IMG/VR virus record: IMGVR_UViG_3300044213_000170
Coordinates: 81,401 to 145,400 of that record
Length of the DNA stretch: 64,000 nt
Direction: 5' to 3' (one strand)
From: a virus
The notes under the pieces were generated by a model. The model saw nothing but the letters and a program-made list of their open reading frames with translations, ran no database searches and had not been told where the DNA came from. Position numbers and translations under genes: made by a program. Each line of letters opens with the position of its first letter. The first letter of the stretch is position 1. Shown piece by piece: positions 1 to 64,000 of the stretch.

Positions 1-75
1 TGGCAGGGGGTTAGGGAATCGAACCCTATCACCTACGGTCAAAGCGTAGTATCTGCTCCAATCGATTTACCCCCA
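1..75 (-). tRNA. tRNA-Gln (anticodon TTG)
   Basis: Read on the minus strand this is a full cloverleaf with an encoded CCA end, a T-loop of the TTCGATT type, and a CTACG/CGTAG anticodon stem holding the loop CTTTGAC, so the anticodon is TTG. The 1-72 pair is U-U, comparable to the weak first pair of bacterial tRNA-Gln. It lies at the left edge of the window. Confidence 0.9.
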
Positions 76-88
76 ACTGATCTGAAGT

Positions 89-123
89 GTTGCTTATTCT
101 ATACAATGTACAATATAAGCAAC
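89..123. repeat. Inverted repeat between tRNA-Gln and tRNA-Trp
   Basis: GTTGCTTAT (89-97) and ATAAGCAAC (115-123) are perfect 9-bp inverted arms around a 17-nt AT-rich centre. It sits between two co-oriented tRNA genes and could be a processing hairpin in their common transcript. No U-tract follows, so it is not an obvious terminator. Confidence 0.5.
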
Positions 124-159
124 AGTTTGTTGGTCTCGCATAATGCGAATTATAAAACT

Positions 160-236
160 TGGCGACCCCGGATGGATTTGAACCACCGACATTTGGTTTT
201 GGAGACCAACGTTCTGCCAGACTGAACTACGGAGCC
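160..236 (-). tRNA. tRNA-Trp (anticodon CCA)
   Basis: Minus-strand cloverleaf with encoded CCA, T-loop TTCAAAT, and anticodon stem TTGGT/ACCAA around loop CTCCAAA, giving anticodon CCA. Confidence 0.92.
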
Positions 237-243
237 ATTAAAT

Positions 244-334
244 TGGCGGAGGGCTAGAGAGTCGAACTCTAAAGGCGCTATTAACGCTCGGCGGTTTTCA
301 AGACCGTTACCGTCACCAATCGGCTTGGCCCTCC
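244..334 (-). tRNA. tRNA-Ser (anticodon TGA)
   Basis: A 91-nt class II tRNA with a long variable arm, acceptor GGAGGGC/GCCCTCC, discriminator G and encoded CCA, all typical of serine tRNAs. The anticodon loop CTTGAAA gives anticodon TGA. Confidence 0.92.
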
Positions 335-460
335 ATTTTGTGATTGTCGTTACGGGGTTTACCGTACCTGAAACTAGTCCCACCGCTTGCCAATCTTACT
401 GAATGGACCTATAGACTTATGTGGCGCTTCCGTGCATTCTCATTACACTATGACAAAACT
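335..460. other. Spacer in the tRNA array
   Basis: About 126 nt between tRNA-Ser and the next tRNA-like element. I find no canonical cloverleaf, promoter of consensus quality or credible reading frame here. It could hold a small structured RNA, but nothing specific can be supported. Confidence 0.4.
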
Positions 461-538
461 TGGCGCAGACCAAAGGACTCGAACCTTTGCGGGAATCTAG
501 AATGCGGAGGACATGCCCCCTACCCCTCCATTATCTGC
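461..538 (-). tRNA. tRNA-like element, non-canonical anticodon arm
   Basis: The acceptor (GCAGAT/GTCTGC), an encoded CCA end and a perfect T-arm (AAAGG, TTCGAGT, CCTTT) are clear on the minus strand. The D-arm cannot be drawn normally. The best anticodon hairpin (GCATG/CATTC, loop TCCTCCG) lacks U33, and the variable region is about 11 nt. It may be a decaying tRNA, an atypical phage tRNA or one needing unusual folding. I do not assign an amino acid. Confidence 0.5.
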
Positions 539-545
539 ATTAACT

Positions 546-621
546 TGGTGCCGTCGCCATGAATCGAACACGGGACCTTCTCATTACAAGTGAGTTGCTC
601 TACCAACTGAGCTACAACGGC
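546..621 (-). tRNA. tRNA-Thr (anticodon TGT)
   Basis: Canonical minus-strand cloverleaf with acceptor GCCGTTG/CGACGGC, discriminator A and encoded CCA. The anticodon loop CTTGTAA within a CTCA/TGAG stem gives anticodon TGT. Confidence 0.93.
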
Positions 622-630
622 TTTAATAAA

Positions 631-709
631 TGGCGCACCGTACGAGATTCGAACTCGTGATCTCCGCCGTGACAGGGCGGCGCCTTAGGCCAGACTGAGC
701 TAACGGTGC
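631..709 (-). tRNA. tRNA-Asp (anticodon GTC)
   Basis: Minus-strand cloverleaf with acceptor GCACCGT, discriminator G, encoded CCA and anticodon stem CCGCC/GGCGG holding loop CTGTCAC, so the anticodon is GTC. Confidence 0.94.
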
Positions 710-714
710 AAATT

Positions 715-790
715 TGGCGCTCGGTAGGGGAATCGAACCCCTCTTCCCGCCGTGAAAGGGCGGTGTCCTAGACCGATAGACGAACCGAGC
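715..790 (-). tRNA. tRNA-Glu (anticodon TTC)
   Basis: Minus-strand cloverleaf with acceptor GCTCGGT/ACCGAGC, encoded CCA and anticodon stem CCGCC/GGCGG around CTTTCAC, giving TTC. It is only 5 nt from tRNA-Asp and shares its anticodon-stem sequence. Confidence 0.94.
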
Positions 791-798
791 ATAATATC

Positions 799-869
799 TT
801 GAGACGGTGGAATCAAACCACTCTAGTCAGCATCTTCTCTGTGAAGATGCCCGTAATCATACTCCTCAA
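799..869 (-). tRNA. tRNA-like element without CCA or normal D-arm
   Basis: On the minus strand TTGAGGA pairs with GTCTCAA as an acceptor-like stem with one mismatch and one wobble, and a GTGG/CCAC stem carries a T-loop-like TTTGATT. The central hairpin is an 8-bp stem (GCATCTTC/GAAGATGC) with a 5-nt loop, not a normal anticodon arm. The D-region is only about 12 nt and CCA is not encoded. It directly follows the large stem-loop at 873-939 in the direction of transcription. Confidence 0.4.
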
Positions 870-872
870 AAT

Positions 873-939
873 ACTATATGTAAGTACACTACTCATCGGC
901 TGTGCCATTTGACTGTTCGGCAATGTACTTGCATATAGT
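873..939 (-). ncRNA. Large stem-loop (16-bp arms), putative structured RNA
   Basis: The arms 873-888 and 924-939 are complementary over 16 positions with one wobble, enclosing a 35-nt loop. A consensus sigma-70 promoter at 1023-1051 points into it, so it should be strongly transcribed leftward together with the tRNA-like element at 799-869. There is no reading frame of note. It may be a processing signal or a small RNA. Confidence 0.5.
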
Positions 940-1022
940 TTAGGGCTGTGGTCACTTTCGACTTAACATTTAACTAAGGCTTTCTTTATGCATTTATATC
1001 CTTAGCACCCTTCTTAAACATT

Positions 1023-1051
1023 ATTATAAAAGAAAATACTTTTATTGTCAA
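1023..1051 (-). promoter_or_regulatory. Consensus sigma-70 promoter upstream of the stem-loop RNA
   Basis: The minus strand carries TTGACA (1051-1046), a 17-nt spacer and TATAAT (1028-1023). Transcription would start near 1016 and run into the stem-loop and tRNA-like region. Confidence 0.8.
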
Positions 1052-1059
1052 CTATGTAG

Positions 1060-1140
1060 TGGATGCGGTTGGAGTCGAACTTACTCATCCGAAGAAACTG
1101 GGTTACAGCCAGCCACACCTCTCCAACTGTGTCGCACTTC
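1060..1140 (-). tRNA. tRNA-Tyr (anticodon GTA), first of two, weak acceptor
   Basis: A class II cloverleaf with anticodon stem CTGG/CCAG around CTGTAAC (anticodon GTA) and a variable arm containing TTCTTCGGATGA. The CCA is present, but the acceptor stem pairs poorly at its end. It closely resembles the tRNA-Tyr just to its right, so it looks like a diverging duplicate. Confidence 0.75.
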
Positions 1141-1148
1141 CATTAATT

Positions 1149-1234
1149 TGGTGGGTAAGGATGGATTCGAACCAACTCATCCGAAGGAAAGAGATTTACA
1201 GTCTCCCGCGCCTCTCCAACTGCGCCGCTTACCC
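1149..1234 (-). tRNA. tRNA-Tyr (anticodon GTA), second copy
   Basis: A class II tRNA with a perfect acceptor GGGTAAG/CTTACCC, discriminator A, encoded CCA and anticodon stem GGAGA/TCTCT around CTGTAAA, giving GTA. It has its own promoter at 1244-1272. Confidence 0.94.
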
Positions 1235-1243
1235 ATAGTACAT

Positions 1244-1272
1244 ATTATATCGAAAAAAATAATTTTCGTCAA
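1244..1272 (-). promoter_or_regulatory. Sigma-70 promoter for the tRNA-Tyr pair
   Basis: The minus strand has TTGACG (1272-1267), a 17-nt spacer and TATAAT (1249-1244), ending 10 nt before the tRNA 5' end. The -35 region abuts the U-tract of the tRNA-Ala terminator. Confidence 0.75.
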
Positions 1273-1273
1273 C

Positions 1274-1311
1274 TAAAAAAAAAATAGCCGTAAACTTGTT
1301 AAGGCTATTTT
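1274..1311 (-). terminator. Rho-independent terminator after tRNA-Ala
   Basis: AAAATAGCC (1281-1289) and GGCTATTTT (1303-1311) form a 9-bp hairpin. On the minus strand it is followed by a run of T, directly downstream of tRNA-Ala. Confidence 0.8.
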
Positions 1312-1314
1312 GTT

Positions 1315-1389
1315 TGGTGGAGGATAGCGGGGTCGAACCGCTGACTGAAGCTTGCAAAGCTACCGTGTTCCCAACTATACCAATCCCCC
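1315..1389 (-). tRNA. tRNA-Ala (anticodon TGC)
   Basis: Minus-strand cloverleaf with acceptor GGGGGAT/ATCCTCC, discriminator A and encoded CCA. The anticodon loop TTTGCAA gives TGC; the anticodon stem GTAGC/GCTTC has one T-T mismatch. Confidence 0.88.
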
Positions 1390-1400
1390 CGATAACTTAT

Positions 1401-1574
1401 TTATTCTTCTTTGCCACGCTTGGTGGACTTTGCCAACCGATTATTAGTTTCAATCATCTTAGTATACATTTTGAAATACTCGCGACGATCGGTATTGTTT
1501 AAAATCCTTGCAGCACGGCGCTTAACCGCTTTAGGCATTTTTATTGCTTTAATGTCATATCCTCTACAGGTCAT
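1401..1574 (-). CDS. Small basic protein in the tRNA array
   Basis: A 57-residue reading frame from an ATG, very rich in Lys and Arg (for example KAVKRRAARI near the middle and KSTKRGKEE at the end), with composition typical of a real nucleic-acid-associated phage protein. The frame stays open upstream to about 1682 without a standard start codon, and the translated extension (acidic, with SDKPEDTELQ) also looks protein-like. The true start may therefore be a rare codon, or the N-terminus may have been lost by mutation. The upstream context GAAAG is only a weak ribosome-binding site. No family recognised. Confidence 0.55.
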   Translation of the reverse strand: MTCRGYDIKAIKMPKAVKRRAARILNNTDRREYFKMYTKMIETNNRLAKSTKRGKEE

Positions 1575-1730
1575 TTTATTTCTTTCAAAAATAATTAATT
1601 GTAGTTCAGTGTCCTCAGGTTTATCACTGATGTTTAGACGTTCAGAGCCGGACTTCCTAACGTCGAGTTCTTCCAGGACTTGTTACTCGGGCTACTAAGC
1701 CAGGTGCTCCTTTTCAGCTACCGCCCAAAA
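1575..1730. other. Interval upstream of the small basic ORF
   Basis: Contains the startless in-frame extension of the small basic ORF (to about 1682) and then about 50 nt with no recognisable gene. No clear cloverleaf or consensus promoter was found. Confidence 0.4.
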
Positions 1731-1819
1731 TGGACAGTGGGGAGTTGAACCCCCTCCTGCTTTACACTAGTTCAACGTTCGAACATCTTACTAATGTGCT
1801 TTTCACTTGCTAACACTAC
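1731..1819 (-). tRNA. tRNA-like element, about 89 nt
   Basis: The 3' part has a GGGG-TTCAACT-CCCC T-arm and ends in TCCA; GTAGTG at the 5' end can pair with CACTGT using two wobbles. The anticodon region has a GTTC/GAAC hairpin with loop GAACGTT that lacks U33, so no identity can be given. Size fits a class II tRNA, but the fold is not convincing. Confidence 0.35.
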
Positions 1820-1824
1820 AAACT

Positions 1825-1900
1825 TGGTCTCCGTAGAAGGATTTGAACCTTCACCGCATGGTCCCAAACCATGAACGCTACCGGGTTACGCTATACGGAG
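1825..1900 (-). tRNA. tRNA-Pro (anticodon TGG)
   Basis: Minus-strand cloverleaf with acceptor CTCCGTA/TACGGAG, encoded CCA, anticodon stem CATGG/CCATG and loop TTTGGGA, giving TGG. The 3' end of the HNH reading frame (stop at 1886-1888) lies inside this tRNA's 5' end. Confidence 0.93.
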
Positions 1901-2331
1901 TTTATACTTTTCAACATAATCGTCTATAATGGGCTGAACCTCATTAACATAACGACTATGAACATAACTATGATGTGTAGGACATAAAGGAACTAAATTC
2001 GCAGGTTCATTGTTATCATGGTTGTGATCGTGATGATGCACTGCTACAATTTTATCTTCCTCACACACTACACACTTTTTATCGTGGTGTAAGAAGCAAA
2101 TGGATTGATACTTTTCGCCCTTCCAATTACCGTTACTTTCACCACTTCTAAAATGCTTGTTTGAACAACTTCTACTGCAAGTACCTTTAGAGTTCTTGAA
2201 GTCCTTAATAGGGGTCGAACATACTATACATTCTTTTATATTAACAGGATTTAGATAACAATTATCCTCGTGCCGTTTAATATTTTGTGGTTCGTTTCTT
2301 TACCGCAGTATTGACAATTAATATGTTTCAT
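1886..2331 (-). pseudogene. Frameshifted HNH endonuclease
   Basis: The reading frame starts at ATG 2331-2329 with a CxxC zinc pair (NCQYCGKE) and is interrupted by a one-base shift in the AAAGAAAC tract around 2291-2303. It continues in the next frame as NIKRHEDNCYLNP, a second pair of zinc-type cysteines, then an HNH core (CVVCEEDK, AVHHHDHNHDN, NLVPLCPTHH). Joined, it would give about 148 residues, the usual size of a free-standing phage HNH nuclease. Its C-terminus runs into tRNA-Pro. The intact part (from an ATG near 2068) keeps the core. A sequencing error cannot be excluded. Confidence 0.7.
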
Positions 2332-2400
2332 ACATTTATTTATCATTTAGCGCACAGAATGAGATATTCTCAAACAGACTGCTCTACACTCCGAAATCTC

Positions 2401-2476
2401 TGGTAGGACGTGACGGTCTCGAACCGCCGACATTCACGGTGTAAACGTGACGCTCTACCAACTGAGCTAACGTCCT
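2401..2476 (-). tRNA. tRNA-Val (anticodon TAC)
   Basis: Minus-strand cloverleaf with acceptor AGGACGT, discriminator A, encoded CCA, anticodon stem TCACG/CGTGA and loop TTTACAC, giving TAC. Confidence 0.94.
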
Positions 2477-2495
2477 ATATCTTTTACTTATGTTT

Positions 2496-2524
2496 ATTAT
2501 ACAGACACAAATAATAAATGTCAA
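2496..2524 (-). promoter_or_regulatory. Consensus sigma-70 promoter for tRNA-Val
   Basis: The minus strand carries TTGACA (2524-2519), a 17-nt spacer and TATAAT (2501-2496), 19 nt before the tRNA 5' end. Confidence 0.8.
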
Positions 2525-2629
2525 ATAATTTTTGCAATTTCCGGTGCAAAAACTGCACTTGCAAATGCTATATAAAATAATAATATCAACATACTCTAAT
2601 CCTCTAGACTATAGTATATTTAATATGTA

Positions 2630-2703
2630 TGGAGCGGAATATCAGAATCGAACTGATGACGTCTGCTTGGAAGGCAGTGGTTTTACCATTAAACTAATCC
2701 CGC
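2630..2703 (-). tRNA. tRNA-Gly (anticodon TCC)
   Basis: Minus-strand cloverleaf with acceptor GCGGGAT/ATTCCGC, discriminator T, encoded CCA and a CTGC/GCAG anticodon stem around CTTCCAA, giving TCC. Confidence 0.93.
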
Positions 2704-2713
2704 ATTTTATTCT

Positions 2714-2790
2714 TGGTGCCTTGACCTGGATTCGAACCAGGGACCTACGCCTTATCAAGACGGTGCTACTACCAGCTGAGCTATCAAGGC
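2714..2790 (-). tRNA. tRNA-Ile (anticodon GAT)
   Basis: Minus-strand cloverleaf with acceptor GCCTTGA/TCAAGGC, discriminator A and encoded CCA. The anticodon loop TTGATAA gives GAT. Confidence 0.9.
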
Positions 2791-2795
2791 CAATT

Positions 2796-2880
2796 TGGTG
2801 CCCCCCAAGAGACTCGAACTCTCACGCCTTGCGGCGCTGGAACCTAAATCCAGTGCGTCTACCAATTTCGCCAAAGGGGC
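2796..2880 (-). tRNA. tRNA-Leu (anticodon TAG)
   Basis: An 85-nt class II tRNA with acceptor GCCCCTT/GGGGGGC, discriminator A, encoded CCA, anticodon stem CTGGA/TCCAG and loop TTTAGGT, giving TAG. Confidence 0.93.
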
Positions 2881-2889
2881 AATGATGTT

Positions 2890-2966
2890 TGGCTCCTCGA
2901 CGTGGGCTCGAACCACGGACATCTTGATTAACAGTCAAGCGCAACTACCAACTGTGCTATCGAGGA
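2890..2966 (-). tRNA. tRNA-Asn (anticodon GTT)
   Basis: Minus-strand cloverleaf with acceptor TCCTCGA/TCGAGGA, discriminator G, encoded CCA, anticodon stem CTTGA/TCAAG and loop CTGTTAA, giving GTT. Confidence 0.94.
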
Positions 2967-2985
2967 ATAAAATTCAACAGTATAT

Positions 2986-3015
2986 ATTATATATGCGATA
3001 TAAATTTGCTGTCAA
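2986..3015 (-). promoter_or_regulatory. Consensus sigma-70 promoter for tRNA-Asn and the tRNAs beyond it
   Basis: The minus strand carries TTGACA (3015-3010), an 18-nt spacer and TATAAT (2991-2986), 20 nt before tRNA-Asn. It probably drives the Asn-Leu-Ile-Gly group as one transcript. Confidence 0.78.
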
Positions 3016-3021
3016 GTATTT

Positions 3022-3109
3022 TAGAACACACTAGTGATTCGACCTAGTAAATGGGCCCGCCACAATAGTTTATCGTTCTATCGGCCGAGTTATTCGTCTA
3101 ATGTGCTCT
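3022..3109 (-). tRNA. tRNA-like element without CCA
   Basis: AGAGCAC (minus, 3109-3103) pairs with GTGTTCT (3029-3023) over 7 bp, and a T-arm-like ACTAG/CTAGT stem carries GTCGAATCA. The central CGATAG/CTATTG hairpin has a 9-nt loop instead of 7, and CCA is not encoded. I cannot assign an identity. Confidence 0.4.
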
Positions 3110-3116
3110 AAAATAC

Positions 3117-3154
3117 CTTCTTATTAAGAAGATATGTTAGGGTTGTACCCTAAC
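3117..3154. repeat. Two adjacent small hairpins
   Basis: CTTCTTATTAAGAAG (3117-3131) and GTTAGGGT/ACCCTAAC (3136-3143 with 3147-3154) are perfect inverted repeats side by side, lying upstream of the tRNA-like element in the minus direction. Their role is unknown. Confidence 0.5.
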
Positions 3155-3296
3155 CAGTTATCTGTACTTTGCTGTTATCGCCAGCATTTCATCCAACTGT
3201 CCGCCCATTTGTCACATTTTATATGGCGTTGTGTGCTGGCTCGCGTTGCCTTATCACGCCGAAAATTAACAATAGTCAATTTTCTTTTTACATAAA

Positions 3297-3326
3297 CAAA
3301 AACCCCAGGGTGTTTAATCCTGGGGT
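3297..3326 (-). terminator. Rho-independent terminator
   Basis: ACCCCAGG (3302-3309) and CCTGGGGT (3319-3326) form an 8-bp GC-rich hairpin, followed on the minus strand by TTTTTGTTT. It closes the short transcript that starts at the promoter at 3506-3534. Confidence 0.85.
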
Positions 3327-3351
3327 CCTTAGAGTGGTTGTAGTGTTGTTT

Positions 3352-3495
3352 TTACGCTACAATGTCCCCCTGGACCCCGATCTTAATCTCCGGTGTACGA
3401 TCATTATGATTTCCAGTAACCATACACCAAGAGGCAGACATCGCCTGTCTCTGTTTGGCATAAAAGTTTACTGATGATGATAAAATCGTGTTCAT
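3352..3495 (-). CDS. 47-residue hypothetical protein or small RNA
   Basis: A 47-residue frame with ordinary protein composition (VNFYAKQRQAMSASW, NHNDRTPEIKIG, ending GDIVA). It is bracketed by a perfect sigma-70 promoter (3506-3534) and a strong terminator (3302-3326), so a monocistronic RNA of about 200 nt is expected. The -10 box ends only 10 nt before the ATG, leaving no room for a Shine-Dalgarno site. The transcript would be nearly leaderless if translated, or it is a small RNA. No family recognised. Confidence 0.5.
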   Translation of the reverse strand: MNTILSSSVNFYAKQRQAMSASWCMVTGNHNDRTPEIKIGVQGDIVA

Positions 3496-3505
3496 GATGT
3501 TTTGT

Positions 3506-3534
3506 ATTATATGTTATTTATACTTTGTTGTCAA
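3506..3534 (-). promoter_or_regulatory. Consensus sigma-70 promoter of the short transcript
   Basis: The minus strand carries TTGACA (3534-3529), a 17-nt spacer and TATAAT (3511-3506). Confidence 0.82.
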
Positions 3535-3575
3535 GAAGTTTTGATTATGTTGTAAAAATACAACAAATTAAAATT

Positions 3576-3660
3576 TGGTGCGCCTAGCCGGAATCGAACC
3601 AGCATGACCGAAGTCGGGAGATTTTAAGTCTCCTGTGTCTACCTATTTCACCATAGGCGC
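3576..3660 (-). tRNA. tRNA-Leu (anticodon TAA)
   Basis: An 85-nt class II tRNA with acceptor GCGCCTA/TAGGCGC, discriminator A, encoded CCA, anticodon stem GGAGA/TCTCC and loop CTTAAAA, giving TAA. Confidence 0.94.
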
Positions 3661-3680
3661 ATTTGTTTTGCAATAACTCT

Positions 3681-3709
3681 ATTGTAGCAATATTTCTATT
3701 TATTGTCAA
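3681..3709 (-). promoter_or_regulatory. Sigma-70 promoter for tRNA-Leu(TAA)
   Basis: The minus strand carries TTGACA (3709-3704), a 17-nt spacer and TACAAT (3686-3681). Confidence 0.78.
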
Positions 3710-3729
3710 CAATATTTTGTTGTTATTTT

Positions 3730-3821
3730 TGGTACCAGCGGAGGGGATCGAACCCTCTCAAGAACGCTAATCTGGCGCTAAAAGTCTTATAAGGACTCTC
3801 TGACTTCCAAGTCTCGCTGGT
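3730..3821 (-). tRNA. Class II-type tRNA with TAT anticodon
   Basis: A 92-nt element with acceptor ACCAGCG/CGCTGGT, discriminator A and encoded CCA. The anticodon arm is canonical (GAGTC/GACTT, loop CTTATAA with U33), giving TAT, which would read AUA. The T-arm GAGGG/CCCTC is good. Unlike bacterial isoleucine tRNAs it has a long variable arm (AGCGC/GCGTT stem), and its D-arm is short (GACT-TGGA-AGTC) and lacks U8. Long arms normally mark Leu, Ser or Tyr tRNAs, so the charged amino acid is uncertain. Confidence 0.7.
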
Positions 3822-3826
3822 AAAAC

Positions 3827-3903
<77 letters not shown>

Positions 3904-3912
3904 GATTTTTCT

Positions 3913-3941
3913 ATTATATGTTATTCTGCATTTATTGTCAA
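3913..3941 (-). promoter_or_regulatory. Consensus sigma-70 promoter for the tRNA CAT/TAT pair
   Basis: The minus strand carries TTGACA (3941-3936), a 17-nt spacer and TATAAT (3918-3913), ending 10 nt before the tRNA. It overlaps the 3' end of the methyltransferase gene. Confidence 0.82.
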
Positions 3942-4859
3942 TGACAAATTATTTATTGCATCTATCTGCTGAAATCGTAAATCCATCTTAGTAAACATAG
4001 AAGTATCTTGTTCGATTAAAATGCATCGACGATTTTTGTTAGATGCAGCAATACCAGTGCTTCCACTGCCCGCAAAAGTATCCAACACCATATCACCAGG
4101 TTTGGATAACAATTCAATAAAGTACTCTAACACTTCAGTAGGCTTTTGTGTGGGATGAATTTTATCTTTGCCCAATCCGCCGCTATAGGTAATTGTGTTA
4201 GGAATAACACATTCGATCAATCCGTTTGATCTTTTGCGATCAGCCAACATCTTTTTACTATCAGCTAATGCCTTAGCAAACGCCTTGTCGATTGGTATAC
4301 CTTGAGAGATATATTTGTATACGATACTGCTGACTTTGTCTGCCGCCGCATAACGCTCAACCATAGATCCTTCAGTCGCATCTGCATTAAATGTTCTAGA
4401 GCCCTTGGGTTTAATGCCGAACAAAACGTATTCACAGCCACTTACTGGATTTACTCGACGATTGAATGGGACTGCTGCAGGTTTTTTCCAAGTCCATACA
4501 CGCTTAGACTCAAACCCAGCGTCGTTCATTGCGGTAATGAGATAACTTAAATATCTATCACTGATAAAAATTGCAAAACTTCCGCCCTTACGAAGTTTTG
4601 TAAACCACATCCTTGCCCAATCATTTAACTGTTGTTGGAATTCTTCATGACCAACATCGTCCCAGTCGTTATCAAATTCTTCACTGAAATTTTGATTATG
4701 GATTGTTGTTTTATTTTTGCCGGTTTCCTTGTCGAGCCAAATTGGATTTGCACCGTTTTTACTGATATTGTAAGGCGGATCTGTCAACAACAAATCAATC
4801 GAAGAATCGGGTATTTGATGTGCAATTGTCAAACAATCGCCGTTTAATCTAGTAATCAT
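3921..4859 (-). CDS. DNA methyltransferase (DPPY type, beta class)
   Basis: Transfers a methyl group from S-adenosylmethionine to an exocyclic amino group of DNA, most likely adenine N6. The catalytic motif TDPPYNIS lies near residue 27 and the SAM-binding motif DTFAGSGSTGIAA near residue 270, the order of beta-class enzymes; HPTQKP precedes it. I chose the ATG at 4859 (312 aa) because the longer frame would start with TTG inside the -35 box of a perfect promoter. The mRNA from that promoter would be almost leaderless. It lies directly after the 495-residue protein with an endonuclease-like motif. The role could be protection from host restriction, or partner to a nuclease; the target sequence cannot be predicted. 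Confidence 0.9.
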   Translation of the reverse strand: MITRLNGDCLTIAHQIPDSSIDLLLTDPPYNISKNGANPIWLDKETGKNKTTIHNQNFSEEFDNDWDDVGHEEFQQQLNDWARMWFTKLRKGGSFAIFISDRYLSYLITAMNDAGFESKRVWTWKKPAAVPFNRRVNPVSGCEYVLFGIKPKGSRTFNADATEGSMVERYAAADKVSSIVYKYISQGIPIDKAFAKALADSKKMLADRKRSNGLIECVIPNTITYSGGLGKDKIHPTQKPTEVLEYFIELLSKPGDMVLDTFAGSGSTGIAASNKNRRCILIEQDTSMFTKMDLRFQQIDAINNLSLTINAE

Positions 4860-4866
4860 AAATGTG

Positions 4867-4895
4867 ATTATACAATAATTTGGATTTATTGTCAA
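4867..4895 (-). promoter_or_regulatory. Perfect sigma-70 promoter of the methyltransferase
   Basis: The minus strand carries TTGACA (4895-4890), a 17-nt spacer and TATAAT (4872-4867). It overlaps the stop codon of the upstream gene, and only 7 nt separate the -10 box from the ATG at 4859. Confidence 0.85.
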
Positions 4896-6379
4896 TATAC
4901 TATCATAAACCCTGGTAAATTATTACCGGGCATATGACTAGGGGCGTGATATTGGAATTTAAACTTTAAATCGGTGAACGGTTTCGCTGATGCAACTACT
5001 CCCCCCTCATCAGTGATATCCAATCTCCCCAAATATGCAGAACTTTGATTGACTACATTGGTCATCATTTTTGCATATTCTTCTGCATCAGGTCCTTTGG
5101 TCACTGCATTTAACGTGCCAACACCCAATGCATAAGTTAATATGTCTGTTGCAGCTTTAACTGGATTAGCTTTGAAACTAGGATATCCTGCTTCTTTTTC
5201 GGCGGCCTTGTCTTTTTTCATACCCATATAGAACTGACCGTCGGCAGGTAATCCTACAGGTCTTCCCCAAGGACCAGCAACCATTATTGGATAGATTGCC
5301 TTTAAGAAATCTCCGTAGTCTGTTGCACTATTGCCTTTTACTAAGGATTTCACTAAATTTTGAAGTGACGTCCAGTTATCAAATTCTCCGCCAAGGATCT
5401 CTACGGCTTTTTTATATTCAGGAATCTTAACAAAATTTGCAGCTTTTACCAACTTATCGACGTTCTTGCCGCCGGCATTAGGATGATATGCTTTAAATAA
5501 AGCAAATAGCTTTTCTTGTGTACTATCTTTCTTAATGGTTTTTTCAAAGTTATCCATTAAATCACTAATACTTCTGAAGCTAGTGCCACTACCTGTTAAA
5601 CTTTTAACACTAAACTTTGTAGAACCAACAATTACATCAACTAAAGGAAAATTGCCCTCGGCCGGAAATTCAATTGATTGATTGCCTTTAGCAAACATTA
5701 TAGGTGCTAATATTTCTCCAAAGTCTACACTCAATTGATTTCTTGCTCTATCAGTCAAATGTCGATTTACTTCCGGATCTAATGTAGTGTTGCCGCCACT
5801 GGCTGCTACATTAACTAAACCCAATAATATTTGCATTAATTCGGGACGAGTTTTTGTTTTTGCTAAGACTGCTTGTTGCGTAGCAGATATTAATTCGTCT
5901 TTTGTATATATTTTACCGGCTAACCCTAATGTTGTAGGTGTAAACTCTTTAATGCTTACACTAACGCCAGTCTCATCTGTCTTTGCACCAGAGCTAGCAA
6001 CAACCAGTGTATAAATTACTGTATTAACTACATTGTCCGCAGTATCATTGCCTTGTGGAGGTTTATTTGCTGATATAGGAGTGGCGCTTGTTTCGAAACT
6101 TAGAATATTGTTTCTATATTTGCCGCTGATTGCAGCCTGTTCAGGTTCTATTGGCAGGGAATCTAATCCATGCGATTGAAAATATTGCTTAATCGCTTGT
6201 TTCTCTGCTCCGAATATACGAATATAAAATACAGGGCTAATATTTTTTTTCTCCACTGCAAATCTGTAGTCAGGCAGTTGTTCTTGCAAATTTTTTGCAA
6301 GAGCCTGTGTTTCTGCGCGGGTCGCATATCGCGCCGCTACATCTAATTCTTCAGATATTGTTATTTCGTTAAATCTCAT
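4892..6379 (-). CDS. Putative PD-(D/E)XK-like nuclease with capsid-targeting-like N-terminus
   Basis: A 495-residue protein of no family I can name. The N-terminus MRFNEITISEE resembles the short T4 capsid-targeting peptide, which ends in (I/L)-X-E and is cut by the prohead protease. In the middle, E222 in a predicted helix (SVDFGEILAP), D248 (FPLVDVIV) and S257-V-K259 (KFSVKSLTGSG) are spaced like the helix-Glu, Asp and (E/S)-X-Lys set of restriction-endonuclease folds. The rest is low-similarity alpha/beta sequence. It lies immediately upstream of a DNA methyltransferase with abutting ends. It could be a head-packaged nuclease, a restriction partner, or a structural protein in which the motif is chance. 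Confidence 0.5.
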   Translation of the reverse strand: MRFNEITISEELDVAARYATRAETQALAKNLQEQLPDYRFAVEKKNISPVFYIRIFGAEKQAIKQYFQSHGLDSLPIEPEQAAISGKYRNNILSFETSATPISANKPPQGNDTADNVVNTVIYTLVVASSGAKTDETGVSVSIKEFTPTTLGLAGKIYTKDELISATQQAVLAKTKTRPELMQILLGLVNVAASGGNTTLDPEVNRHLTDRARNQLSVDFGEILAPIMFAKGNQSIEFPAEGNFPLVDVIVGSTKFSVKSLTGSGTSFRSISDLMDNFEKTIKKDSTQEKLFALFKAYHPNAGGKNVDKLVKAANFVKIPEYKKAVEILGGEFDNWTSLQNLVKSLVKGNSATDYGDFLKAIYPIMVAGPWGRPVGLPADGQFYMGMKKDKAAEKEAGYPSFKANPVKAATDILTYALGVGTLNAVTKGPDAEEYAKMMTNVVNQSSAYLGRLDITDEGGVVASAKPFTDLKFKFQYHAPSHMPGNNLPGFMIVY

Positions 6380-6512
6380 AATGAATGTCAGTTTAGTTTA
6401 TTTATTAAAAAACGTCAAGTTTGAAAATCTATTTCCCATATCAGTAGAAACCATAGGTTTTGTGCAATGCAACATAAATATATTAGTAGAAACACTGATA
6501 TAGGATAAGCAC

Positions 6513-6686
6513 ATGACAAAAATTATTAAAAAAATTAAAATGATTATTTCAAAAAGTCAGTCTCTTCAGTCTGACCTAGAACTTTATATTTCTAAACGTC
6601 GGCCAACTAACCAAGTAGATGTAGAACGTGCAATTACTGACTTTTATCGCCAAGCAGCAAGAGGCGGATATAATGTATTTCGTTGA
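6513..6686 (+). CDS. 57-residue hypothetical protein
   Basis: A plus-strand mini-gene too short for routine calling but with a good AGGA ribosome-binding site 9 nt before the ATG. It has a basic amphipathic N-terminus (TKIIKKIKMIISKSQ), then a conserved-looking tail (YISKRRPTNQVDVERAITDFYRQAARGGY) reminiscent of small bacterial proteins of unknown function. It forms a pair with the 33-residue frame downstream, against the strand of its large neighbours, and both end at a bidirectional terminator. Confidence 0.65.
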   Translation: MTKIIKKIKMIISKSQSLQSDLELYISKRRPTNQVDVERAITDFYRQAARGGYNVFR

Positions 6687-6748
6687 AATCTAATGGCATT
6701 TTATTTTTCTATCTTGGAAGATTAATCAGAAAAACAAGGACTATAACC

Positions 6749-6850
6749 ATGAAAAATATTAAAGAATTCATTAATGAACTCGTTTATTTTGTACAGCTTT
6801 TTAAAAATAATTGGAAGCTAAAATTTACTGATATTTTACGGAACGAGTAA
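6749..6850 (+). CDS. 33-residue hypothetical protein
   Basis: A tiny plus-strand frame with an AAGGA site at ideal spacing. It encodes a hydrophobic/aromatic helix (FINELVYFVQLFKNNWKLKF) that could be membrane-associated. A terminator follows within 20 nt. Function unknown; small phage proteins of this type often act on host targets, but nothing in the sequence shows that here. Confidence 0.5.
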   Translation: MKNIKEFINELVYFVQLFKNNWKLKFTDILRNE

Positions 6851-6860
6851 AGCATTAACA

Positions 6861-6881
6861 AAAAGGGGCAATGCCCCTTTT
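6861..6881. terminator. Bidirectional rho-independent terminator
   Basis: AAAAGGGGCA (6861-6870) and TGCCCCTTTT (6872-6881) are perfect arms separated by one base. A-runs and T-runs on both sides let it work for the plus-strand mini-genes and for the minus-strand fusion gene ending at 6880. Confidence 0.85.
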
Positions 6882-7632
6882 ATTTTCTTTCTATGTCTTC
6901 TTCTATACAACTATCCCCGTATTGTATCTCTACTATTTTACAGGGCCAATCGTATGGGTTAATCAATTGATGCCAATGACCGACGGGTATATATACGCTC
7001 ATGTGTTGTTCTAGTTCTTTTGAGGGCAATGTATAACCATTATTCATCATGCTGTTTAATAGACATTTGCCCTCACTAACTAACCAAAATTCATTACGCT
7101 TAAAGTGTCGTTGCATACTTAGACTGCTGTACGGGTCAATAGTCAATTCCTTTACTTTACATCCATCTACTTCGTGTAATACACGATAGTATCCCCATTG
7201 ACGTTCTGTTTTTGGTGCTTTCCATTCTTGCAATATCCAGCTACTACTATTGGCTTTATTTTCGCCGCCGACGCCGAACATGAAAAGCACACCTTTACAA
7301 ATCATCTCAGGGATATTCAGTGCGGTTCGATCTCCCCCATTTGCAAAAATAATTTCATCGTTAGGATATTGGGTTTGCATTGCCCGAATAAACTCACAAG
7401 CACTGCCGTCGGCATCATCAAAGCCATATGCCGCATCAACTACGTCGATCGAACTAACGATTAGTTGTCGTTCATACAGTGGCATAAAGCTGCGGCCTTT
7501 CTTACGCTCAAGCCACTGATCGCTATTAACGCCTACTATAAGTTTATCACCAAGTGCTTTTGCCGCTTTAAAGTAAGCAATATGTCCGCTGTGTAGCGGA
7601 TCGAATCCGCCTGTTGTAAGTACTATTTTCAT
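6880..7632 (-). CDS. Nucleotidylyltransferase-cupin fusion
   Basis: The N-terminal ~130 residues are a cytidylyl/adenylyltransferase domain of the RfaE/TagD type, with the nucleotide-binding signature GGFDPLHSGH (residues 8-17) and NSDQWLERKKGR. The C-terminal ~110 residues are a cupin like the C-terminal part of type II mannose-6-phosphate isomerases (WGYYRVLHE, LSMQRHFKRNEFWLVSEG, VYIPVGHWHQLINP). The role is probably making or handling an activated sugar, in line with the distant glycan cassette at 34-41 kb. The neighbours are recombination genes, so the position is unrelated to its chemistry. The substrate is unknown. Confidence 0.8.
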   Translation of the reverse strand: MKIVLTTGGFDPLHSGHIAYFKAAKALGDKLIVGVNSDQWLERKKGRSFMPLYERQLIVSSIDVVDAAYGFDDADGSACEFIRAMQTQYPNDEIIFANGGDRTALNIPEMICKGVLFMFGVGGENKANSSSWILQEWKAPKTERQWGYYRVLHEVDGCKVKELTIDPYSSLSMQRHFKRNEFWLVSEGKCLLNSMMNNGYTLPSKELEQHMSVYIPVGHWHQLINPYDWPCKIVEIQYGDSCIEEDIERK

Positions 7633-7636
7633 AATT

Positions 7637-8089
7637 TTACAGTGTAATATCTTCCATCCCAGCAGTTCTTAGTCTGCTGATGTGACCTAGCATAAAGTTT
7701 TTACTTTCTATGCCTTTCATTAGTCCCAACCATTTATTGCGTACCAGTGCAACTTCATTTATAAGAGTTTCATAATCGATTACTTCATCCTCACCGTCGA
7801 CATACTTTTCAGCATCTCGACTGGTCAATGCTCGATTATAGTTTTCAAGATATTTTTGAAAATGTTTTTTACGAATTTTCTTAAGTTGAATATTCAAATA
7901 ATTCAATACTGCTTCAATTTCTTGCAATTGATTAAACCGATGCTCAGTTATACCAGGAAGATCCGAAATACTTCTTTCTAATCGCCCTCGCACACCACAA
8001 TCGAGTTTAGCTTCCTGTAGTTCATTTTCGTAATAATTAATGAACTCAGGAAGATTACCGATGTCTTGAACTATTTTATGATACCACAT
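7637..8089 (-). CDS. uvsY: UvsY-like recombination mediator
   Basis: A 150-residue protein two genes downstream of uvsX, the expected place. UvsY loads the UvsX recombinase onto gp32-coated single-stranded DNA. The C-terminal half (YETLINEVALVRNKWLGLM, then KNFMLGHISRLRTAG) has the pattern of T4 UvsY, including the helix pair near the end; length matches the family (about 140-150). It overlaps the preceding small gene by one base. The call rests on position and C-terminal pattern, so it is less certain than UvsX. Confidence 0.65.
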   Translation of the reverse strand: MWYHKIVQDIGNLPEFINYYENELQEAKLDCGVRGRLERSISDLPGITEHRFNQLQEIEAVLNYLNIQLKKIRKKHFQKYLENYNRALTSRDAEKYVDGEDEVIDYETLINEVALVRNKWLGLMKGIESKNFMLGHISRLRTAGMEDITL

Positions 8090-8325
8090 TAGTCTTCGTA
8101 GTCGTAATTTTCATCATCAGCATCGTCGTCGAAATTACCAGCATATTCGTCATAACTACGTTTAGTATATGTATCGATTGATGCAAACTCTTTTAACGAG
8201 TTGTCATCTAGCATATCAACTAACATACTCATGATAGTATCACTGGCTTCTTGCCGATCTTTTGCAGGAATATATTGTTTAAGGGTAGAATATACTTCGC
8301 CCAATACATCAACTTCTATAGTCAT
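8089..8325 (-). CDS. Small acidic protein between uvsX and uvsY
   Basis: 78 residues with a helical first half (LGEVYSTLKQYIPAKDRQEA) and a strongly acidic tail (FDDDADDENYDYED). It overlaps uvsX by 4 nt upstream and the uvsY-like gene by 1 nt downstream, so the three genes are translationally coupled. The acidic tail resembles the protein-docking tails of DNA-metabolism factors, which suggests a recombination accessory role. No named family recognised. Confidence 0.7.
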   Translation of the reverse strand: MTIEVDVLGEVYSTLKQYIPAKDRQEASDTIMSMLVDMLDDNSLKEFASIDTYTKRSYDEYAGNFDDDADDENYDYED

Positions 8326-9395
8326 TGTTCTTCCTCTTGGGGTTCTTCGGCAGTCACGGTCGATTGTCGATGGGGATTTTTGCTGAAATCTTCCATAACC
8401 TGATCCAATGTGCCATCTTCATTTCGTTCCCATGCTTTTCGGAATTGTTTGATAATGGTACCGTCTGCTAATGTATATTTAAGACTATTGCCTTCTTTCT
8501 GCAATAAACCTTTAGATTCGATCATATCAACTAATCCGCTGTAGGGGTTCATTCCGGTTTCATAAGGGATTTTAATTTGGACTGATTCAAAAGGTTTCGC
8601 ATATCGTGTTTTCATAATCTTACAAGCGGCACGAATACCTTTAACTTCGCTGACTTTGTTGCCATCTTCATCCTCTTTGAGTTTAAGTTTACGCATTGCA
8701 ACAACGATAGAGCTTGCATAGATAAAGCCCTGACCACCTGAAATCTTGTCATCAGGATCAAACATATCCTGTGATGCGTAGGTGTGGTTAGTTGCAACGA
8801 GTCCGATATTCAAATCACCGATCATATTCACACAGTTACGAACAAGAGCAGTCAGTGCCTTTGGCTTACGTCCCATGTCACCCTTCATATCACCGGCTTC
8901 GAACTGATTAACGTCTGTTGGTGTCAACATCATACCCAATGAGTCAAGTACAAACATAACCTTTGGGCGACTATCTTCTGGCAGTGCCTTATACTCTTTA
9001 ACAAAGTCACTGATCAACTTAGCAACGTCGTCAATCATCGCTACGTTAAGTTTAAGAAGTTTATCTTCGGAAGTATCTACTCCCAAAGCATGTAACCAGG
9101 CCTCGTCTAATGCATTTTCTGTATCGACGAGAATAACATAAATTCCCTGTTCTTGTGCATTCTTGACTAAGTTTCCACTACAGATAAATGATTTACCTGC
9201 GCCCGATTCACCCGCAAATACTGTTACTTTACCTAACGGTACTCCTTTATTAAAATCGCCGCTGATAAGATAGTTTAGTGCATAATTATTTGTAGAGATC
9301 CAAGTGTCTGGATCGCGGAATCCGATACTGATTCCATCGATGCTTTTTGTAATATTTTTTCTAAATTTACTTACATCAAAAGGTTTAGTTGCCAT
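8322..9395 (-). CDS. uvsX: UvsX recombinase (RecA-like)
   Basis: A 357-residue RecA-family strand-exchange ATPase for recombination-dependent replication and repair. Walker A is GESGAGKS (residues 62-69); Walker B is the hydrophobic strand MFVLDSLGMM near 150; SGGQGFIYASS near 220 matches the DNA-binding loop region of the family. Length fits T4-type UvsX (about 390) slightly shortened. It is the first gene of the uvsX-small-uvsY operon. An AGACAA/TTGTCT palindrome lies upstream. Confidence 0.95.
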   Translation of the reverse strand: MATKPFDVSKFRKNITKSIDGISIGFRDPDTWISTNNYALNYLISGDFNKGVPLGKVTVFAGESGAGKSFICSGNLVKNAQEQGIYVILVDTENALDEAWLHALGVDTSEDKLLKLNVAMIDDVAKLISDFVKEYKALPEDSRPKVMFVLDSLGMMLTPTDVNQFEAGDMKGDMGRKPKALTALVRNCVNMIGDLNIGLVATNHTYASQDMFDPDDKISGGQGFIYASSIVVAMRKLKLKEDEDGNKVSEVKGIRAACKIMKTRYAKPFESVQIKIPYETGMNPYSGLVDMIESKGLLQKEGNSLKYTLADGTIIKQFRKAWERNEDGTLDQVMEDFSKNPHRQSTVTAEEPQEEEQ

Positions 9396-9428
9396 GATTA
9401 GTTTCCTTAGTTAATTTTTAATATGTAG

Positions 9429-9444
9429 AGACAAATAGTTGTCT
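9429..9444. promoter_or_regulatory. Palindrome upstream of uvsX
   Basis: AGACAA-ATAG-TTGTCT is a perfect 6-4-6 palindrome 34 nt before the uvsX start, with a weak TATATA -10-like element just upstream of it in the minus direction. It is operator-like, but nothing identifies a binding protein. Confidence 0.4.
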
Positions 9445-9546
9445 GTATTCCTATATAGCATTTTACGATATTCAAACAATTTAGTCGATAATCCCCGGAA
9501 TTTTCGAAAACTAATTGCAATTTCATGTTACATTTACAATAGAAAT

Positions 9547-9567
9547 GTAGGGGACCGTCTCCCCTAC
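9547..9567 (-). terminator. Hairpin after gp32
   Basis: GTAGGGGA and TCCCCTAC pair around a 5-nt loop, 24 nt past the gp32 stop. The following T-tract (ATTTCTATT) is imperfect. It probably separates gp32 from the uvsX operon. Confidence 0.6.
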
Positions 9568-9590
9568 AAGACACAAGCTAACAATAATAA

Positions 9591-10598
9591 TTATTGTTTC
9601 TGACGGTTACGAATTTGTGCTAAGATGTCCATGGCATTTTTACTGCCGCTGGCTGCAGGGGCAGTTACTGCCGGTGCAGAATCTTCTGTATCAAACGGAG
9701 GATTTTCTTCTACTGCTGCTGTAGGTAGTGGAGGTGTGGATTTAGTTACTACAGGAGTCGATGCTGGAGCCGCACCTGCATCACCACGCATATTATTCAA
9801 CTCGGTATTCATCATACCTGAAGGTTTGTAGTATGCACCCCAACGTTCCATATCGTATGGCTCACCATCTACAGATGCTTCGAACATCTCTTTGATGATC
9901 TTCAATTCGACTTCACTTGGTTTCTTAGGCAAAAAGTCTGCCAAGTTATACAAACCAAATCGCTCAATGGCTTGAAGTTCATCAGTAGTCAATGCATTTT
10001 CGCGACGTGCCCAAGTACTAGTACTATAGTCGGCGTATCCACCTTTCGAAGTTTTCTTGATGTTGAAATCAAGTCCTGCTTCGTAATCAGTTGGCATATT
10101 TTCTAACTCTGGATCCATCAATGCATTTTTAACCAAGTTAAAAATCTGTGGACTAATAACAAAACGACGAATTGGATTCTCTGGGGTTTTGTCGTCACTT
10201 AGCGGGTTCTCACGAACGAAGCCTTGGAACAAGTAGCTTTTCTTTTTCCAATATTTACGACCCATTTCCTCGAGTGCAGGATCTTTAAACCAAGTACGCA
10301 CTTCTGCCAGAACGGGACAAGATTCTTGCCACATTTCAACGCATGGTACTTGTACAAAAGTTGGTTTACTATCCGGTTGACCTTTGATGCCAGCGAATGG
10401 CAATTTGATCATTAATCGCTCGACCCAGAAAAAACTATTTTTATCATTTGCGTCAGGGAGGAAACGTACACGAGCGGTAGTTCCTTCTGCGATATTCCAA
10501 TGGGCGTAAATGCCATTGTCACCGCCTTGAGATCCTTGTGGACCTTTGTTTTCTTGTGCTGCCAATTTGGCGCGAATTTCTGCTAAAGATGTGGCCAT
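9591..10598 (-). CDS. 32: gp32-like single-stranded DNA-binding protein
   Basis: 335 residues. Coats single-stranded DNA during replication, recombination and repair. The N-terminus is a basic helix (LAEIRAKLAAQE) like the cooperative domain of gp32. The OB-fold core contains ARVRFLPDANDKNSFFWVERL and a Cys pair (C86, C94 in VQVPCVEMWQESCPVL) in the region of the T4 zinc site, followed by KYWKKKSYLFQGFV. A Pro/Ala/acidic linker leads to the C-terminal helix MDILAQIRNRQ; the tail is less acidic than in T4. It has its own sigma-70 promoter and a hairpin in the leader; the ribosome site AAGGAG is strong. Confidence 0.93.
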   Translation of the reverse strand: MATSLAEIRAKLAAQENKGPQGSQGGDNGIYAHWNIAEGTTARVRFLPDANDKNSFFWVERLMIKLPFAGIKGQPDSKPTFVQVPCVEMWQESCPVLAEVRTWFKDPALEEMGRKYWKKKSYLFQGFVRENPLSDDKTPENPIRRFVISPQIFNLVKNALMDPELENMPTDYEAGLDFNIKKTSKGGYADYSTSTWARRENALTTDELQAIERFGLYNLADFLPKKPSEVELKIIKEMFEASVDGEPYDMERWGAYYKPSGMMNTELNNMRGDAGAAPASTPVVTKSTPPLPTAAVEENPPFDTEDSAPAVTAPAASGSKNAMDILAQIRNRQKQ

Positions 10599-10645
10599 AA
10601 TATTTCTCCTTAAAAAATGCCATAATGTTTTGTGCCTAGATATAA

Positions 10646-10662
10646 ACTTGCACCGTGCAAGT
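10646..10662 (-). promoter_or_regulatory. Palindrome in the gp32 promoter/leader
   Basis: ACTTGCAC-C-GTGCAAGT is a perfect 8-1-8 palindrome whose right end overlaps the -10 box of the gp32 promoter. It could be a repressor operator or an mRNA leader hairpin; T4 gp32 is known to repress its own translation through a leader pseudoknot. Confidence 0.55.
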
Positions 10663-10689
10663 ATATAACAATAATATTTAGCCTGTCAA
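10660..10689 (-). promoter_or_regulatory. Sigma-70 promoter of gp32
   Basis: The minus strand carries TTGACA (10689-10684), an 18-nt spacer and TATACT (10665-10660), about 60 nt before the start codon. Confidence 0.75.
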
Positions 10690-10753
10690 GACAAAAAGTA
10701 AATTTTTCTTCCGGCACAGATTTAGTATAGCTGTGCTTTCGGTTAAAATCAAA

Positions 10754-12136
10754 TTATTTGGTTAAACCTGCCAAACGTTTAAGTATGCTGAATGATTCTT
10801 CGCTTTCGTGCACTGCTGCACTCATTCTGCTCAAATCCCTATCGTTGGTGCTGGCGCCGTAATTGCTTCTGGGATCCTGGACTGTCATTTTAGGAATTTC
10901 CATTTGAGCAGATAATATTACATTTTCTGCACGATCCACTTCTTCTTTACTCTCGAAATAATATACACCATCTTCAACTCGATATTCGAATCCCCATTCA
11001 TCCAATAGTTCATTTAATTTTTCATCAACGGTATCATCTGTTTCAAATTCAGGATGTTGTGTTGTATAGGGTTCAGGATTGTCTATTTTACTCAATGGGC
11101 TACTATTTTCTTCGAGGCTGTTGGCCCAAGCTTCGAATTCTTCGCCTACTTTGTCGCTATGTGATTTGTATGCGCGATGCACGATAGGCAATGCATCCAA
11201 TAACCGATCATCAAATACACGTTTGACAAATCGTTCTTTTAATGCATCCATATCAAATTCTTCTTCATCTAATACTTCAGGGGTCCACAATGCACGATAT
11301 TGTTCATATCCTCGTTGACCTCTGACTGTAAATAAATCTCTATGTAGTTTACCATAATGATCTATTGCAGCTTCAACCATCACTTGAGTTTCTACATCGT
11401 CAAATTTGCGACCTCGCATATTGCGTACAAAATGCTTTAGCGAATTCATTTCACTAATCAATTTGCTAATATGTTTGCCGAACTCGTCATGAATGGCGCC
11501 ACCGTTTTTAACGTGACGGGCATATGCGCGGGCCCCATTGACTGTGGTGCCTTCGGGTAGTCTAAAACGTTCTCCAAGGGAATTCTCGACGTAGAAACAT
11601 TCGATATTACGACTTCTTGCGCCGGGCTTTGTTTCGTCCACAATGGGTTTGCTATGTCTTGCTATGATTCGAACGTTTTCTAATTTTTGATAACTGCTGC
11701 GACTAGTACCATAAAATTTGTTTTCATTTAAGTTTACATCGTCTGAAGAGACAACCTCTGCATCTTTATTGGCGTGCTTTAAGTCACGCAAATTTAGCCC
11801 GCTTTTTGCAATATCTCTGATATCAAAACTATCAAAACTGTTTTGCATCGAGAAACGGCGTAGACCACGTAAAAACTGGTACCAATTGTTTTTAACTTCT
11901 TCGGGCATTTCTGCGTCGATTTCTTTGTCAAAATAAACTTTTAAAGTTTGATTGTCGACCATGCTAATGGTTATGTTTCCGTAATTTTTCCCGTTATCCA
12001 CATAGTCGAAGTTAAAGAATCTTGCCTTTGTAGGATCTACAGTACTTTTGGCATTTTCGTCGCCGATGTTGATATTCGAAAATCTATTGCGAATTTTATC
12101 AAATAAGTTTTCGGCCGTTTTTTCAATTGCTATCAT
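10754..12136 (-). CDS. Hypothetical protein, probably virion-associated
   Basis: 460 residues with no family I can name. The sequence is charged and mixed alpha/beta; a middle section rich in Arg, Lys and His (residues ~190-300) and acidic stretches near 290 and 380 stand out. The C-terminus ends SILKRLAGLTK, sharing a LxxLAGL peptide with three other proteins of this region. A T4-type late promoter (TATAAATA) lies 8 nt before the start, so expression with virion genes is likely. It lies between gp32 and the large terminase. Confidence 0.6.
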   Translation of the reverse strand: MIAIEKTAENLFDKIRNRFSNINIGDENAKSTVDPTKARFFNFDYVDNGKNYGNITISMVDNQTLKVYFDKEIDAEMPEEVKNNWYQFLRGLRRFSMQNSFDSFDIRDIAKSGLNLRDLKHANKDAEVVSSDDVNLNENKFYGTSRSSYQKLENVRIIARHSKPIVDETKPGARSRNIECFYVENSLGERFRLPEGTTVNGARAYARHVKNGGAIHDEFGKHISKLISEMNSLKHFVRNMRGRKFDDVETQVMVEAAIDHYGKLHRDLFTVRGQRGYEQYRALWTPEVLDEEEFDMDALKERFVKRVFDDRLLDALPIVHRAYKSHSDKVGEEFEAWANSLEENSSPLSKIDNPEPYTTQHPEFETDDTVDEKLNELLDEWGFEYRVEDGVYYFESKEEVDRAENVILSAQMEIPKMTVQDPRSNYGASTNDRDLSRMSAAVHESEESFSILKRLAGLTK

Positions 12137-12143
12137 AGTATAG

Positions 12144-12151
12144 TATTTATA
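12144..12151 (-). promoter_or_regulatory. T4-type late promoter TATAAATA
   Basis: An exact match on the minus strand to the T4 late -10 element, just before the 460-residue gene. Confidence 0.55.
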
Positions 12152-12178
12152 AATTTATGCAAATCCATATGCTGCAAA

Positions 12179-13741
12179 TTAAAGCATAATAAATGGCATA
12201 GGGGTTAACAATTCTGATTCGTCTTTTAACTTTTCATCTACATTAGGATCAAAATCACGAATTACGCCGGCCATTCTGACTGCTAATAGCATACTCATGA
12301 CTAGGTCGTCTGTTTCACCGATCTTTGCTGCAAAACTGCTGCCTGCTGCAACAAACGTTTTTAACTCGCTGATCAGTGGTTTGCTGGCTAAATGTAATTT
12401 TTTAGTTTCTATTAGATTCTTAAGTTTGCTGCACGCACTGATTTTTGTTTTATGCGTAGTATTAAATCCTTTTCGATATCTGCGTGTTGCACCAGGTCTC
12501 CCCGGTTCGCTTAAAAAGATACCTTTAATGTTTTCTTCTCCGTATTCGTCAATGGCTATTAAAGCTGCTTCGCCCAATGTATTATTCTCTACACTATAAT
12601 ATACATCCGTTTCTGACCCAGTTTCATCTGAAATATATTTCACAATCTCTGCAAGTATTTTTATTTGTTGTTGTACAGGAGTCTTATTATGTTGCCATTC
12701 TCCTATTTGCAACATTGATGGCATTTCTAATATTTGTATGGCCGACGGATCTCCCCCTGTACCTAAACTCGGGTCAAGTGCTACACAATATAAATGATTT
12801 TTAGATGGTTTTTTATACCAACGCACTTGTCCTTGTTTTAACACTGGATCTATACCGGCCATTTCTGTTAAGAATAAAGGATTGATCAACGTTTCATCAT
12901 AAATGATGAACTCACATTCAATCTCTCGACGGAATCGTTCTTCTCCTAATTGAGATTTCATGCTCGCAGCCCACGCAGTGTCCCTGTCAGGATGTTCTTG
13001 CCATTTACTTCTGTATGCTTTAAATCCATTGACTCCCACTTCAGTTTCATTGCCAAACTCATCTTGCGTTTTATTTGCCTGTCTCCATATTTGTGCAAAT
13101 TGATCTTCGTCGCTGTTAGGAGTAGAAGTAATGATACATTTACCGCCTGTTGCCAATGTAGGGCTAATAGAAGTCCAAAATTCAGATGCTATTGTTGGTC
13201 GCACGAATGCAAACTCGTCACAGTATAATAGTGATATCGACATACCACGACCTGTGTTTTCTGTTGTTGTAGCACTTACTATACGTGACCCGTTGTCGAA
13301 ATCTACACTGCCTTTATTATAACTAGTAACACCTGCTCTTATAAAGTCAGGCACTGCTTCATATGCATATCGAATGCGTTGCATAATTTCTTGCGAACCT
13401 GTATATTTGTGTGCAGCAACCAAAATTGTACTGTCCGCCACAAACATTGCATACCATAACAAATACCCCGCGGCGGTAGTAGATTTACCCGTTTGGCGCG
13501 GCATTAAACTAATAGAATATCTATTTTTATGATATGTTTCGATTAGTCTGGTTTGATACGCATACGGCACATATTTCATCCGGCCACGAGTCGGGTGCTG
13601 TATGTAAAAATAATTATTTAGGAAATAATCGGGCCCAGTGTCAGGATCTGCACATTTTGCAAATTCAATTACCTGCGCTTCGGTAAAACTTTCAATTTGA
13701 TTCGGTTTTTTGATTAGGACCGATTCGAGTGGTTTTGCCAT
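12179..13741 (-). CDS. 17: Large terminase subunit (gp17-like)
   Basis: The packaging motor ATPase and headful nuclease that pumps DNA into the prohead. Walker A PRQTGKST is at residues 81-88 and Walker B LLYCDE at 171-176, from the start MAKPLES. The C-terminal RNase H-like nuclease has VALDPSLGTGGD and a late DDLVMSMLLAVRM segment supplying acidic residues. Length (520 aa) fits. I preferred the ATG at 13741 to the one 51 nt upstream because GGAA lies 8-10 nt before it and homologues start close to this point. The small subunit is about 4 kb downstream. Confidence 0.95.
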   Translation of the reverse strand: MAKPLESVLIKKPNQIESFTEAQVIEFAKCADPDTGPDYFLNNYFYIQHPTRGRMKYVPYAYQTRLIETYHKNRYSISLMPRQTGKSTTAAGYLLWYAMFVADSTILVAAHKYTGSQEIMQRIRYAYEAVPDFIRAGVTSYNKGSVDFDNGSRIVSATTTENTGRGMSISLLYCDEFAFVRPTIASEFWTSISPTLATGGKCIITSTPNSDEDQFAQIWRQANKTQDEFGNETEVGVNGFKAYRSKWQEHPDRDTAWAASMKSQLGEERFRREIECEFIIYDETLINPLFLTEMAGIDPVLKQGQVRWYKKPSKNHLYCVALDPSLGTGGDPSAIQILEMPSMLQIGEWQHNKTPVQQQIKILAEIVKYISDETGSETDVYYSVENNTLGEAALIAIDEYGEENIKGIFLSEPGRPGATRRYRKGFNTTHKTKISACSKLKNLIETKKLHLASKPLISELKTFVAAGSSFAAKIGETDDLVMSMLLAVRMAGVIRDFDPNVDEKLKDESELLTPMPFIML

Positions 13742-13806
13742 TGTTTTAAATTCCAGTTTCGTGTATAATAAATATTTATGTAAACCAATCACAGTGAGAT
13801 TTCAAA

Positions 13807-14331
13807 ATTTCTGACGTACTTTTATTAAATAGCGACTTTAATCCTATTAGCATTCTGCCATTAAGTGTTATTAGTTGGCAGCACGCTATCAAATTGCATT
13901 TCTTGGATCGTATTACCATCTTAGAGGAATACGACAATTGGGAAATACGTAGTGAATATTTAACTATGAAAGTCCCAGCAGTGGCGGTAACCAAGGAATA
14001 CTTTAAATATAAAAAATCTGCTAAGTTCAGTAGAGCCAATCTTTTCTTACGAGATCTATACCAATGTCAGTATTGCGGAGATACTTTTGATCCAAAAGAT
14101 CTAACGCTAGACCACGTAAAGCCCAGAAGTCGGGGAGGTCTAACTAATTGGGAAAATTCTGTTACTGCTTGTAAATCTTGTAATTGGAAAAAAGGCGATA
14201 AAGATATAAAGCCATTGCGAGCACCATTCAAGCCCGAACTATTTCATTTAATTAACAAATGGAAACAACGGCCAATTACTGTGCGGCATCCAAGTTGGTA
14301 TGCTTATTTGGGGATAGAGCCGTTTAAATAG
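13807..14331 (+). CDS. HNH endonuclease, 5' end unclear
   Basis: Zinc-dependent HNH nuclease of the common bacterial/phage type: CQYCGDTF, LTLDHVKPRSRGG (catalytic His), NSVTACKSCNWKKGD with the second Cys pair. The conserved N-terminus of the family (VLLLNSDFNPI, then SWQHAIKLHFLDR) is encoded upstream of the first plausible start (TTG at 13894), and the frame stays open back to 13798. There is no ATG, GTG or TTG in that stretch, so either a rare start (ATT at 13807) is used or the start has been lost. Alone on the plus strand between minus-strand genes, it is probably a mobile homing-type insertion. Confidence 0.75.
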   Translation: MSDVLLLNSDFNPISILPLSVISWQHAIKLHFLDRITILEEYDNWEIRSEYLTMKVPAVAVTKEYFKYKKSAKFSRANLFLRDLYQCQYCGDTFDPKDLTLDHVKPRSRGGLTNWENSVTACKSCNWKKGDKDIKPLRAPFKPELFHLINKWKQRPITVRHPSWYAYLGIEPFK

Positions 14332-14533
14332 GCTTTTCCCCGGTAAGATATGGTCTTGCAAACCAGAGTTTAAACCAGGCCTCTGTGCCTGGTTTAATTT
14401 TATGCTCTCGTTGTAATTTGGCTTTTTCTGTTCCAGTATAACTTATGTTATCCGGTTGGCCGATTTTATATTCTTGAATATTTGGGCGATTAGTAATGCC
14501 GGCTAGCAATTTAAGTTGTTGTAAATCATCCAT
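14324..14533 (-). CDS. Small hypothetical protein with LxxLAG motif
   Basis: 69 residues, starting MDDLQQLKLLAGITNRP, then a charged segment ending with an aromatic-rich tail (EAWFKLWFARPYLTGEKPI). The N-terminal LKLLAGI matches peptides in the 460- and 575-residue proteins. It overlaps the 3' end of the plus-strand HNH gene by 8 bp and touches the start of its upstream neighbour by one base. It is probably co-expressed with the morphogenesis operon; function unknown. Confidence 0.6.
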   Translation of the reverse strand: MDDLQQLKLLAGITNRPNIQEYKIGQPDNISYTGTEKAKLQREHKIKPGTEAWFKLWFARPYLTGEKPI

Positions 14534-14919
14534 TATACACCGTATTTGTTCTTTTTCTTTTTAGATACAGGACTGACTTTATTTACATTGCTTAATTCTT
14601 CGCTGCGATTAGAACTTAATCGCTTGACTTTGCCTGCGCCTACCATTTTAGCTGCCGCATTAACAATTTCTAATTCTTCGTCGGTATACGCACTCAATAA
14701 CGGATCTCCCGCGATCGCTCCTGTTGCAGCTGTAGGGAAATCCGGTGCACCGGCCATGGCCAATCCAAAACGATATCCGGCATATGGATTGCCATTTGAT
14801 TTATTTTGACTAATTCCAGGGACGCTCATTGCCCCTTTGATGGCCGCCACTTGTTGACTATCTAACTTTTCAAAATTAGCAGGAATATCTCCTTCAGTTA
14901 AAATTTCCGAAATCTTCAT
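14533..14919 (-). CDS. Hypothetical protein with capsid-targeting-like N-terminus
   Basis: 128 residues. Begins MKISEILTEGDIP, which has the length and (I/L)-X-E ending of a T4 capsid-targeting peptide. The body is Ala/Gly-rich (GLAMAGAPDFPTAATGAIAG) and the C-terminus very basic (SPVSKKKKNKYGV), as expected for a DNA-associated internal head protein. It overlaps the next gene by 4 nt. I cannot assign a named function. Confidence 0.6.
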   Translation of the reverse strand: MKISEILTEGDIPANFEKLDSQQVAAIKGAMSVPGISQNKSNGNPYAGYRFGLAMAGAPDFPTAATGAIAGDPLLSAYTDEELEIVNAAAKMVGAGKVKRLSSNRSEELSNVNKVSPVSKKKKNKYGV

Positions 14920-15347
14920 TTTTTCTTTCCTTCCGCCAGACCCTGCTGTGCTTGTTCAGCGGATCGAATTCGTTGCAATAAATGTTGCATTGGTGATTCT
15001 AAACTACGAGCACGACGTTCTGCATCAGTTAAATTCTGATCACGGTCTGCGTATTGCCAATTGCTACCACCTAACGATTCATATTCTTTTTTCATATTAT
15101 CGTATTCGGCTTTTAGTTTTGGTAATGATGCAATTAAATTCGAAATTTCTTTTTCTCTAGCTAACGCACGACCTCGGTCATCCCTTGCAGCGACACGTTC
15201 TAATCCACGACTTCGCTTATCAAATTTTGCTTTTGCTGCAGCACGTTGTTCTGCGCTAGGTGCAAATGCAGCGCCCATGCCTGCTTGTGCTTGTTGCATG
15301 CTTGCTTTTTTTCGATAATTGCCCAGGGTGACTTCGTTTATTTTCAT
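14916..15347 (-). CDS. Hypothetical coiled-coil, Lys/Arg-rich protein
   Basis: 143 residues, start MKINEVTLGNYRKKA, again a short amphipathic N-terminus. The rest is mostly helical and highly charged (RAAAKAKFDKRSRGLERVAARDD, LPKLKAEYDNMKKEYESLG), with a Lys-rich end. It overlaps both neighbours by 4 nt. A scaffold or internal head protein would fit its composition and position, but this is inference. Confidence 0.55.
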   Translation of the reverse strand: MKINEVTLGNYRKKASMQQAQAGMGAAFAPSAEQRAAAKAKFDKRSRGLERVAARDDRGRALAREKEISNLIASLPKLKAEYDNMKKEYESLGGSNWQYADRDQNLTDAERRARSLESPMQHLLQRIRSAEQAQQGLAEGKKK

Positions 15348-17071
15348 TTTTGCACCTTTATACTCTGATATTCTTTATATACATTTTCACGCATTGCTAA
15401 CGGATTATCGCTAAATCTTGCAGCGCCGTGTTTATGCATAGTTTTCTCTTGCCCGGCAACTTCTCCGTTACCGCCTTTTAATTGAACATCTGTATTAAAT
15501 ACTTCTTCCTCGGGGGTATTTGCTAATTCCTCTTCATTTGGTTCATCAACAGTATCATTAGCTTCAATTACCGGGTACTCTTTTCCATCGACTTCAAATG
15601 AATCTTTGTGCTGTGCTTTAGCTTTAGCCAGTTTACCGCTGAATTCGTTGCCCTCTTCCATATCTTCTTCGTCGGCAACCTCAACTTCAACAGGTTGATA
15701 TACTTGTTGTGGCTGACTATTACCCAATCCTGCCAATTTCAATAACTGTGCTAACTTAACCGCTTCATCACCTTCTGCATTAACGCTAACATTTTGGTGG
15801 CCGTCATTGTCCATATTCATGCTAATACTAGTATGTCCTTCTTCGTGGCCGCCCTCACAACCACATTCCATCATACCACATTCTTGACATACCTCTGACT
15901 CTTCTTCATTGCCAGTTTCTTCTACCCCGGCTAGTTTTAACATTTCGTCTAGTTCGGTATCATGTTTTGGTTTTTTTCCGGTCTGAGGAAGATTCAATTT
16001 CTTTTGCATTTGTTTGATCATCTCTTCGTCGCTGGGATGACCTAACGTATCTAATACTTTCTTACCTGTTTTTTTTGCTAGGTCGGCAACTGTACCTGCA
16101 ATACCTTCGTCGGCTAAACTACGCTCATATTGATCCGTATAGTTTTCAAATGCACTTTTCTTAGGACGACCACGGCCGCGCTTAACTACCGTTACGTTTT
16201 CGCTGTCATCAGTTTCACCTGTCTTAGGATCATACTTACGTGTATAAATCGTGCCACCGGTTGTTGGGTCTGCTTTCTTATCAAACTTTCCAGTGCCTGC
16301 ATTTGTACGGGATTTGACTGATTTCATCATGTCTTCCCAACCTTCAGAAATTTGTTCTGTAGTCATACCGCTATCGACTAAAGTTTTAACAGCAGCAATG
16401 GCTTCTTCTACTTTACCTGCATTGTGTGCCTTCCAAGCGGTGGCATAAGCAATAGATTTTTCTTTTGGTGTTAGTTTACCGTCTTTAGCATATGACTTCT
16501 TAATATGTTTAACCATGCGCTCTGCTTTTGCTCCTGGTGGTGCAACTTCTGCCATCTCACCTTCTACCTTTGGCAAATTCTTTAACATAAATGATTTAGC
16601 TTGACGCTGTTTTACGTTTTTCATTTGACGCATAAATTCTTGTTCAGGCTCATCACGATTATCTAGATCATCAAAATCATAATCAGCAGCACGATTCATA
16701 GCATCATAGGCTTTATTAATAGAACGATTTGCTAGACGATCATAGTTTTTAGCACGGATCTTGTCAACAATACCTTCTTCGACGCCTTGCTCTTCGCCTA
16801 GTTTTTTGCCTGCGGCGGCGGCGTGCTGGAATTTTTCTTTGCCGTATTTTTTACGTCCAATACTTGCTGCAACTGCTTCGGGATCTTTTGCCCCGCCTGC
16901 TTTAGCTGCGGCAGCGACTTTCTTAAAGCCCATATATTTTTCATTTAACTGACCCTCCACGGTTTCCATATTTTCCGCCAATTTAGATTTGGCTTTTGGT
17001 GTTTCTGTTTTAGGCTGTGCGGCTTGTTCGACTGCGTGTAGCTTATTCAAAATATCATACATATTATTCAT
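15344..17071 (-). CDS. Large modular phage protein with AT-hook and Cys cluster
   Basis: 575 residues of repeated phage-type peptides. MGFKKVAAAAKAGGAKDPEA...IGRKKYGKEKFQ (about 47-82) and LTPKEKSIAYATAWKAHNAGK (200-220) recur in uncharacterised phage proteins. RGRGRPKK (298-305) is an AT-hook for minor-groove binding. LDEMLKLAGVEE and AQLLKLAGLGN are LxxLAGL peptides. A Cys/His cluster (CQECGMMECGCEGGHEEGH) could bind metal. Long Glu-rich segments follow. It is probably a DNA-contacting or scaffold-like head component. Unlike its neighbours it has no targeting-like N-terminus. Confidence 0.55.
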   Translation of the reverse strand: MNNMYDILNKLHAVEQAAQPKTETPKAKSKLAENMETVEGQLNEKYMGFKKVAAAAKAGGAKDPEAVAASIGRKKYGKEKFQHAAAAGKKLGEEQGVEEGIVDKIRAKNYDRLANRSINKAYDAMNRAADYDFDDLDNRDEPEQEFMRQMKNVKQRQAKSFMLKNLPKVEGEMAEVAPPGAKAERMVKHIKKSYAKDGKLTPKEKSIAYATAWKAHNAGKVEEAIAAVKTLVDSGMTTEQISEGWEDMMKSVKSRTNAGTGKFDKKADPTTGGTIYTRKYDPKTGETDDSENVTVVKRGRGRPKKSAFENYTDQYERSLADEGIAGTVADLAKKTGKKVLDTLGHPSDEEMIKQMQKKLNLPQTGKKPKHDTELDEMLKLAGVEETGNEEESEVCQECGMMECGCEGGHEEGHTSISMNMDNDGHQNVSVNAEGDEAVKLAQLLKLAGLGNSQPQQVYQPVEVEVADEEDMEEGNEFSGKLAKAKAQHKDSFEVDGKEYPVIEANDTVDEPNEEELANTPEEEVFNTDVQLKGGNGEVAGQEKTMHKHGAARFSDNPLAMRENVYKEYQSIKVQK

Positions 17072-17084
17072 GATTTAAATCCTA

Positions 17085-17675
17085 TTATTTGACCGGTGAA
17101 GGTATCTTGTTTTGTTTACTACCAACAGGGCTTAATTTTCCTTGTGGCATATCTGATGTTGTTTTTGCAGCCTGTGTTTTACCGCCTGCTGCTGTTGGCA
17201 TATGGTATGCACGAGCATTCATTAATTCTTTCATTAAGTTTTCTACTCGTTCCTCGCCCACTAATCCTTTGGAATCTTCTGCTTTTAATTCTGGTGTGTC
17301 TAATACAACATCACCATCCGGATTGCTAACTTCTTTGCCATCCATGATGGCTTCGATTGGGTGATCTGCAGGAGTGACGCGAATAGCAGATGGAGCGCAA
17401 CAGCCACATTCTGCAATTGCATTACGAATTTGATCATCGTTTGCTGGATAACAAACAGTAATGTCGAACATATTAATTTCGACTGGCCCCATATTCGGAA
17501 ACATTGGGCTTTCTTGAATTGGTAAACGTTTTGTATCAGTGATGGTTTCTACTTTATACACTCCCAATGATTGTTTAATCTTGGATTTCATTTCGTTAGT
17601 CATTTCACAGGCCAAACGAACTTTAAAAGTATAAGTTTTTTTGCTTTCCATCAAGTAAGATTTAAAAGACTTCAT
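17085..17675 (-). CDS. Hypothetical protein with capsid-targeting-like N-terminus
   Basis: 196 residues, starting MKSFKSYLMESKKTYTF; LME at positions 8-10 matches the prohead-protease consensus at the right distance. The middle is alpha/beta with a Cys-Cys pair (AECGCCAPSAIRV). The C-terminal third is low-complexity and Ser/Pro/Lys-rich. An ATAAATA element lies about 20 nt upstream. Its family is unknown to me; a virion-internal or head-associated role is inferred from the peptide and the neighbours. Confidence 0.55.
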   Translation of the reverse strand: MKSFKSYLMESKKTYTFKVRLACEMTNEMKSKIKQSLGVYKVETITDTKRLPIQESPMFPNMGPVEINMFDITVCYPANDDQIRNAIAECGCCAPSAIRVTPADHPIEAIMDGKEVSNPDGDVVLDTPELKAEDSKGLVGEERVENLMKELMNARAYHMPTAAGGKTQAAKTTSDMPQGKLSPVGSKQNKIPSPVK

Positions 17676-17711
17676 AGTGATTCCTATTATAAGATATTTA
17701 TTCGAATTTGA

Positions 17712-18203
17712 TTATTTTTTCTGTTGTTTCAGAATTTCCGTCAACAGAGTATTACGATCTATTACAGTTCCCTCGCCTTCAATGGGGTTTGGAAGTGCAG
17801 TGCCTGATTGTTTTGCCTGCTGATCTAATCGCATCTTTTTCAACTGTAAATCGACCATTTTTAGCTTTTTATCTAGTTTAGCTTGTTTAGCAGTGATAGC
17901 GTGACCTAATAACGTACCAGCAGTTTGAAATACCACTCCGCTAAATCGAGCCTCCATGGCCATACCCAAATCCATTAAATCATTGAATTTATCTTTGGCT
18001 AATTGTGCTAGCTCGTCCATTTCAGCATCGCTGGATTCCAATCCCCTTACACCCGGCAATGCTTGATCAATCTTGTCTATAGTATCGTCGATGTCTTTAA
18101 AAACTTCTTGTTGTTCTGCCAATTGAACACTGGCTTGCTCGGGGGTTAGATCATCCGGCAGATTTTCAGGTAAATTAAATAGTTCGGTAAGTTTTTTAGT
18201 CAT
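17712..18203 (-). CDS. 16: Small terminase subunit (gp16-like)
   Basis: Recognises phage DNA and regulates the large terminase. 163 residues, the T4 gp16 length. After an N-terminal LTELFNLPENL peptide comes a helix-turn region and then the conserved coiled-coil core (KFNDLMDLGMAMEARFSGVV, GTLLGHAITAKQAKLDKK, LKMVDLQLKKMRLDQQ), the pattern shared by T4-superfamily small terminases. A TATAAATA late element lies immediately before the start. It is separated from the large subunit by the structural-type genes above. Confidence 0.82.
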   Translation of the reverse strand: MTKKLTELFNLPENLPDDLTPEQASVQLAEQQEVFKDIDDTIDKIDQALPGVRGLESSDAEMDELAQLAKDKFNDLMDLGMAMEARFSGVVFQTAGTLLGHAITAKQAKLDKKLKMVDLQLKKMRLDQQAKQSGTALPNPIEGEGTVIDRNTLLTEILKQQKK

Positions 18204-18208
18204 ACCAA

Positions 18209-18216
18209 TATTTATA
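18209..18216 (-). promoter_or_regulatory. T4-type late promoter TATAAATA before gp16
   Basis: An exact late element on the minus strand, only 5 nt from the gp16 ATG. That spacing is short, so it may instead serve an internal start or be chance. Confidence 0.4.
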
Positions 18217-18217
18217 G

Positions 18218-18646
18218 TTATTTAGTGCCAGCAAATATTTGATTTTCGTTAATAACTCTAAACTTAAGTCCATTTTGTTGACAAAACGTAGCCGCTGCTT
18301 GCCATTTACAGTGGTTTAATACTACCGCAGCTTTGTCCCTTGCACTTTTGGCAGCTTCCATTGTGGTTTCCTTGCTGGGCTTAATTTCTACGATTTCACC
18401 GTGTGTCACGCCATCCTTATCTTGATATATTACCAAAAAATCCGGCACATAAATTGTCTTTTTTTTGGTAAAAGGATTTATATAGCTGATATGTATGGCT
18501 TCGCTGGCCCATTGTAATATACTAGGATTATCGTCCAGAAATCTCATCATAGTCAATTCCCAAGAACTTCTGTAATGAGGCTTTTTCTTCCCTATGTATT
18601 TTTCTGGTTTTTTTGGCTCGTAAAATCCGTTTGCAAACTTGGCCAT
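18218..18646 (-). CDS. 4: Head completion nuclease-like protein (gp4-like)
   Basis: 142 residues matching T4 gp4/gp50 head completion protein in layout: an N-terminal KYIGKKKPHYRSSWELTMMRF, then a PD-(D/E)XK core with E in SSWE, D in YVPDFLV and E-I-K in IVEIKPSKE, and a C-terminal FRVINENQIF. It finishes DNA-filled heads before tail joining. Position next to gp16 agrees. It lies 5 nt after its upstream neighbour. Confidence 0.85.
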   Translation of the reverse strand: MAKFANGFYEPKKPEKYIGKKKPHYRSSWELTMMRFLDDNPSILQWASEAIHISYINPFTKKKTIYVPDFLVIYQDKDGVTHGEIVEIKPSKETTMEAAKSARDKAAVVLNHCKWQAAATFCQQNGLKFRVINENQIFAGTK

Positions 18647-18650
18647 ACAA

Positions 18651-19028
18651 TTACCATATTACAGTTCTTGCTACGTGTCTGTTGGGCAGATGAGTATTTA
18701 CTATGCCTAATAAACTAGTGGTTACCCTAGAACTATTCAAGTATAATGCCAATGTGCTGTTTAGCATATTTGCAGGCAACAACTTGAACTGTTCTAGTAC
18801 CTTAAGCGGATCTTCTCTGTTTTTTTGAGCAGTATTAATTACTGTTTGTGCTAATAATTGTGCACTTTCCTTATTACCAGTAACTTGTTCAAACCAGCTT
18901 AAAATAGCATCATCGGTGTTAGACGATACTGTGTATGCCGGAGTATAATAATTTGAAAAAAACTCAGTAGTAGAGTTTTGTGCATTAGTATTTAAATTAC
19001 TAGGTTGTGCTGGGTTATATGTTGTCAT
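18651..19028 (-). CDS. Hypothetical virion protein
   Basis: 125 residues from MTTYNPAQPSN; an ATG 30 nt upstream is less likely because it lies inside the preceding gene without a better site. The N-terminal 40 residues are Asn/Ser/Thr-rich, followed by a helical domain (AILSWFEQVTGNKESAQLLAQTV) and a basic end (LPNRHVARTVIW). It lies between gp4 and a baseplate-type protein in the tail block, so a baseplate or neck role is likely, but no family can be named. Confidence 0.55.
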   Translation of the reverse strand: MTTYNPAQPSNLNTNAQNSTTEFFSNYYTPAYTVSSNTDDAILSWFEQVTGNKESAQLLAQTVINTAQKNREDPLKVLEQFKLLPANMLNSTLALYLNSSRVTTSLLGIVNTHLPNRHVARTVIW

Positions 19029-19033
19029 AAAAT

Positions 19034-21310
19034 TTAAGCCGAGTAATCCCCGGACCAATCTGAAGCTGTAGTTGTGGCATCAGCTCCGCCACCTGCTACA
19101 ACTGTATCATTATTTACTGCATTTGGAATTGCAGAATCCTGATTATTGCTGACTACTGCGGTGTCGGGATTGATTCCCGAATTACTGAACACGGTGCTGG
19201 TCCAATTGGTTGCTGTAGGTGCTTGCACTTGAGTAAAATTTCCCGATGCATCTTTGAAATATTGAGAACCGTCTTGATATGTTATTGTGCCAGATCCGTC
19301 ATTTTCGTAAACAGAACTCACAACGTTCTGATTGGGATTGTTTGCATTAAATCCGCCGGTGCCGAACGTAGATCCAACGAAATTGCTGATACTGCCAGTT
19401 ACACTATTAAATCCTTGGCTTATGCTATTCGCAAAACCATTAGCAATAGGTTGTAAAGTATTATTAATTAATTTACCAGTAACTAATCCTGCAGCACCGC
19501 TTATACCTGCTGCCACAGTTTTACCGATTGCACTTTGACCTAAAAATCCGCCAGTCAATCCTTGATATAAAGATTGTCCTGCCAATGCTCCGCCTACTAA
19601 ACCTGCTGTTCCTGTTAAACTGTTGACTATCTGTGCAGATGTGCCGCCTACTGTTGTAGTAATACCAGTAGTGGGATTTGTGTAGTAGCTTACTCCTCCA
19701 GCGAATGTTTGGCCAGTTGACGAAATCAAAGCACCTGTATTTTGCGGCACTGCTGGGTTTTGCAGTACATTTGGATTATATGATGATCCAGGGATCAACC
19801 CAACCTGATTACCATTTGCATCTTTTGTTACTACTGTTCCATCATTGTATGTTTGCTGCGATACAACATTTCCTTGAGGGTCCGTAATTGTTTGTGTGCT
19901 TTTTAAATTATCTGTCGGGCTATTGGGATTATATGTACCGTTAGCTGTAGTAAAGACCGATGTAGTGCTAATTTGTTTTCCGGTAGGATCAAGTACTGCT
20001 ACAGTCTGTTGATTTGTAATTGGTTGTCCTGCACTATTAACATAAACATATGAACCGCCGGACCCTTGGACCGTGTATACCGGTGCCTGCCCCTGAGACT
20101 GGAAAACACCAGTAACTACTCCTTGTACCCATTGATTTGATACCTGTTGCCCTGTTTGTAACAACCCGCCAGCTGCTGCGCCTGCTATTCCACTTATTAC
20201 ATTTGTTGGGGATGGTAACATACCGAAGTTTGTGGTCGGTACACTAACAGAATTGCTGAATGCACTATTGATTGCTTGACTAACTGCACTAATTCCGATA
20301 CTACCCAATGTTTGTGCTGCTAAATTTTGAAAATTTGTGCCTTGTAAATTCTTTATTAAATTCGCAATATTATTTGCGGTCGATAATAAATTAGATCCGC
20401 TTGAGCCGTCAGGTCTTGCCAAGTCCTTAGTACCACTATTTAATGCACCGAGTAAACCGTTGTCATTATAAATGTTAGTTACGCTGGTGCTAATTGGACT
20501 TTGTACATCATCATAATGTATAGTAGCAAAGCCCTCGACATCCAATGGATTTATATAACCTGTTTTGTACTTGACTGTTTCAAACGTAATAGTCATGGTA
20601 TTCTCTAATAGACCAGTACCGTCGACATTACTATGCTCGCCGTGACGCCAATCTGTTATGATAGGATTTATTAATTCGTATTCAGTAAATCTTTTATTAT
20701 GTAAACTAAAAAGTTGTATACTTTTAAAAAACGGTATATTACTACCATTTCTAGTAGTGTACCCCCATTTCGAAGTAGGTCTTCCAGCATAAATTCCTGT
20801 CTGCTGTTTAAAACCCGAATAAGGATTTGTCAGTGTAGCAGTTGAAGAAAATAAACTATTATCTGTAGAATAATCGCTATCTCGGTAATAATATGTATAG
20901 TAATCGTTCCACAGGCCTGTAACGGTATCGGCGGCATCATCATGAAAAGTTATACTAACTGGATCGTATGATATGTGTGTTTGTATAACATTTTTCCTGT
21001 TATAAGAATTCAAAGTTTTTGTGTCGATTTTAAATTTTGGTAATTCAACTCTTTTAGCTAGCATGCCTGCTTCTAACTGTTGTAAGCTAGTTTGACTAGA
21101 TACTGTTGATCCTGATATTGTGTTAGATAATGTAGATAAAAACCCCGCCGGTAAATCGGAATTTATTTGCAGTCTGACGTAATATAAAAATGCCTGTTTA
21201 GGCGATAACTTGTAATTATCAGCTAAAAAAAGTTTTGTAGCGTGTTGATAATCGTGTGTCCACTGACCTTGTGTAAGTGGTTTTAAATCGGCATTATACA
21301 GAGTAGACAT
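19034..21310 (-). CDS. Tail-tube-like baseplate protein with long low-complexity tail
   Basis: 758 residues. The N-terminal ~290 (KRVELPKFKIDTKTLNSYNRK, then TGLWNDYYTYYYRDS) resemble the tail-tube-fold proteins that cap or start the tube in T4-type phages (gp48/gp54 type), in line with its place beside gp19. From about 300 on it is Gly/Ser/Asn/Thr-rich with Ala/Gly-rich hydrophobic stretches (ISGIAGAAAGGLLQTG, GLVGGALAGQSL) that could insert into a membrane or act as a flexible tape. This unusual extension more than doubles the size. A terminator separates it from gp19. Confidence 0.55.
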   Translation of the reverse strand: MSTLYNADLKPLTQGQWTHDYQHATKLFLADNYKLSPKQAFLYYVRLQINSDLPAGFLSTLSNTISGSTVSSQTSLQQLEAGMLAKRVELPKFKIDTKTLNSYNRKNVIQTHISYDPVSITFHDDAADTVTGLWNDYYTYYYRDSDYSTDNSLFSSTATLTNPYSGFKQQTGIYAGRPTSKWGYTTRNGSNIPFFKSIQLFSLHNKRFTEYELINPIITDWRHGEHSNVDGTGLLENTMTITFETVKYKTGYINPLDVEGFATIHYDDVQSPISTSVTNIYNDNGLLGALNSGTKDLARPDGSSGSNLLSTANNIANLIKNLQGTNFQNLAAQTLGSIGISAVSQAINSAFSNSVSVPTTNFGMLPSPTNVISGIAGAAAGGLLQTGQQVSNQWVQGVVTGVFQSQGQAPVYTVQGSGGSYVYVNSAGQPITNQQTVAVLDPTGKQISTTSVFTTANGTYNPNSPTDNLKSTQTITDPQGNVVSQQTYNDGTVVTKDANGNQVGLIPGSSYNPNVLQNPAVPQNTGALISSTGQTFAGGVSYYTNPTTGITTTVGGTSAQIVNSLTGTAGLVGGALAGQSLYQGLTGGFLGQSAIGKTVAAGISGAAGLVTGKLINNTLQPIANGFANSISQGFNSVTGSISNFVGSTFGTGGFNANNPNQNVVSSVYENDGSGTITYQDGSQYFKDASGNFTQVQAPTATNWTSTVFSNSGINPDTAVVSNNQDSAIPNAVNNDTVVAGGGADATTTASDWSGDYSA

Positions 21311-21316
21311 ACAAAT

Positions 21317-21324
21317 ATTTATCT
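21317..21324 (-). promoter_or_regulatory. Late-type promoter GATAAATA
   Basis: One mismatch to TATAAATA, located right after the gp19 terminator and 7 nt before the baseplate-type gene. Confidence 0.4.
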
Positions 21325-21332
21325 CAATAAAA

Positions 21333-21354
21333 AACCCACTCGAAAGTGGGTTTA
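21333..21354 (-). terminator. Rho-independent terminator after tail tube gene
   Basis: AAACCCACT (21333-21341) and AGTGGGTTT (21346-21354) pair around a 4-nt loop. On the minus strand T-runs follow. Located 17 nt beyond the gp19 stop. Confidence 0.88.
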
Positions 21355-21370
21355 AGTAGTTAATGCCAAT

Positions 21371-21985
21371 TTAACCAGTAATGGTTGTACCGTTTCCACG
21401 TGGAACACTAGTACCAACACCGCCACCAGTTGTTTGCATAGCGTTATCCATGCGAATCGACATAGTAATAGTCATTGGCTCATTATTAGCATAACTTGCT
21501 TCGTTGTAGTTAACATCAGTTAAGAAACAACCATATAATTCCCAAGCCTCTAATATTACTGGTTCGTATGCACCGTTCGATCCGTCTAGCATTTCAATTC
21601 GTGCAGTGAATTTATAGTCGATACCAGAACTTGCACTAGCTTGTTCCATAAAATCAAACTGCTTTTGTAATTGTTCGCCAACCAAACGACTTACATTGCC
21701 GCCTGCGTCATCACGTAATACCACTTGTGCAGCTTGCCATACTGGACGACCTGCCAAGTATACGTGGCTGTTATATACTGGAATATCAATCGCTTCCATT
21801 TGAACTTGTGGGCGTGCAAAACTTACAATTTGTTTAGTAAGTTCTGTAGTAGGTGTAGTAACACCAAACTTATCAAAACTTCCTCTAAAACGAAACTGCA
21901 ATTTTGGCATCAACAAGCCCTGGGCCGAAGCACTTTGGTTTCCGCTCAACGGTACTGTAAATTTTGTTAATGATGAAACTGCCAT
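21371..21985 (-). CDS. 19: Tail tube protein (gp19-like)
   Basis: 204 residues, the size of T4-superfamily tube subunits, which stack as hexamers to form the DNA channel inside the sheath. Recognisable family segments are LQFRFRGSFDKFG near the start, EAIDIPVYNSHVYLAGRPVW in the middle, and ILEAWELYGCFLTDVNYNEASYA leading to MTITMSIRMDNAM at the end. It directly follows the sheath gene with a 4-nt gap and ends at a strong terminator, which allows high and independent expression. Confidence 0.92.
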   Translation of the reverse strand: MAVSSLTKFTVPLSGNQSASAQGLLMPKLQFRFRGSFDKFGVTTPTTELTKQIVSFARPQVQMEAIDIPVYNSHVYLAGRPVWQAAQVVLRDDAGGNVSRLVGEQLQKQFDFMEQASASSGIDYKFTARIEMLDGSNGAYEPVILEAWELYGCFLTDVNYNEASYANNEPMTITMSIRMDNAMQTTGGGVGTSVPRGNGTTITG

Positions 21986-21989
21986 TTTA

Positions 21990-24900
21990 TTATGCTCCTG
22001 TTCCTACTGTTGTTGCAGGTGCTATGTTGCTACTTTGTAACTGACCTGCGGCTACTAACCTAATAGGAATGTAAATAAACTCAACATCCTTGGTCGGTTG
22101 TACTGCAATATCTACCCATAATTCGTTACGATCGATACGAGTTGGCGTATTATTGCTGCTATCGCAAACTACTAAGTAATCTGCTACACCTCGTTTAGCA
22201 ACTAAATCATTCATTATGCCGCTAACTACAGCAGTAACGTTCTTTTGTGTAATCGAATCATTTGGTTCAAATAAGAACGGACGACTCACAATGTTTAATT
22301 GTTTTCTAATATAATTTACTAATCGTGCTACGTTAATGCGATCCAAACTACTTGGGTTACCTGCTAATGTCTTTTGACCGTATATTACTAAACCTGCACC
22401 TGGCAAGTTAGTTAACGGATTGATTTTATTAGCATACATAACATCGCGTAGTCCCTGGGTAATACCTGCAGAAATAAAAGCGCCTGATGCTCCGTCTACG
22501 TAACCGATAGCAGATATGTTATCTACTATACCTCTACGTGTACCTGCCGGTGCTATCCAAGGATAACTTGCATTGTCGCTATTTAAAATTGCTTTTAATA
22601 CTGCATGACTTGGAGGTACTACAATAATATTTCCAGATAGGTCAGTAGTTTGCCCCGATGGATAATATACCCCAACGTATGGGTCAGTAACTGATAATGC
22701 TGTTTCACCTGTTGCATTACTACCAGCGGCATTTGATGCCCAATTTTGAATTGCTGTTTCTGATGCAGGCAATCTGAATGGAGTATCACCGATGACAAAT
22801 GCTGTATTGCCTTTATCGTTGTTTAACGTTGCCATATAAGGCATCAATTCTGGATAACCAGGACATGCTATTAAATTAAATTGCGTTGCATCTTCTCTCA
22901 ATGAAGTGCTGCTATCAATTGCTGCTGTTAATGCTGCAATTACAACACCGCGCTGGGCTTTACGACCAAAATTTGGGATTGATTCAGGCTGATATCCAAC
23001 AACAGATACCCAAGTACTTTCTACGGCAGGTATCACTTGATTTGGATATGCCGACGCTGTAAAGTACATAGACTTAAATTGTTTTACATTAAACCCGCTA
23101 GCTCTTGTATTAAACAATAACATTCCGCGTGGATGTAATGTTGGATCTGGCGCATCTAAATCTACATAACTGCTTACAGCTAATTCTGCCATACTAGGCA
23201 TATCATCTAATGCAGGATCTACGTTGCCGCTAGTTGCCCATCGAGCATCAGCAAAGATAATGCCATTTTGACTTACGCTATCAGTATTGCTAATTGCTAC
23301 CCATTTGTCAATTCCAGATACACGTTCCCATCTATTAATCTTTGGGAAATTTTCTACATCGCTGGTATCTAGCCATAGATCACCATAAACCAACGCATTC
23401 CCGTTATCTTGGGATGCAGGGCTACTAGATCTTACTATAATGCCGTTGGCATTTGTATTTGATAAATTATATCCACGAACATCTGCGGTAACAGTTCTAT
23501 ATCCTGCCCAAGCAGAGCCAGTGTTGATCATAATATCAACACGAGAAGGAGAATTGAAATACCAATTGGTATTGTCAACTGGCTGAGATACAGGCGCCGT
23601 AGGCGATGCATAATAGCCTGTCGAACACAGAGGTGCCCAGTTAGATATCAAATATGACATATCATTTGTGGCACTAAGATATGTATTAGTCGATGTAGCA
23701 TTAATACCAACGTTAGCTAAAGGTGTTCCGGTTATATCCTGTACACCAATATCACCCCCAGTTACATGTGTTATAGTAACTGCACCCGATACCGTAATAG
23801 CAGCACTTACATTAGGCATATCTGCTGCAACAATTGCCCTTACTAATCCAGACGGACTAGCTGTAGTTACTGTTATTCTCTTAGATAGAAAATTTCCAGA
23901 ACCAGTCGAATAATATACATCAAATTGGTCATTAACGCTTGGATTAAGAACCACAGGAGTAGTTGCGGTTGCAACTGTTGGGCCAGCATTTTTTCTATAG
24001 AAAAACTGACTTCCTACAGTTGGATACAGATTTAACTCAACTTGAACATCCGCAAACATTGTGCCCACTGGAATGTTTAATCCACCACCAGTGGGATCAA
24101 AAATATGAGTAGCAGTCGATGCATTAGATGTGAAAACTGTTAGTTCTACTGGCACCCAACTATTAGTTGGTGCATTAAACTGCTTTACTACTGGTGCATA
24201 TCCGTTGCCGATTATGCTGGTCTTATGCCACACACTGCCCGTAGGACGGCCTTGGCCTAGTGTGATATCAGTTGTTTCAAAATGCGGTACCTTATAGTAC
24301 GGACCAACACTTAGAGCAGCACCATAATAAATGCCAGGTTTAATTCCTAAATCTCTCAATGCGAAACCCACATGATCGACAATATTTAATTTGCCATCAA
24401 CATGAGTACCGTCACTGGTTGCAGTATGGATTGCTGTAATAATCAATTGGGTGGTGCTACTAACCCTAGCAGAAACACCGGTGATCGATGCTGCATTAAT
24501 ATATCCTGCAACTGTTGCTAAACTATCGCCTATATTTAAACCAATAGTTTGGCCGTTTACAGAAATAGTTGCACTTGCAGTGATTACGCCGTCGGTACTA
24601 GTAACTGTTCCTGTAACTGTAGGAACACCTTGTTCCCAACCAATATTGCCTACTAGTTGCCACGTATTATCATAACGTTTGCAGAAAATATGATTGTGAC
24701 CAGTAGTTACTACTGCAACATAAGATCCGATCGTACCAAAAGATGTATCTGGACCTAAATCATCATCTGCGGCATCACCTGTAAATACTCTTTGCTTATC
24801 ATAATCAACAAATACCGTTTGTTGTTCAAACATCTGAGTAGATGCATTCCACTCAAATATACCGAAATTTGTATCAGCTGTATCAAACCAATATGTGCCG

Positions 24901-25295
24901 TCAACAGGACCGTTTACTGGACGGATAGATGTACCAGTAAGTTCTGCTAAATCGACATCTGCACGTTGAACATAGATGTTATTACTTACACCTAGCGCAC
25001 TGTAAGCCGCCAATAAACCATATTCGTTTTGTTCGCCGGCATTGATCGACGATCCTGTCGATGATGTATTAAATATTGGATTGCCGAACGTGTTAACTAA
25101 GTCACGTTGGCTTGCAATATTATAAACTGTGCCTGCATTTTCTTTTAATGTGCCGCTAGCATAAGCTGTGCCGCCTGGCGCAACTTTATTTTCTGCTGTG
25201 GCTAATAATACGTATGCTGTACTTCCGTTAGTAGATGGAGCATAATTGCTCTGATCTGTTACACTAACTTGTACGCCTGGAGAAACTAATGCCAT
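21990..25295 (-). CDS. 18: Tail sheath protein (gp18-like), enlarged
   Basis: Contractile sheath subunit. N-terminal LVSPGVQVSVTDQSNYAP and the C-terminal third (ARLVNYIRKQLNIVSRPFLF, NELWVDIAVQPTKDVEFIYI) are typical of the family. At 1101 residues it is well above the T4 length of 659. The extra mass lies in the middle (about 130-600), which is Thr/Ser/Val-rich beta-type sequence, probably surface-exposed domains on the sheath. The late-type element AATAAATA (25330-25323) is upstream. The gene is followed directly by the tube gene, the usual order. Confidence 0.93.
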   Translation of the reverse strand: MALVSPGVQVSVTDQSNYAPSTNGSTAYVLLATAENKVAPGGTAYASGTLKENAGTVYNIASQRDLVNTFGNPIFNTSSTGSSINAGEQNEYGLLAAYSALGVSNNIYVQRADVDLAELTGTSIRPVNGPVDGTYWFDTADTNFGIFEWNASTQMFEQQTVFVDYDKQRVFTGDAADDDLGPDTSFGTIGSYVAVVTTGHNHIFCKRYDNTWQLVGNIGWEQGVPTVTGTVTSTDGVITASATISVNGQTIGLNIGDSLATVAGYINAASITGVSARVSSTTQLIITAIHTATSDGTHVDGKLNIVDHVGFALRDLGIKPGIYYGAALSVGPYYKVPHFETTDITLGQGRPTGSVWHKTSIIGNGYAPVVKQFNAPTNSWVPVELTVFTSNASTATHIFDPTGGGLNIPVGTMFADVQVELNLYPTVGSQFFYRKNAGPTVATATTPVVLNPSVNDQFDVYYSTGSGNFLSKRITVTTASPSGLVRAIVAADMPNVSAAITVSGAVTITHVTGGDIGVQDITGTPLANVGINATSTNTYLSATNDMSYLISNWAPLCSTGYYASPTAPVSQPVDNTNWYFNSPSRVDIMINTGSAWAGYRTVTADVRGYNLSNTNANGIIVRSSSPASQDNGNALVYGDLWLDTSDVENFPKINRWERVSGIDKWVAISNTDSVSQNGIIFADARWATSGNVDPALDDMPSMAELAVSSYVDLDAPDPTLHPRGMLLFNTRASGFNVKQFKSMYFTASAYPNQVIPAVESTWVSVVGYQPESIPNFGRKAQRGVVIAALTAAIDSSTSLREDATQFNLIACPGYPELMPYMATLNNDKGNTAFVIGDTPFRLPASETAIQNWASNAAGSNATGETALSVTDPYVGVYYPSGQTTDLSGNIIVVPPSHAVLKAILNSDNASYPWIAPAGTRRGIVDNISAIGYVDGASGAFISAGITQGLRDVMYANKINPLTNLPGAGLVIYGQKTLAGNPSSLDRINVARLVNYIRKQLNIVSRPFLFEPNDSITQKNVTAVVSGIMNDLVAKRGVADYLVVCDSSNNTPTRIDRNELWVDIAVQPTKDVEFIYIPIRLVAAGQLQSSNIAPATTVGTGA

Positions 25296-25322
25296 GTTTC
25301 ATATCCTCATAAACTATAAAGA

Positions 25323-25330
25323 TATTTATT
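25323..25330 (-). promoter_or_regulatory. Late-type promoter AATAAATA before the sheath gene
   Basis: Close to TATAAATA, about 27 nt upstream of the sheath ATG, with GAGGA as ribosome site in between. Confidence 0.4.
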
Positions 25331-25390
25331 AAATATCTAAAAAAATACAAGGTTGTGTTGCCCTTTGCAAAGGTTTGGGTAAATATAGCT

Positions 25391-25738
25391 ATGAAAAGAC
25401 CACTTTGTTTAGTCTGTAATCAAAATTTGGCTGCTGTAAACTATATAAAGAATAGTCAATATCACTACAGAAAAATGTGTGATAGTTGTATTCGAAAAGG
25501 TAAAAAGATAAAGGCCGTTCCGGCTTGGTTTAGAGCCGGATATCGAAAAAAGCAAATCTGCGAATGGTGTGGATACAAAGCAAAATACTTAGATAAACAA
25601 ATGACAGTTTATCATGTTGATGGGAATCTAAAAAATGTTTCGTCTCAAAATCTTAAGACAGTATGCCTTAATTGTCGTATAGAACTTGCACATAGCCATC
25701 TGCCATGGAAAGAAAGTCCTATTATACCAGACTTTTGA
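25391..25738 (+). CDS. HNH-like zinc protein
   Basis: 115 residues from MKRPLCLVCNQN; an upstream ATG 36 nt earlier is possible. Two zinc-type Cys sets: CLVC...CDSC, and CEWCGYKAKY followed by VYHVDGNLKN and NLKTVCLNC. The second part follows the HNH layout (His-Val-Asp-Gly-Asn, then Asn and CxxC), although the first catalytic His of the usual HH pair is Tyr here. It is probably a homing-type or degenerate HNH nuclease. It stands on the plus strand between sheath and dNMP kinase and overlaps the kinase 3' end by 17 bp. Confidence 0.65.
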   Translation: MKRPLCLVCNQNLAAVNYIKNSQYHYRKMCDSCIRKGKKIKAVPAWFRAGYRKKQICEWCGYKAKYLDKQMTVYHVDGNLKNVSSQNLKTVCLNCRIELAHSHLPWKESPIIPDF

Positions 25739-26324
25739 GCTCGGCGTATAATTCCTCAATTGACCCGTTATTATCAATAATTGCATCAAAATTTGTAGGT
25801 GCCCAGCTATACTCGCTTGCATGAATATTAGGATAACATTCTTTCATTAATTGCGGCGCCGATCGTGCAGTATGAAACCAATCGGGATCTCTTCCCCTCG
25901 AAATTCTAATCATTTTGCCGCCTGCTTGTCTAATACTATTAATTTCGTTCGGAAAACGACAGTCAGTAATAACAATATTATCCGTTGCATTACGTAGTCT
26001 ATTTTCCAAGCTAGCAATCCACATATCGTCATGAAACCCGACTCTGATAACTTCTGTCCCCCATAATTGTAAGACTAATCGGGGTGTCAACTCCGGCATT
26101 CCCAGTCGTGCGGCCCACCAAGTATCAACGGTTTCTCGCCATTCTCTTGCTTGTGCTGTGCGGCCTTCTAGTAGATCTCTATCCCATCCGAATATATTCG
26201 AAACTGCATCTTTAAGAGTACTAGCAAAACTTTCTCTCCGAAACCCGTGAAAATTAACCAAGTAGTCTGCCGCAGTATCTTTGCCTGATCCGATTAACCC
26301 AACCAGTCCAATAATTGTTGTCAT
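25722..26324 (-). CDS. 1: Deoxynucleoside monophosphate kinase (gp1-like)
   Basis: Phosphorylates dNMPs to dNDPs with ATP, supplying phage DNA synthesis. 200 residues; P-loop GLIGSGKDTAADYL (residues 9-22), the conserved LVLQLWGTEVIR block, IVITDCRFPNE (Walker-B-like) and the Arg-rich ISRGR lid segment fit T4-type dNMP kinase, which is somewhat longer. It has its own sigma-70 promoter, so it is probably expressed early although it sits among late genes. Confidence 0.88.
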   Translation of the reverse strand: MTTIIGLVGLIGSGKDTAADYLVNFHGFRRESFASTLKDAVSNIFGWDRDLLEGRTAQAREWRETVDTWWAARLGMPELTPRLVLQLWGTEVIRVGFHDDMWIASLENRLRNATDNIVITDCRFPNEINSIRQAGGKMIRISRGRDPDWFHTARSAPQLMKECYPNIHASEYSWAPTNFDAIIDNNGSIEELYAELKSLV

Positions 26325-26347
26325 AAATTACCCTGTGTATGTCAAGT

Positions 26348-26375
26348 ATTTTACACAGATTTAAATTCTTGTCAA
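26348..26375 (-). promoter_or_regulatory. Sigma-70 promoter of dNMP kinase
   Basis: The minus strand carries TTGACA (26375-26370), a 16-nt spacer and TAAAAT (26353-26348); a second TTGACA lies just downstream. Confidence 0.65.
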
Positions 26376-26391
26376 CAATTAATGAGTTAGT

Positions 26392-27552
26392 TTATCCAGT
26401 AATCCAAGTTAACGGTTGAGAACCATCAACATAGCGTTTCAATTCCTCTTCGAGCTTTTCCATTTCGGCTTGTGCTTCCTGCATCAATGCGGCTCCATTT
26501 AACTGTGACCCGCCTTGTGGTCCTGCTACCGAACTAAACTTGCCACGTGCTTGCCCTAAAATGCTCTTAGCAAATGCCAATGAGTATTCTTGTAACCAAG
26601 GATATACTTGCGGATCACTCAATAGCATACTGTCTGGTTTTTGGTTATATACCCAAAGCAACACACTTTCAGTACTAATGTTTCCGTCTACCTCGGGACT
26701 CCAAACTTTTGTTTGTCGTAAACTATAGCCAGGGGCAACTTCAGTTGCACCCAGACTCTGAGTTGCTATAACTGTTATCACTGTACAAGAACCGTCCACA
26801 CTTGCTACAGTGTATTGACCGCTATATCCCGCAACCGGACATTGTTCTATATAAATTCTATTGCCTGCCGCTATAGTAACTGGGTTACCTAACGTAAGGG
26901 TAATAGTGCTACCTATAGCAGTGCCGTTACTGGTTATTGTACTGATATTTAAATAGGTGTGGCCGTAATCGGGTATTTTACGAAGAACTGTGAGTTTCTT
27001 CGTTACTTTATTCCAAGTATAATTCATGTAACCACCAAACATAGTCATAGCTAATTTTTGATAGTCAACGAACAGTTCATAATTTAACAAACCACCAACA
27101 CGGCCTGCTACCAACATATATGTATTCAAATAACCACTAGCAAATGGTTCAAATTGACTGGCAGTTGTACCTGTAGTACTGCCGATGCCTCTACGGAAAA
27201 TTTGTCTAACATCCGTTATGTAACTAGGCAAAATATATTCTTGAACTTCGGGCAGTAAATTTAAAAATACATAGCTTTCTTCTGTTGAATTTTGTGCTTT
27301 TTGTCTGTACTTTGTCAGTGCTTGTTTAATCGAAAGCTCATAATGTTCTTTGTCTAATTCAACATCAACAATTTGATCACCTAAGCGCAAACGAATATAA
27401 TCAATCATTTCGTTACGAAGTTGATTAAGTGTGTGAATTTGTGCATTAACCTCTATGGCACTATCTTGGCTGATAGGGCCCGGGCCGCCGAGATTTTCTG
27501 TCTCTATAGAGAAACTAGATGTTAACCCTGGTTGTATCTGTAATGATGGCAT
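26392..27552 (-). CDS. 13: Neck protein (gp13-like)
   Basis: 386 residues. The helix LNQLRNEMIDYIRLRLGDQIVDVELDKEHYELSIKQALTKY (split here for description: residues ~40-80) has the layout of T4-type neck protein gp13, which joins the filled head to the tail. It continues with EEVQEYILPSYITDVRQIFRRG-type strands. A beta-rich insert (about 200-290) with Thr/Val/Ile repeats and a C-terminal helical tail (MQEAQAEMEKLEEELKRYV) follow. gp14 is 3 kb away on the opposite strand, separated by three non-structural-looking genes. The call rests on family pattern, not exact motifs. Confidence 0.7.
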   Translation of the reverse strand: MPSLQIQPGLTSSFSIETENLGGPGPISQDSAIEVNAQIHTLNQLRNEMIDYIRLRLGDQIVDVELDKEHYELSIKQALTKYRQKAQNSTEESYVFLNLLPEVQEYILPSYITDVRQIFRRGIGSTTGTTASQFEPFASGYLNTYMLVAGRVGGLLNYELFVDYQKLAMTMFGGYMNYTWNKVTKKLTVLRKIPDYGHTYLNISTITSNGTAIGSTITLTLGNPVTIAAGNRIYIEQCPVAGYSGQYTVASVDGSCTVITVIATQSLGATEVAPGYSLRQTKVWSPEVDGNISTESVLLWVYNQKPDSMLLSDPQVYPWLQEYSLAFAKSILGQARGKFSSVAGPQGGSQLNGAALMQEAQAEMEKLEEELKRYVDGSQPLTWITG

Positions 27553-27596
27553 AAATTATATCCTATTAACCGTATTTAGCTAATAGGATACAATAC

Positions 27597-28748
27597 TCAT
27601 TCGACTTTTAACAATAGAATATCTGTGTTAATTCGGCCATTCATTTTAATCTCAGTGGCTTTGATGTCTTCGAGGAATTTACGCAATTGTACCTTGCCCG
27701 TTTTTGCAAATTCTTTAAGTTTTTCGTCGGGTTTACGTAGCGTTTTGCACACACTTTTGTCTGCGTCAAATCCTGTTATTGTTGTACCTTTGATTCCCAA
27801 AGTTTGGTAGCTGGCCGCAACATACTTACCCAATTTGCGAGTTTTGGCATTATAGATCCACAATGCACTTGCGCCCACAACGTCTGCAGGATTTATACTG
27901 ACAATCTTGAGTTCTTTATTTTCTTTGGCAAATTTCAGTTTAGCAACCAATTTTTCTTTACTGGGTGCTTTTTTAACTCTTGCTTTTTTAGTGGCTTTTT
28001 TAACACCACGATATTGTTCGATCGCCGATAACAAGTCCGAGATCCACGAAATACGGCGTTTGAAATCAGCGGTCTTATAATGGGAATATGCCTCTTTAAG
28101 TTGACTATCTGTTTTTGCCTGTGCTTGTTCCAGCTCTTCTTTACGTTTACTGTAAAGACTTTCATATTTGCTCAATTGACTTTGAACAATATTTTTGTTG
28201 GTGAGCCAGTCATAAAACTTAACAGAGCTCAGGTCATCATACTTTCCTTCAAGTTCTCCAATGAGCTCCGAGGTTTTTTCTGCCAGTCTGTCCTGGATAG
28301 TAGGTTTATACACTGCTGGTTCAGCGGCTTCGGCGTGAAGCACTTGCTCGGGCTCCGCTGTTGCAATTGCTTCTAATATGCATTTGTCCAAGAATTCGAT
28401 ATGCCGTGGTCGAAAATGCATCCCGGCTCGATGTGCCATAACGAGGCTACACGCCGTCATAGGAATACTACGGTCCGACGACCGTTCAAATGCACGGATT
28501 TCTTCTTTGGAAAACTCCGATGCAGTTTTCATCCACTCGACGACATATTTTTTGGTATCTTTTTGACTGTAATAATAATTGTAGTAATAAAAACTTCGAC
28601 GAAGTAAGTTATCAAATTGATCCTGTGGCCAATCTTTCGATTCTTCGGGCCACTGAGGCTCTGTCCCAGTGTACTTTTCATCTAAAAAATGGCCGCCCCT
28701 GGGCTTGCTTACTTTAGTTTTAATTTTGATTCCAGCTACAACCGCCAT
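27597..28748 (-). CDS. Hypothetical protein with Lys-rich central coiled coil
   Basis: 383 residues. The N-terminal region (PQWPEESKDWPQDQFDNLLR, YYYNYYYSQKD) is aromatic-rich. The middle is a charged coiled coil (YESLYSKRKEELEQAQAKT), then a Lys-rich linker (KKATKKARVKKAPSKEKL). The C-terminal ~110 residues form a compact alpha/beta domain (ASALWIYNAKTRKLGKYVA, GTTITGFDADKSVCKTLRKP). It has a perfect sigma-70 promoter, unlike the flanking late genes, so early or middle expression is likely. No family I can name with confidence. Confidence 0.7.
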   Translation of the reverse strand: MAVVAGIKIKTKVSKPRGGHFLDEKYTGTEPQWPEESKDWPQDQFDNLLRRSFYYYNYYYSQKDTKKYVVEWMKTASEFSKEEIRAFERSSDRSIPMTACSLVMAHRAGMHFRPRHIEFLDKCILEAIATAEPEQVLHAEAAEPAVYKPTIQDRLAEKTSELIGELEGKYDDLSSVKFYDWLTNKNIVQSQLSKYESLYSKRKEELEQAQAKTDSQLKEAYSHYKTADFKRRISWISDLLSAIEQYRGVKKATKKARVKKAPSKEKLVAKLKFAKENKELKIVSINPADVVGASALWIYNAKTRKLGKYVAASYQTLGIKGTTITGFDADKSVCKTLRKPDEKLKEFAKTGKVQLRKFLEDIKATEIKMNGRINTDILLLKVE

Positions 28749-28781
28749 AATAATACCCTTTAAGTTGTTTATCTAACCATT

Positions 28782-28810
28782 ATTATAACAGAGGCGGATA
28801 TTTTTGTCAA
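28782..28810 (-). promoter_or_regulatory. Consensus sigma-70 promoter
   Basis: The minus strand carries TTGACA (28810-28805), a 17-nt spacer and TATAAT (28787-28782), about 34 nt before the 383-residue gene, which has an AAAGGG ribosome site. Confidence 0.82.
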
Positions 28811-28819
28811 ATACAAAGG

Positions 28820-30094
28820 CTATGTGGGTTTTGGAATGTCAGATTCTGACATTACTACTATATTAGTAGCATCCCGGATCGTATTGTCCATTACTTGTTT
28901 TAGTTGATCAAATTTTCCCAAATATGCATTCATAGTTTTATGGTAATTAAACATCCAGTCTGTGTTCATCGAATCCAAAGTTTGAGCGCATTCTAAGAAA
29001 AAATCGTGTCTGTTGGATAAAAAATCGTTGGTCGAGGAAGTTGTGCGTATATAGCCATCTCCCCATCCCCACCCGTCTATTTTATCGATTCCACTTTTCA
29101 TCAATATAAACTCATTATCCTTGCAAGGGTAAAATCTATAGGTCTGATGTGTATAATAAAAATCCGGACGGGTTTCTATTACTTGATCATAGACAAAATT
29201 GTTGGCTATTTCGTAATCTTTTTTTAGTTGTTGTGCTTTTTTGGCCAAATAAGATAAATGCAAATGTCTCCATAGGCCCCGTGCTTCGCCATTATTAATT
29301 TGGGGGGTGGTGAAATCGCTTACTGTTTGTTCATCTACTATTTCGAGTCCTTTTAGTAACGTACCAAAATATACAGAAATATCATCAATCCTTAATTCCT
29401 TTGTATCAGGAGATCGTCGAAATGTTGGAGTTACAAAATCAGATTTTTTCCAAGTAACAAAATAATAATCAACCTGTTCTGCCATAGAGCTGAAAAAGTG
29501 CATCATATTAGCTCTGCACAATAAAAATGTTCTATAGTGCCCGACTAGCAAAACTGCTATGCGTTTAAATCTATAAGGTTTAACAATTGCTTTTCGATAA
29601 AAATCAGTAAAGTTGCTTTCTAATTCATTAATTTTTCTGTTTATTTCTTCTAGTTTTAAAATATTTGAAAAATTTATAGATGCTATATTACTGCGATTTT
29701 CTTTTTGTTTAACCAGTAATTCATCGTGCCGAGCGGTTACCTGTCTCTCAGACTCAGTCACTAGTAGTTCTTGTTGTTGCAACTCAAGTGTATATTTGTC
29801 GAGCTGTAATCTAATATTGTCTATGGTCAATCGTATAGCAGACAATTCCAATCGGCGTTCACTAAGATCAAGTCTGTCTGCTCGTGATTCTAACTGATCT
29901 TTTTCAATTTGTATGCTTTCATTATCTAATTCAGAAGTCTGCCCGTTTGATAGCTGCCATATTTCTAAATTCTGTTTTTGACCGATTAATTCTTCCAGTT
30001 CAAGATGCAATTCTTTGGCTTTTTCGGTCAACCCAGGATACCAAAGTGCATTTGTATCAACCACTTTTCGCCTAAAAAATTGTCGTTCATTCAT
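28820..30094 (-). CDS. Putative glycosyltransferase with N-terminal coiled coil
   Basis: 424 residues in two parts. Residues ~20-165 are a long coiled coil (IEKDQLESRADRLDLSERRL, YTLELQQQELLVTESERQV). From ~178 a globular domain opens with RIAVLLVGHYRTFLLCRANM and then YYFVTWKKSDF, like a family of sugar-transferase-like proteins that begin with a GHxRTF motif. DYEIANNFVYDQVIETRPDF and an EFILMKSG segment fit a nucleotide-sugar-binding Rossmann-type fold. The coiled coil suggests attachment to a fibre or to itself. Function is inferred; it lies among neck genes, apart from the main glycan cassette. Confidence 0.55.
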   Translation of the reverse strand: MNERQFFRRKVVDTNALWYPGLTEKAKELHLELEELIGQKQNLEIWQLSNGQTSELDNESIQIEKDQLESRADRLDLSERRLELSAIRLTIDNIRLQLDKYTLELQQQELLVTESERQVTARHDELLVKQKENRSNIASINFSNILKLEEINRKINELESNFTDFYRKAIVKPYRFKRIAVLLVGHYRTFLLCRANMMHFFSSMAEQVDYYFVTWKKSDFVTPTFRRSPDTKELRIDDISVYFGTLLKGLEIVDEQTVSDFTTPQINNGEARGLWRHLHLSYLAKKAQQLKKDYEIANNFVYDQVIETRPDFYYTHQTYRFYPCKDNEFILMKSGIDKIDGWGWGDGYIRTTSSTNDFLSNRHDFFLECAQTLDSMNTDWMFNYHKTMNAYLGKFDQLKQVMDNTIRDATNIVVMSESDIPKPT

Positions 30095-30098
30095 AATG

Positions 30099-30350
30099 TT
30101 ATCCTAGTAGCCGGCTAAATGTTAGCCACTGATCGAATGTTTCTATAGCATTTTCCAACGATAGTTCAAGTTGATTTAGTTTGGCAGATTTGATATTTCG
30201 TCGACGACATTCCACCATTTCATTGGTTATTTCAAAAATAATATTTTCACAACTTCGGTACAGTTTCAATAAATCCCGCTTATGGTTGTGGTTTTCCGTA
30301 GCGCGAATTGCTCGAGCCATTCGATCTAATGTTGTTTGAAGTTCAGTCAT
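30099..30350 (-). CDS. Small helical protein
   Basis: 83 residues from MTELQTTLDRMARAI; the frame extends upstream, but the longer version would include the palindromic promoter region. All-helical, charged (NHKRDLLKLYRSCENI, LNQLELSLENAIETFDQWL). It precedes the coiled-coil glycosyltransferase by 4 nt, so the two are probably co-translated and may interact. A late-type element TATAAATA on the minus strand lies about 30 nt upstream. Confidence 0.6.
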   Translation of the reverse strand: MTELQTTLDRMARAIRATENHNHKRDLLKLYRSCENIIFEITNEMVECRRRNIKSAKLNQLELSLENAIETFDQWLTFSRLLG

Positions 30351-30378
30351 CTTTGTATTATATTTAGTATTTAGTTTA

Positions 30379-30406
30379 TTATTTATAGTCAATTTGACTA
30401 TAAATA
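30379..30406. promoter_or_regulatory. Divergent pair of late promoters in a palindrome
   Basis: ATTTATAGTCAA (30381-30392) and TTGACTATAAAT (30394-30405) are perfect 12-bp arms around one base. Each arm carries a T4-type late element, TATAAATA on the plus strand (30399-30406) and TATAAATA on the minus strand (30386-30379), pointing outward to gp14 and to the small helical protein. Confidence 0.65.
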
Positions 30407-30426
30407 CAATATATTTGGGACCAGAT

Positions 30427-31800
30427 ATGCCAAGATTAAGTATGTGGCGTGACAACCACTCCAATGATTATAAGTTTTTTGACCGTAGAATTTCGGAAGA
30501 ATTTACCATCGGCGGTACCGGTATTTTACTACACAAATACTTAGGTCCGCAAACAAATACCGCTGCAACTGCATATAGTTTAACATCAGACGCAGTAACT
30601 GGAACCAATTCCCTTAGTTTTGCTAACGTTTCATTGATAGAAGTAGGGCAGACTATACAAGGCATTAATATCGATACAAATACCACTATTACTAAAATAA
30701 ATGTAGCAGCAAACACTGCAACTATCAGTAGTTCGTTAACTGGCAATATTGCCGGCGGCACTCCTGTAAATGTTTATTGGAACGATGCTACTAAACCCAA
30801 TTATACTACAGATAGCGTATTAAATATTCAAGATTTACTGTTTTTAGAAAATAGAGATAGAAAATATGATACTAGTGTGTATGCGTTAAGAGGAATTTAT
30901 ACCGTAAGTGATAACGATTGGGACTTGACTCAATTTGGTTTAATGTTAAGTACCGATACTATTGTTCTTACCTTTCACTTAAATGATACCGTGGCCTCTA
31001 TAGGTCGAAAGTTAATGAGCGGAGATGTAATCGAATTACAACACAAAAAAGATTACTTCCCATTAAACGATGATTTGCCAGCTGCATTAAAAAGATTTTA
31101 TGTTATTCAAGATGTAACATTTGCGGCAGAAGGCTTTAGTCAAACTTGGTGGCCACATTTGATCAGGATCAAAGCCAAACCAATGGTTAATTCACAAGAG
31201 TACAAAGATATTCTGAATAGCATTACTACAGTTGGAACTCCGACTGGAACACCAATCGGCCAAGTAATGTCAAACCTTGCCAAGTTAGGCGAAATCAACG
31301 ATGCTGTATTAGCACAAGCAGAAATTGATGTTCCAGTAAGCGGTACTGATATCAATTCAATATATAATGTTACATTGGACCCTAATGGTTTACCAGGTGA
31401 TCCAACCGGATCATCGCTGAAAAATCTATCAGTTAATAGCACAAATAAACTGGCCAGAGCAACTACGCCGGATGCAAATATCCCTGCCTATTTGGGCGGT
31501 GACGGGTTGGCTCCCGACGGGTATCCTGTAGTACAGAGCACCAGCTTCCCCACAAATCCTAAAATCGGAGACTTCGTGTTACGTACAGATTTTGTCCCTA
31601 ATAGATTATTTCGATTCGATGGTGCACGTTGGAATAAAATAGAAGATAGTGTCAGAACAAATACTACTCCGGGACCAGCTAATGCAACCCAACACGGTAG
31701 ATTTTATAATGACAATAGTACATTTACTGACTTGGAAGGACAAACGCAGCCAACAAGACAAAGCCTTAGCAAAGCACTTAAACCCAAAGCAGATAATTAA
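30427..31800 (+). CDS. 14: Neck protein (gp14-like)
   Basis: 457 residues from MPRLSMWRDNHSNDYKFF with a GGGA ribosome site; an in-frame ATG 33 nt upstream overlaps the promoter. Family-type segments include QDLLFLENRDRKYDTSVYALRG, DWDLTQFGLMLSTDTIVLTF, RKLMSGDVIELQHKKDYFPL and TWWPHLIRIKAKPMVNSQEY, the layout of T4-superfamily neck protein gp14, which with gp13 seals the head portal. An inserted Thr/Asn/Ile-rich beta segment (about 40-110) and a long C-terminal extension make it larger than T4 gp14 (about 256). Followed 11 nt later by gp15. Confidence 0.72.
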   Translation: MPRLSMWRDNHSNDYKFFDRRISEEFTIGGTGILLHKYLGPQTNTAATAYSLTSDAVTGTNSLSFANVSLIEVGQTIQGINIDTNTTITKINVAANTATISSSLTGNIAGGTPVNVYWNDATKPNYTTDSVLNIQDLLFLENRDRKYDTSVYALRGIYTVSDNDWDLTQFGLMLSTDTIVLTFHLNDTVASIGRKLMSGDVIELQHKKDYFPLNDDLPAALKRFYVIQDVTFAAEGFSQTWWPHLIRIKAKPMVNSQEYKDILNSITTVGTPTGTPIGQVMSNLAKLGEINDAVLAQAEIDVPVSGTDINSIYNVTLDPNGLPGDPTGSSLKNLSVNSTNKLARATTPDANIPAYLGGDGLAPDGYPVVQSTSFPTNPKIGDFVLRTDFVPNRLFRFDGARWNKIEDSVRTNTTPGPANATQHGRFYNDNSTFTDLEGQTQPTRQSLSKALKPKADN

Positions 31801-31811
31801 CAGGACAACCA

Positions 31812-33629
31812 ATGGCTTATCAATCTTTTTTTTATGATCAACAAATACGTAGATACATTATCCAATTTATCAGGATACTAAGCAATCTACAAGTGGAATT
31901 TGGCAAGGATCGAAACGGGGTAACTGCTTTACAACGTGTACCGGTCGTCTACGGTGACAGCAGTCGCCAAGTTGCAAGTATTATTCAAAACGGCAGTGAA
32001 AACTATATGAACAGTTTGCCGGCCATGGCCGTTTATATAGGCGGGTTCGAGTACGACCGAGGCCGAGTTATGAATCCCACATATGTAGATAAGCTGAATC
32101 TCCGAGAAAGAATATATGATCAGCAAACCGGAGAATATGGCACTACCCAGGGCGATACATATACAGTCGAACGATTAATGCCAGTCCCTTATAAATTAAC
32201 ATTGAAGGTAGATGTTTGGACTAGTAATACCGAACAAAAATTACAAATTTTAGAACAACTCTGCACATTATTCAACCCAGCACTGGAAATTCAAAGCACA
32301 GATAATTATGTCGACTGGACTAGTATCACTTATATTTTACTGACTGGTGTCAATTGGAGTAGTAAACCTGTTCCTACCGGTACTGATTCTCCTCAAGTTG
32401 AAACTGCATCACTGACGTTCGAGCTACCGATGTTTTTAAGTGCTCCGGCCTTGGTTAAAAAATTAGGAGTCATACAAAAAATTGTGGCCAATTTGTACGA
32501 TGCTAACGGAGATATCAACAATGCAATCTACAATGAAGGTAATTTATTATCCCGCCAATATTTTACTGTATTGAATTATGGTATAATACTATTAGAAAAT
32601 AGAATCAAATTGGTGCCTACAACCAATCACGTAATAGATAGATTGGGTGAACAAATCGTCAAAGAAGTAACCGAAGATATAAAAAATAACGTGTCTGTTG
32701 CCTTAACAGATACCGTGGGATTAGAACCAGGTATGTTTATTAGGGGCCTATCTATTACCGGTGCTGGCAATATCACTACTTCGATTGGTAGCACCATTGT
32801 TAATGGTATTCAAACTAACTTTTTATCCGATTTAACCCCGAATGTAGTATTATATCATGACGGAAATAGAGTTGGCACTGTAAGTTCTATTTCTAGTAAT
32901 ACCGAACTAATATTAACTGCAAATAGTCTAATAGATGTAACAACCTCAAATACGTTTACTTACACAGACCATTTTACAACGTATACAGGAAATGTAACTA
33001 TATCAAATATTTCCGGTGATGTTGTTCGATCTACTGGTCGTATTACTGCAAATATCGGAGATAAAATTGCATTTACCAGCTATCCCGAACAACTAGGTGA
33101 TGATCCGCAGTGGCGAAATGTAATAAATGTTTACGGTAATCTAGTCAACGGTTCTAGTAGAATTAGCGTGGAATTAGATTCCGGCGCAGAAATAGTAGGC
33201 ACAGTGGCATATAATCCGTACGATGCAACTGTATTGTTATGGAATCCTGATTTGGATACTATTCCAACAAATACCTTAGACCCGATTAATGCCATCATTG
33301 ATCCAATGTCTAGCAGACCTAATAGAGATTTACAAAATCTAGTAGAAGGTACCAGATACCTGTTGGTCAATGACTATATAACAGCCGCAGGCGAACAGCC
33401 AATTTATAACTGGATGGGGGTTGACAATACTCCGCTGATAGCGTATGCTAACGATATTATTCAATATCATGGCAATCACTGGATCGTTGCGTTTAAAAGC
33501 GATAGCGAACCAACTACGCAATACGTTACAAATATGACCACTGGTATCCAATATAAATGGGACGGAAGTCAGTGGACTAAGAGTTATGAGGGGTTTTACC
33601 CTGCAGGAAAATGGCAACTAATACTATAA
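31812..33629 (+). CDS. 15: Tail completion / sheath stabiliser protein (gp15-like), enlarged
   Basis: The first ~240 residues follow T4 gp15: FFYDQQIRRYIIQFIRILSN, then RVPVVYGDSSRQVASI, MPVPYKLTLKVDVWTSN and QILEQLCTLFNPALEI. gp15 caps the tail and connects it to the neck. At 605 residues it is over twice the T4 length (272); the extra C-terminal ~360 residues are beta-rich and end in a Trp-rich module (YNWMGVDNTPLIAYANDI, WIVAFKSDSEP) that may form an added surface domain. Ribosome site AGGACAACC. It overlaps the Nudix gene by 19 nt. Confidence 0.82.
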   Translation: MAYQSFFYDQQIRRYIIQFIRILSNLQVEFGKDRNGVTALQRVPVVYGDSSRQVASIIQNGSENYMNSLPAMAVYIGGFEYDRGRVMNPTYVDKLNLRERIYDQQTGEYGTTQGDTYTVERLMPVPYKLTLKVDVWTSNTEQKLQILEQLCTLFNPALEIQSTDNYVDWTSITYILLTGVNWSSKPVPTGTDSPQVETASLTFELPMFLSAPALVKKLGVIQKIVANLYDANGDINNAIYNEGNLLSRQYFTVLNYGIILLENRIKLVPTTNHVIDRLGEQIVKEVTEDIKNNVSVALTDTVGLEPGMFIRGLSITGAGNITTSIGSTIVNGIQTNFLSDLTPNVVLYHDGNRVGTVSSISSNTELILTANSLIDVTTSNTFTYTDHFTTYTGNVTISNISGDVVRSTGRITANIGDKIAFTSYPEQLGDDPQWRNVINVYGNLVNGSSRISVELDSGAEIVGTVAYNPYDATVLLWNPDLDTIPTNTLDPINAIIDPMSSRPNRDLQNLVEGTRYLLVNDYITAAGEQPIYNWMGVDNTPLIAYANDIIQYHGNHWIVAFKSDSEPTTQYVTNMTTGIQYKWDGSQWTKSYEGFYPAGKWQLIL

Positions 33630-34042
33630 ACCAAGGGTGTGGCAGTTTAATTTACTGTACATCTACCCATCGATATCTATTTTTATTACGTAACAACGGC
33701 AAAACTAAAAACACGTGGGGGCTTGTTGGTGGCAAAATCGAAGCCGGAGAATCGATTCAAGACGGCTTAATCAGAGAGATTCGAGAAGAATTGGGCGGAG
33801 AAATTCGTGATGCTAAAATAATACCCATAGAAAAGTATACTAGTGATAATAATAAATTCGTATACCACACATTCCTAATTAAAGTGGAGCATGAATTTAT
33901 TCCGTACTTAAACAATGAACATAAAGGCTACTGTTGGGTTCCGTTAGATGACTATCCGAAACCGTTACATCCCGGTGTTTATAAAACAATAAAAATAGAA
34001 CGTAACAGATCGAATATTATTCAAGAAACATCAGTTGATTGA
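33611..34042 (+). CDS. Nudix hydrolase
   Basis: 143 residues. Hydrolyses nucleoside-diphosphate-linked compounds. The complete Nudix box is GGKIEAGESIQDGLIREIREELGGE (two halves, residues ~38-62) with the catalytic REIREE; the N-terminus CGSLIYCTSTHRYLFLLRNN is the usual first strand. The start lies inside gp15 (19-nt overlap), so it is translationally coupled to a structural gene. The 3' end overlaps the convergent dioxygenase gene by 22 bp. The substrate is unknown; nucleotide sanitising, NDP-sugar control or RNA cap removal are options. Confidence 0.88.
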   Translation: MATNTINQGCGSLIYCTSTHRYLFLLRNNGKTKNTWGLVGGKIEAGESIQDGLIREIREELGGEIRDAKIIPIEKYTSDNNKFVYHTFLIKVEHEFIPYLNNEHKGYCWVPLDDYPKPLHPGVYKTIKIERNRSNIIQETSVD

Positions 34043-34578
34043 GACGACTGTTTAGTAAAAAATAATTGTATACTAATTCTAGGTTCAGGTGCAGCTAAAG
34101 TAACCATTGTGGTTGAATGCCAGACTGGCGGTTTGAACCAAGCCATACTATTATGATAAGGGAATATCCACCCCTGTTTTCCGGGCATTTCAGGATCATC
34201 ATATAAAAATAATCCTCCCCAGTTCCAATTCCAATTTCGATTTAAATAAATGGTGCTACTTAATCGATTTGTATCTTCTGGTGCATCATGATGCCAGTTA
34301 ATTTGACTGCCGGGCGGCCATATATGCATAAACACCGTTAAATTATCCATGTTGCCAAAATCTTCATGGACTTCATTTGCATATTTTTCCCAAAAATAGT
34401 TTTTATATTGGTCTAATGGTAAAACAAAGACTCCGCTGTATGCCCCAGTCTCGAGTCCTTCTCCCCATCTACCCATATAATTAATTTCGAAACTAGCTGA
34501 ACCTTTTTTACTGGCTAGGTAGTCATGAAATTCGTTTACTTTGTCCGACTCTAAAAAATTATATCTATTATAAATCAT
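34021..34578 (-). CDS. 2-oxoglutarate/Fe(II) dioxygenase, prolyl-hydroxylase-like
   Basis: 185 residues with the double-stranded beta-helix iron site: H96-H97-D98 (INWHHDAPED), distal H154 (FKPPVWHSTTMV) and R167 (RISIQLFF) for 2-oxoglutarate. The STIYLNRNWNW and GGLFLYDD strands follow the prolyl-4-hydroxylase superfamily order. Such enzymes hydroxylate Pro, Lys, Asn, sugars or bases; the substrate is not shown. It is the last gene of the glycan cassette and is 7 kb from a collagen-like fibre gene, which makes protein proline hydroxylation an attractive guess. Confidence 0.8.
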   Translation of the reverse strand: MIYNRYNFLESDKVNEFHDYLASKKGSASFEINYMGRWGEGLETGAYSGVFVLPLDQYKNYFWEKYANEVHEDFGNMDNLTVFMHIWPPGSQINWHHDAPEDTNRLSSTIYLNRNWNWNWGGLFLYDDPEMPGKQGWIFPYHNSMAWFKPPVWHSTTMVTLAAPEPRISIQLFFTKQSSQSTDVS

Positions 34579-34587
34579 GTTTTTTAT

Positions 34588-35145
34588 TTACCACTGGGTG
34601 CTGATAAAGAATAACTGAAATAATCTACCGTCATTTATATCTGTACCAAAATAATCTAAACTACTATGAAAGATATTTCCTCTATACATTGCTAATCGAT
34701 TATACTTATTACCTATTTTATCAACTAAGTCCCACTTTGTCATGTCCTGGGATTCGTATAATCGATCTCCCATTTCGTCTGATGTCAATGCGCCCGTTGC
34801 TTTGTGGCGAAATAATCCTGTGCCCCCTGTTACAGGTGCATCGGGAGTTAAGTAGCAAACTGCGGCCCACGTATTATGATGGTCACTATGTATCCAGCTA
34901 CGATCCTGTGCAGTAGTTAACTGAAAGCTACCAGTGAAACCATCCGTGTCGTGCCAATTGGTTACTTCTCCGCCGTGATTCCAGAGGATAGTTTGAATAG
35001 CATCTTTAAGACTTTGATCTAAGAAACTTTTAGTTCTACTACCCGGATAGTTGCCCGAAATGGTGAATTCTTGTGCTATTGCAAAATTCCTAACTTGATC
35101 AGGATTGCTATAAAAATCATCTACTACGATTACATTAGTTTTCAT
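34588..35145 (-). CDS. 2OG/Fe(II)-oxygenase-like protein (DUF6445 type)
   Basis: 185 residues. H86-S-D88 (SWIHSDHHNTW), CYLTPDAPVTGGTGLFRHK, distal H160 (YRGNIFHSSLDYFG) and R174 (GRLFQLFFIS) give a full iron/2-oxoglutarate set in the arrangement seen in proteins annotated as DUF6445. The N-terminus VVDDFYSNPDQVRNFA is also typical. It overlaps the preceding glycosyltransferase by 11 nt. Same size as its neighbour dioxygenase but only distantly similar, so an old pair or separate acquisitions. The substrate is unknown. Confidence 0.75.
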   Translation of the reverse strand: MKTNVIVVDDFYSNPDQVRNFAIAQEFTISGNYPGSRTKSFLDQSLKDAIQTILWNHGGEVTNWHDTDGFTGSFQLTTAQDRSWIHSDHHNTWAAVCYLTPDAPVTGGTGLFRHKATGALTSDEMGDRLYESQDMTKWDLVDKIGNKYNRLAMYRGNIFHSSLDYFGTDINDGRLFQLFFISTQW

Positions 35146-35935
35146 TGAAAAATTTCCCTTCTATTAGACTTTCTATTCTTTGATGTATACTATTTTCCCA
35201 GTACGGTCGAGATAAATTATAATTTTCTTCGATGTAAGGTAACATTTTATTGTAATCATCGGGTTGAAGATTGTCGAATATTTTTTCTAATTCTTCAATC
35301 GTATTGAATTGCAATATTCCATTTATATTAAAATATTTATCTATATTTGTACACCCGTAATATATTGGAACTGTTTTTGTTGCAAAACAATCTAATAATT
35401 TTTCGCTGTACATATTTGGCATTACTTGGTTCTCAGTGACGATATGGAATTTAGCATTAGTAAAGAATGAATTTTTATCAGCAACCCGAGGAGGACTACG
35501 ATGCCAATACCAGTCAAATGGTCCTATATTTGTTTTTTTTCCAAAACGATCCATGATCATAAAACGCATCCGATGTTCTTTAGTCCATATTTTACTACTC
35601 ATCAAAAATGTTATTTGATCTTTTTTGTCTAATATTAAACCACTATCAACCCACGTGCCTACTGGACAAAATTCTTGGCTATTAGGTAGTGTTAAAATCC
35701 TGGGATCGTATGCTAATATCAAATCGTAGTTTGTGTGGTGTTGTTGCACCATTTGCCAAAAGTCTAAATATAATGCAGGAGGTTCGCACTGAACTAATAC
35801 ATTGATATCTGCTGTGGCATCTGCATAAACATTATCAAAACAAATACTTACTTTCTTAGGAAATAATTTTGTAAACCCGTGATTAAAGTGGCCGCTATAG
35901 CCGGGCAAATATCCAATTTGGTTAATGACCCACAT
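35135..35935 (-). CDS. Glycosyltransferase, fucosyltransferase (GT10)-like
   Basis: 266 residues. The C-terminal domain has the GT10 donor-site signature in altered form (FHIVTENQVMPNMYSEKLL, then DCFATKTVPIYYGCTNI), where GT10 enzymes read FENS...TEKL...G.VPVYWG. GT10 uses GDP-fucose; the cassette contains GDP-mannose 4,6-dehydratase, the first enzyme towards GDP-fucose or GDP-perosamine, which supports a GDP-6-deoxysugar donor. It lies 1 nt from the preceding gene. Confidence 0.75.
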   Translation of the reverse strand: MWVINQIGYLPGYSGHFNHGFTKLFPKKVSICFDNVYADATADINVLVQCEPPALYLDFWQMVQQHHTNYDLILAYDPRILTLPNSQEFCPVGTWVDSGLILDKKDQITFLMSSKIWTKEHRMRFMIMDRFGKKTNIGPFDWYWHRSPPRVADKNSFFTNAKFHIVTENQVMPNMYSEKLLDCFATKTVPIYYGCTNIDKYFNINGILQFNTIEELEKIFDNLQPDDYNKMLPYIEENYNLSRPYWENSIHQRIESLIEGKFFNEN

Positions 35936-35936
35936 A

Positions 35937-36794
35937 TTATCCTGCTGTTTTTATAATTCTACTAACTTGTTTAATTGTATTGCTAAACACAATCGCAGCA
36001 TTGCTGAAATTACTATCCCTACAAACTAATCCGCCGCACCGCGCAAGAGTCATTGCTTCCATAAAACTTTCTTGCCAATATTTCTTTCGAAAGAACATAT
36101 CATATTCCCAACCCCACTGCGTTATGCCTGTTATTTGTTCAGTAGGTAATCTTAGTAAATTAGGATAATAACAAATTATACTACGATATCTGTTCTCCAT
36201 CTTAACAAGACTCTCTACATTATCTGTAGATACATATAGACGTTCGTATATCCCAGTCTCAAGTTCTTTATCAATGGCCTTACAGTAATCTTCATAAGTC
36301 ACTGTACCATAATTTGTTTGGGCCGCCATGGTAGTCATTCTGACATGAGCGCCCAATACTTTTTCATTTATACGAACCAATTTACATAAGTCATCTACTC
36401 GTGTTGTTATTTCGTTTTGTATATGAATTTTATTCAACACTCTTTTATAATCCGCTAACCGTGGACTGTTTTCAATAGAATCTAATCCGCTATACGTTTT
36501 ACCAATAGGTAAAAATCCCCCGTCAACGTAACTGGAATCTATTTTCTGATCCAATACATAATTCATTATATGTTCGTATGGTTTTTCGATTCCGTACATC
36601 TCCATTGTTGAGCGATTACGAACGATATGAGCTACTGCTTCTTGTAAGAATTCGTCGTCATTTGTATGTTCACTGAATGGGCTTAATCGAAGTACCACAT
36701 TATCAAACTCTATATCCGCTAGGGGGATAATTCCGGATTGTAAAAAACGGCTAAATGGACCGCCGCCAGGCATTGTAAAAATATAATTACGCAT
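35937..36794 (-). CDS. Putative fucosyltransferase-like glycosyltransferase
   Basis: 285 residues. LGAHVRMTTMAAQTNYG followed by RLYVSTDNVESLVKM and RSIICYYPNL resembles the GDP-fucose-binding part of alpha-1,6/O-fucosyltransferase-type enzymes (HxR motif and the S/T-D sequence). The N-terminus MRNYIFTMPGGGPFSRFLQS is a GT-B-like first strand. It overlaps the upstream gene by 8 nt. The family call is moderate; the acceptor is unknown. Confidence 0.6.
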   Translation of the reverse strand: MRNYIFTMPGGGPFSRFLQSGIIPLADIEFDNVVLRLSPFSEHTNDDEFLQEAVAHIVRNRSTMEMYGIEKPYEHIMNYVLDQKIDSSYVDGGFLPIGKTYSGLDSIENSPRLADYKRVLNKIHIQNEITTRVDDLCKLVRINEKVLGAHVRMTTMAAQTNYGTVTYEDYCKAIDKELETGIYERLYVSTDNVESLVKMENRYRSIICYYPNLLRLPTEQITGITQWGWEYDMFFRKKYWQESFMEAMTLARCGGLVCRDSNFSNAAIVFSNTIKQVSRIIKTAG

Positions 36795-37617
36795 TTTTAG
36801 TTATCGAATATTTGTCAAAGATATCACTGATAGCATCGATATAGAAAATATCATTACTTTGACCGAATGTTAGGTTAAAATATTTAGTTGCTGTAGAGTC
36901 TATCGGAACTTTTGCCGATGGGCGATAATAATCATTATTATTGTTTATCTGCTCGGCAGGGAAACCTAACATCGATAAAATTTGATTACCCATGTGAAAT
37001 ACCAAATCAGTCGTAGGATGGTTGGTGCTATCAAAAAGATTTGTTTTAGTAAAATTATCTGCAATATAATCAACAACTTTAATATCAGTAATTAGCTCCT
37101 TCAGCTTGAGATACTTGATGTCCGCATCAAATCGTTGTTTATACAAAAAATCAATTTGATTATTAAGATACTGCTGGATAATTTGATTTTTAGTTAGACC
37201 GCGATCAATTAAATCGGTGATGGGTTTTTGGTTGCCTACTATCGATCGTAATGGTTGATTGAAATTATCTGAACTATCTATGGTTGTAGTTACTAGTATA
37301 GGCCAAAAAGATTTTACTAATATATATGGAATAGTTATGGATTTAGCAGAAGATTTTAGAAACGGTTGAATACTTTTTGTAGAATTACCACCGTACTCGT
37401 CCCCAAGTGGCTGATGTATAAAAAGATCTGCCTTTTTTAAATTTGCGAGATGATCCGACCAAGTCAAAAACGATCTGTTAGCTCTTATTAAATCATAATT
37501 CTGTACTACATCTACTATTTGATATTCATTAGTAAACTGCGTCGACTGCATAAGGACGTCATAGATCATTCTTCCTTGGCAAGTAGCATATATCAACGCA
37601 ATTTTTTTCTGAGTCAT
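36787..37617 (-). CDS. WcbI-like polysaccharide biosynthesis protein
   Basis: 276 residues starting KKIALIYATCQGRMIYDVLM; the (Y/N)xxCQGR loop near the N-terminus is the hallmark of WcbI-type proteins in capsule clusters, proposed acetyltransferases or coenzyme-A binders. ADLFIHQPLGDEYGG and a late FHMGNQIL segment fit. It lies 3 nt after the dehydratase gene. Confidence 0.65.
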   Translation of the reverse strand: MTQKKIALIYATCQGRMIYDVLMQSTQFTNEYQIVDVVQNYDLIRANRSFLTWSDHLANLKKADLFIHQPLGDEYGGNSTKSIQPFLKSSAKSITIPYILVKSFWPILVTTTIDSSDNFNQPLRSIVGNQKPITDLIDRGLTKNQIIQQYLNNQIDFLYKQRFDADIKYLKLKELITDIKVVDYIADNFTKTNLFDSTNHPTTDLVFHMGNQILSMLGFPAEQINNNNDYYRPSAKVPIDSTATKYFNLTFGQSNDIFYIDAISDIFDKYSITKNA

Positions 37618-37620
37618 AAT

Positions 37621-38589
37621 TTATAGTGTGTTCATCCAATGATCGATCATTTCGTCAATCATTGATTCAAATGTGTATTTTGGTTTCCAATTTAATTGTT
37701 GGCGAATATCAGTGCTGTCGCCACGAAGATATCTAAGTTCTTCTGGTCGCATGAATTTTTCATTCTGGACTACATAGTCCTCATAATTCATACCCAATGA
37801 CTTGAAGGTATATTCACATAATTCTCTCACCGTGTGACTTTCACCAGTGGCCACTACCCAATCCCTTGCTTCGGCATTATTTGTAATTGCATGGATGGCA
37901 CGAACATAATCATAGCTATGACCCCAATCTCGGCTGCTATCCATATTACCTAATTCTAATGTATTTGTTAACCCTTTTTTAATTTCAACCGCAGTTTTAA
38001 CAACTTTATTAGTAACAAAATTGGTGCCTCGACGCGGGCTTTCATGATTGAACAAAATACCATTACAAGCATGAAGTTTATAAGCGGCACGATAATGTCT
38101 TGTTAAATTAAAAGCCGCTAGTTTACTGATTCCATACGGGCTTACTGGCACCATCGGAGTAGTTAATCGTTGTGTTTGATCTGGATCGATACTGTTACCA
38201 AACATTTCGCTGGAACTGGCTTGATAATATTTTGCTTCAGGGCATAGTTGCCTGTAATAATCAAGCATATACAAAACACCCATGGTATTTGTTTGTAGGG
38301 CAAATGCAGGCATATCAAAGCTGATACGAACATGACTCATTGCACCCAAGTTATAAATCTCGTCCGGTTTCACTTTAGAAATAACTTCGTGTAAACTCAG
38401 CGGATCCGTTAAGTCTCCGTAATGTCGAGTAATATCCTCATTAATTTTTTCTAGTCTAGAACTTTGATTTTCGGGCACACTGTGTCTGCGAACAATGCCG
38501 TGAACTTCATACCCGAGTTCTAGTAGATATTCTGATAGATAACTACCATCTTGTCCGGTAATACCTGTTATTAGTGCTTTTTTTGTCAT
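37621..38589 (-). CDS. gmd: GDP-mannose 4,6-dehydratase
   Basis: Converts GDP-D-mannose to GDP-4-keto-6-deoxymannose, the branch point to GDP-fucose, rhamnose and perosamine. 322 residues, short-chain dehydrogenase fold: TGITGQDGSYLSEYL (NADP site), IVRRHS, the catalytic region ASSSEMFG, YGISK (Tyr-X3-Lys), FNHESPRRGTNFVT and LGNMDSSRDWGHSYDYV are all diagnostic. Length is slightly below the bacterial ~350-370. Its product could feed the DegT aminotransferase next door. Confidence 0.95.
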   Translation of the reverse strand: MTKKALITGITGQDGSYLSEYLLELGYEVHGIVRRHSVPENQSSRLEKINEDITRHYGDLTDPLSLHEVISKVKPDEIYNLGAMSHVRISFDMPAFALQTNTMGVLYMLDYYRQLCPEAKYYQASSSEMFGNSIDPDQTQRLTTPMVPVSPYGISKLAAFNLTRHYRAAYKLHACNGILFNHESPRRGTNFVTNKVVKTAVEIKKGLTNTLELGNMDSSRDWGHSYDYVRAIHAITNNAEARDWVVATGESHTVRELCEYTFKSLGMNYEDYVVQNEKFMRPEELRYLRGDSTDIRQQLNWKPKYTFESMIDEMIDHWMNTL

Positions 38590-38590
38590 T

Positions 38591-39286
38591 TTATTTCTTC
38601 CATAATTTCTTTTGACTCAGATCTGAATAATTTTCATATCCGCCACAATCTGGTGTATCTTCTGCTACTTGGTCCATTAATATAATACCCCGAGCTGCAT
38701 CCTCCGGGGTCATATACATATGCCAACCACAAATGTCTGTATCATCATCCCATTGGCTTACTGCCATATCTCTGCCGTCATATCTGGCCTTAACTAACCA
38801 ATCGTAAGCATCTTTGTCGTCTGTTAGTATCATTCCGCCTCGTCCGATTGGGATACGTTTTTTGATTTGGAAACTGACCACATGAAATCCGCCGGCATAC
38901 ATTCCTTTTTTCCAACGTGTTGCTGCATCCCATATAGGATAAGGTTTAAGTTGATATATACCCGACCATTGTTCATCTCTGAATGTAGGATTACAGCCTG
39001 CGTGGCGTATATTCATTGGAACACTCTGATATGTTTGTTTAGGAATCTCTACGTCTCCTGTAGCATTCAAATACTTTAAACTCAAAAATAAACCGTTAGT
39101 GCAACAATCAACACTTATTCCATATTTTGCACCTGCGAATTCGGCCACTTTCTGTTCAAATATTTCAACTACATCGCGAGGGTCATTCCAATTATATCCT
39201 AACTGTTTAACTAAATCAAGTTCTGGGCGTTGAAATTCTTTCGGTAATTTGCCCGATGGCCAACTATTAAATGGGTTTGTTGTCAT
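38591..39286 (-). CDS. DegT/DnrJ-type sugar aminotransferase, short
   Basis: A PLP-dependent nucleotide-sugar aminotransferase by sequence: FAGAKYGISVDCCTNGLFLSL (substrate/PLP region) and VSFQIKKRIPIGRGG, where the first K corresponds to the PLP Schiff-base lysine of the family. At 231 residues it lacks most of the usual small C-terminal domain (family about 370), so it is a compact or truncated form. With Gmd and the acyltransferase it could make an N-acylated GDP-4-amino-4,6-dideoxysugar (perosamine type). It overlaps the upstream gene by 20 nt. Confidence 0.8.
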   Translation of the reverse strand: MTTNPFNSWPSGKLPKEFQRPELDLVKQLGYNWNDPRDVVEIFEQKVAEFAGAKYGISVDCCTNGLFLSLKYLNATGDVEIPKQTYQSVPMNIRHAGCNPTFRDEQWSGIYQLKPYPIWDAATRWKKGMYAGGFHVVSFQIKKRIPIGRGGMILTDDKDAYDWLVKARYDGRDMAVSQWDDDTDICGWHMYMTPEDAARGIILMDQVAEDTPDCGGYENYSDLSQKKLWKK

Positions 39287-39806
39287 AATGATATCCTAGT
39301 TTTTCTGCGTATTCATATGATTTGTAAGAATCGCGAGTCTTAATTGGTTTTGCTGGATTACCGACATATATGGTCCAGGGCATTGTGTCTTCTTTAAGTA
39401 AGCTGTTAGCGCCTAGAACACTACCTTCGGCCATTGTGACTCCTGGCAGTATTACACTGTTAGCTAATGCTCCGCTAAATCTTCTTAAAGTAATTGCGGC
39501 AAGATGTTGCTGTTCTTTATACTCATCCGGTATGAGTGGTCCTACTAGGCCCTGCCCAACGAATGTTTCACTTCCGCATACATACTTACTTCCAACGCTC
39601 ATAAAACAAAAATCTTCTACAATCAGTCCTGTAGTTTTCCCGCCTATAACAGCAACGTGAGGACTAACGTGTACATAATCACCTATTGTCAGCTGAGTGG
39701 TACAATAAAAAAAACTGTCTATTGCTACTCGATTACCAATTTTAATTAATTCGGGTCTTCGAAATTCTGCACTTGGGCTGATATAAACATCACTGCCAAC
39801 TATCAT
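39267..39806 (-). CDS. Hexapeptide-repeat acyltransferase
   Basis: 179 residues of left-handed beta-helix repeats (IKIGNRVAIDSFFYC, LTIGDYVHVSPHVAVIGG, SVILPGVTMAEGSVLGANSL) with the end motif WTIYVGNPAKPIK typical of sugar O- or N-acetyltransferases. It probably acetylates the amino sugar made by its neighbours. Overlaps by 4 nt upstream and 20 nt downstream. Confidence 0.88.
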   Translation of the reverse strand: MIVGSDVYISPSAEFRRPELIKIGNRVAIDSFFYCTTQLTIGDYVHVSPHVAVIGGKTTGLIVEDFCFMSVGSKYVCGSETFVGQGLVGPLIPDEYKEQQHLAAITLRRFSGALANSVILPGVTMAEGSVLGANSLLKEDTMPWTIYVGNPAKPIKTRDSYKSYEYAEKLGYHYDNKPI

Positions 39807-40213
39807 AAAAATGCCTTGTCCATTGCCTGGCCTTGGTATGGCCCTGTTTTATATTCGTAAACTACGGTATCATCTTCAAGAATCAAATAAGTATGACCGC
39901 CTTCGAAGGTCATGCTACAATCACCTTGATTAATAATTACTTTTTCAAGTAAGGCTCCGTTGGTGTCAAATAAACTACATTCCACACTGCCTTTTATAAC
40001 TACCCAAGATTCTTGAGCAATGACTTGGGGTCTTGGTGCAGGTTTCCAGATGTGCTGATGTGGTTTAAAAGTTTTTCCTTTTTCCATTCTCAATGTTGCC
40101 AATTGGATAAATTGATCTTCTGGGGCAACTTCGGTCCTGTCACTGATTTCTTCATATCTGTGAACAATGTGTAATAATTTTTGAGGGTCAATTTTACTGT
40201 AAATTTTATACAT
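39803..40213 (-). CDS. Cupin-fold protein of polysaccharide clusters
   Basis: 136 residues from MYKIYSKIDPQKL; an ATG 42 nt upstream lies within the preceding gene and is less likely. The cupin barrel is shown by FKPHQHIWKPAPRPQVIAQE, WVVIKGSVECSLFDTNG and CSMTFEGGHTYLILED. It resembles WbuC/FdtA-type cupins found in O-antigen loci (isomerase or accessory roles). It overlaps the GT4 gene by 8 nt. Confidence 0.75.
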   Translation of the reverse strand: MYKIYSKIDPQKLLHIVHRYEEISDRTEVAPEDQFIQLATLRMEKGKTFKPHQHIWKPAPRPQVIAQESWVVIKGSVECSLFDTNGALLEKVIINQGDCSMTFEGGHTYLILEDDTVVYEYKTGPYQGQAMDKAFL

Positions 40214-41261
40214 GATAAAAATCCATATGTTTAAGTTTTTGTAACCAAGTATCAAATTGTTTATGCACTACTTCGTCACTGAATTTACTCTCTGCCCACT
40301 CTCTGCAAGCACGAGGATTTATATTTTTTATGTTGTTTCCTGCTTCTAGAAAAGTTTTAAAGTCTTTGCATCGATAACCGGTGACACCTTGTTGTACAGT
40401 ATCAACAAATCCGCCCCAATCTGTGGTTATCACTGGCGTCCCCGATAGCATAGCTTCTACTACAATATTCCCAAACGGTTCTATATAATGTGTTGCGGCA
40501 ATCAAACAACTTGCTTTTTTTAACAGTTCTTTTCTTTGTTCAACGTTAACATAACCAACACATTCTACGTGAGCAGGAATGCTTGCATACCCCAAGTCTT
40601 GAAGACTGCCGGGTCCTGCAATTACTAATTTTTTACCTAATTTTTCTGTAATTTGAATTGCCAAATGTATGCCTTTATCTTGGCTTATTCTGCCCAAATA
40701 AACAAAATAATCCTCTTTGTCATCACAGAATTCAAACTCATTCACCGTGAACGCATTAGGAATCACTGCGTCCCACCAACTGGGTTGCAACATTTGTTGG
40801 TAAAGTCCATTGTAGTAATGCATTTGGCTATAACTAGTAAATCCCTTGTATGGTGCAAACACACACTCTAATAGATAACCTATACTAGGTTCCACTATTT
40901 TTAAATCCATGTGCTCTTTTACTGCTGCTTGATGACTTATTCCATAAAAGCAAAGAACCATATCACCGGGTTGTTTAACTTTATGTAATCGATCACTGAC
41001 CCTATTGCAAAACAGTTGAGTATATGCAGGGTGTTCTTTCATCATTGCACCTTCATGAGGTGGCGGTAATTCTTTGTTAGTTATTGCCGAAAAGTGCTCA
41101 CAATCCACTTCGCTACTTTCATGACCGTAATGAATCATATTATAGTCATATTGCTTCATATTTTCAATGAATTTGCTTACTGCGATATTAAATGGCTCCA
41201 TCCTATATTTAGGATTAGTTATGCCGTAAGGGTTTGCTAATATATGTAAAGTCTGTGTCAT
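40206..41261 (-). CDS. Glycosyltransferase family 4-like
   Basis: 351 residues, GT-B fold. The C-terminal half carries YFVYLGRISQDKGIHLAI, KLVIAGPGSL and the EPFGNIVVEAMLSGTPVITT block with the E-X7-E pair that holds the donor nucleotide. The N-terminal acceptor domain is less conserved. It is the first gene of the cassette, with a sigma-70 type promoter whose -10 box ends 8 nt before the ATG. Confidence 0.9.
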   Translation of the reverse strand: MTQTLHILANPYGITNPKYRMEPFNIAVSKFIENMKQYDYNMIHYGHESSEVDCEHFSAITNKELPPPHEGAMMKEHPAYTQLFCNRVSDRLHKVKQPGDMVLCFYGISHQAAVKEHMDLKIVEPSIGYLLECVFAPYKGFTSYSQMHYYNGLYQQMLQPSWWDAVIPNAFTVNEFEFCDDKEDYFVYLGRISQDKGIHLAIQITEKLGKKLVIAGPGSLQDLGYASIPAHVECVGYVNVEQRKELLKKASCLIAATHYIEPFGNIVVEAMLSGTPVITTDWGGFVDTVQQGVTGYRCKDFKTFLEAGNNIKNINPRACREWAESKFSDEVVHKQFDTWLQKLKHMDFYHV

Positions 41262-41269
41262 ACTATTTG

Positions 41270-41298
41270 ATTATAGTACTATTTACTCTATAATTCAA
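41270..41298 (-). promoter_or_regulatory. Sigma-70 promoter of the glycan cassette
   Basis: The minus strand carries TTGAAT (41298-41293), a 17-nt spacer and TATAAT (41275-41270). The start codon at 41261 would be at or next to the transcription start. Confidence 0.68.
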
Positions 41299-41350
41299 TT
41301 GGATTTTTGAATTTCTTGTTACCTATATGTTCGAATTTTTAATCAAAAAA

Positions 41351-41378
41351 AAGTAACGCTACCGAAGTAGCGTTACTT
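41351..41378 (-). terminator. Rho-independent terminator after the collagen-like fibre gene
   Basis: AAGTAACGCTAC and GTAGCGTTACTT form a perfect 12-bp stem with a TTCG tetraloop on the minus strand, followed by TTTTTTT. It lies 39 nt past the stop and insulates the glycan cassette. Confidence 0.92.
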
Positions 41379-41416
41379 AGAGCTTATGTTATGTTAGATA
41401 ACAATCCAACTTTGGA

Positions 41417-44400
41417 TTATAGTCTACCAATAACAACCTCGATGATGCCTGTTGTGCCGTTAAAGTCCTCTAGGGCTTTACCGATTACAGTACCAATCTT
41501 TGGATTAGCTTCAGCACGGGCCATTCCGTTACCAGCTGCAACCATCATATCACCTTTGCGTACTGTGCCTGTTACAAAACATGGTACACGACCGTGTAAT
41601 GCAACATCAGCTACGTACTCTGCATCCAACTCACTGTTCATTAAGTAAGATGGATTTGTAGTGATAACCCCTGCTACAGTTGTTACCATATCTTCAGCCG
41701 CTAATGTAACTTCATTAGTACCTCCGAAGCAAACTACTGTACCTGGTTGATAACGAGCATCTGCTACATAACGCTCTGCCAAGTCAGCGTAACGAGCGTT
41801 AACTGCTGTAACGTTTAATACGTTTGTACTTGGATTATAGTAGAAGCTACTAGCACCGTAAGCAGTTTGGTTAGAACCAGTCGCGCTTACAAATACTGGA
41901 TAGTAGTTTGCGTTTGTAGTTGTTGCTGTTGCGTTGATAATAGTGCTTGGACCTGCTGGACCTTGTGCACCAGTTGCACCTGTTGGACCTTGTGGACCTT
42001 GTGGACCTGTTGGACCTTGTGCACCTGTTGCACCTGTTGCACCTGTTGCACCTGTTGCACCTGTCGGACCTTGTGGACCTTGTGGACCAGTTGAACCTTG
42101 TGCACCTGTTGCACCTGTTGGACCTTGTGGACCTTGTGGACCAGTTGGACCTTGTGCACCTGTTGCACCTGTTGCACCTGTCGGACCTTGTGGACCTTGT
42201 GGACCAGTTGAACCTTGTGCACCTGTTGCACCTGTTGGACCTTGTGGACCTTGTGGACCAGTTGAACCTTGTGCACCTGTTGCACCTGTTGCACCTGTTG
42301 GACCTTGCGGACCTTGTGGACCAGTTGAACCTTGTGCACCTGTTGCACCTGTTGGACCTTGTGGACCTTGTGGACCAGTTGAACCTTGTGCACCTGTTGG
42401 ACCTGTTGCACCTGTTGCACCTGTTGGACCTTGTGGACCTTGTGGACCAGTTGAACCTTGTGCACCAGTTGCACCTGTTGGACCTTGTGGACCTTGTGGA
42501 CCTTGTGGACCAGTTGCACCAGTTGAACCAGTTGCACCAGTTGCACCAGTTAGACCTTGTGGACCTTGTGGACCTTGTGGACCAGTTGAACCTTGTGCAC
42601 CAGTTGCACCTGTTGGACCTTGTGGACCTTGTGGACCTTGTGGACCTGTTGCACCTTGTGCACCTGTTGGACCTGTGCTACCTGTTGCACCCTGTGGACC
42701 TTGTGGACCTTGTGGACCTTGTGGACCTGTTGCACCTGTTGCACCTGTTGGGCCTTGTAGACCTGTTGCGCCAGTTGCACCCTGTGGACCTTGTGGACCT
42801 TGTGGTCCTTGTGGTCCTGTTGCACCAATTGGACCTTGCGGACCTGTACTACCTGTGTTACCAGTTGGACCCTGTGGACCTTGTGGACCTTGTGGACCAG
42901 TTGAACCTTGTGCACCTGTTGGACCTTGTGGACCTTGTGGACCAGTTGAACCTTGTGCACCTTGTGGACCTTGTGGACCTTGTGGACCTGTGCTACCAGT
43001 TGCACCTGTAGGACCTTGTGGACCTTGTGGACCAGTTGAACCTTGTGCACCTGTTGCACCTGTTGCACCTGTTGGACCTTGTGGACCTTGTGGACCAGTT
43101 GAACCTTGTGCACCTGTTGCACCTGTTGGACCTTGTGGTCCTTGTGGACCTTGTGGACCTGTGCTACCTGTTGCACCTTGTGCACCTGTTGGACCTTGTG
43201 GACCTTGTGGACCAGTTGAACCTTGTGCACCTGTTGGACCTTGTGGACCTGTACTACCTGTTGGACCTTGTGGTCCTTGTGGACCTTGTGGACCTGTGCT
43301 ACCTGTTGCACCTTGTGCACCTGTTGGACCTTGTGGACCTTGTGGACCAGTTGCACCTGTATTACCAGTTATACCCTGTGGGCCTTGTGGACCTTGTGGA
43401 CCTTGTGGACCTTGTGGACCAGTTGAACCTGTATTACCAGTTATACCCTGTGGGCCCTGTGGACCTTGTGGACCTTGTGGACCTTGTGGACCTGTTGCAC
43501 CTTGTGCACCTGTTGGACCTTGTGGACCTGTTGCGCCAGTTGGACCTTGTGGACCTTGTGGACCTTGTGGACCAGTTGAACCTTGTGCACCTGTTGGACC
43601 TTGTGGACCTTGCGGACCAGTTGAACCTGTATTACCAGTTATACCCTGTGGGCCTTGTGGACCTTGTGGACCTTGTGGACCTTGTGGACCAGTTGCACCT
43701 GTATTACCAGTTATACCCTGTGGGCCCTGTGGACCTTGTGGACCTTGTGGACCTTGTGGACCTGTTGCACCTTGTGCACCTGTTGGACCTTGTGGACCTG
43801 TTGCGCCAGTTGGACCTTGTGGACCTTGTGGACCTTGTGGACCTGTTGCACCTTGTGCACCTGTTGGACCTTGTGGACCTGTTGCGCCAGTTGGACCTTG
43901 TGGACCTTGTGGACCTTGTGGACCAGTTGAACCTTGTGCACCTGTTGGACCTTGTGGACCTTGCGGACCAGTTGAACCTTGTGGACCTTGTGGACCTTGT
44001 GGACCAGTTGAACCTTGTGCACCTGTTGGACCTTGTGGTCCTTGTGGACCTTGTGGACCAGTTGAACCTTGTGCACCTGTTGGACCTTGTGGACCTTGTG
44101 GACCTTGTGGACCTGTGCTACCTGTTGCACCTTGTGCACCTGTTGGACCTTGTGGACCTTGTGGACCAGTTGAACCTTGTGCACCAGTTGCACCTGTTGG
44201 ACCTTGTGGACCTTGTGGACCAGTTGAACCTTGTGCACCTGTTGGACCTTGTGGACCTTGTGGACCAGTTGAACCTTGTGCACCTGTTGGACCTTGTGGG
44301 CCAGTTGAACCTTGTGCACCTGTTGGACCTTGTGGACCTTGTGGACCTGTTGCGCCAGTTGGACCTTGTGGACCTTGTGGACCAGTTGCACCTGTATTAC

Positions 44401-46780
44401 CAGTTACACCCTGTGGACCTTGTGGACCTTGTGGACCTTGTGGACCTGTTGCACCTTGTGCACCAATTGGGCCTTGTGGACCTTGTGGACCAGTTGCACC
44501 TTGTGCACCAATTGGGCCTTGTGGACCAGTTGCACCTTGTGCACCTGTTGGACCTTGTGGACCAGTTGCACCTGTTGGGCCCTGTGGACCTTGCGGACCT
44601 GTCGAGCCTTGTGCACCAGTTGCACCAGTTGCACCTTGTGCACCTGTTGGGCCTTGTGGACCTTGTGGACCTGTATTACCCTGTGGGCCAGTTGGACCTT
44701 GTGGACCAACAACACCTTGTGGACCTTGTGGACCTTGTGGACCTGTATTACCCTGTGGGCCAGTTGGACCTTGTGGACCAACAACACCTTGTGGGCCCTG
44801 TGGACCTTGTGGACCTGTGTTACCAATCGGGCCTTGTGCGCCTTGTGCGCCTGTGTTACCCTGTGGGCCCTGTGGGCCTTGTGGACCTGTGTTACCAATT
44901 GGACCTTGCGGACCAGTAGCACCTGTTGGACCTTGCGGACCAGTAGCACCTGTCACACCCTGTGGACCTTGTGGACCTTGTGGACCTTGTGGACCAATTG
45001 CTTGGATTTGACTATATGTTGCACCGTCATTGGTAAATTCCCAATGCTTTGCAGATTCATTCCAACGTAATTGTACCGCAGCATCGTCGCCGCGCATTAC
45101 TCGGATGCCTGCGTTCATTGTTGGGGTACCTGTAGTGAAATCGCTGTTCAAATCAACAATATTATCTGCGACACTTAATGTAGTAGAATGAACTGTAGTT
45201 GTTGTACCGTTAACAGTTACGTTACCACTGATAACCAAATCGTCATTAACAACAACACGACCTGAACCAGGTGCAGTTAATGTTAAGTCAATATTTGCAC
45301 TACTTGTAAGCTGATTGGTATGAATTCCTGTACTAAATGTAATAGGATTGCCATCGGTTGATGTGAAATTTTGACCACCTTCTAACTGCAATGTACCTGC
45401 AATTTGAACCGTTGTGCCGGTTGATCCTAACTGTAATACGCCTGTTCCCGATGTAGAAATACGTATATTTTGGTCAAGATCGGCAGTAAAGTTCATTGTC
45501 GAATCTGTACTATGAAGAACTTCAACTCCATTAACATATAAAGAACCGGGACCCACATATACATCTTTCCACTGATGTGATAAGCTACCTAAGCTGTAAG
45601 TAACGTTTGCACTTGGTATAATGTTACCATCAAAGTTTGACATATATACTTTCGTTGCACCGTTTGCCCCAGCATTAACAGTATTAATTGCGGCTGCTAA
45701 ACTGCTTTCAGCAGCTTCAGCACGACTTGTTTCTGCAACAATATTAGTTGCATTTGTTGCAATCGAGCTTGCTAAACTACTTTCTGCACGTTCAGCACGT
45801 GTAACTTCTGTGGAAACTGCAGCACCTAAACTACTTTCAGCAGCTTGTGCACGACTTGTTTCTACTGCTACATCAGCGGTAATAGCTGTACTTAAATTGC
45901 TTTCAGCGGCTTGTGCACGGCTTGTTTCTACTGCTACTGCGGCAGTAATAGCACCTGCTAAACTACTTTCAGCAGCTTGTGCACGACTTGTTTCTACTGC
46001 TACATCAGCGGTAATAGCTGTACTTAAATTGCTTTCAGCGGCTTGTGCACGGCTTGTTTCTACTGCTACTGCGGCAGTAATAGCACCTGCTAAACTGCTT
46101 TCAGCGGCGTGTGCACGACTTGTTTCTACTGCTACATCAGCCGTGATAGCTGTACCTAAACTACTTTCAGCGGCTTGTGCACGACTTGCCTCTACTGCCA
46201 CTGCGGCAGTAATAGCACCTGCTAAACTGCTTTCAGCTGCTTCGGCGCGACTTGTTTCCGCTAAAACATCAGCACTGAATGCAAGACTGTTATTATTAAC
46301 AGTTAATGTGCCAGATGCATCGCGTAATGTAAGTGTACCAATACCAACGCTGGAAGCCGCATTAATGGCAGGTGCAAAAACCGAAGTAACTGCAAAGAAA
46401 ATTGCAGTACCTGTAGTTGCTTGTGTTAATTCGATCTTTGCTGTATTGTTGTCAACTATTACAATGTTTGCAACCAATAAGTTATGATGTGAATCATAAA
46501 CAAAATATGCAAAGTTTGTAGTGTCGAAATTATGTGTAACGGTCCATTCTGTACTTGCTGTACCCTGGGTATGGACATAAGCAGTTTGCTTACTTCCAAT
46601 TGGAACCCAAGTAAAAGTACCTGATCCGCTCACCAATTCGGCCCACAAGTATAGTTGCCCTTCTTTCAGCACCATTGTATATGGTGCGGGATCCGCAGGA
46701 AAGCCTGAAGCGTTAACTTCGAATACGATGTTACCGTTCATTGCTAAGTCTGACAGAACTCTAACTTGTTCGTTAGCCAT
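41417..46780 (-). CDS. Collagen-like tail fibre protein
   Basis: 1787 residues. An N-terminal beta-type domain (1-160) is followed by Ala-rich coiled-coil repeats of 18 residues (about 165-390, units like [14 protein letters not shown]), a second beta region (400-590, including [20 protein letters not shown]), then an uninterrupted Gly-X-Y tract of about 1000 residues (594-1612) dominated by [12 protein letters not shown] and GST triplets. The C-terminal ~170 residues form a globular end ([53 protein letters not shown]) that is nearly repeated in the second collagen-like gene at the window edge. It is expected to trimerise into a long triple-helical fibre. Ribosome site AGGAG. Confidence 0.9.
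41945..45000. repeat. Short-period tandem repeat coding for Gly-X-Y
   Basis: About 3 kb of 9-bp-periodic sequence, on the minus strand mostly GGTCCACAAGG and close variants. The repetition would favour slippage and recombination and makes assembly in this interval uncertain. Confidence 0.9.
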
Positions 46781-46785
46781 TTTTT

Positions 46786-47028
46786 TTATACTCCTAATAA
46801 GTTTTCATTTTGTTCTACGGTATTAAATCTTTCAATAGGATTAGCTCCTGTGAAGATTACATTACCTTCTAACGCTTTGTTAATTAACATCACTAAGTGA
46901 TATTGAAAAGTAATGAACTCTGCTTTTTCAGCGTCGGTCACATCGGTTCTCAATTTGAACTCAGCAATGTTATTCTCAACTTTTTCCAACCAGTAATAAA
47001 TGTGATGATTTACTGTACGAGATGTCAT
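46786..47028 (-). CDS. Small helical protein before the collagen-like fibre gene
   Basis: 80 residues, helical ([39 protein letters not shown]). It overlaps the next small gene by 4 nt and precedes the fibre gene by 5 nt, so it is co-translated with it. Fibre chaperones often sit in this position, but no homology is visible. Confidence 0.6.
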
Positions 47029-47273
47029 AATATTACCGCCCTTCCTCTTGCCAATAATTCTGCTCTTTCAAATAGCATTTTCATATATGCTAAATTTCTT
47101 TTGAATTCTCTTTTATCATTGATATTATGAAAGTCTGCTGTATCAGCATTATCTTTCAAAACAGCCAAACACACTTCGACCTGCGCCAATGCACTATCAA
47201 AATTACTTAGTCCGTTTATCCAAATGTAAGGTAAATTTTTCATTTCGTTTAGTGTGGGGGATTTCTCCCCCAC
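47025..47273 (-). CDS. Small helical protein after the giant repeat protein
   Basis: 82 residues if started at GTG 47273, 72 if started at ATG 47243 (MKNLPYIWINGL). The later start seems likelier because the GTG lies within a stable hairpin (47253-47273) and only 3 nt from AGGAG. Helical, with LAQVEVCLAVLKDNADTADF and FKRNLAYMKMLFERAELLARG. It forms a pair with the neighbour; both may assist fibre assembly (inference). Confidence 0.55.
   Translation of the reverse strand: MGEKSPTLNEMKNLPYIWINGLSNFDSALAQVEVCLAVLKDNADTADFHNINDKREFKRNLAYMKMLFERAELLARGRAVIL
47253..47273 (-). other. mRNA hairpin with GAAA loop
   Basis: GTGGGGGA and TCCCCCAC pair around GAAA (minus strand). No U-tract follows, so it is more probably a translation-control or mRNA-stability element between the giant repeat gene and the small gene than a terminator. 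Confidence 0.5.
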
Positions 47274-47321
47274 GTTCTCCTTATTTATTTTAAGTTGTTA
47301 ACTTCAGTCATAATCTTCGGA

Positions 47322-50300
47322 TTATAAACCTGCCATACTTACGACGGACACCTTAATATTGCGAGCTTCTGTTAAGAACAATGTTAAGCGGTTAGAAGAA
47401 GTTTCTTCTACGCTTACAATATCGTTTCTCCAAGAACCATCGTCACGCTGTACTAAGATTGTGAACGTCACAAACGTTGCCCCCAAGTTATGGTTGATAA
47501 CGTGTGTTGTAGCAGCAGTTACTGACTGATATGTATAAATTAACGCATCGTAGTCAGAACGGATCTTAGCTTCTGCGGCTGTTGCACGATAAACTTCCGA
47601 ACTCAATGCAGTGCTGCTTGCTAACAAGTTGATTTCGCCTTGTAAGCTAGATTCAGCTGCTTGAGCACGTGAAACTTCACTTGCTAAGTCCGAAGAAACT
47701 ACCCTGATTGCAGAACTTAAACTGCTTTCAGCACCCTGTGCACGTGTTACCTCAACACCTAAGTTGTTTACTACAGAAGTAATGTTGTTCTGTAATGTAT
47801 ACTCAGCTGCTTGAGCACGTGTAACTTCGTTATTAACGTTAGTTTGTACTGTTGCGATACTATTAGCTAAACTTGTTTCAGCTGTAGTTGCACGGTTAAC
47901 TTCAGTTGTTAAATCGCTTGCTACGCCAGCAATATACCCTGCTAAACTGCTTTCGGCACTTTCAGCACGTGTTACTTCAGTGTCTAACTTAGACTGTACT
48001 GTTGCAACACTATTTGCTAAACTGCTTTCTGCTGTTTGAGCACGTGTAACTTCTGCGTTAATTGCGGAAGTATTATTGCTGATTAAACCAGCTAAACTTG
48101 TCTCGGCAGCTTTTGCGCGAGCAACTTCATTGCTGATATTTGTAGCATTTGTACTAATATCATATGTATTTGTTAATACATTTGCAGCAATGCTGTTTTC
48201 AGCGGATGTTGCACGACTTTGTTCAGCAGCAATCGAACTAGATAACGAACTTTCAGCGGCTTGTGCGCGGGCAATTTCGTCTGCCAATAATCTACTCGAA
48301 CCAGTATACAACTCATTGATTGCACTAACGATATTACTGTGAGCAGTTGTATCTAATAATGCTAAATCACCAATCTGAGACTGTAATGTACCTTCAGCTG
48401 TTGTGGCACGTGTTACTTCGTGATCAATGTTATTTTGTAATGTTGCTTCTGCGGCTTCTGCGCGAGTAGCTTCATTATTTACATTGGTCTGAACAGTAGA
48501 AATATCAGCAGCTAAACTTGTTTCTTCGGCTTTAGCACGAACAACCTCAGTTGCTAAATCAGCAGCTACACCGGACATCGAACTTGCTAAACTACTTTCA
48601 GCAGCTTTAGCACGAACAACTTCAGTATTTAAGTTAGTTTGAACTGTTGCAATAGCACCAGCTAAACTACTTTCTGCACGTTCAGCACGTGTTACTTCAG
48701 TATCTAAGTTAGATTGAACTGTTGCAACGCTATTTGCTAAACTGCTTTCTGCTGTTTCGGCACGTGTAACTTCGTTATTAATTGCAGTTGTATTACTTGC
48801 AATTAAACCAGCTAAACTTGTCTCAGCAGCATTTGCGCGGCTTACTTCAGCAGCTACTGTACCAGCGATACTTGCTTCTGCAGTTTGAGCACGTGTTACT
48901 TCTGCACTAATTGCGGCAGCATTTGAGCTATCACCAGCAATACGAGCAGTTGTTTCTGTGCTTAACTCACCAGCTAAACTTGTTTCCTCGGCTTTAGCAC
49001 GAACAACTTCAGTTGCTAAATCAGCAGATACACGGGAAATCGAACTTGCTAAACTGCTTTCAGCAGCTTCTGCACGAACAACTTCAGCACTTACTGTACC
49101 AGCAATACTTGTTTCAGCAGATTCTGCGCGAGCAGTTTCATTACTGATAGCTGTTACATTTAATGCAATAGCAGCAGCCATCGATGCATCGTCAATAGCA
49201 TTTTGTGCTTTCATTGCATAGTAATCTGTGCTTAATGCACTTAAATCACCAGCAATACTTGCTTCTGCGCCAGTTGCACGTGTTACTTCTGCGCTTACGC
49301 TAGATGCAATACTTGCTTCTGCATTCTGAGCACGTGAAACTTCTGCGCTAATTGCAGCAGCATTTGAGCTTTCAGCAGCTTCTGCACGAACAACTTCAGC
49401 ACTTACTGTACCGGCAATACTTGCTTCTGCAGCTTTGGCGCGGCTTACTTCGGCATCAATATTGTTTTGCAATGTTGTTTCCGCAGCTTCTGCACGAGCA
49501 GTTTCATTACTGATAGCTGTGTTAGTTGCAGCAACATTAGCAGAAATTGCTTGTTCAGCAGTTTGAGCACGTGTTACTTCAGCACTTAACTCACCAGCAA
49601 TACTTGTTTCGGCAGCTTTAGCGCGAACAACTTCAGCAGTTACTGTACCAGCAATACTTGCCTCTGCAGCAGTTGCACGATTTACTTCTGCACCAATTGC
49701 AGCAGTATTTGAGCTTTCTGCGGCTTTAGCGCGAACAACTTCAGCAGCTAATGCTGATGCATTTGAGCTGTCACCAGCAATACGAGCGTTAGTTTCTACA
49801 ACTAAATCACCAGCAATGCTTGTTTCAGCAGCTTTAGCACGAACAACTTCAGCACTTAACTCACTGGCAATACTTGTTTCGGCTGCTTTAGCACGAACAA
49901 TTTCAGCGCCTAAGTCACCAGCAATACTTACTTCAGCGGCTGTTGCACGGCTTACTTCAGCAGTTACTGTACCAGCAATACTTACTTCAGCGGCTGTTGC
50001 ACGGCTTACTTCAGCAGTTACTGTACCAGCAATGCTTGCTTCTGCGTGTTGAGCACGTGTTACTTCAGCAGCTAAGGCTGTTGCATTTGAGCTGTCACCA
50101 GCGATACGAGCGTTAGTTTCTACAACTAAATCACCAGCAATGCTTGTTTCAGCAGCTTTAGCACGAACAACTTCAGCACTTAACTCACCGGCAATACTTG
50201 CCTCGGCACCAGTTGCACGTGTTACTTCTGCGCTTACGCTAGATGCAATACTTGCTTCTGCATTTTGAGCACGAGTTGCTTCCGCAGCAGTTGCAGCAGC

Positions 50301-53300
50301 ATTTGAGCGTTCTGCGGCCATAGCACGTGTAACTTCTGCAGCCAATGCTGTTGCATTTGAGCTATCACCAGCAATACGAGCGTTAGTTTCTACAACTAAA
50401 TCACCAGCAATACTTGCTTCTGCGCCAGTTGCACGTGTCACTTCAGCACTTAGGTTTGCATCAATGCTTGTTTCGGCTGCTTTAGCACGAACAACTTCTG
50501 CACTTAAGTCACCAGCAATGCTTGTTTCAGCGGCTGTTGCACGGCTTACTTCAGCAGTTACTGTACCAGCAATGCTTGCTTCTGCGTGTTGAGCACGTGT
50601 AACTTCTGCACTTACGTTAGATGCAATGCTTGCTTCTGCAGCTGTTGCACGTGTAACTTCTGCAGCCAATGCTGTTGCATTTGAGCTATCACCAGCAATA
50701 CGAGCGTTAGTTTCTACAACTAAATCACCAGCAATACTTGCTTCTGCGCCAGTTGCACGAACAACTTCGGCACTTAAGTTACTTGCGATGGAATGTTCTG
50801 CAGATTGAGCTCTAAATACTTCAGTACTTAGATCGCTTGCAATGATTGCTTCTGCACTGGTAGCACGTGTAACTTCTGCGCTAATTGCAGCAGCATTTGA
50901 GCTTTCTGCAGCAGTTGCACGACTTACTTCAGCAGTTACTGTACCAGCAATGCTTGTCTCAGCAGCTTTAGCGCGGCTTACTTCTGATGTTAAATCGCTT
51001 GCAATGCTTACTTCTGCAGCAGTTGCACGACTTACTTCAGCAGTTACTGTACCAGCAATGCTTGTTTCAGCAGCCTTAGCACGAACAACTTCAGCACTTA
51101 AGTCACCAGCAATACTTGTTTCGGCGGCTTTGGCACGAACAACTTCAGCACTTAAGTTACTTGCAATACTTGTTTCTGCAGTATGAGCACGTGTTGCTTC
51201 TGCACTGATTGCAGCAGCATTTGAGCTTTCTGCGGCCATAGCACGTGTAACTTCTGCAGCCAATGCTGTTGCATTTGAGCTGTCACCTGCGATACGAGCG
51301 TTGGTTTCGATTACTAAATCGCTTGCAATGCTTGCTTCTGCACCAGTTGCACGACTTACTTCAGCAGTTACTGTACCAGCAATACTTGTTTCGGCGGCTT
51401 TGGCACGAACAACTTCAGCACCTAAGTCACCAGCAATGCTTACTTCTGCAGCAGTTGCACGACTTACTTCAGCAGTTACTGTACCAGCAATGCTTGTCTC
51501 AGCAGCTTTAGCGCGGCTTACTTCTGATGTTAAATCGCTTGCAATACTTGTTTCTGCGGTATGAGCACGTGTTGCTTCTGCGCTAATTGCAGCAGCATTT
51601 GAGCTGTCACCTGCGATACGAGCGTTGGTTTCGATTACTAAATCGCTTGCAATACTTGCTTCTGCAGCTTTGGCGCGGCTTACTTCAGCAGTTACTGTAC
51701 CGGCAATGCTTACTTCTGCAGCAGTTGCACGACTTACTTCAGCAGTTACTGTACCAGCAATGCTTGTCTCAGCAGCTTTAGCGCGGCTTACTTCTGATGT
51801 TAAATCGCTTGCAATGCTTGATTCAGCAATTTGAGCACGATTAGCTTCTGCGATAATTGCAGTATTTAAGCTGCTTTCCGCTGTCTGAGCACGTGTTACT
51901 TCAGCAGCTAATGCTGTTGCATTTGAGCTGTCACCTGCGATACGAGCGTTGGTTTCTACAACTAAATCGCCTACAATGCTTGCTTCTGCAGCTTTGGCGC
52001 GAGCAATCTCGACTGCTAATCCTGTATCGTGTTCTAATGTGTAGATACGAGCATCTAAGCTGCTTTCTACATTTTCAGCACGAGCAACTTCAGTATTTAA
52101 GTTAGTTTGAACGGTTGCGATAGCACCAGCTAAACTACTTTCGGCGCCTGTAGCACGTGTAACTTCTGCACTTAAACCAGCGGCAATACTGCTTTCTGCA
52201 GCTTTGGCACGTGTAACTTCTGCGGCAATACTGTTAGCTAAACTTGTAGATAAGTTACTAATTGCACCAGCAAAACTACTGTCGGCAGCATTGAAGTAAG
52301 ATACAATTTCAGTCAAGCTGTCTATTGCAGCAGGGTCTGTGTTGCTTACGATAAAGTCAATACGCTTGCTTAAACTTAATTCAGCAGCAGTTGCACGACT
52401 TACTTCAGCAGTTACTGTACCAGCAATGCTTGTTTCTGCGGCTTTAGCACGTGTTACTTCTGCACTTAAGTCACCAGCAATACTTGCTTCTGCAGCAGTT
52501 GCACGACTTACTTCAGCAGTTACTGTACCAGCAATGCTTGTTTCTGCGGATTTAGCACGTGTTACTTCTGTTGTTAAATCGCTTGCGATACTTGTTTCTG
52601 CGGTATGAGCACGTGTTGCTTCTGCACTGATTGCAGCAGCATTTGAGCTTTCTGCAGCCATTGCGCGAGTAACTTCTGCGGCCAATGCTGTTGCATTTGA
52701 GCTGTCGCCAGCGATGCGGGCATTTGTTTCTACAACTAAATCACTAGCAATGCTTGTCTCAGCAGCTTTAGCGCGGCTTACTTCTGATGTTAAATCGCCT
52801 ACAATGCTTGCTTCTGCAGCAGTTGCACGACTTACTTCAGCAGTTACTGTACCAGCAATGCTTGTTTCTGCGGCTTTAGCACGTGTTACTTCGGCACTTA
52901 AATCACTTGCGATACTTGTTTCTGCATTTTGAGCACGTGTTGCTTCTGCACTGATTGCAGCATTTAAACTACTTTCAGCAGTCCGGGCACGTGTAACTTC
53001 TGCAGCCAATGCTGTTGCATTTGAGCTGTCACCAGCAATGCGGGCATTTGTTTCTACAACTAAATCACCTGCGATGCTTGCTTCTGCACCAGTTGCGCGA
53101 ATAACTTCTGCACTAATTGCAGCAGCATTTGAGCTTTCTGCAGCTTTAGCACGTGTTACTTCAGCACTTAAATCACCAGCAATACTTGCTTCTGCGCCAG
53201 TTGCACGTGTTACTTCTGCGCTTACGCTAGATGCAATACTTGCTTCTGCATTCTGAGCACGTGTAACTTCTGCGCTAATTGCAGCAGCATTTGAGCTTTC

Positions 53301-56300
53301 TGCGGCTTTAGCACGTGTAACTTCTGCAGCCAATGCTGTTGCATTTGAGCTGTCACCAGCAATACGAGCGTTAGTTTCTACAACTAAATCGCCTACAATG
53401 CTTGCTTCTGCAGCAGTTGCACGACTTACTTCAGCAGTTACTGTACCAGCAATGCTTGTTTCTGCGGCTTTAGCACGTGTTACTTCGGCACTTAAATCAC
53501 TTGCGATACTTGTTTCTGCATTTTGAGCACGTGTTGCTTCTGCACTGATTGCAGCAGCATTTGAGCTATCACCAGCGATGCGGGCTGTTATCTCTGTGCT
53601 TAAATTGCTAGCAATACTTGCTTCTGCATTTTGAGCACGTGTTGCTTCTGCGGCCAATGCGGCAGCATTTGAGCTATCACCGGCGATACGAGCGTTGGTT
53701 TCTACAACTAAATCGCCTACAATGCTTGCTTCTGCAGCAGTTGCACGACTTACTTCAGCAGTTACTGTACCAGCAATACTTGCCTCAGCACCAGTTGCAC
53801 GTGTTACTTCAGCTCTTAGGTTTGCAGCAATGCTTGCTTCTGCAGCTGTTGCACGTGTAACTTCAGCACTAATTGCAGCGGTATTCGAACCTTCTGCGGC
53901 TTTAGCACGTGTTACTTCAGCACTTAAGTCACCAGCAATACTTGCTTCAGCAGCAGTTGCACGGTTTACTTCAGCAGCTACTGTACCAGCGATACTTGCT
54001 TCTGCGCCAGTTGCACGTGTTACTTCTGCGCTTACGCTAGATGCAATACTTGCTTCTGCATTCTGAGCACGTGTAACTTCTGCGCTAATTGCAGCAGCAT
54101 TTGAGCTTTCTGCGGCTTTAGCGCGAACAACTTCAGCAGCTAATGCTGATGCATTTGAGCTATCGCCTGCGATACGAGCGGCAGCTTCAGCATCAATATT
54201 ACTTTGTAATGTTGTTTCTGCGGCTTTAGCACGTGTTACTTCAGCACTTAAATCACCAGCAATACTTGTTTCGGCAGCTTTAGCGCGAACAACTTCAGCA
54301 GTTACTGTACCAGCAATACTTGCCTCTGCACCAGTTGCACGATTTACTTCAGCAGTTACTGTACCAGCAATGCTTGCTTCTGCGCCAGTTGCACGAACAA
54401 CTTCAGCAGTTACTGCACCAGAAATGCTTACTTCAGCGGCTGTTGCGCGGCTTACTTCTGCACTGATTGCAGCGGCATTTGAGCTTTCTGCAGCTTTAGC
54501 ACGTGTTACTTCAGCACTTAAATCACCAGCAATGCTTGCTTCTGCGCCAGTTGCACGAACAACTTCAGCACTTAAGTTGCTTGCAATACTTGCTTCTGCA
54601 GCTTTAGCACGTGTAACTTCTGCAGCTAATGCTGATGCATTTGAGCTGTCGCCAGCAATACGAGCTGCTGTTTCTGTACTTAAATCACTTGCAATACTTG
54701 CTTCTGCAGCTTTGGCACGTGTAACTTCTGCAGCTAATGCTGATGCATTTGAGCTGTCGCCAGCAATACGAGCTGCTGTTTCTGTACTTAAATCACTTGC
54801 AATACTTGCTTCTGCGCCAGTTGCACGTGTCACTTCAGCACTTAGGTTTGCATCAATGCTTGTTTCGGCTGCTTTAGCACGAGCAACTTCAGCAGTTACT
54901 GTACCAGCAATACTTGCCTCAGCACCAGTTGCACGAACAACTTCAGCACTTAAATCACTTGCAATACTTGTTTCGGCTTGTTCAGCGCGACGTGTTTCGT
55001 TGGCAATATTTGTAGCATTTAGTGCAACGTTTGCAGATATTAAACCTTCTGCTGTTGTAGCACGATTTACTTCGTTACTAATATCTGTTGCATTTGTAGC
55101 AATTAATGCAGCTAAACTTGTTTCTTCTGTCGAAGCACGATTTACTTCTGTTGTTAAGTTACTTGCTACAGTATTGATACTTACACCTAAACTGCCTTCG
55201 GCTGCGTATGCACGGCTTACTTCTGCGGCTAATGCAGCAGCGTTTGAGCTATCACCAGCAATACGAGCTGCTGTTTCTGTGCTTAAGTCTCTAGCAATGC
55301 TTGTTTCAGCTGCTTTAGCGCGGCTTACTTCAGAGCTTAAATCACTTGCAACACTAGACTCAGCTGCTTTGGCGCGAGCAACTTCAGCGGCTAAATCACC
55401 AGCCAAACTGCTTTCTGCTGTCTCGGCACGTGCAACTTCGTTATTAATTGCAGTTGTATTACTTGTAATTAAACCAGCTAAACTTGTTTCGGCAGTATGT
55501 GCACGTGCAACTTCTGTTGCCAAGTCAGCGGCTACGCCGGCTAAACTTGTAGAAATTACGCCTTCGGCTGCTTTAGCACGATTTACTTCTGATGTTAAAT
55601 CAGCAGCAATATTACTTTCAGCGGCTTCTGCACGACTTTGTTCTGCATTAATTGCATGTGTGACGTCGGTATTGATGTTATCAATACGTGTACTTAAACT
55701 ACCTTCTGCGCTAGTTGCACGAGCTACTTCGCTTGCTAAATCTGCTGCAACACTAGATAAACTAGAGCTAATTGCAGATTCTTCAGCCGATGCACGAGCA
55801 GTTTCGTTAGAAATTGCGGTTGCATTTGAAGCAATAGCAGCAGCCATCGATGCATCATCAATGGTATTTTGTGCTTTCATTGCATAGTAATCTGTACTTA
55901 ATGCACTTAAATCACCAGCAATACTTGCTTCTGCGCCAGTTGCGCGGCTTACTTCTTTGTTTACATTGTTTTGTACTGTTGCGATAGAACCAGCTAAACT
56001 ACGTTCGGCAGTTTCTGCACGTGTAGTTTCTGTATCTAAGTTAGACTGAACAGTATAGATATTTGTTTGCAATGTTGTTTCTGCGTGTTCTGCGCGAGCA
56101 GTTTCATTGCTAATATCTGTTGCATTTGTATTAATTTGTGCTTGTAAGCTAGAATCTTCAGTAATACGAGCATTTGTCTCTGTTACCAAATCAGCAGCTA
56201 CAGTAGCAATAGCGGCAGCATTTGTACTGTCACCTGCGATACGAGCACTAGTTTCTGTGTTTAAATTGCTAGCAACGGTAGCAATATAACCATCTAAGCT

Positions 56301-57581
56301 GCTTTCTGCTGTTTGAGCGCGAGTAACTTCTGTTGCCAAGTCAGCGGCTACGCCGGCTAAACTTGTAGAAATTACGCCTTCGGCTGCTTTAGCACGAGCG
56401 ACTTCAGCATCAACACTAGTTTGTACTGTTGCAATAGCACCAGACAAACTTGTCTCTGCCAATTTAGCACGATGTACTTCTGTTGTTAAATCGTTAGCAA
56501 CACCAATAGTAGCACTAGCCAAGCTGCTTTCAGCTGTCTGTGCACGTGATGTTTCTGCTGTTAAGTTATTAGAAACTGTTGCGATATAACCATCTAAACT
56601 ACTTTCTGCAGCTTCTGCGCGAGCAGTTTCGTTGCTTAAGTCGGTATTTAAATTGTCAATATGTGTTTGTAATGTTGTCTCAGCAGCTTGAGCACGACTT
56701 ACTTCATTTGCAATGTTAGTTGCATTTGTATTAATTTGTGTTTGTAGGCTGGCTTCAACACTAGTTGCACGATTAACTTCAGAAGCTAAATCGCTTGCAA
56801 CACTGCTAATACTTGTACCCAATGCTGATTCAGCATTTTGAGCACGTGTTTTTTCAGTAGCAATGCTAGCTGCTAAACTTGTCTGAGCAGATGCTAAATC
56901 ACTAGCAATACTCGATTCAGCTGCTTGTGCACGGCTTACTTCTGTATTCAATGCAGTTTGGTCTGCTTTTAATGCAATAGCTGCGGCATTTGAGCTGTCA
57001 CCAGCGATACGAGCAGTAGTTTCTGTGCTGATTGCACTTTGTAAACTTGTTACTGCGGTATTTAATGCACTTGCTAAACTGCTATCACCAGCAATGCGGT
57101 TTGCAGTTTCTGTAGCTAAATCACCAGCTAAACTGCTGTCGCCAGCAACACGAGCTGTTGTTTCAGTACTGATTGCACTAGTTAAACTACTAACAGCCGA
57201 CGTCAAGTTTGCTTGTACAGAAGTAATCATTCCTGTAATTGTAGTTGCAAAATGCGGGTCGTCGTTTAATGCTCTAGCTAGTTCATTTAATGTGTTCAAT
57301 AAATTTGGTGCGCTATCTACTAATTTGGCAATCTGAGCATCAGTATAGTGTTCTGCATCTAACAACGCTTGTGCAACGTCTGCGGATACAATGAAATCTA
57401 CAATGATAACCTGACTTAAACCATTTAAAGTTGAATAACGCAATTTCTTGTCCGTGGTATTAAACCAAATGCGGCCTGGTTGAACTGAACTTGGATCGCT
57501 GGCTAAACTTTCAACGATCAAATTCTCTGCCCAACCGTTATCCGCTAGTGTAATACCATGAATAATCGGGAATTGTGCCAT
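47322..57581 (-). CDS. Giant 18-residue-repeat fibre protein
   Basis: 3419 residues. The N-terminus (MAQFPIIHGITLADNGWAEN, then PGRIWFNTTDKKLRYSTLNG) is like phage virion-attachment domains; a DPHF-type helix follows (LLNTLNELARALNDDPHFAT). From about 125 to 3290 the chain is an 18-residue repeat such as SAEVTRAKAAETSIAGDL, roughly 170 copies. C-terminal ~90 residues are a beta-type cap (HVINHNLGATFVTFTILVQR). Eighteen residues equal one heptad plus one hendecad, so a near-straight trimeric coiled coil several hundred nm long is plausible. Repeats occur in higher-order blocks (VVETNARIAGDSSNATAL units recur), a sign of recombination within the gene. Confidence 0.85.
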   Translation of the reverse strand: MAQFPIIHGITLADNGWAENLIVESLASDPSSVQPGRIWFNTTDKKLRYSTLNGLSQVIIVDFIVSADVAQALLDAEHYTDAQIAKLVDSAPNLLNTLNELARALNDDPHFATTITGMITSVQANLTSAVSSLTSAISTETTARVAGDSSLAGDLATETANRIAGDSSLASALNTAVTSLQSAISTETTARIAGDSSNAAAIALKADQTALNTEVSRAQAAESSIASDLASAQTSLAASIATEKTRAQNAESALGTSISSVASDLASEVNRATSVEASLQTQINTNATNIANEVSRAQAAETTLQTHIDNLNTDLSNETARAEAAESSLDGYIATVSNNLTAETSRAQTAESSLASATIGVANDLTTEVHRAKLAETSLSGAIATVQTSVDAEVARAKAAEGVISTSLAGVAADLATEVTRAQTAESSLDGYIATVASNLNTETSARIAGDSTNAAAIATVAADLVTETNARITEDSSLQAQINTNATDISNETARAEHAETTLQTNIYTVQSNLDTETTRAETAERSLAGSIATVQNNVNKEVSRATGAEASIAGDLSALSTDYYAMKAQNTIDDASMAAAIASNATAISNETARASAEESAISSSLSSVAADLASEVARATSAEGSLSTRIDNINTDVTHAINAEQSRAEAAESNIAADLTSEVNRAKAAEGVISTSLAGVAADLATEVARAHTAETSLAGLITSNTTAINNEVARAETAESSLAGDLAAEVARAKAAESSVASDLSSEVSRAKAAETSIARDLSTETAARIAGDSSNAAALAAEVSRAYAAEGSLGVSINTVASNLTTEVNRASTEETSLAALIATNATDISNEVNRATTAEGLISANVALNATNIANETRRAEQAETSIASDLSAEVVRATGAEASIAGTVTAEVARAKAAETSIDANLSAEVTRATGAEASIASDLSTETAARIAGDSSNASALAAEVTRAKAAEASIASDLSTETAARIAGDSSNASALAAEVTRAKAAEASIASNLSAEVVRATGAEASIAGDLSAEVTRAKAAESSNAAAISAEVSRATAAEVSISGAVTAEVVRATGAEASIAGTVTAEVNRATGAEASIAGTVTAEVVRAKAAETSIAGDLSAEVTRAKAAETTLQSNIDAEAAARIAGDSSNASALAAEVVRAKAAESSNAAAISAEVTRAQNAEASIASSVSAEVTRATGAEASIAGTVAAEVNRATAAEASIAGDLSAEVTRAKAAEGSNTAAISAEVTRATAAEASIAANLRAEVTRATGAEASIAGTVTAEVSRATAAEASIVGDLVVETNARIAGDSSNAAALAAEATRAQNAEASIASNLSTEITARIAGDSSNAAAISAEATRAQNAETSIASDLSAEVTRAKAAETSIAGTVTAEVSRATAAEASIVGDLVVETNARIAGDSSNATALAAEVTRAKAAESSNAAAISAEVTRAQNAEASIASSVSAEVTRATGAEASIAGDLSAEVTRAKAAESSNAAAISAEVIRATGAEASIAGDLVVETNARIAGDSSNATALAAEVTRARTAESSLNAAISAEATRAQNAETSIASDLSAEVTRAKAAETSIAGTVTAEVSRATAAEASIVGDLTSEVSRAKAAETSIASDLVVETNARIAGDSSNATALAAEVTRAMAAESSNAAAISAEATRAHTAETSIASDLTTEVTRAKSAETSIAGTVTAEVSRATAAEASIAGDLSAEVTRAKAAETSIAGTVTAEVSRATAAELSLSKRIDFIVSNTDPAAIDSLTEIVSYFNAADSSFAGAISNLSTSLANSIAAEVTRAKAAESSIAAGLSAEVTRATGAESSLAGAIATVQTNLNTEVARAENVESSLDARIYTLEHDTGLAVEIARAKAAEASIVGDLVVETNARIAGDSSNATALAAEVTRAQTAESSLNTAIIAEANRAQIAESSIASDLTSEVSRAKAAETSIAGTVTAEVSRATAAEVSIAGTVTAEVSRAKAAEASIASDLVIETNARIAGDSSNAAAISAEATRAHTAETSIASDLTSEVSRAKAAETSIAGTVTAEVSRATAAEVSIAGDLGAEVVRAKAAETSIAGTVTAEVSRATGAEASIASDLVIETNARIAGDSSNATALAAEVTRAMAAESSNAAAISAEATRAHTAETSIASNLSAEVVRAKAAETSIAGDLSAEVVRAKAAETSIAGTVTAEVSRATAAEVSIASDLTSEVSRAKAAETSIAGTVTAEVSRATAAESSNAAAISAEVTRATSAEAIIASDLSTEVFRAQSAEHSIASNLSAEVVRATGAEASIAGDLVVETNARIAGDSSNATALAAEVTRATAAEASIASNVSAEVTRAQHAEASIAGTVTAEVSRATAAETSIAGDLSAEVVRAKAAETSIDANLSAEVTRATGAEASIAGDLVVETNARIAGDSSNATALAAEVTRAMAAERSNAAATAAEATRAQNAEASIASSVSAEVTRATGAEASIAGELSAEVVRAKAAETSIAGDLVVETNARIAGDSSNATALAAEVTRAQHAEASIAGTVTAEVSRATAAEVSIAGTVTAEVSRATAAEVSIAGDLGAEIVRAKAAETSIASELSAEVVRAKAAETSIAGDLVVETNARIAGDSSNASALAAEVVRAKAAESSNTAAIGAEVNRATAAEASIAGTVTAEVVRAKAAETSIAGELSAEVTRAQTAEQAISANVAATNTAISNETARAEAAETTLQNNIDAEVSRAKAAEASIAGTVSAEVVRAEAAESSNAAAISAEVSRAQNAEASIASSVSAEVTRATGAEASIAGDLSALSTDYYAMKAQNAIDDASMAAAIALNVTAISNETARAESAETSIAGTVSAEVVRAEAAESSLASSISRVSADLATEVVRAKAEETSLAGELSTETTARIAGDSSNAAAISAEVTRAQTAEASIAGTVAAEVSRANAAETSLAGLIASNTTAINNEVTRAETAESSLANSVATVQSNLDTEVTRAERAESSLAGAIATVQTNLNTEVVRAKAAESSLASSMSGVAADLATEVVRAKAEETSLAADISTVQTNVNNEATRAEAAEATLQNNIDHEVTRATTAEGTLQSQIGDLALLDTTAHSNIVSAINELYTGSSRLLADEIARAQAAESSLSSSIAAEQSRATSAENSIAANVLTNTYDISTNATNISNEVARAKAAETSLAGLISNNTSAINAEVTRAQTAESSLANSVATVQSKLDTEVTRAESAESSLAGYIAGVASDLTTEVNRATTAETSLANSIATVQTNVNNEVTRAQAAEYTLQNNITSVVNNLGVEVTRAQGAESSLSSAIRVVSSDLASEVSRAQAAESSLQGEINLLASSTALSSEVYRATAAEAKIRSDYDALIYTYQSVTAATTHVINHNLGATFVTFTILVQRDDGSWRNDIVSVEETSSNRLTLFLTEARNIKVSVVSMAGL
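47620..57210. repeat. 54-bp degenerate tandem repeat array
   Basis: The DNA counterpart of the 18-residue repeat, about 9.6 kb long, with locally near-identical blocks. It is fully inside the coding frame; no spacers as in CRISPR. Confidence 0.88.
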
Positions 57582-57616
57582 TTTTAAATGTTAACTTTCT
57601 TAAAATTTATTAATAC

Positions 57617-57642
57617 TTGTAATACAGGAGAATGTATTACAA
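57617..57642. repeat. Inverted repeat upstream of the giant fibre gene
   Basis: TTGTAATACA and TGTATTACAA are perfect 10-bp arms around 6 nt. T/A-runs lie on the wrong side for a minus-strand terminator. It could be an operator or leader hairpin; the start codon is about 36 nt away. Confidence 0.5.
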
Positions 57643-57698
57643 ATAAAAAAAACCTGGTGCATATTAAACTGATTTTAATACACAGCAGATCTACTTCT

Positions 57699-57757
57699 CT
57701 ACGCTTCTCATCTCATATCTAAGTATTTACCGTTTTTTATGAGAAATAATAGCGTAG
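57699..57757. repeat. Second, longer stem-loop in the fibre gene leader
   Basis: CTACGCTTCTCAT (57699-57711) pairs with ATGAGAA (57739-57745) and GCGTAG (57752-57757), leaving a 6-nt bulge and a 27-nt loop. With the repeat at 57617-57642 it makes the 207-nt gap upstream of the giant gene a structured leader. No coding potential seen. Confidence 0.45.
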
Positions 57758-57788
57758 CATTAAATTTTGAATGTTTTATTTTAAGAAA

Positions 57789-57998
57789 TTATGGTCTTTT
57801 TATAAATTGTTTTAAGGTTAAAAGTTCTCGGTCAACTAATAAGGCTTCGCTGTTACTATGAAATATTCTCCATTCTGTTTCCGATTTATCGGTTTCAAAA
57901 ACAAATGAGTCGACGCTAACATTAACTAGTTTGCATCCTTTTGCTTTAAGGTATGCAGCTAAATGTAGTTCTTTTACTGAAATTTTTATTGTTGTCAT
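57789..57998 (-). CDS. Small protein, DUF5659-like
   Basis: 69 residues with the short alpha/beta layout of DUF5659 phage proteins: a helix holding LHLAAYLKAKGCKLV, then strand VSVDSFVFETDKS and EALLVDRELLTLKQF. These are small proteins of unknown function, common near structural genes. 5 nt after the fibre gene upstream. Confidence 0.6.
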   Translation of the reverse strand: MTTIKISVKELHLAAYLKAKGCKLVNVSVDSFVFETDKSETEWRIFHSNSEALLVDRELLTLKQFIKRP

Positions 57999-58003
57999 TG
58001 TTT

Positions 58004-59350
58004 TTACCCGAAAAATACCGTTACCCAGCCCGCTGTTGCCGCGGTTAAATTAATATTAAAACTATTCTCATCGATTATTTGTACAGGCACGATCATTTTG
58101 TGTCCTGCTTCATTGAACACCGATTCAACGAAATATTTTGTTCCTCTATTATGTACTACTGTCCATACGCTCGACATAGTAAATGTAAATGTTTGAACAG
58201 GTTTATTAGTTAAGTCCGCATAACTACCCGACGTAGCAACTGTTGATAAATCAGCGATGTTGGATTTTAATGATAGATTTGCGGTCAGATCAGTTAAGAA
58301 CGCAGGATCATTACCGATTGCAGATGCTAATTCGTTTAATGTATTTAATAAATTAGGAGCACCATCGACTAAGTTAGTAATCGCATTATTAATTGCCGTA
58401 TTAACATAAGTTATGTTAGCGTATTCGGCATCATTTATAAATGTACTTACTGTTGTCGGTACATTAACCAAATCAGTATAGCTACCAGTAAATGCTACCT
58501 TTGCAAGACTAGAAGTTAATGCTGTTAAATTAGTCTGTAATTCGGCTTGAGCCGATATTATAGTAGTCGATAAACTTGTTTCTACATTTGATAGATTAGC
58601 ACTTAAACTGGTTATAGTTGCAGAAATATTTGCTTCTGCATTTGTAGCTCTATTAACTTCGTTTTGTAATTCATTACTTATTGTAGTAATGAAGTGCGGA
58701 TCATTACCGATTGCATTAGCTAATTCTTGCAGTGTGTCTAGGGTAGACGGGGCGCCAGTGGTGATGGACTGTATTTGTTGCAGTGCTGAATCTAATAGCG
58801 CAGCATTTGCAACCGTAGCAGGCAGTCCCAATCCGCCGATATATACATAACCTTCGACAAATATTACTTTTCCTGCGGTAAGCGCAGAAGGTACAGTTGT
58901 ATCCGAAAATTCTAAAATGCCGCTTTGATAATCAAAGAACCAACTATCATTATTACCAGATCCGTCCGGATATAACCGTGTACCGGTTACTGATGGATTT
59001 ACTGCACCGGGATCGTCAACATAAACTTTTAGCTGATATTGTGGTCCAAACTCTACTCCGATCCAGTTTGATTTACCTGTTAACCAAGCTCTATTAGTTC
59101 GTACTGTTAAGTCTGCTTTGGTTTTGATAGCCGATAACCCGGTATAAACATCAATGATTGATGTTTTAGTAATCGGAGGTACAAATGGAATATCACCTGA
59201 GTTAACCCAAATGTTATCGCCACGTACTAATAATGGACTAGGATACTGTTCATTACTGGGGCTCTTATATTGACTAGCGTCGGTGCTTGCTACCCCGTAA
59301 CCAATTTTCTTATATAAGTAGTCTAACTTTTGAGAATCAGAAATAGCCAT
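58004..59350 (-). CDS. Tail fibre/baseplate-attached structural protein
   Basis: 448 residues. The N-terminal half is beta-type (ADLTVRTNRAWLTGKSNWIG, NNDSWFFDYQSGILEFSD), seen in fibre proteins of T4-like environmental phages. Two copies of a helical motif occur (LDTLQELANAIGNDPHFITT and LLNTLNELASAIGNDPAFLT), also present at the start of the giant fibre, flanking a short Ala/Thr coiled coil. The C-terminal beta cap (FTMSSVWTVVHNRGTKYFVE) resembles the N-terminal section of the collagen-like fibre. Its start overlaps the stop of the upstream gene. Confidence 0.7.
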   Translation of the reverse strand: MAISDSQKLDYLYKKIGYGVASTDASQYKSPSNEQYPSPLLVRGDNIWVNSGDIPFVPPITKTSIIDVYTGLSAIKTKADLTVRTNRAWLTGKSNWIGVEFGPQYQLKVYVDDPGAVNPSVTGTRLYPDGSGNNDSWFFDYQSGILEFSDTTVPSALTAGKVIFVEGYVYIGGLGLPATVANAALLDSALQQIQSITTGAPSTLDTLQELANAIGNDPHFITTISNELQNEVNRATNAEANISATITSLSANLSNVETSLSTTIISAQAELQTNLTALTSSLAKVAFTGSYTDLVNVPTTVSTFINDAEYANITYVNTAINNAITNLVDGAPNLLNTLNELASAIGNDPAFLTDLTANLSLKSNIADLSTVATSGSYADLTNKPVQTFTFTMSSVWTVVHNRGTKYFVESVFNEAGHKMIVPVQIIDENSFNINLTAATAGWVTVFFG

Positions 59351-62300
59351 TAATGTGTTGCCGTTTCAATACTTATTGATGTTACAGACTGTCCGTTGAT
59401 TAATTTTACTCTGACAAAAATTTCATTGGTTGCTGTATTTGATGAACTTTCTGTGCCAAATGTTGCAGTATGACTTGAGTTTGTAACTAAGGTATTCAAA
59501 CTTACTGTACCGCCTATTGCACAACCGTTACTCCCGTTCCCTGGATTATTTGTACCGGGCAATCCAGAACCGTTATATGCTACTCCCATATCTAACCAAC
59601 CGTTTAAGCTGGATGTTGAATCAATTTGACTTCCGGGCAATGCTACCCATAACCCTGCAATATTTCCAGAATATTTAACATCAAATTTACTTACACCTAT
59701 TCGAGTAAATTTGAAAGTAAAATATTGTGCTCCGTCACGGCCAGAACTTAAATCCGGTCCTATTGGAAGATATCCTACGGAGTAATTCGTTTGATCGTGG
59801 GTCAATACTGCGGCAACTACAGTTGCATCATATGATTGCAATGTTGTATGTTGACTATCGAACACAGTATTAGCTGTAATAATCGGAGTATCTGAATTGC
59901 CTGGATTGACTATGCGAACTCCGTTGCCGCTTCCGGATCCGGCTCCGTTAACTGGAATACTAGTCTCTTCAATTTGATTAGTTGTTCCAGTTTTATATAA
60001 AATAGTTACACCCGGATCAAATGTATGTGATCCCATTGCATAACTGTTCTGAGCGGTTAAACTTGGGCCAGCAGTTCCCGCCCCAAACCCGCTTGCTACC
60101 GTTACAGTGGTTGAAATATATGCGCTACCTGTTGCTACATATAAATTTCTTTCCAACGGAGTTGTAATCCCGGCAGTAGTATATGTAATACTTGTCGGCA
60201 CCGATAGTGCCCCGGCTCCGGCTCCTGTGATAAATGTATCCGATGTTGGATACATATCCCCGCTTAGTTTGTTAACATTCCCAGAAATTGTAAACTGACT
60301 TGCATTTGTTAAATGCGGTATTGAACTAGAATAGCTAGCAACATTTGCAGTTAGTGCTATGCTGGTATTTGACCAAGTAGGTGCTCCTGGATTACTATTA
60401 TCATAATACCAATGTACAGTATTTGTATTTGATCCTGCTGTGTCTGTTATATATAACTCGTTCCATCCTGCGTTGACTACACCTGCCGCCGATGCACTAA
60501 AACTGTGCCAAAAACCTGCGGCAACATTACTTAATACATTATGATAATCTTGATTATCTGCAATTACCAAATTACCATAAGTACCGTTACTAGATCCCGT
60601 TAATATTACGTTACCCGCATCGTATCCGTTTAGCACCGCAGTCACTGTTCCAGTATCACCTGGACCCACATTAGCCACGGGTGTAGTTGCATATGATTTT
60701 GAACGACTGACAAGATTAACTAATGTGCCGCCTGCGACCGAGTATCCTTTGGAAGCAGTATTGTCAGTTTGAGTGAAATTAGTCATTCTGTAACCGGTTA
60801 ATCCGTTGACAGAAATATTTTGGTTGTTTGGAAATGCTGGAGGTTTTGGTGGTACAAGTTTACCTAGCACTGCATTTAATTGTGCAATCCCATCTGTTAT
60901 CGATGTAGTTGCCGATAATGCAGCCGCATTGCTTATTAATTGTCCGATAGTATTGTTTCCTAATGTAGTTGCATTGCCCCAAATATCTATAGGTGCGGCG
61001 TTTACTACTCTACCCTTAGTATCTATGGTAAGACCTGGTACCTGACCGTGTGTACCGTACAATCCAGCATGTACTCCAGTATCGTGCAAACTAGTATCCA
61101 CCACATATCCGTTTGCATCAATTACAATATTTCCTGAATTATTATTAATAAAATTTTGTGCACTTACATTAGAAGTAATAACACCTGCATTACCTGCAGC
61201 ATTTAAAATAGTTGTTTGACCGTTTGTTGTCAAACTTAATTCTCCGGGTGCACTCGAAGTTAATTTAGTGCCTGACAAATATATAGAATTACCACTTAAA
61301 TATAAATCTCTGAATGCGCGGTCTAAACTACCTAAATCATAAACTTCATGTGCTGTTGGTATAATACTGCCTGATACATTTGTATTTGCGCCAACATTTA
61401 AATTTGCGGTAGTTGTTACTGTATTAAACGTTGGGTTTTCAGCCGATCCTATTCCTAGATCAACGTTAAATGTGCGCTGACTGCCAGAAATTATTAAATT
61501 GCCCGTTACATTATCATAAGTTACATTAGTCAGTCCAGATAAATTGTTTATTTGATTTTGTAAGTTAGCTTCAATGTTAGCTGTTATGGCATCTACATTT
61601 ACTAAATTAGTAATTTGACTTTGTAAACTCGATTCGACTGTTTGCATTAATGCTTCAGTATTACCTAATGCATTAATTTGGGCTTGTAAACTCGAATCCA
61701 CCGCGGTTCTTGATGCGGCTTCCGCGGCCAAACTTGACTGTAAAAGCGTTACTTCACTTGCCAATGCCTCAGCTATACTTGATTCTGCAGCTGTTGCTCT
61801 ACTTGTTTCGCTTGCCAGATCAGTAGTTATGCTGGAGATCGAAATTGCTAAACTGCTTTCAGCAGCAGTCGCACGAGCAACTTCATTGGATAAGTCACTA
61901 GTAATAGTTGCCTCCGCAGCAAGTGCACGGCTTACTTCGGCAGTTACATCGATTGCAATGCTCGATTCGGCGGCTTGTGCCCGTGATGTTTCAACATTAA
62001 CTGTACTGGCGATGCTTACTTCAGCGGCTGTTGCTCTACTTGTTTCACTTGCTAAATCAGCAGCAATAGCAGTGCTTAATGTAGTGATTTGACTTTGTAA
62101 ATTGGATTCAACCGTTGATGTAATTGCATCTACGTTTACTAAATTAGTTATTTGACTTTGTAAACTTGCCTCAACTGTTTGCATCAATGCATCGGTATTG
62201 CCTAGTGCATTGATTTGAGCTTGTAGATTGGCCTCTGCCGCTTCTGCTCTGGAAATTTCATCTGCTAGTCCGGAACTACTAGCCAATCTAACTGTAAATT

Positions 62301-63096
62301 CTGTGCCAGCACTAGTAGATAATGTTAAATTACTAGAAATGGGATCGTATATTAAATTGTCAACACCTGCTACTGCTGTGGTGCTAATTGATGTAATTAA
62401 GCCTTTGCTATCGACTGTTACAACAGGAACCGAACTGGCATTTCCGTAAGTACCAGTAATTACTCCGTTATTTGGTAATAGTAAATCTGATGTGATATTA
62501 CCATTACTATCAACTACCAAGTTACCATTTACATATATTCCGCCATTTAAATTTGCGGAATTATTAACAGTTAAACTGTTAAATGTAGGAGTTTCACTAC
62601 GGCCCACCCCTATATCAACAATATACGCTGACCCGTTACTCGATAGTAGTGTTAAATTGCCCGAACCACTATCATAGCTAAGATTACTTACACCCCCAAT
62701 CGGGACCCCGTTTATTAATAAACTTCCGTTGTTGTATGTAATGTTACCGCCATCTAATATGAGGCTTTGTGCAACAATACCATTGGATTCGAATTGAGTG
62801 CTGCCAAAAACTGGTACACCGTTTGAATAGTAATATCCGTTTGCGAATATGTCGTAATTTATTCGAACATTACCATACGACCAAATGTCATGAGTAGTTA
62901 AATTTCCCGTGTTAAAGACAACATTACTTATCATAGTACCGACATTAATGTTGGCACCACCGCTTAATTTTAGACCGTCCCCTAAAAAGGTGTATATTTC
63001 TTGTAAATTATCGTTTACTTTAATAAACGCATCATACACCGAATCCCCTGTATTAGAATCCGGACTATCACCTAAATTAATTAACTGAAGCGTCAT
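59350..63096 (-). CDS. Large tail fibre protein
   Basis: 1248 residues. N-terminus LINLGDSPDSNTGDSVYDAF followed by KVNDNLQEIYTFLG is a common phage fibre/adaptor start. Then come beta-type repeats (GNLTLLSSNGSAYIVDIG), an Ala-rich coiled coil with 18-residue-like units and ALMQTVEASLQSQI helices (300-500), another beta section, and a C-terminal ~550-residue region of Asn/Thr/Gly-rich beta sequence without repeats, probably a receptor-binding end. It is one of four consecutive fibre-type genes. Confidence 0.75.
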   Translation of the reverse strand: MTLQLINLGDSPDSNTGDSVYDAFIKVNDNLQEIYTFLGDGLKLSGGANINVGTMISNVVFNTGNLTTHDIWSYGNVRINYDIFANGYYYSNGVPVFGSTQFESNGIVAQSLILDGGNITYNNGSLLINGVPIGGVSNLSYDSGSGNLTLLSSNGSAYIVDIGVGRSETPTFNSLTVNNSANLNGGIYVNGNLVVDSNGNITSDLLLPNNGVITGTYGNASSVPVVTVDSKGLITSISTTAVAGVDNLIYDPISSNLTLSTSAGTEFTVRLASSSGLADEISRAEAAEANLQAQINALGNTDALMQTVEASLQSQITNLVNVDAITSTVESNLQSQITTLSTAIAADLASETSRATAAEVSIASTVNVETSRAQAAESSIAIDVTAEVSRALAAEATITSDLSNEVARATAAESSLAISISSITTDLASETSRATAAESSIAEALASEVTLLQSSLAAEAASRTAVDSSLQAQINALGNTEALMQTVESSLQSQITNLVNVDAITANIEANLQNQINNLSGLTNVTYDNVTGNLIISGSQRTFNVDLGIGSAENPTFNTVTTTANLNVGANTNVSGSIIPTAHEVYDLGSLDRAFRDLYLSGNSIYLSGTKLTSSAPGELSLTTNGQTTILNAAGNAGVITSNVSAQNFINNNSGNIVIDANGYVVDTSLHDTGVHAGLYGTHGQVPGLTIDTKGRVVNAAPIDIWGNATTLGNNTIGQLISNAAALSATTSITDGIAQLNAVLGKLVPPKPPAFPNNQNISVNGLTGYRMTNFTQTDNTASKGYSVAGGTLVNLVSRSKSYATTPVANVGPGDTGTVTAVLNGYDAGNVILTGSSNGTYGNLVIADNQDYHNVLSNVAAGFWHSFSASAAGVVNAGWNELYITDTAGSNTNTVHWYYDNSNPGAPTWSNTSIALTANVASYSSSIPHLTNASQFTISGNVNKLSGDMYPTSDTFITGAGAGALSVPTSITYTTAGITTPLERNLYVATGSAYISTTVTVASGFGAGTAGPSLTAQNSYAMGSHTFDPGVTILYKTGTTNQIEETSIPVNGAGSGSGNGVRIVNPGNSDTPIITANTVFDSQHTTLQSYDATVVAAVLTHDQTNYSVGYLPIGPDLSSGRDGAQYFTFKFTRIGVSKFDVKYSGNIAGLWVALPGSQIDSTSSLNGWLDMGVAYNGSGLPGTNNPGNGSNGCAIGGTVSLNTLVTNSSHTATFGTESSSNTATNEIFVRVKLINGQSVTSISIETATH

Positions 63097-63172
63097 TCTG
63101 TTGTCTCTTCTCTTCTCATCACTACCATATCCGTTATGAGTTTGGTAATATTAGTATATTTAGTCAAATAAA

Positions 63173-63203
63173 ATCATTGTTCGGAAAGATTCCGAACAAT
63201 GAT
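63173..63203 (-). terminator. Rho-independent terminator after second collagen-like gene
   Basis: ATCATTGTTCGGAA and TTCCGAACAATGAT form a perfect 14-bp stem with a 3-nt loop, followed on the minus strand by TTTTATTTG. 8 nt past the stop at 63211. Confidence 0.9.
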
Positions 63204-63210
63204 AGTTATT

Positions 63211-64000
63211 TTAGTCTCTTCCTACTACTACTATGATCATACCAGTCGGTACTTCTGCTGTAGCAGTAAAATCTTCAATACTCTTGCCAATAATTGTTCC
63301 TGCAGCAGGGGAATTATTTACCATTGCGAATCCATTTTCTGCACTTACTAATAAATCACCTTTTCTGACAGATCCTATTACTTTTACCGGAACTCTTCCT
63401 TGTAATGCTATAGCCACCGGATAATCTGCTACTAAGTTAGAATTCATTAGATAGGCCGGTTCTGCCGAAACTACCCCAGCGACTCTTGTATCATTGTTCT
63501 TAGTAGATACAGTGACTTCTTGATTTCCACCAAATACTAATATTGTACCATAAGAATATTCATTATCAGCTGCATATGCTTCTGCAACGTCGGCATATAG
63601 AGCATTAACTGCGGTTACAGTTAACTTATTAGTACTTGGATTATAGTAGAACCCACTATTACTATATGCTGTCGCGTCTACGCCTTGAGATGCTACAAAT
63701 ATTGGATAATAGTTTGCATTTGTTGTTTGATTTGCCGCATTAATAGTAGTGCTAGGCCCTGTTGGACCTTGTGGACCTTGTGGACCAGTTGAACCTTGTG
63801 CACCTGTTGGGCCTTGTGGGCCAGTTGAACCTTGTGCACCTGTTGGACCTTGTGGACCTTGTGGACCAGTTGAACCTTGTGCGCCGGTTGGCCCCTGTGG
63901 GCCCTGTGGGCCCTGCGGACCTGTACTACCTGTCGATCCTGTACTACCAGCCGGACCTTGTGGGCCTTGTGGACCTGTTGAACCAGTTGTGCCTTGTGGT
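63211..64000 (-). CDS. Second collagen-like fibre protein (3' part, cut by window edge)
   Basis: The frame is open to the right edge. The visible part has Gly-X-Y triplets (63745-64000, again GPQ, GST, GAQ types), then the same C-terminal globular module as the first collagen-like fibre: a YYPIFVAS-type strand, a [11 protein letters not shown]-like segment, an [14 protein letters not shown] segment, [20 protein letters not shown] and [12 protein letters not shown]. The two modules are clearly paralogous but diverged. The 5' end lies outside the window. Confidence 0.88.

Follow-up and report, generated by a model that had tools for sequence, protein, structure and literature searches.

Introduction

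Among described viruses, the chloroviruses come closest to the arrangement reported here. In chloroviruses such as PBCV-1, the genes for a restriction enzyme and a DNA methyltransferase (MTase) are adjacent, and the restriction enzyme is present in the virion while the MTase is not. Degradation of host DNA starts within minutes of infection, and the packaged restriction enzymes are thought to be responsible (PMC7019647). An earlier reading of the present locus, made without database searches and called the sequence-only reading below, had stated that no similar arrangement was familiar; the chloroviruses provide one (PMC7019647). Both cases involve virus-borne, adjacent genes for a restriction enzyme and an MTase, the restriction enzyme of the present locus being a putative one that we call NUC. 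However, chloroviruses infect eukaryotic algae and have no T4-type capsid signal, whereas the carriers of NUC are tailed phages in which packaging is presumed. Unlike the chlorovirus enzymes, NUC belongs to a family without a database entry, and its carriers seem able to purge the site instead of methylating it.

Three other kinds of system share single features with the locus. The internal proteins IPI-III of phage T4 carry a short N-terminal capsid-targeting sequence, as NUC seems to, are injected with the genome and have anti-defence roles (PMC9026906, PMC12373910). Those T4 internal proteins that have been studied act as inhibitors of type IV restriction enzymes of the host, whereas NUC would be a restriction enzyme in its own right. 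Type II systems acting on CATG (NlaIII, and HpyI/IceA of H. pylori, PMC4450513) also pair a nuclease with an MTase, at the site probably recognised by NUC. They differ from the present pair in that NUC is phage-borne, represents a new nuclease family and can dispense with the MTase once the phage is without CATG. The denA and denB products of T4 destroy host DNA early in infection, which is the role proposed for NUC. Marine cyanomyoviruses have none of denA, denB and ndd, and it has been suggested that they use a method yet to be described (PMC2984593). The literature searched, which left subscription papers largely uncovered so that a precedent is possible, contained no precedent for a phage-packaged restriction enzyme or for CATG purging. 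The kinds of component are known; what appears new within that literature is how they are combined in tailed phages, the nuclease family, and the option of either methylating the site or erasing it.

NUC and its relatives

The window analysed here is a stretch of 64,000 nucleotides, positions 81401-145400 of the 145,400-base virus record IMGVR_UViG_3300044213_000170. NUC is encoded on the minus strand at 4892..6379 and was defined by its open reading frame, its relatives, an invariant triad and structure models. With very high probability it is an enzyme by which the phage cuts DNA at CATG. The sequence-only reading had assigned the region 4859-6379 to a protein of 495 residues; the length of 495 codons was right, the frame itself spans 4892-6379, and 4859 is where the MTase ATG begins. 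NUC had no sequence match in Pfam, PHROGs, NCBIfam, PADLOC or PDB. Viral contigs were scanned three times and genome contigs once, which revealed homologues at more than 100 loci, and clustering at 90% identity gave 36 representatives. In the phage collection, the one clear relative was in Phage C48C1 (Kyanoviridae; WJE87959.1), and structure and profile searches added the cultured Agrobacterium phage Atu_ph07 (AUZ94972.1) and protein p140 (T4-GC 841) of Synechococcus phage S-PM2. Many relatives have the gene order uvsX-gp41-NUC-DUF6267, and S-PM2 has a similar cluster. In close relatives NUC sits among uvsX-region genes, and part of the family is without an MTase and adjoins DUF6267.

Catalytic core and predicted fold

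The sequence-only reading had proposed a PD-(D/E)XK-type core from the spacing of a few residues, and a check of the sequence located E222, D248, S257, V258 and K259 exactly as it had given them. The core comprises residues 216-263 (5591..5734, minus strand) and reads S-x-D-F-G-E222 ... F-P ... N ... D248 ... S257-V-K259-S ... G263, its columns being invariant or nearly invariant in two alignments and its predicted topology helix-strand-strand-strand-helix. PD-(D/E)XK nucleases conserve D ... [D/E/Q/S/N]xK and in many cases a further E on a helix. An alignment of 35 NUC sequences, with identities down to about 20%, has just 12 invariant columns, three of which are E222, D248 and K259; S257 is nearly invariant (>90%). 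The invariance of E222, D248 and K259 in 35 sequences is far beyond chance. The homologue of Atu_ph07 retains YGE...D...NVKSGSGSG and that of S-PM2 FFE...D...SVKS, while divergent homologues retain the FP...D...SxK part and several of them also the FGE part.

The model of a compact relative (L051, pLDDT 84.6) places E193, the equivalent of E222, on a helix at residues 181-203. Strands follow at 208-210, 222-226 (directly after D221, the equivalent of D248) and 229-237 (bearing S234-V-K236, the equivalent of S257-V-K259), and then a helix at 245-256. The modelled order would be alpha-beta-beta-beta-alpha with E in the helix and D and S-x-K on strands, as in PD-(D/E)XK enzymes. In a Foldseek search of this model against the PDB, the restriction enzyme HinP1I ranked first and several HincII entries followed, at E values of 0.02 and above; such a match, weak and non-significant, agrees with the assignment. 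The same search with the model of the window's NUC returned noise and no useful match. With the invariant triad, the predicted topology and HinP1I as the top, if weak, match, the proposed core gained support, and NUC almost certainly has a nuclease fold. It is a probable new family of PD-(D/E)XK type with CATG specificity. Membership in the Cfr10I/NgoMIV family, which the S-x-K motif had raised, was dropped: in that family the spacing from D to K is unlike the 11 residues found in NUC.

Linkage of NUC to DNA methyltransferases

A beta-type N6/N4 DNA methyltransferase of 312 aa (PF01555) is encoded at 3921..4859 on the minus strand and starts 32 nt downstream of NUC. The sequence-only reading had named a beta-class MTase here, and the gene does carry an intact PF01555 domain (E = 5.5e-36). 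DPPY lies near the N-terminus and FAGSGSTG near the C-terminus, which gives the beta-type order. Most close relatives have an orthologue at the same place. As to the METHYLTRANSFERASE linkage, 8 of the 12 window-clade representatives have the MTase after NUC, and L010/L011, L017, L018 and L028 do not.

Linkage is also found in other parts of the family. L110, from another clade, has an MTase of the same type as the window's, 61% identical. A second type of PF01555 MTase lies 25 nt downstream of NUC in L117 and upstream of NUC, with a 4-nt overlap, in L076. In Atu_ph07, an adenine MTase of D12 type, a class assigned from motifs and annotation, lies upstream of NUC and overlaps it by 4 nt. The annotation of this gene ('ulcer associated adenine specific DNA') recalls the HpyI type, a likeness of annotation only. 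Three kinds of MTase, two PF01555 subfamilies and the D12 class, thus flank NUC on either side, and the tree implies that the linkage was gained or lost several times. In the first locus set, in which loci are partly redundant, 24 of the 27 recognised MTase genes were adjacent to NUC (p = 5e-15). Some carriers have an MTase elsewhere in the record (PF01555 in the records of L084, L088 and L089, D12 in C48C1). The idea that NUC always needs an MTase was dropped, as many records and lineages carry NUC with no MTase next to it.

CATG in carriers of NUC

Were NUC a restriction enzyme, its site would be expected to be intolerable for carriers that lack a modifying enzyme. In five NUC-positive records (G002, G003, G006, G007 and G009), no PF01555, PF02086, PF00145 or PF05869 gene was found. 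These records, of 88, 43, 57, 48 and 50 kb, each contain zero CATG, with 174, 123, 161, 150 and 156 expected from trinucleotides, respectively, or about 763 expected over 286 kb. CATG is the sole absent tetranucleotide in four of the five. In G007, the 48-kb contig of L034, GATC (182 expected) and AGCT (96 expected) are also wholly absent.

MTase-positive records keep the site: observed and expected counts are 213/424 in the window's own record (G000), 74/404 in G001, 66/233 in G005 and 347/464 in G016. No CATG at all was counted in 36 of the first-round loci, and an MTase was seen in none of these, while all loci with an MTase have some CATG. The closest uvsX relatives that lack NUC served as a control: their 68 loci contain 2502 CATG versus 2543 expected (0.98), and one of the 68 has none. 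A Fisher test of these loci against the NUC-positive representatives without an MTase gave p = 4e-6, a value that ignores phylogeny. CATG is absent in several deep NUC lineages (L010/L018, L028, L034 and L041). At the locus of Atu_ph07, CATG is the most avoided tetranucleotide palindrome (17 of 40 expected). Exceptions are G012 (200/252) and G020 (149/393), both partial records in which no MTase of the four Pfam classes was found. Some CATG is kept in 12 of 21 representatives without a visible MTase, many of them short contigs. Sites of 5 and 6 bases were examined and gave no consistent pattern; CATG alone fits.

Since CATG is missing from five carrier records without an MTase, kept in those with one and present at normal frequency where NUC is missing, it is probably the target. 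We infer cleavage and methylation at this site and hold with high confidence that CATG is what NUC recognises. The MTase is predicted to methylate CATG and thereby protect it, and the carrier phage probably survives either by methylating CATG or by purging it. The restriction-modification-like pair that the sequence-only reading had suggested is supported by the recurrent linkage to different DNA MTases and by the contrast between zero CATG in five MTase-less records with NUC and normal CATG in relatives without it. That NUC and the MTase form a functional pair is, in our view, very likely.

Two divergent homologues at uvsX loci of the same phage group, with the FP...D...SxK core or a variant of it, are found where ACGT (L181, G023; 5 of 57 expected in 28.5 kb) and GCGC (L189, G024; 10 of 76 expected in 67 kb) are strongly avoided. 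These two cases are possibly NUC relatives with other specificities. The 153 kb of C48C1 (OQ984149) that were examined have no CCCGG and no CCGGG, where about 20 of each would be expected, and almost no ACCGGT.

A candidate capsid-targeting signal

T4 internal proteins are packed via a 10-residue N-terminal sequence in which residues 4 and 7 serve targeting and residues 8 and 10 processing (PMC9026906). The N-terminus of NUC, MRFNEITISEE, has an I-x-E site formed by I-S-E at residues 8-10, and codons 1-10 (MRFNEITISE; 6350..6379, minus strand) are a candidate capsid-targeting signal with its cleavage site. The start motif M[KR][FILYM]x[EDQ][ILVM] occurs in 5 genes of the window's record, with 0.22 expected. 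Starts of the window-clade type, M[RK][FI]xE[I], are found on 8 of 35 NUC representatives versus 3 of 313 other genes. Distant members of the family have starts such as MKSFKVFLAEA, MKKFSTFLVEA and MINFKSYITEA, which fit the positions of the T4 signal, and a strict T4-type pattern is present on 9 of the 35 representatives. Outside NUC this pattern is found mainly on DUF6267 and a cytidylyltransferase; it is rare on other genes and never on uvsX or gp41. DUF6267 starts with MKLFEI in the window's record (G000:42219-43583, outside the window) and with MKTFKQYITEA-like sequences in the distant clade. The N-termini of NUC and DUF6267 thus co-vary between lineages, a behaviour to be expected if each lineage has its own head machinery to read the signal.

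The MTases neighbouring NUC, that of the window included, have no capsid-type N-terminal signal. A capsid-type N-terminus is also lacking in the NUC of L117, L084 and L095 and in the S-PM2 homologue. A T4-type prohead protease (PF03420) is present in G001 and C48C1 and was not found in G000, possibly an incomplete record. The capsid-targeting-like N-terminus noted by the sequence-only reading was strengthened, at the level of sequence, by motif enrichment and by co-variation with DUF6267. Judged on these patterns, NUC is likely to be packaged in the virus head.

Further proteins with such starts were observed. In DUF6267 (PF19782; e.g., G000:42219-43583 and L034:6895-8145), K-x-D-G, motif I of DNA/RNA-ligase-like nucleotidyltransferases, is invariant in 29 aligned sequences; DUF6267 may be a second packaged enzyme. 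In S-PM2 (AJ630128, 103025-104804), two genes annotated in different frames each encode part of DUF6267, and the second runs on into a cytidylyltransferase; a frameshift, whether of the phage itself or of its record, or else a fusion would account for this. Cytidylyltransferase-like proteins near NUC or DUF6267 (L034:9169-10497, L048, L052 and C48C1 CDS0089) have T4-type starts (MKTYTEYLEEA...), and the window's own cytidylyltransferase at 6880-7632 is without one. Small proteins near structural genes at 14533-14919, 14916-15347 and 17085-17675 start with MKISEILTE, MKINEV and MKSFKSYLMES, respectively, and are candidates for further packaged proteins.

Promoters and timing

A promoter TTGACA-17-TATAAT with 12/12 matches lies at 4867..4895 on the minus strand, 7 nt from the MTase ATG. 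The NUC stop codon had been said to touch this promoter, and the TGA at 4892-4894 does fall inside the -35 box of the element running from 4895 to 4867. As the -10 box ends 7 nt before the ATG, the mRNA would be nearly leaderless. Similar elements follow NUC in L001, L002, L003, L006, L012, L015 and L110, and in L010, which is without the MTase, one precedes a tRNA-Met gene. Consensus-like promoters are as frequent as in shuffled sequence; there are only two 12/12 sites in the 6.9 kb examined.

Upstream of NUC lies a T4-late-promoter-like motif, AATAAATA (6399..6406, minus strand), identified from motif counts over the record. [TGA]ATAAATA occurs within 60 nt upstream of 16 of 137 genes of the record, with about 1 expected; several of these are tail-region genes. 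The motif precedes the tail sheath gene and does not precede uvsX, ssb or the MTase. GATAAATA or TATAAATA is found close upstream of NUC in several relatives. These elements suggest an early MTase and a late nuclease.

Proposed mechanism and alternative explanations

We propose that NUC is a PD-(D/E)XK restriction endonuclease that cuts unmodified CATG and is packaged and ejected, the phage being protected by an MTase or by loss of CATG; we give this explanation as a whole a probability of about 70%. The MTase would be made early from its own host-type promoter, stay out of the capsid and methylate CATG in the phage DNA. NUC would be made late, enter the prohead, have its leader removed by proteolysis and be ejected together with the phage DNA. 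On reaching the next cell, it would cut unmodified CATG, normally very numerous in the host chromosome, and phages without an MTase would be protected because every CATG has been lost. The purpose would be to destroy the host chromosome for nucleotides and takeover, and/or to destroy the DNA of rival phages. Packaging, ejection and purpose are what we infer; we regard destruction of host DNA by NUC as evenly balanced, and use against rival phages is equally compatible.

NUC and the MTase might instead form a CATG-specific pair that stays inside the infected cell, with NUC produced after infection to exclude superinfecting phages or degrade host DNA, and with an N-terminal peptide that is no capsid signal. 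Members without the signal (L117, L084 and S-PM2) and the place of NUC among uvsX-region genes in close relatives would fit such a pair, which we nevertheless regard as unlikely given the enrichment of the signal, its co-variation by lineage with DUF6267 and the late-type motif that precedes NUC and not uvsX or ssb. The neighbourhood could also point to a nuclease of replication or repair that processes recombination intermediates together with UvsX, the gp41 helicase and DUF6267, the last being a ligase-like protein with KxDG; the MTases would then be incidental. The gene order shared by many relatives, the similar cluster in S-PM2 and the invariant KxDG of the 29 DUF6267 sequences speak for this. 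It is nonetheless very improbable, as it leaves the CATG pattern and the repeated pairing with different MTases unexplained, and uvsX and gp41 are without the N-terminal signal.

Losing host restriction sites is a known phage strategy. The CATG pattern might accordingly reflect an NlaIII-like host restriction of CATG, evaded by methylation or by loss of the site, with a role of NUC unrelated to CATG; the additional absence of GATC and AGCT from G007 indicates that several selective pressures act on some records. However, the nearest uvsX relatives without NUC carry 0.98 of the expected CATG and one of their 68 loci has none, the site is absent in several deep NUC lineages, the MTases flank NUC itself, and divergent homologues come with strong avoidance of other sites (ACGT and GCGC). 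We consider host-driven loss improbable, and retain the reading of NUC as a packaged restriction enzyme.

If this reading is true, tailed phages share the chlorovirus strategy of carrying a restriction enzyme in the particle while protecting their own genome, and an unannotated nuclease family with probable sequence specificity is added. NUC might also account for how host DNA could be degraded by marine T4-like phages that have neither denA nor denB, a question raised previously (PMC2984593). A tetranucleotide missing from a phage genome could, moreover, reveal the target of the phage's own enzyme. The wider view, of a widespread family of restriction enzymes injected from T4-like heads that recognise different 4-bp sites from branch to branch (CATG, and perhaps ACGT or GCGC in some), with each phage made immune by a methylase or by an erased target, could in our judgement go either way.

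Other features of the window

Directly downstream of the MTase, 17 tRNA genes occupy positions 1-3903 on the minus strand. The second perfect TTGACA-17-TATAAT promoter (3913..3941, minus strand) lies at the 3' end of the MTase gene, ahead of this cluster. In L010, tRNA-Met directly follows NUC, which makes the MTase look like a cassette placed between NUC and the tRNA genes. A protein of 1787 aa with collagen-like GPQGPQGP repeats is encoded at 41417-46780, and one of 3419 aa with AEASIAGDL-type repeats at 47322-57581; these long repetitive proteins are probably fibres.
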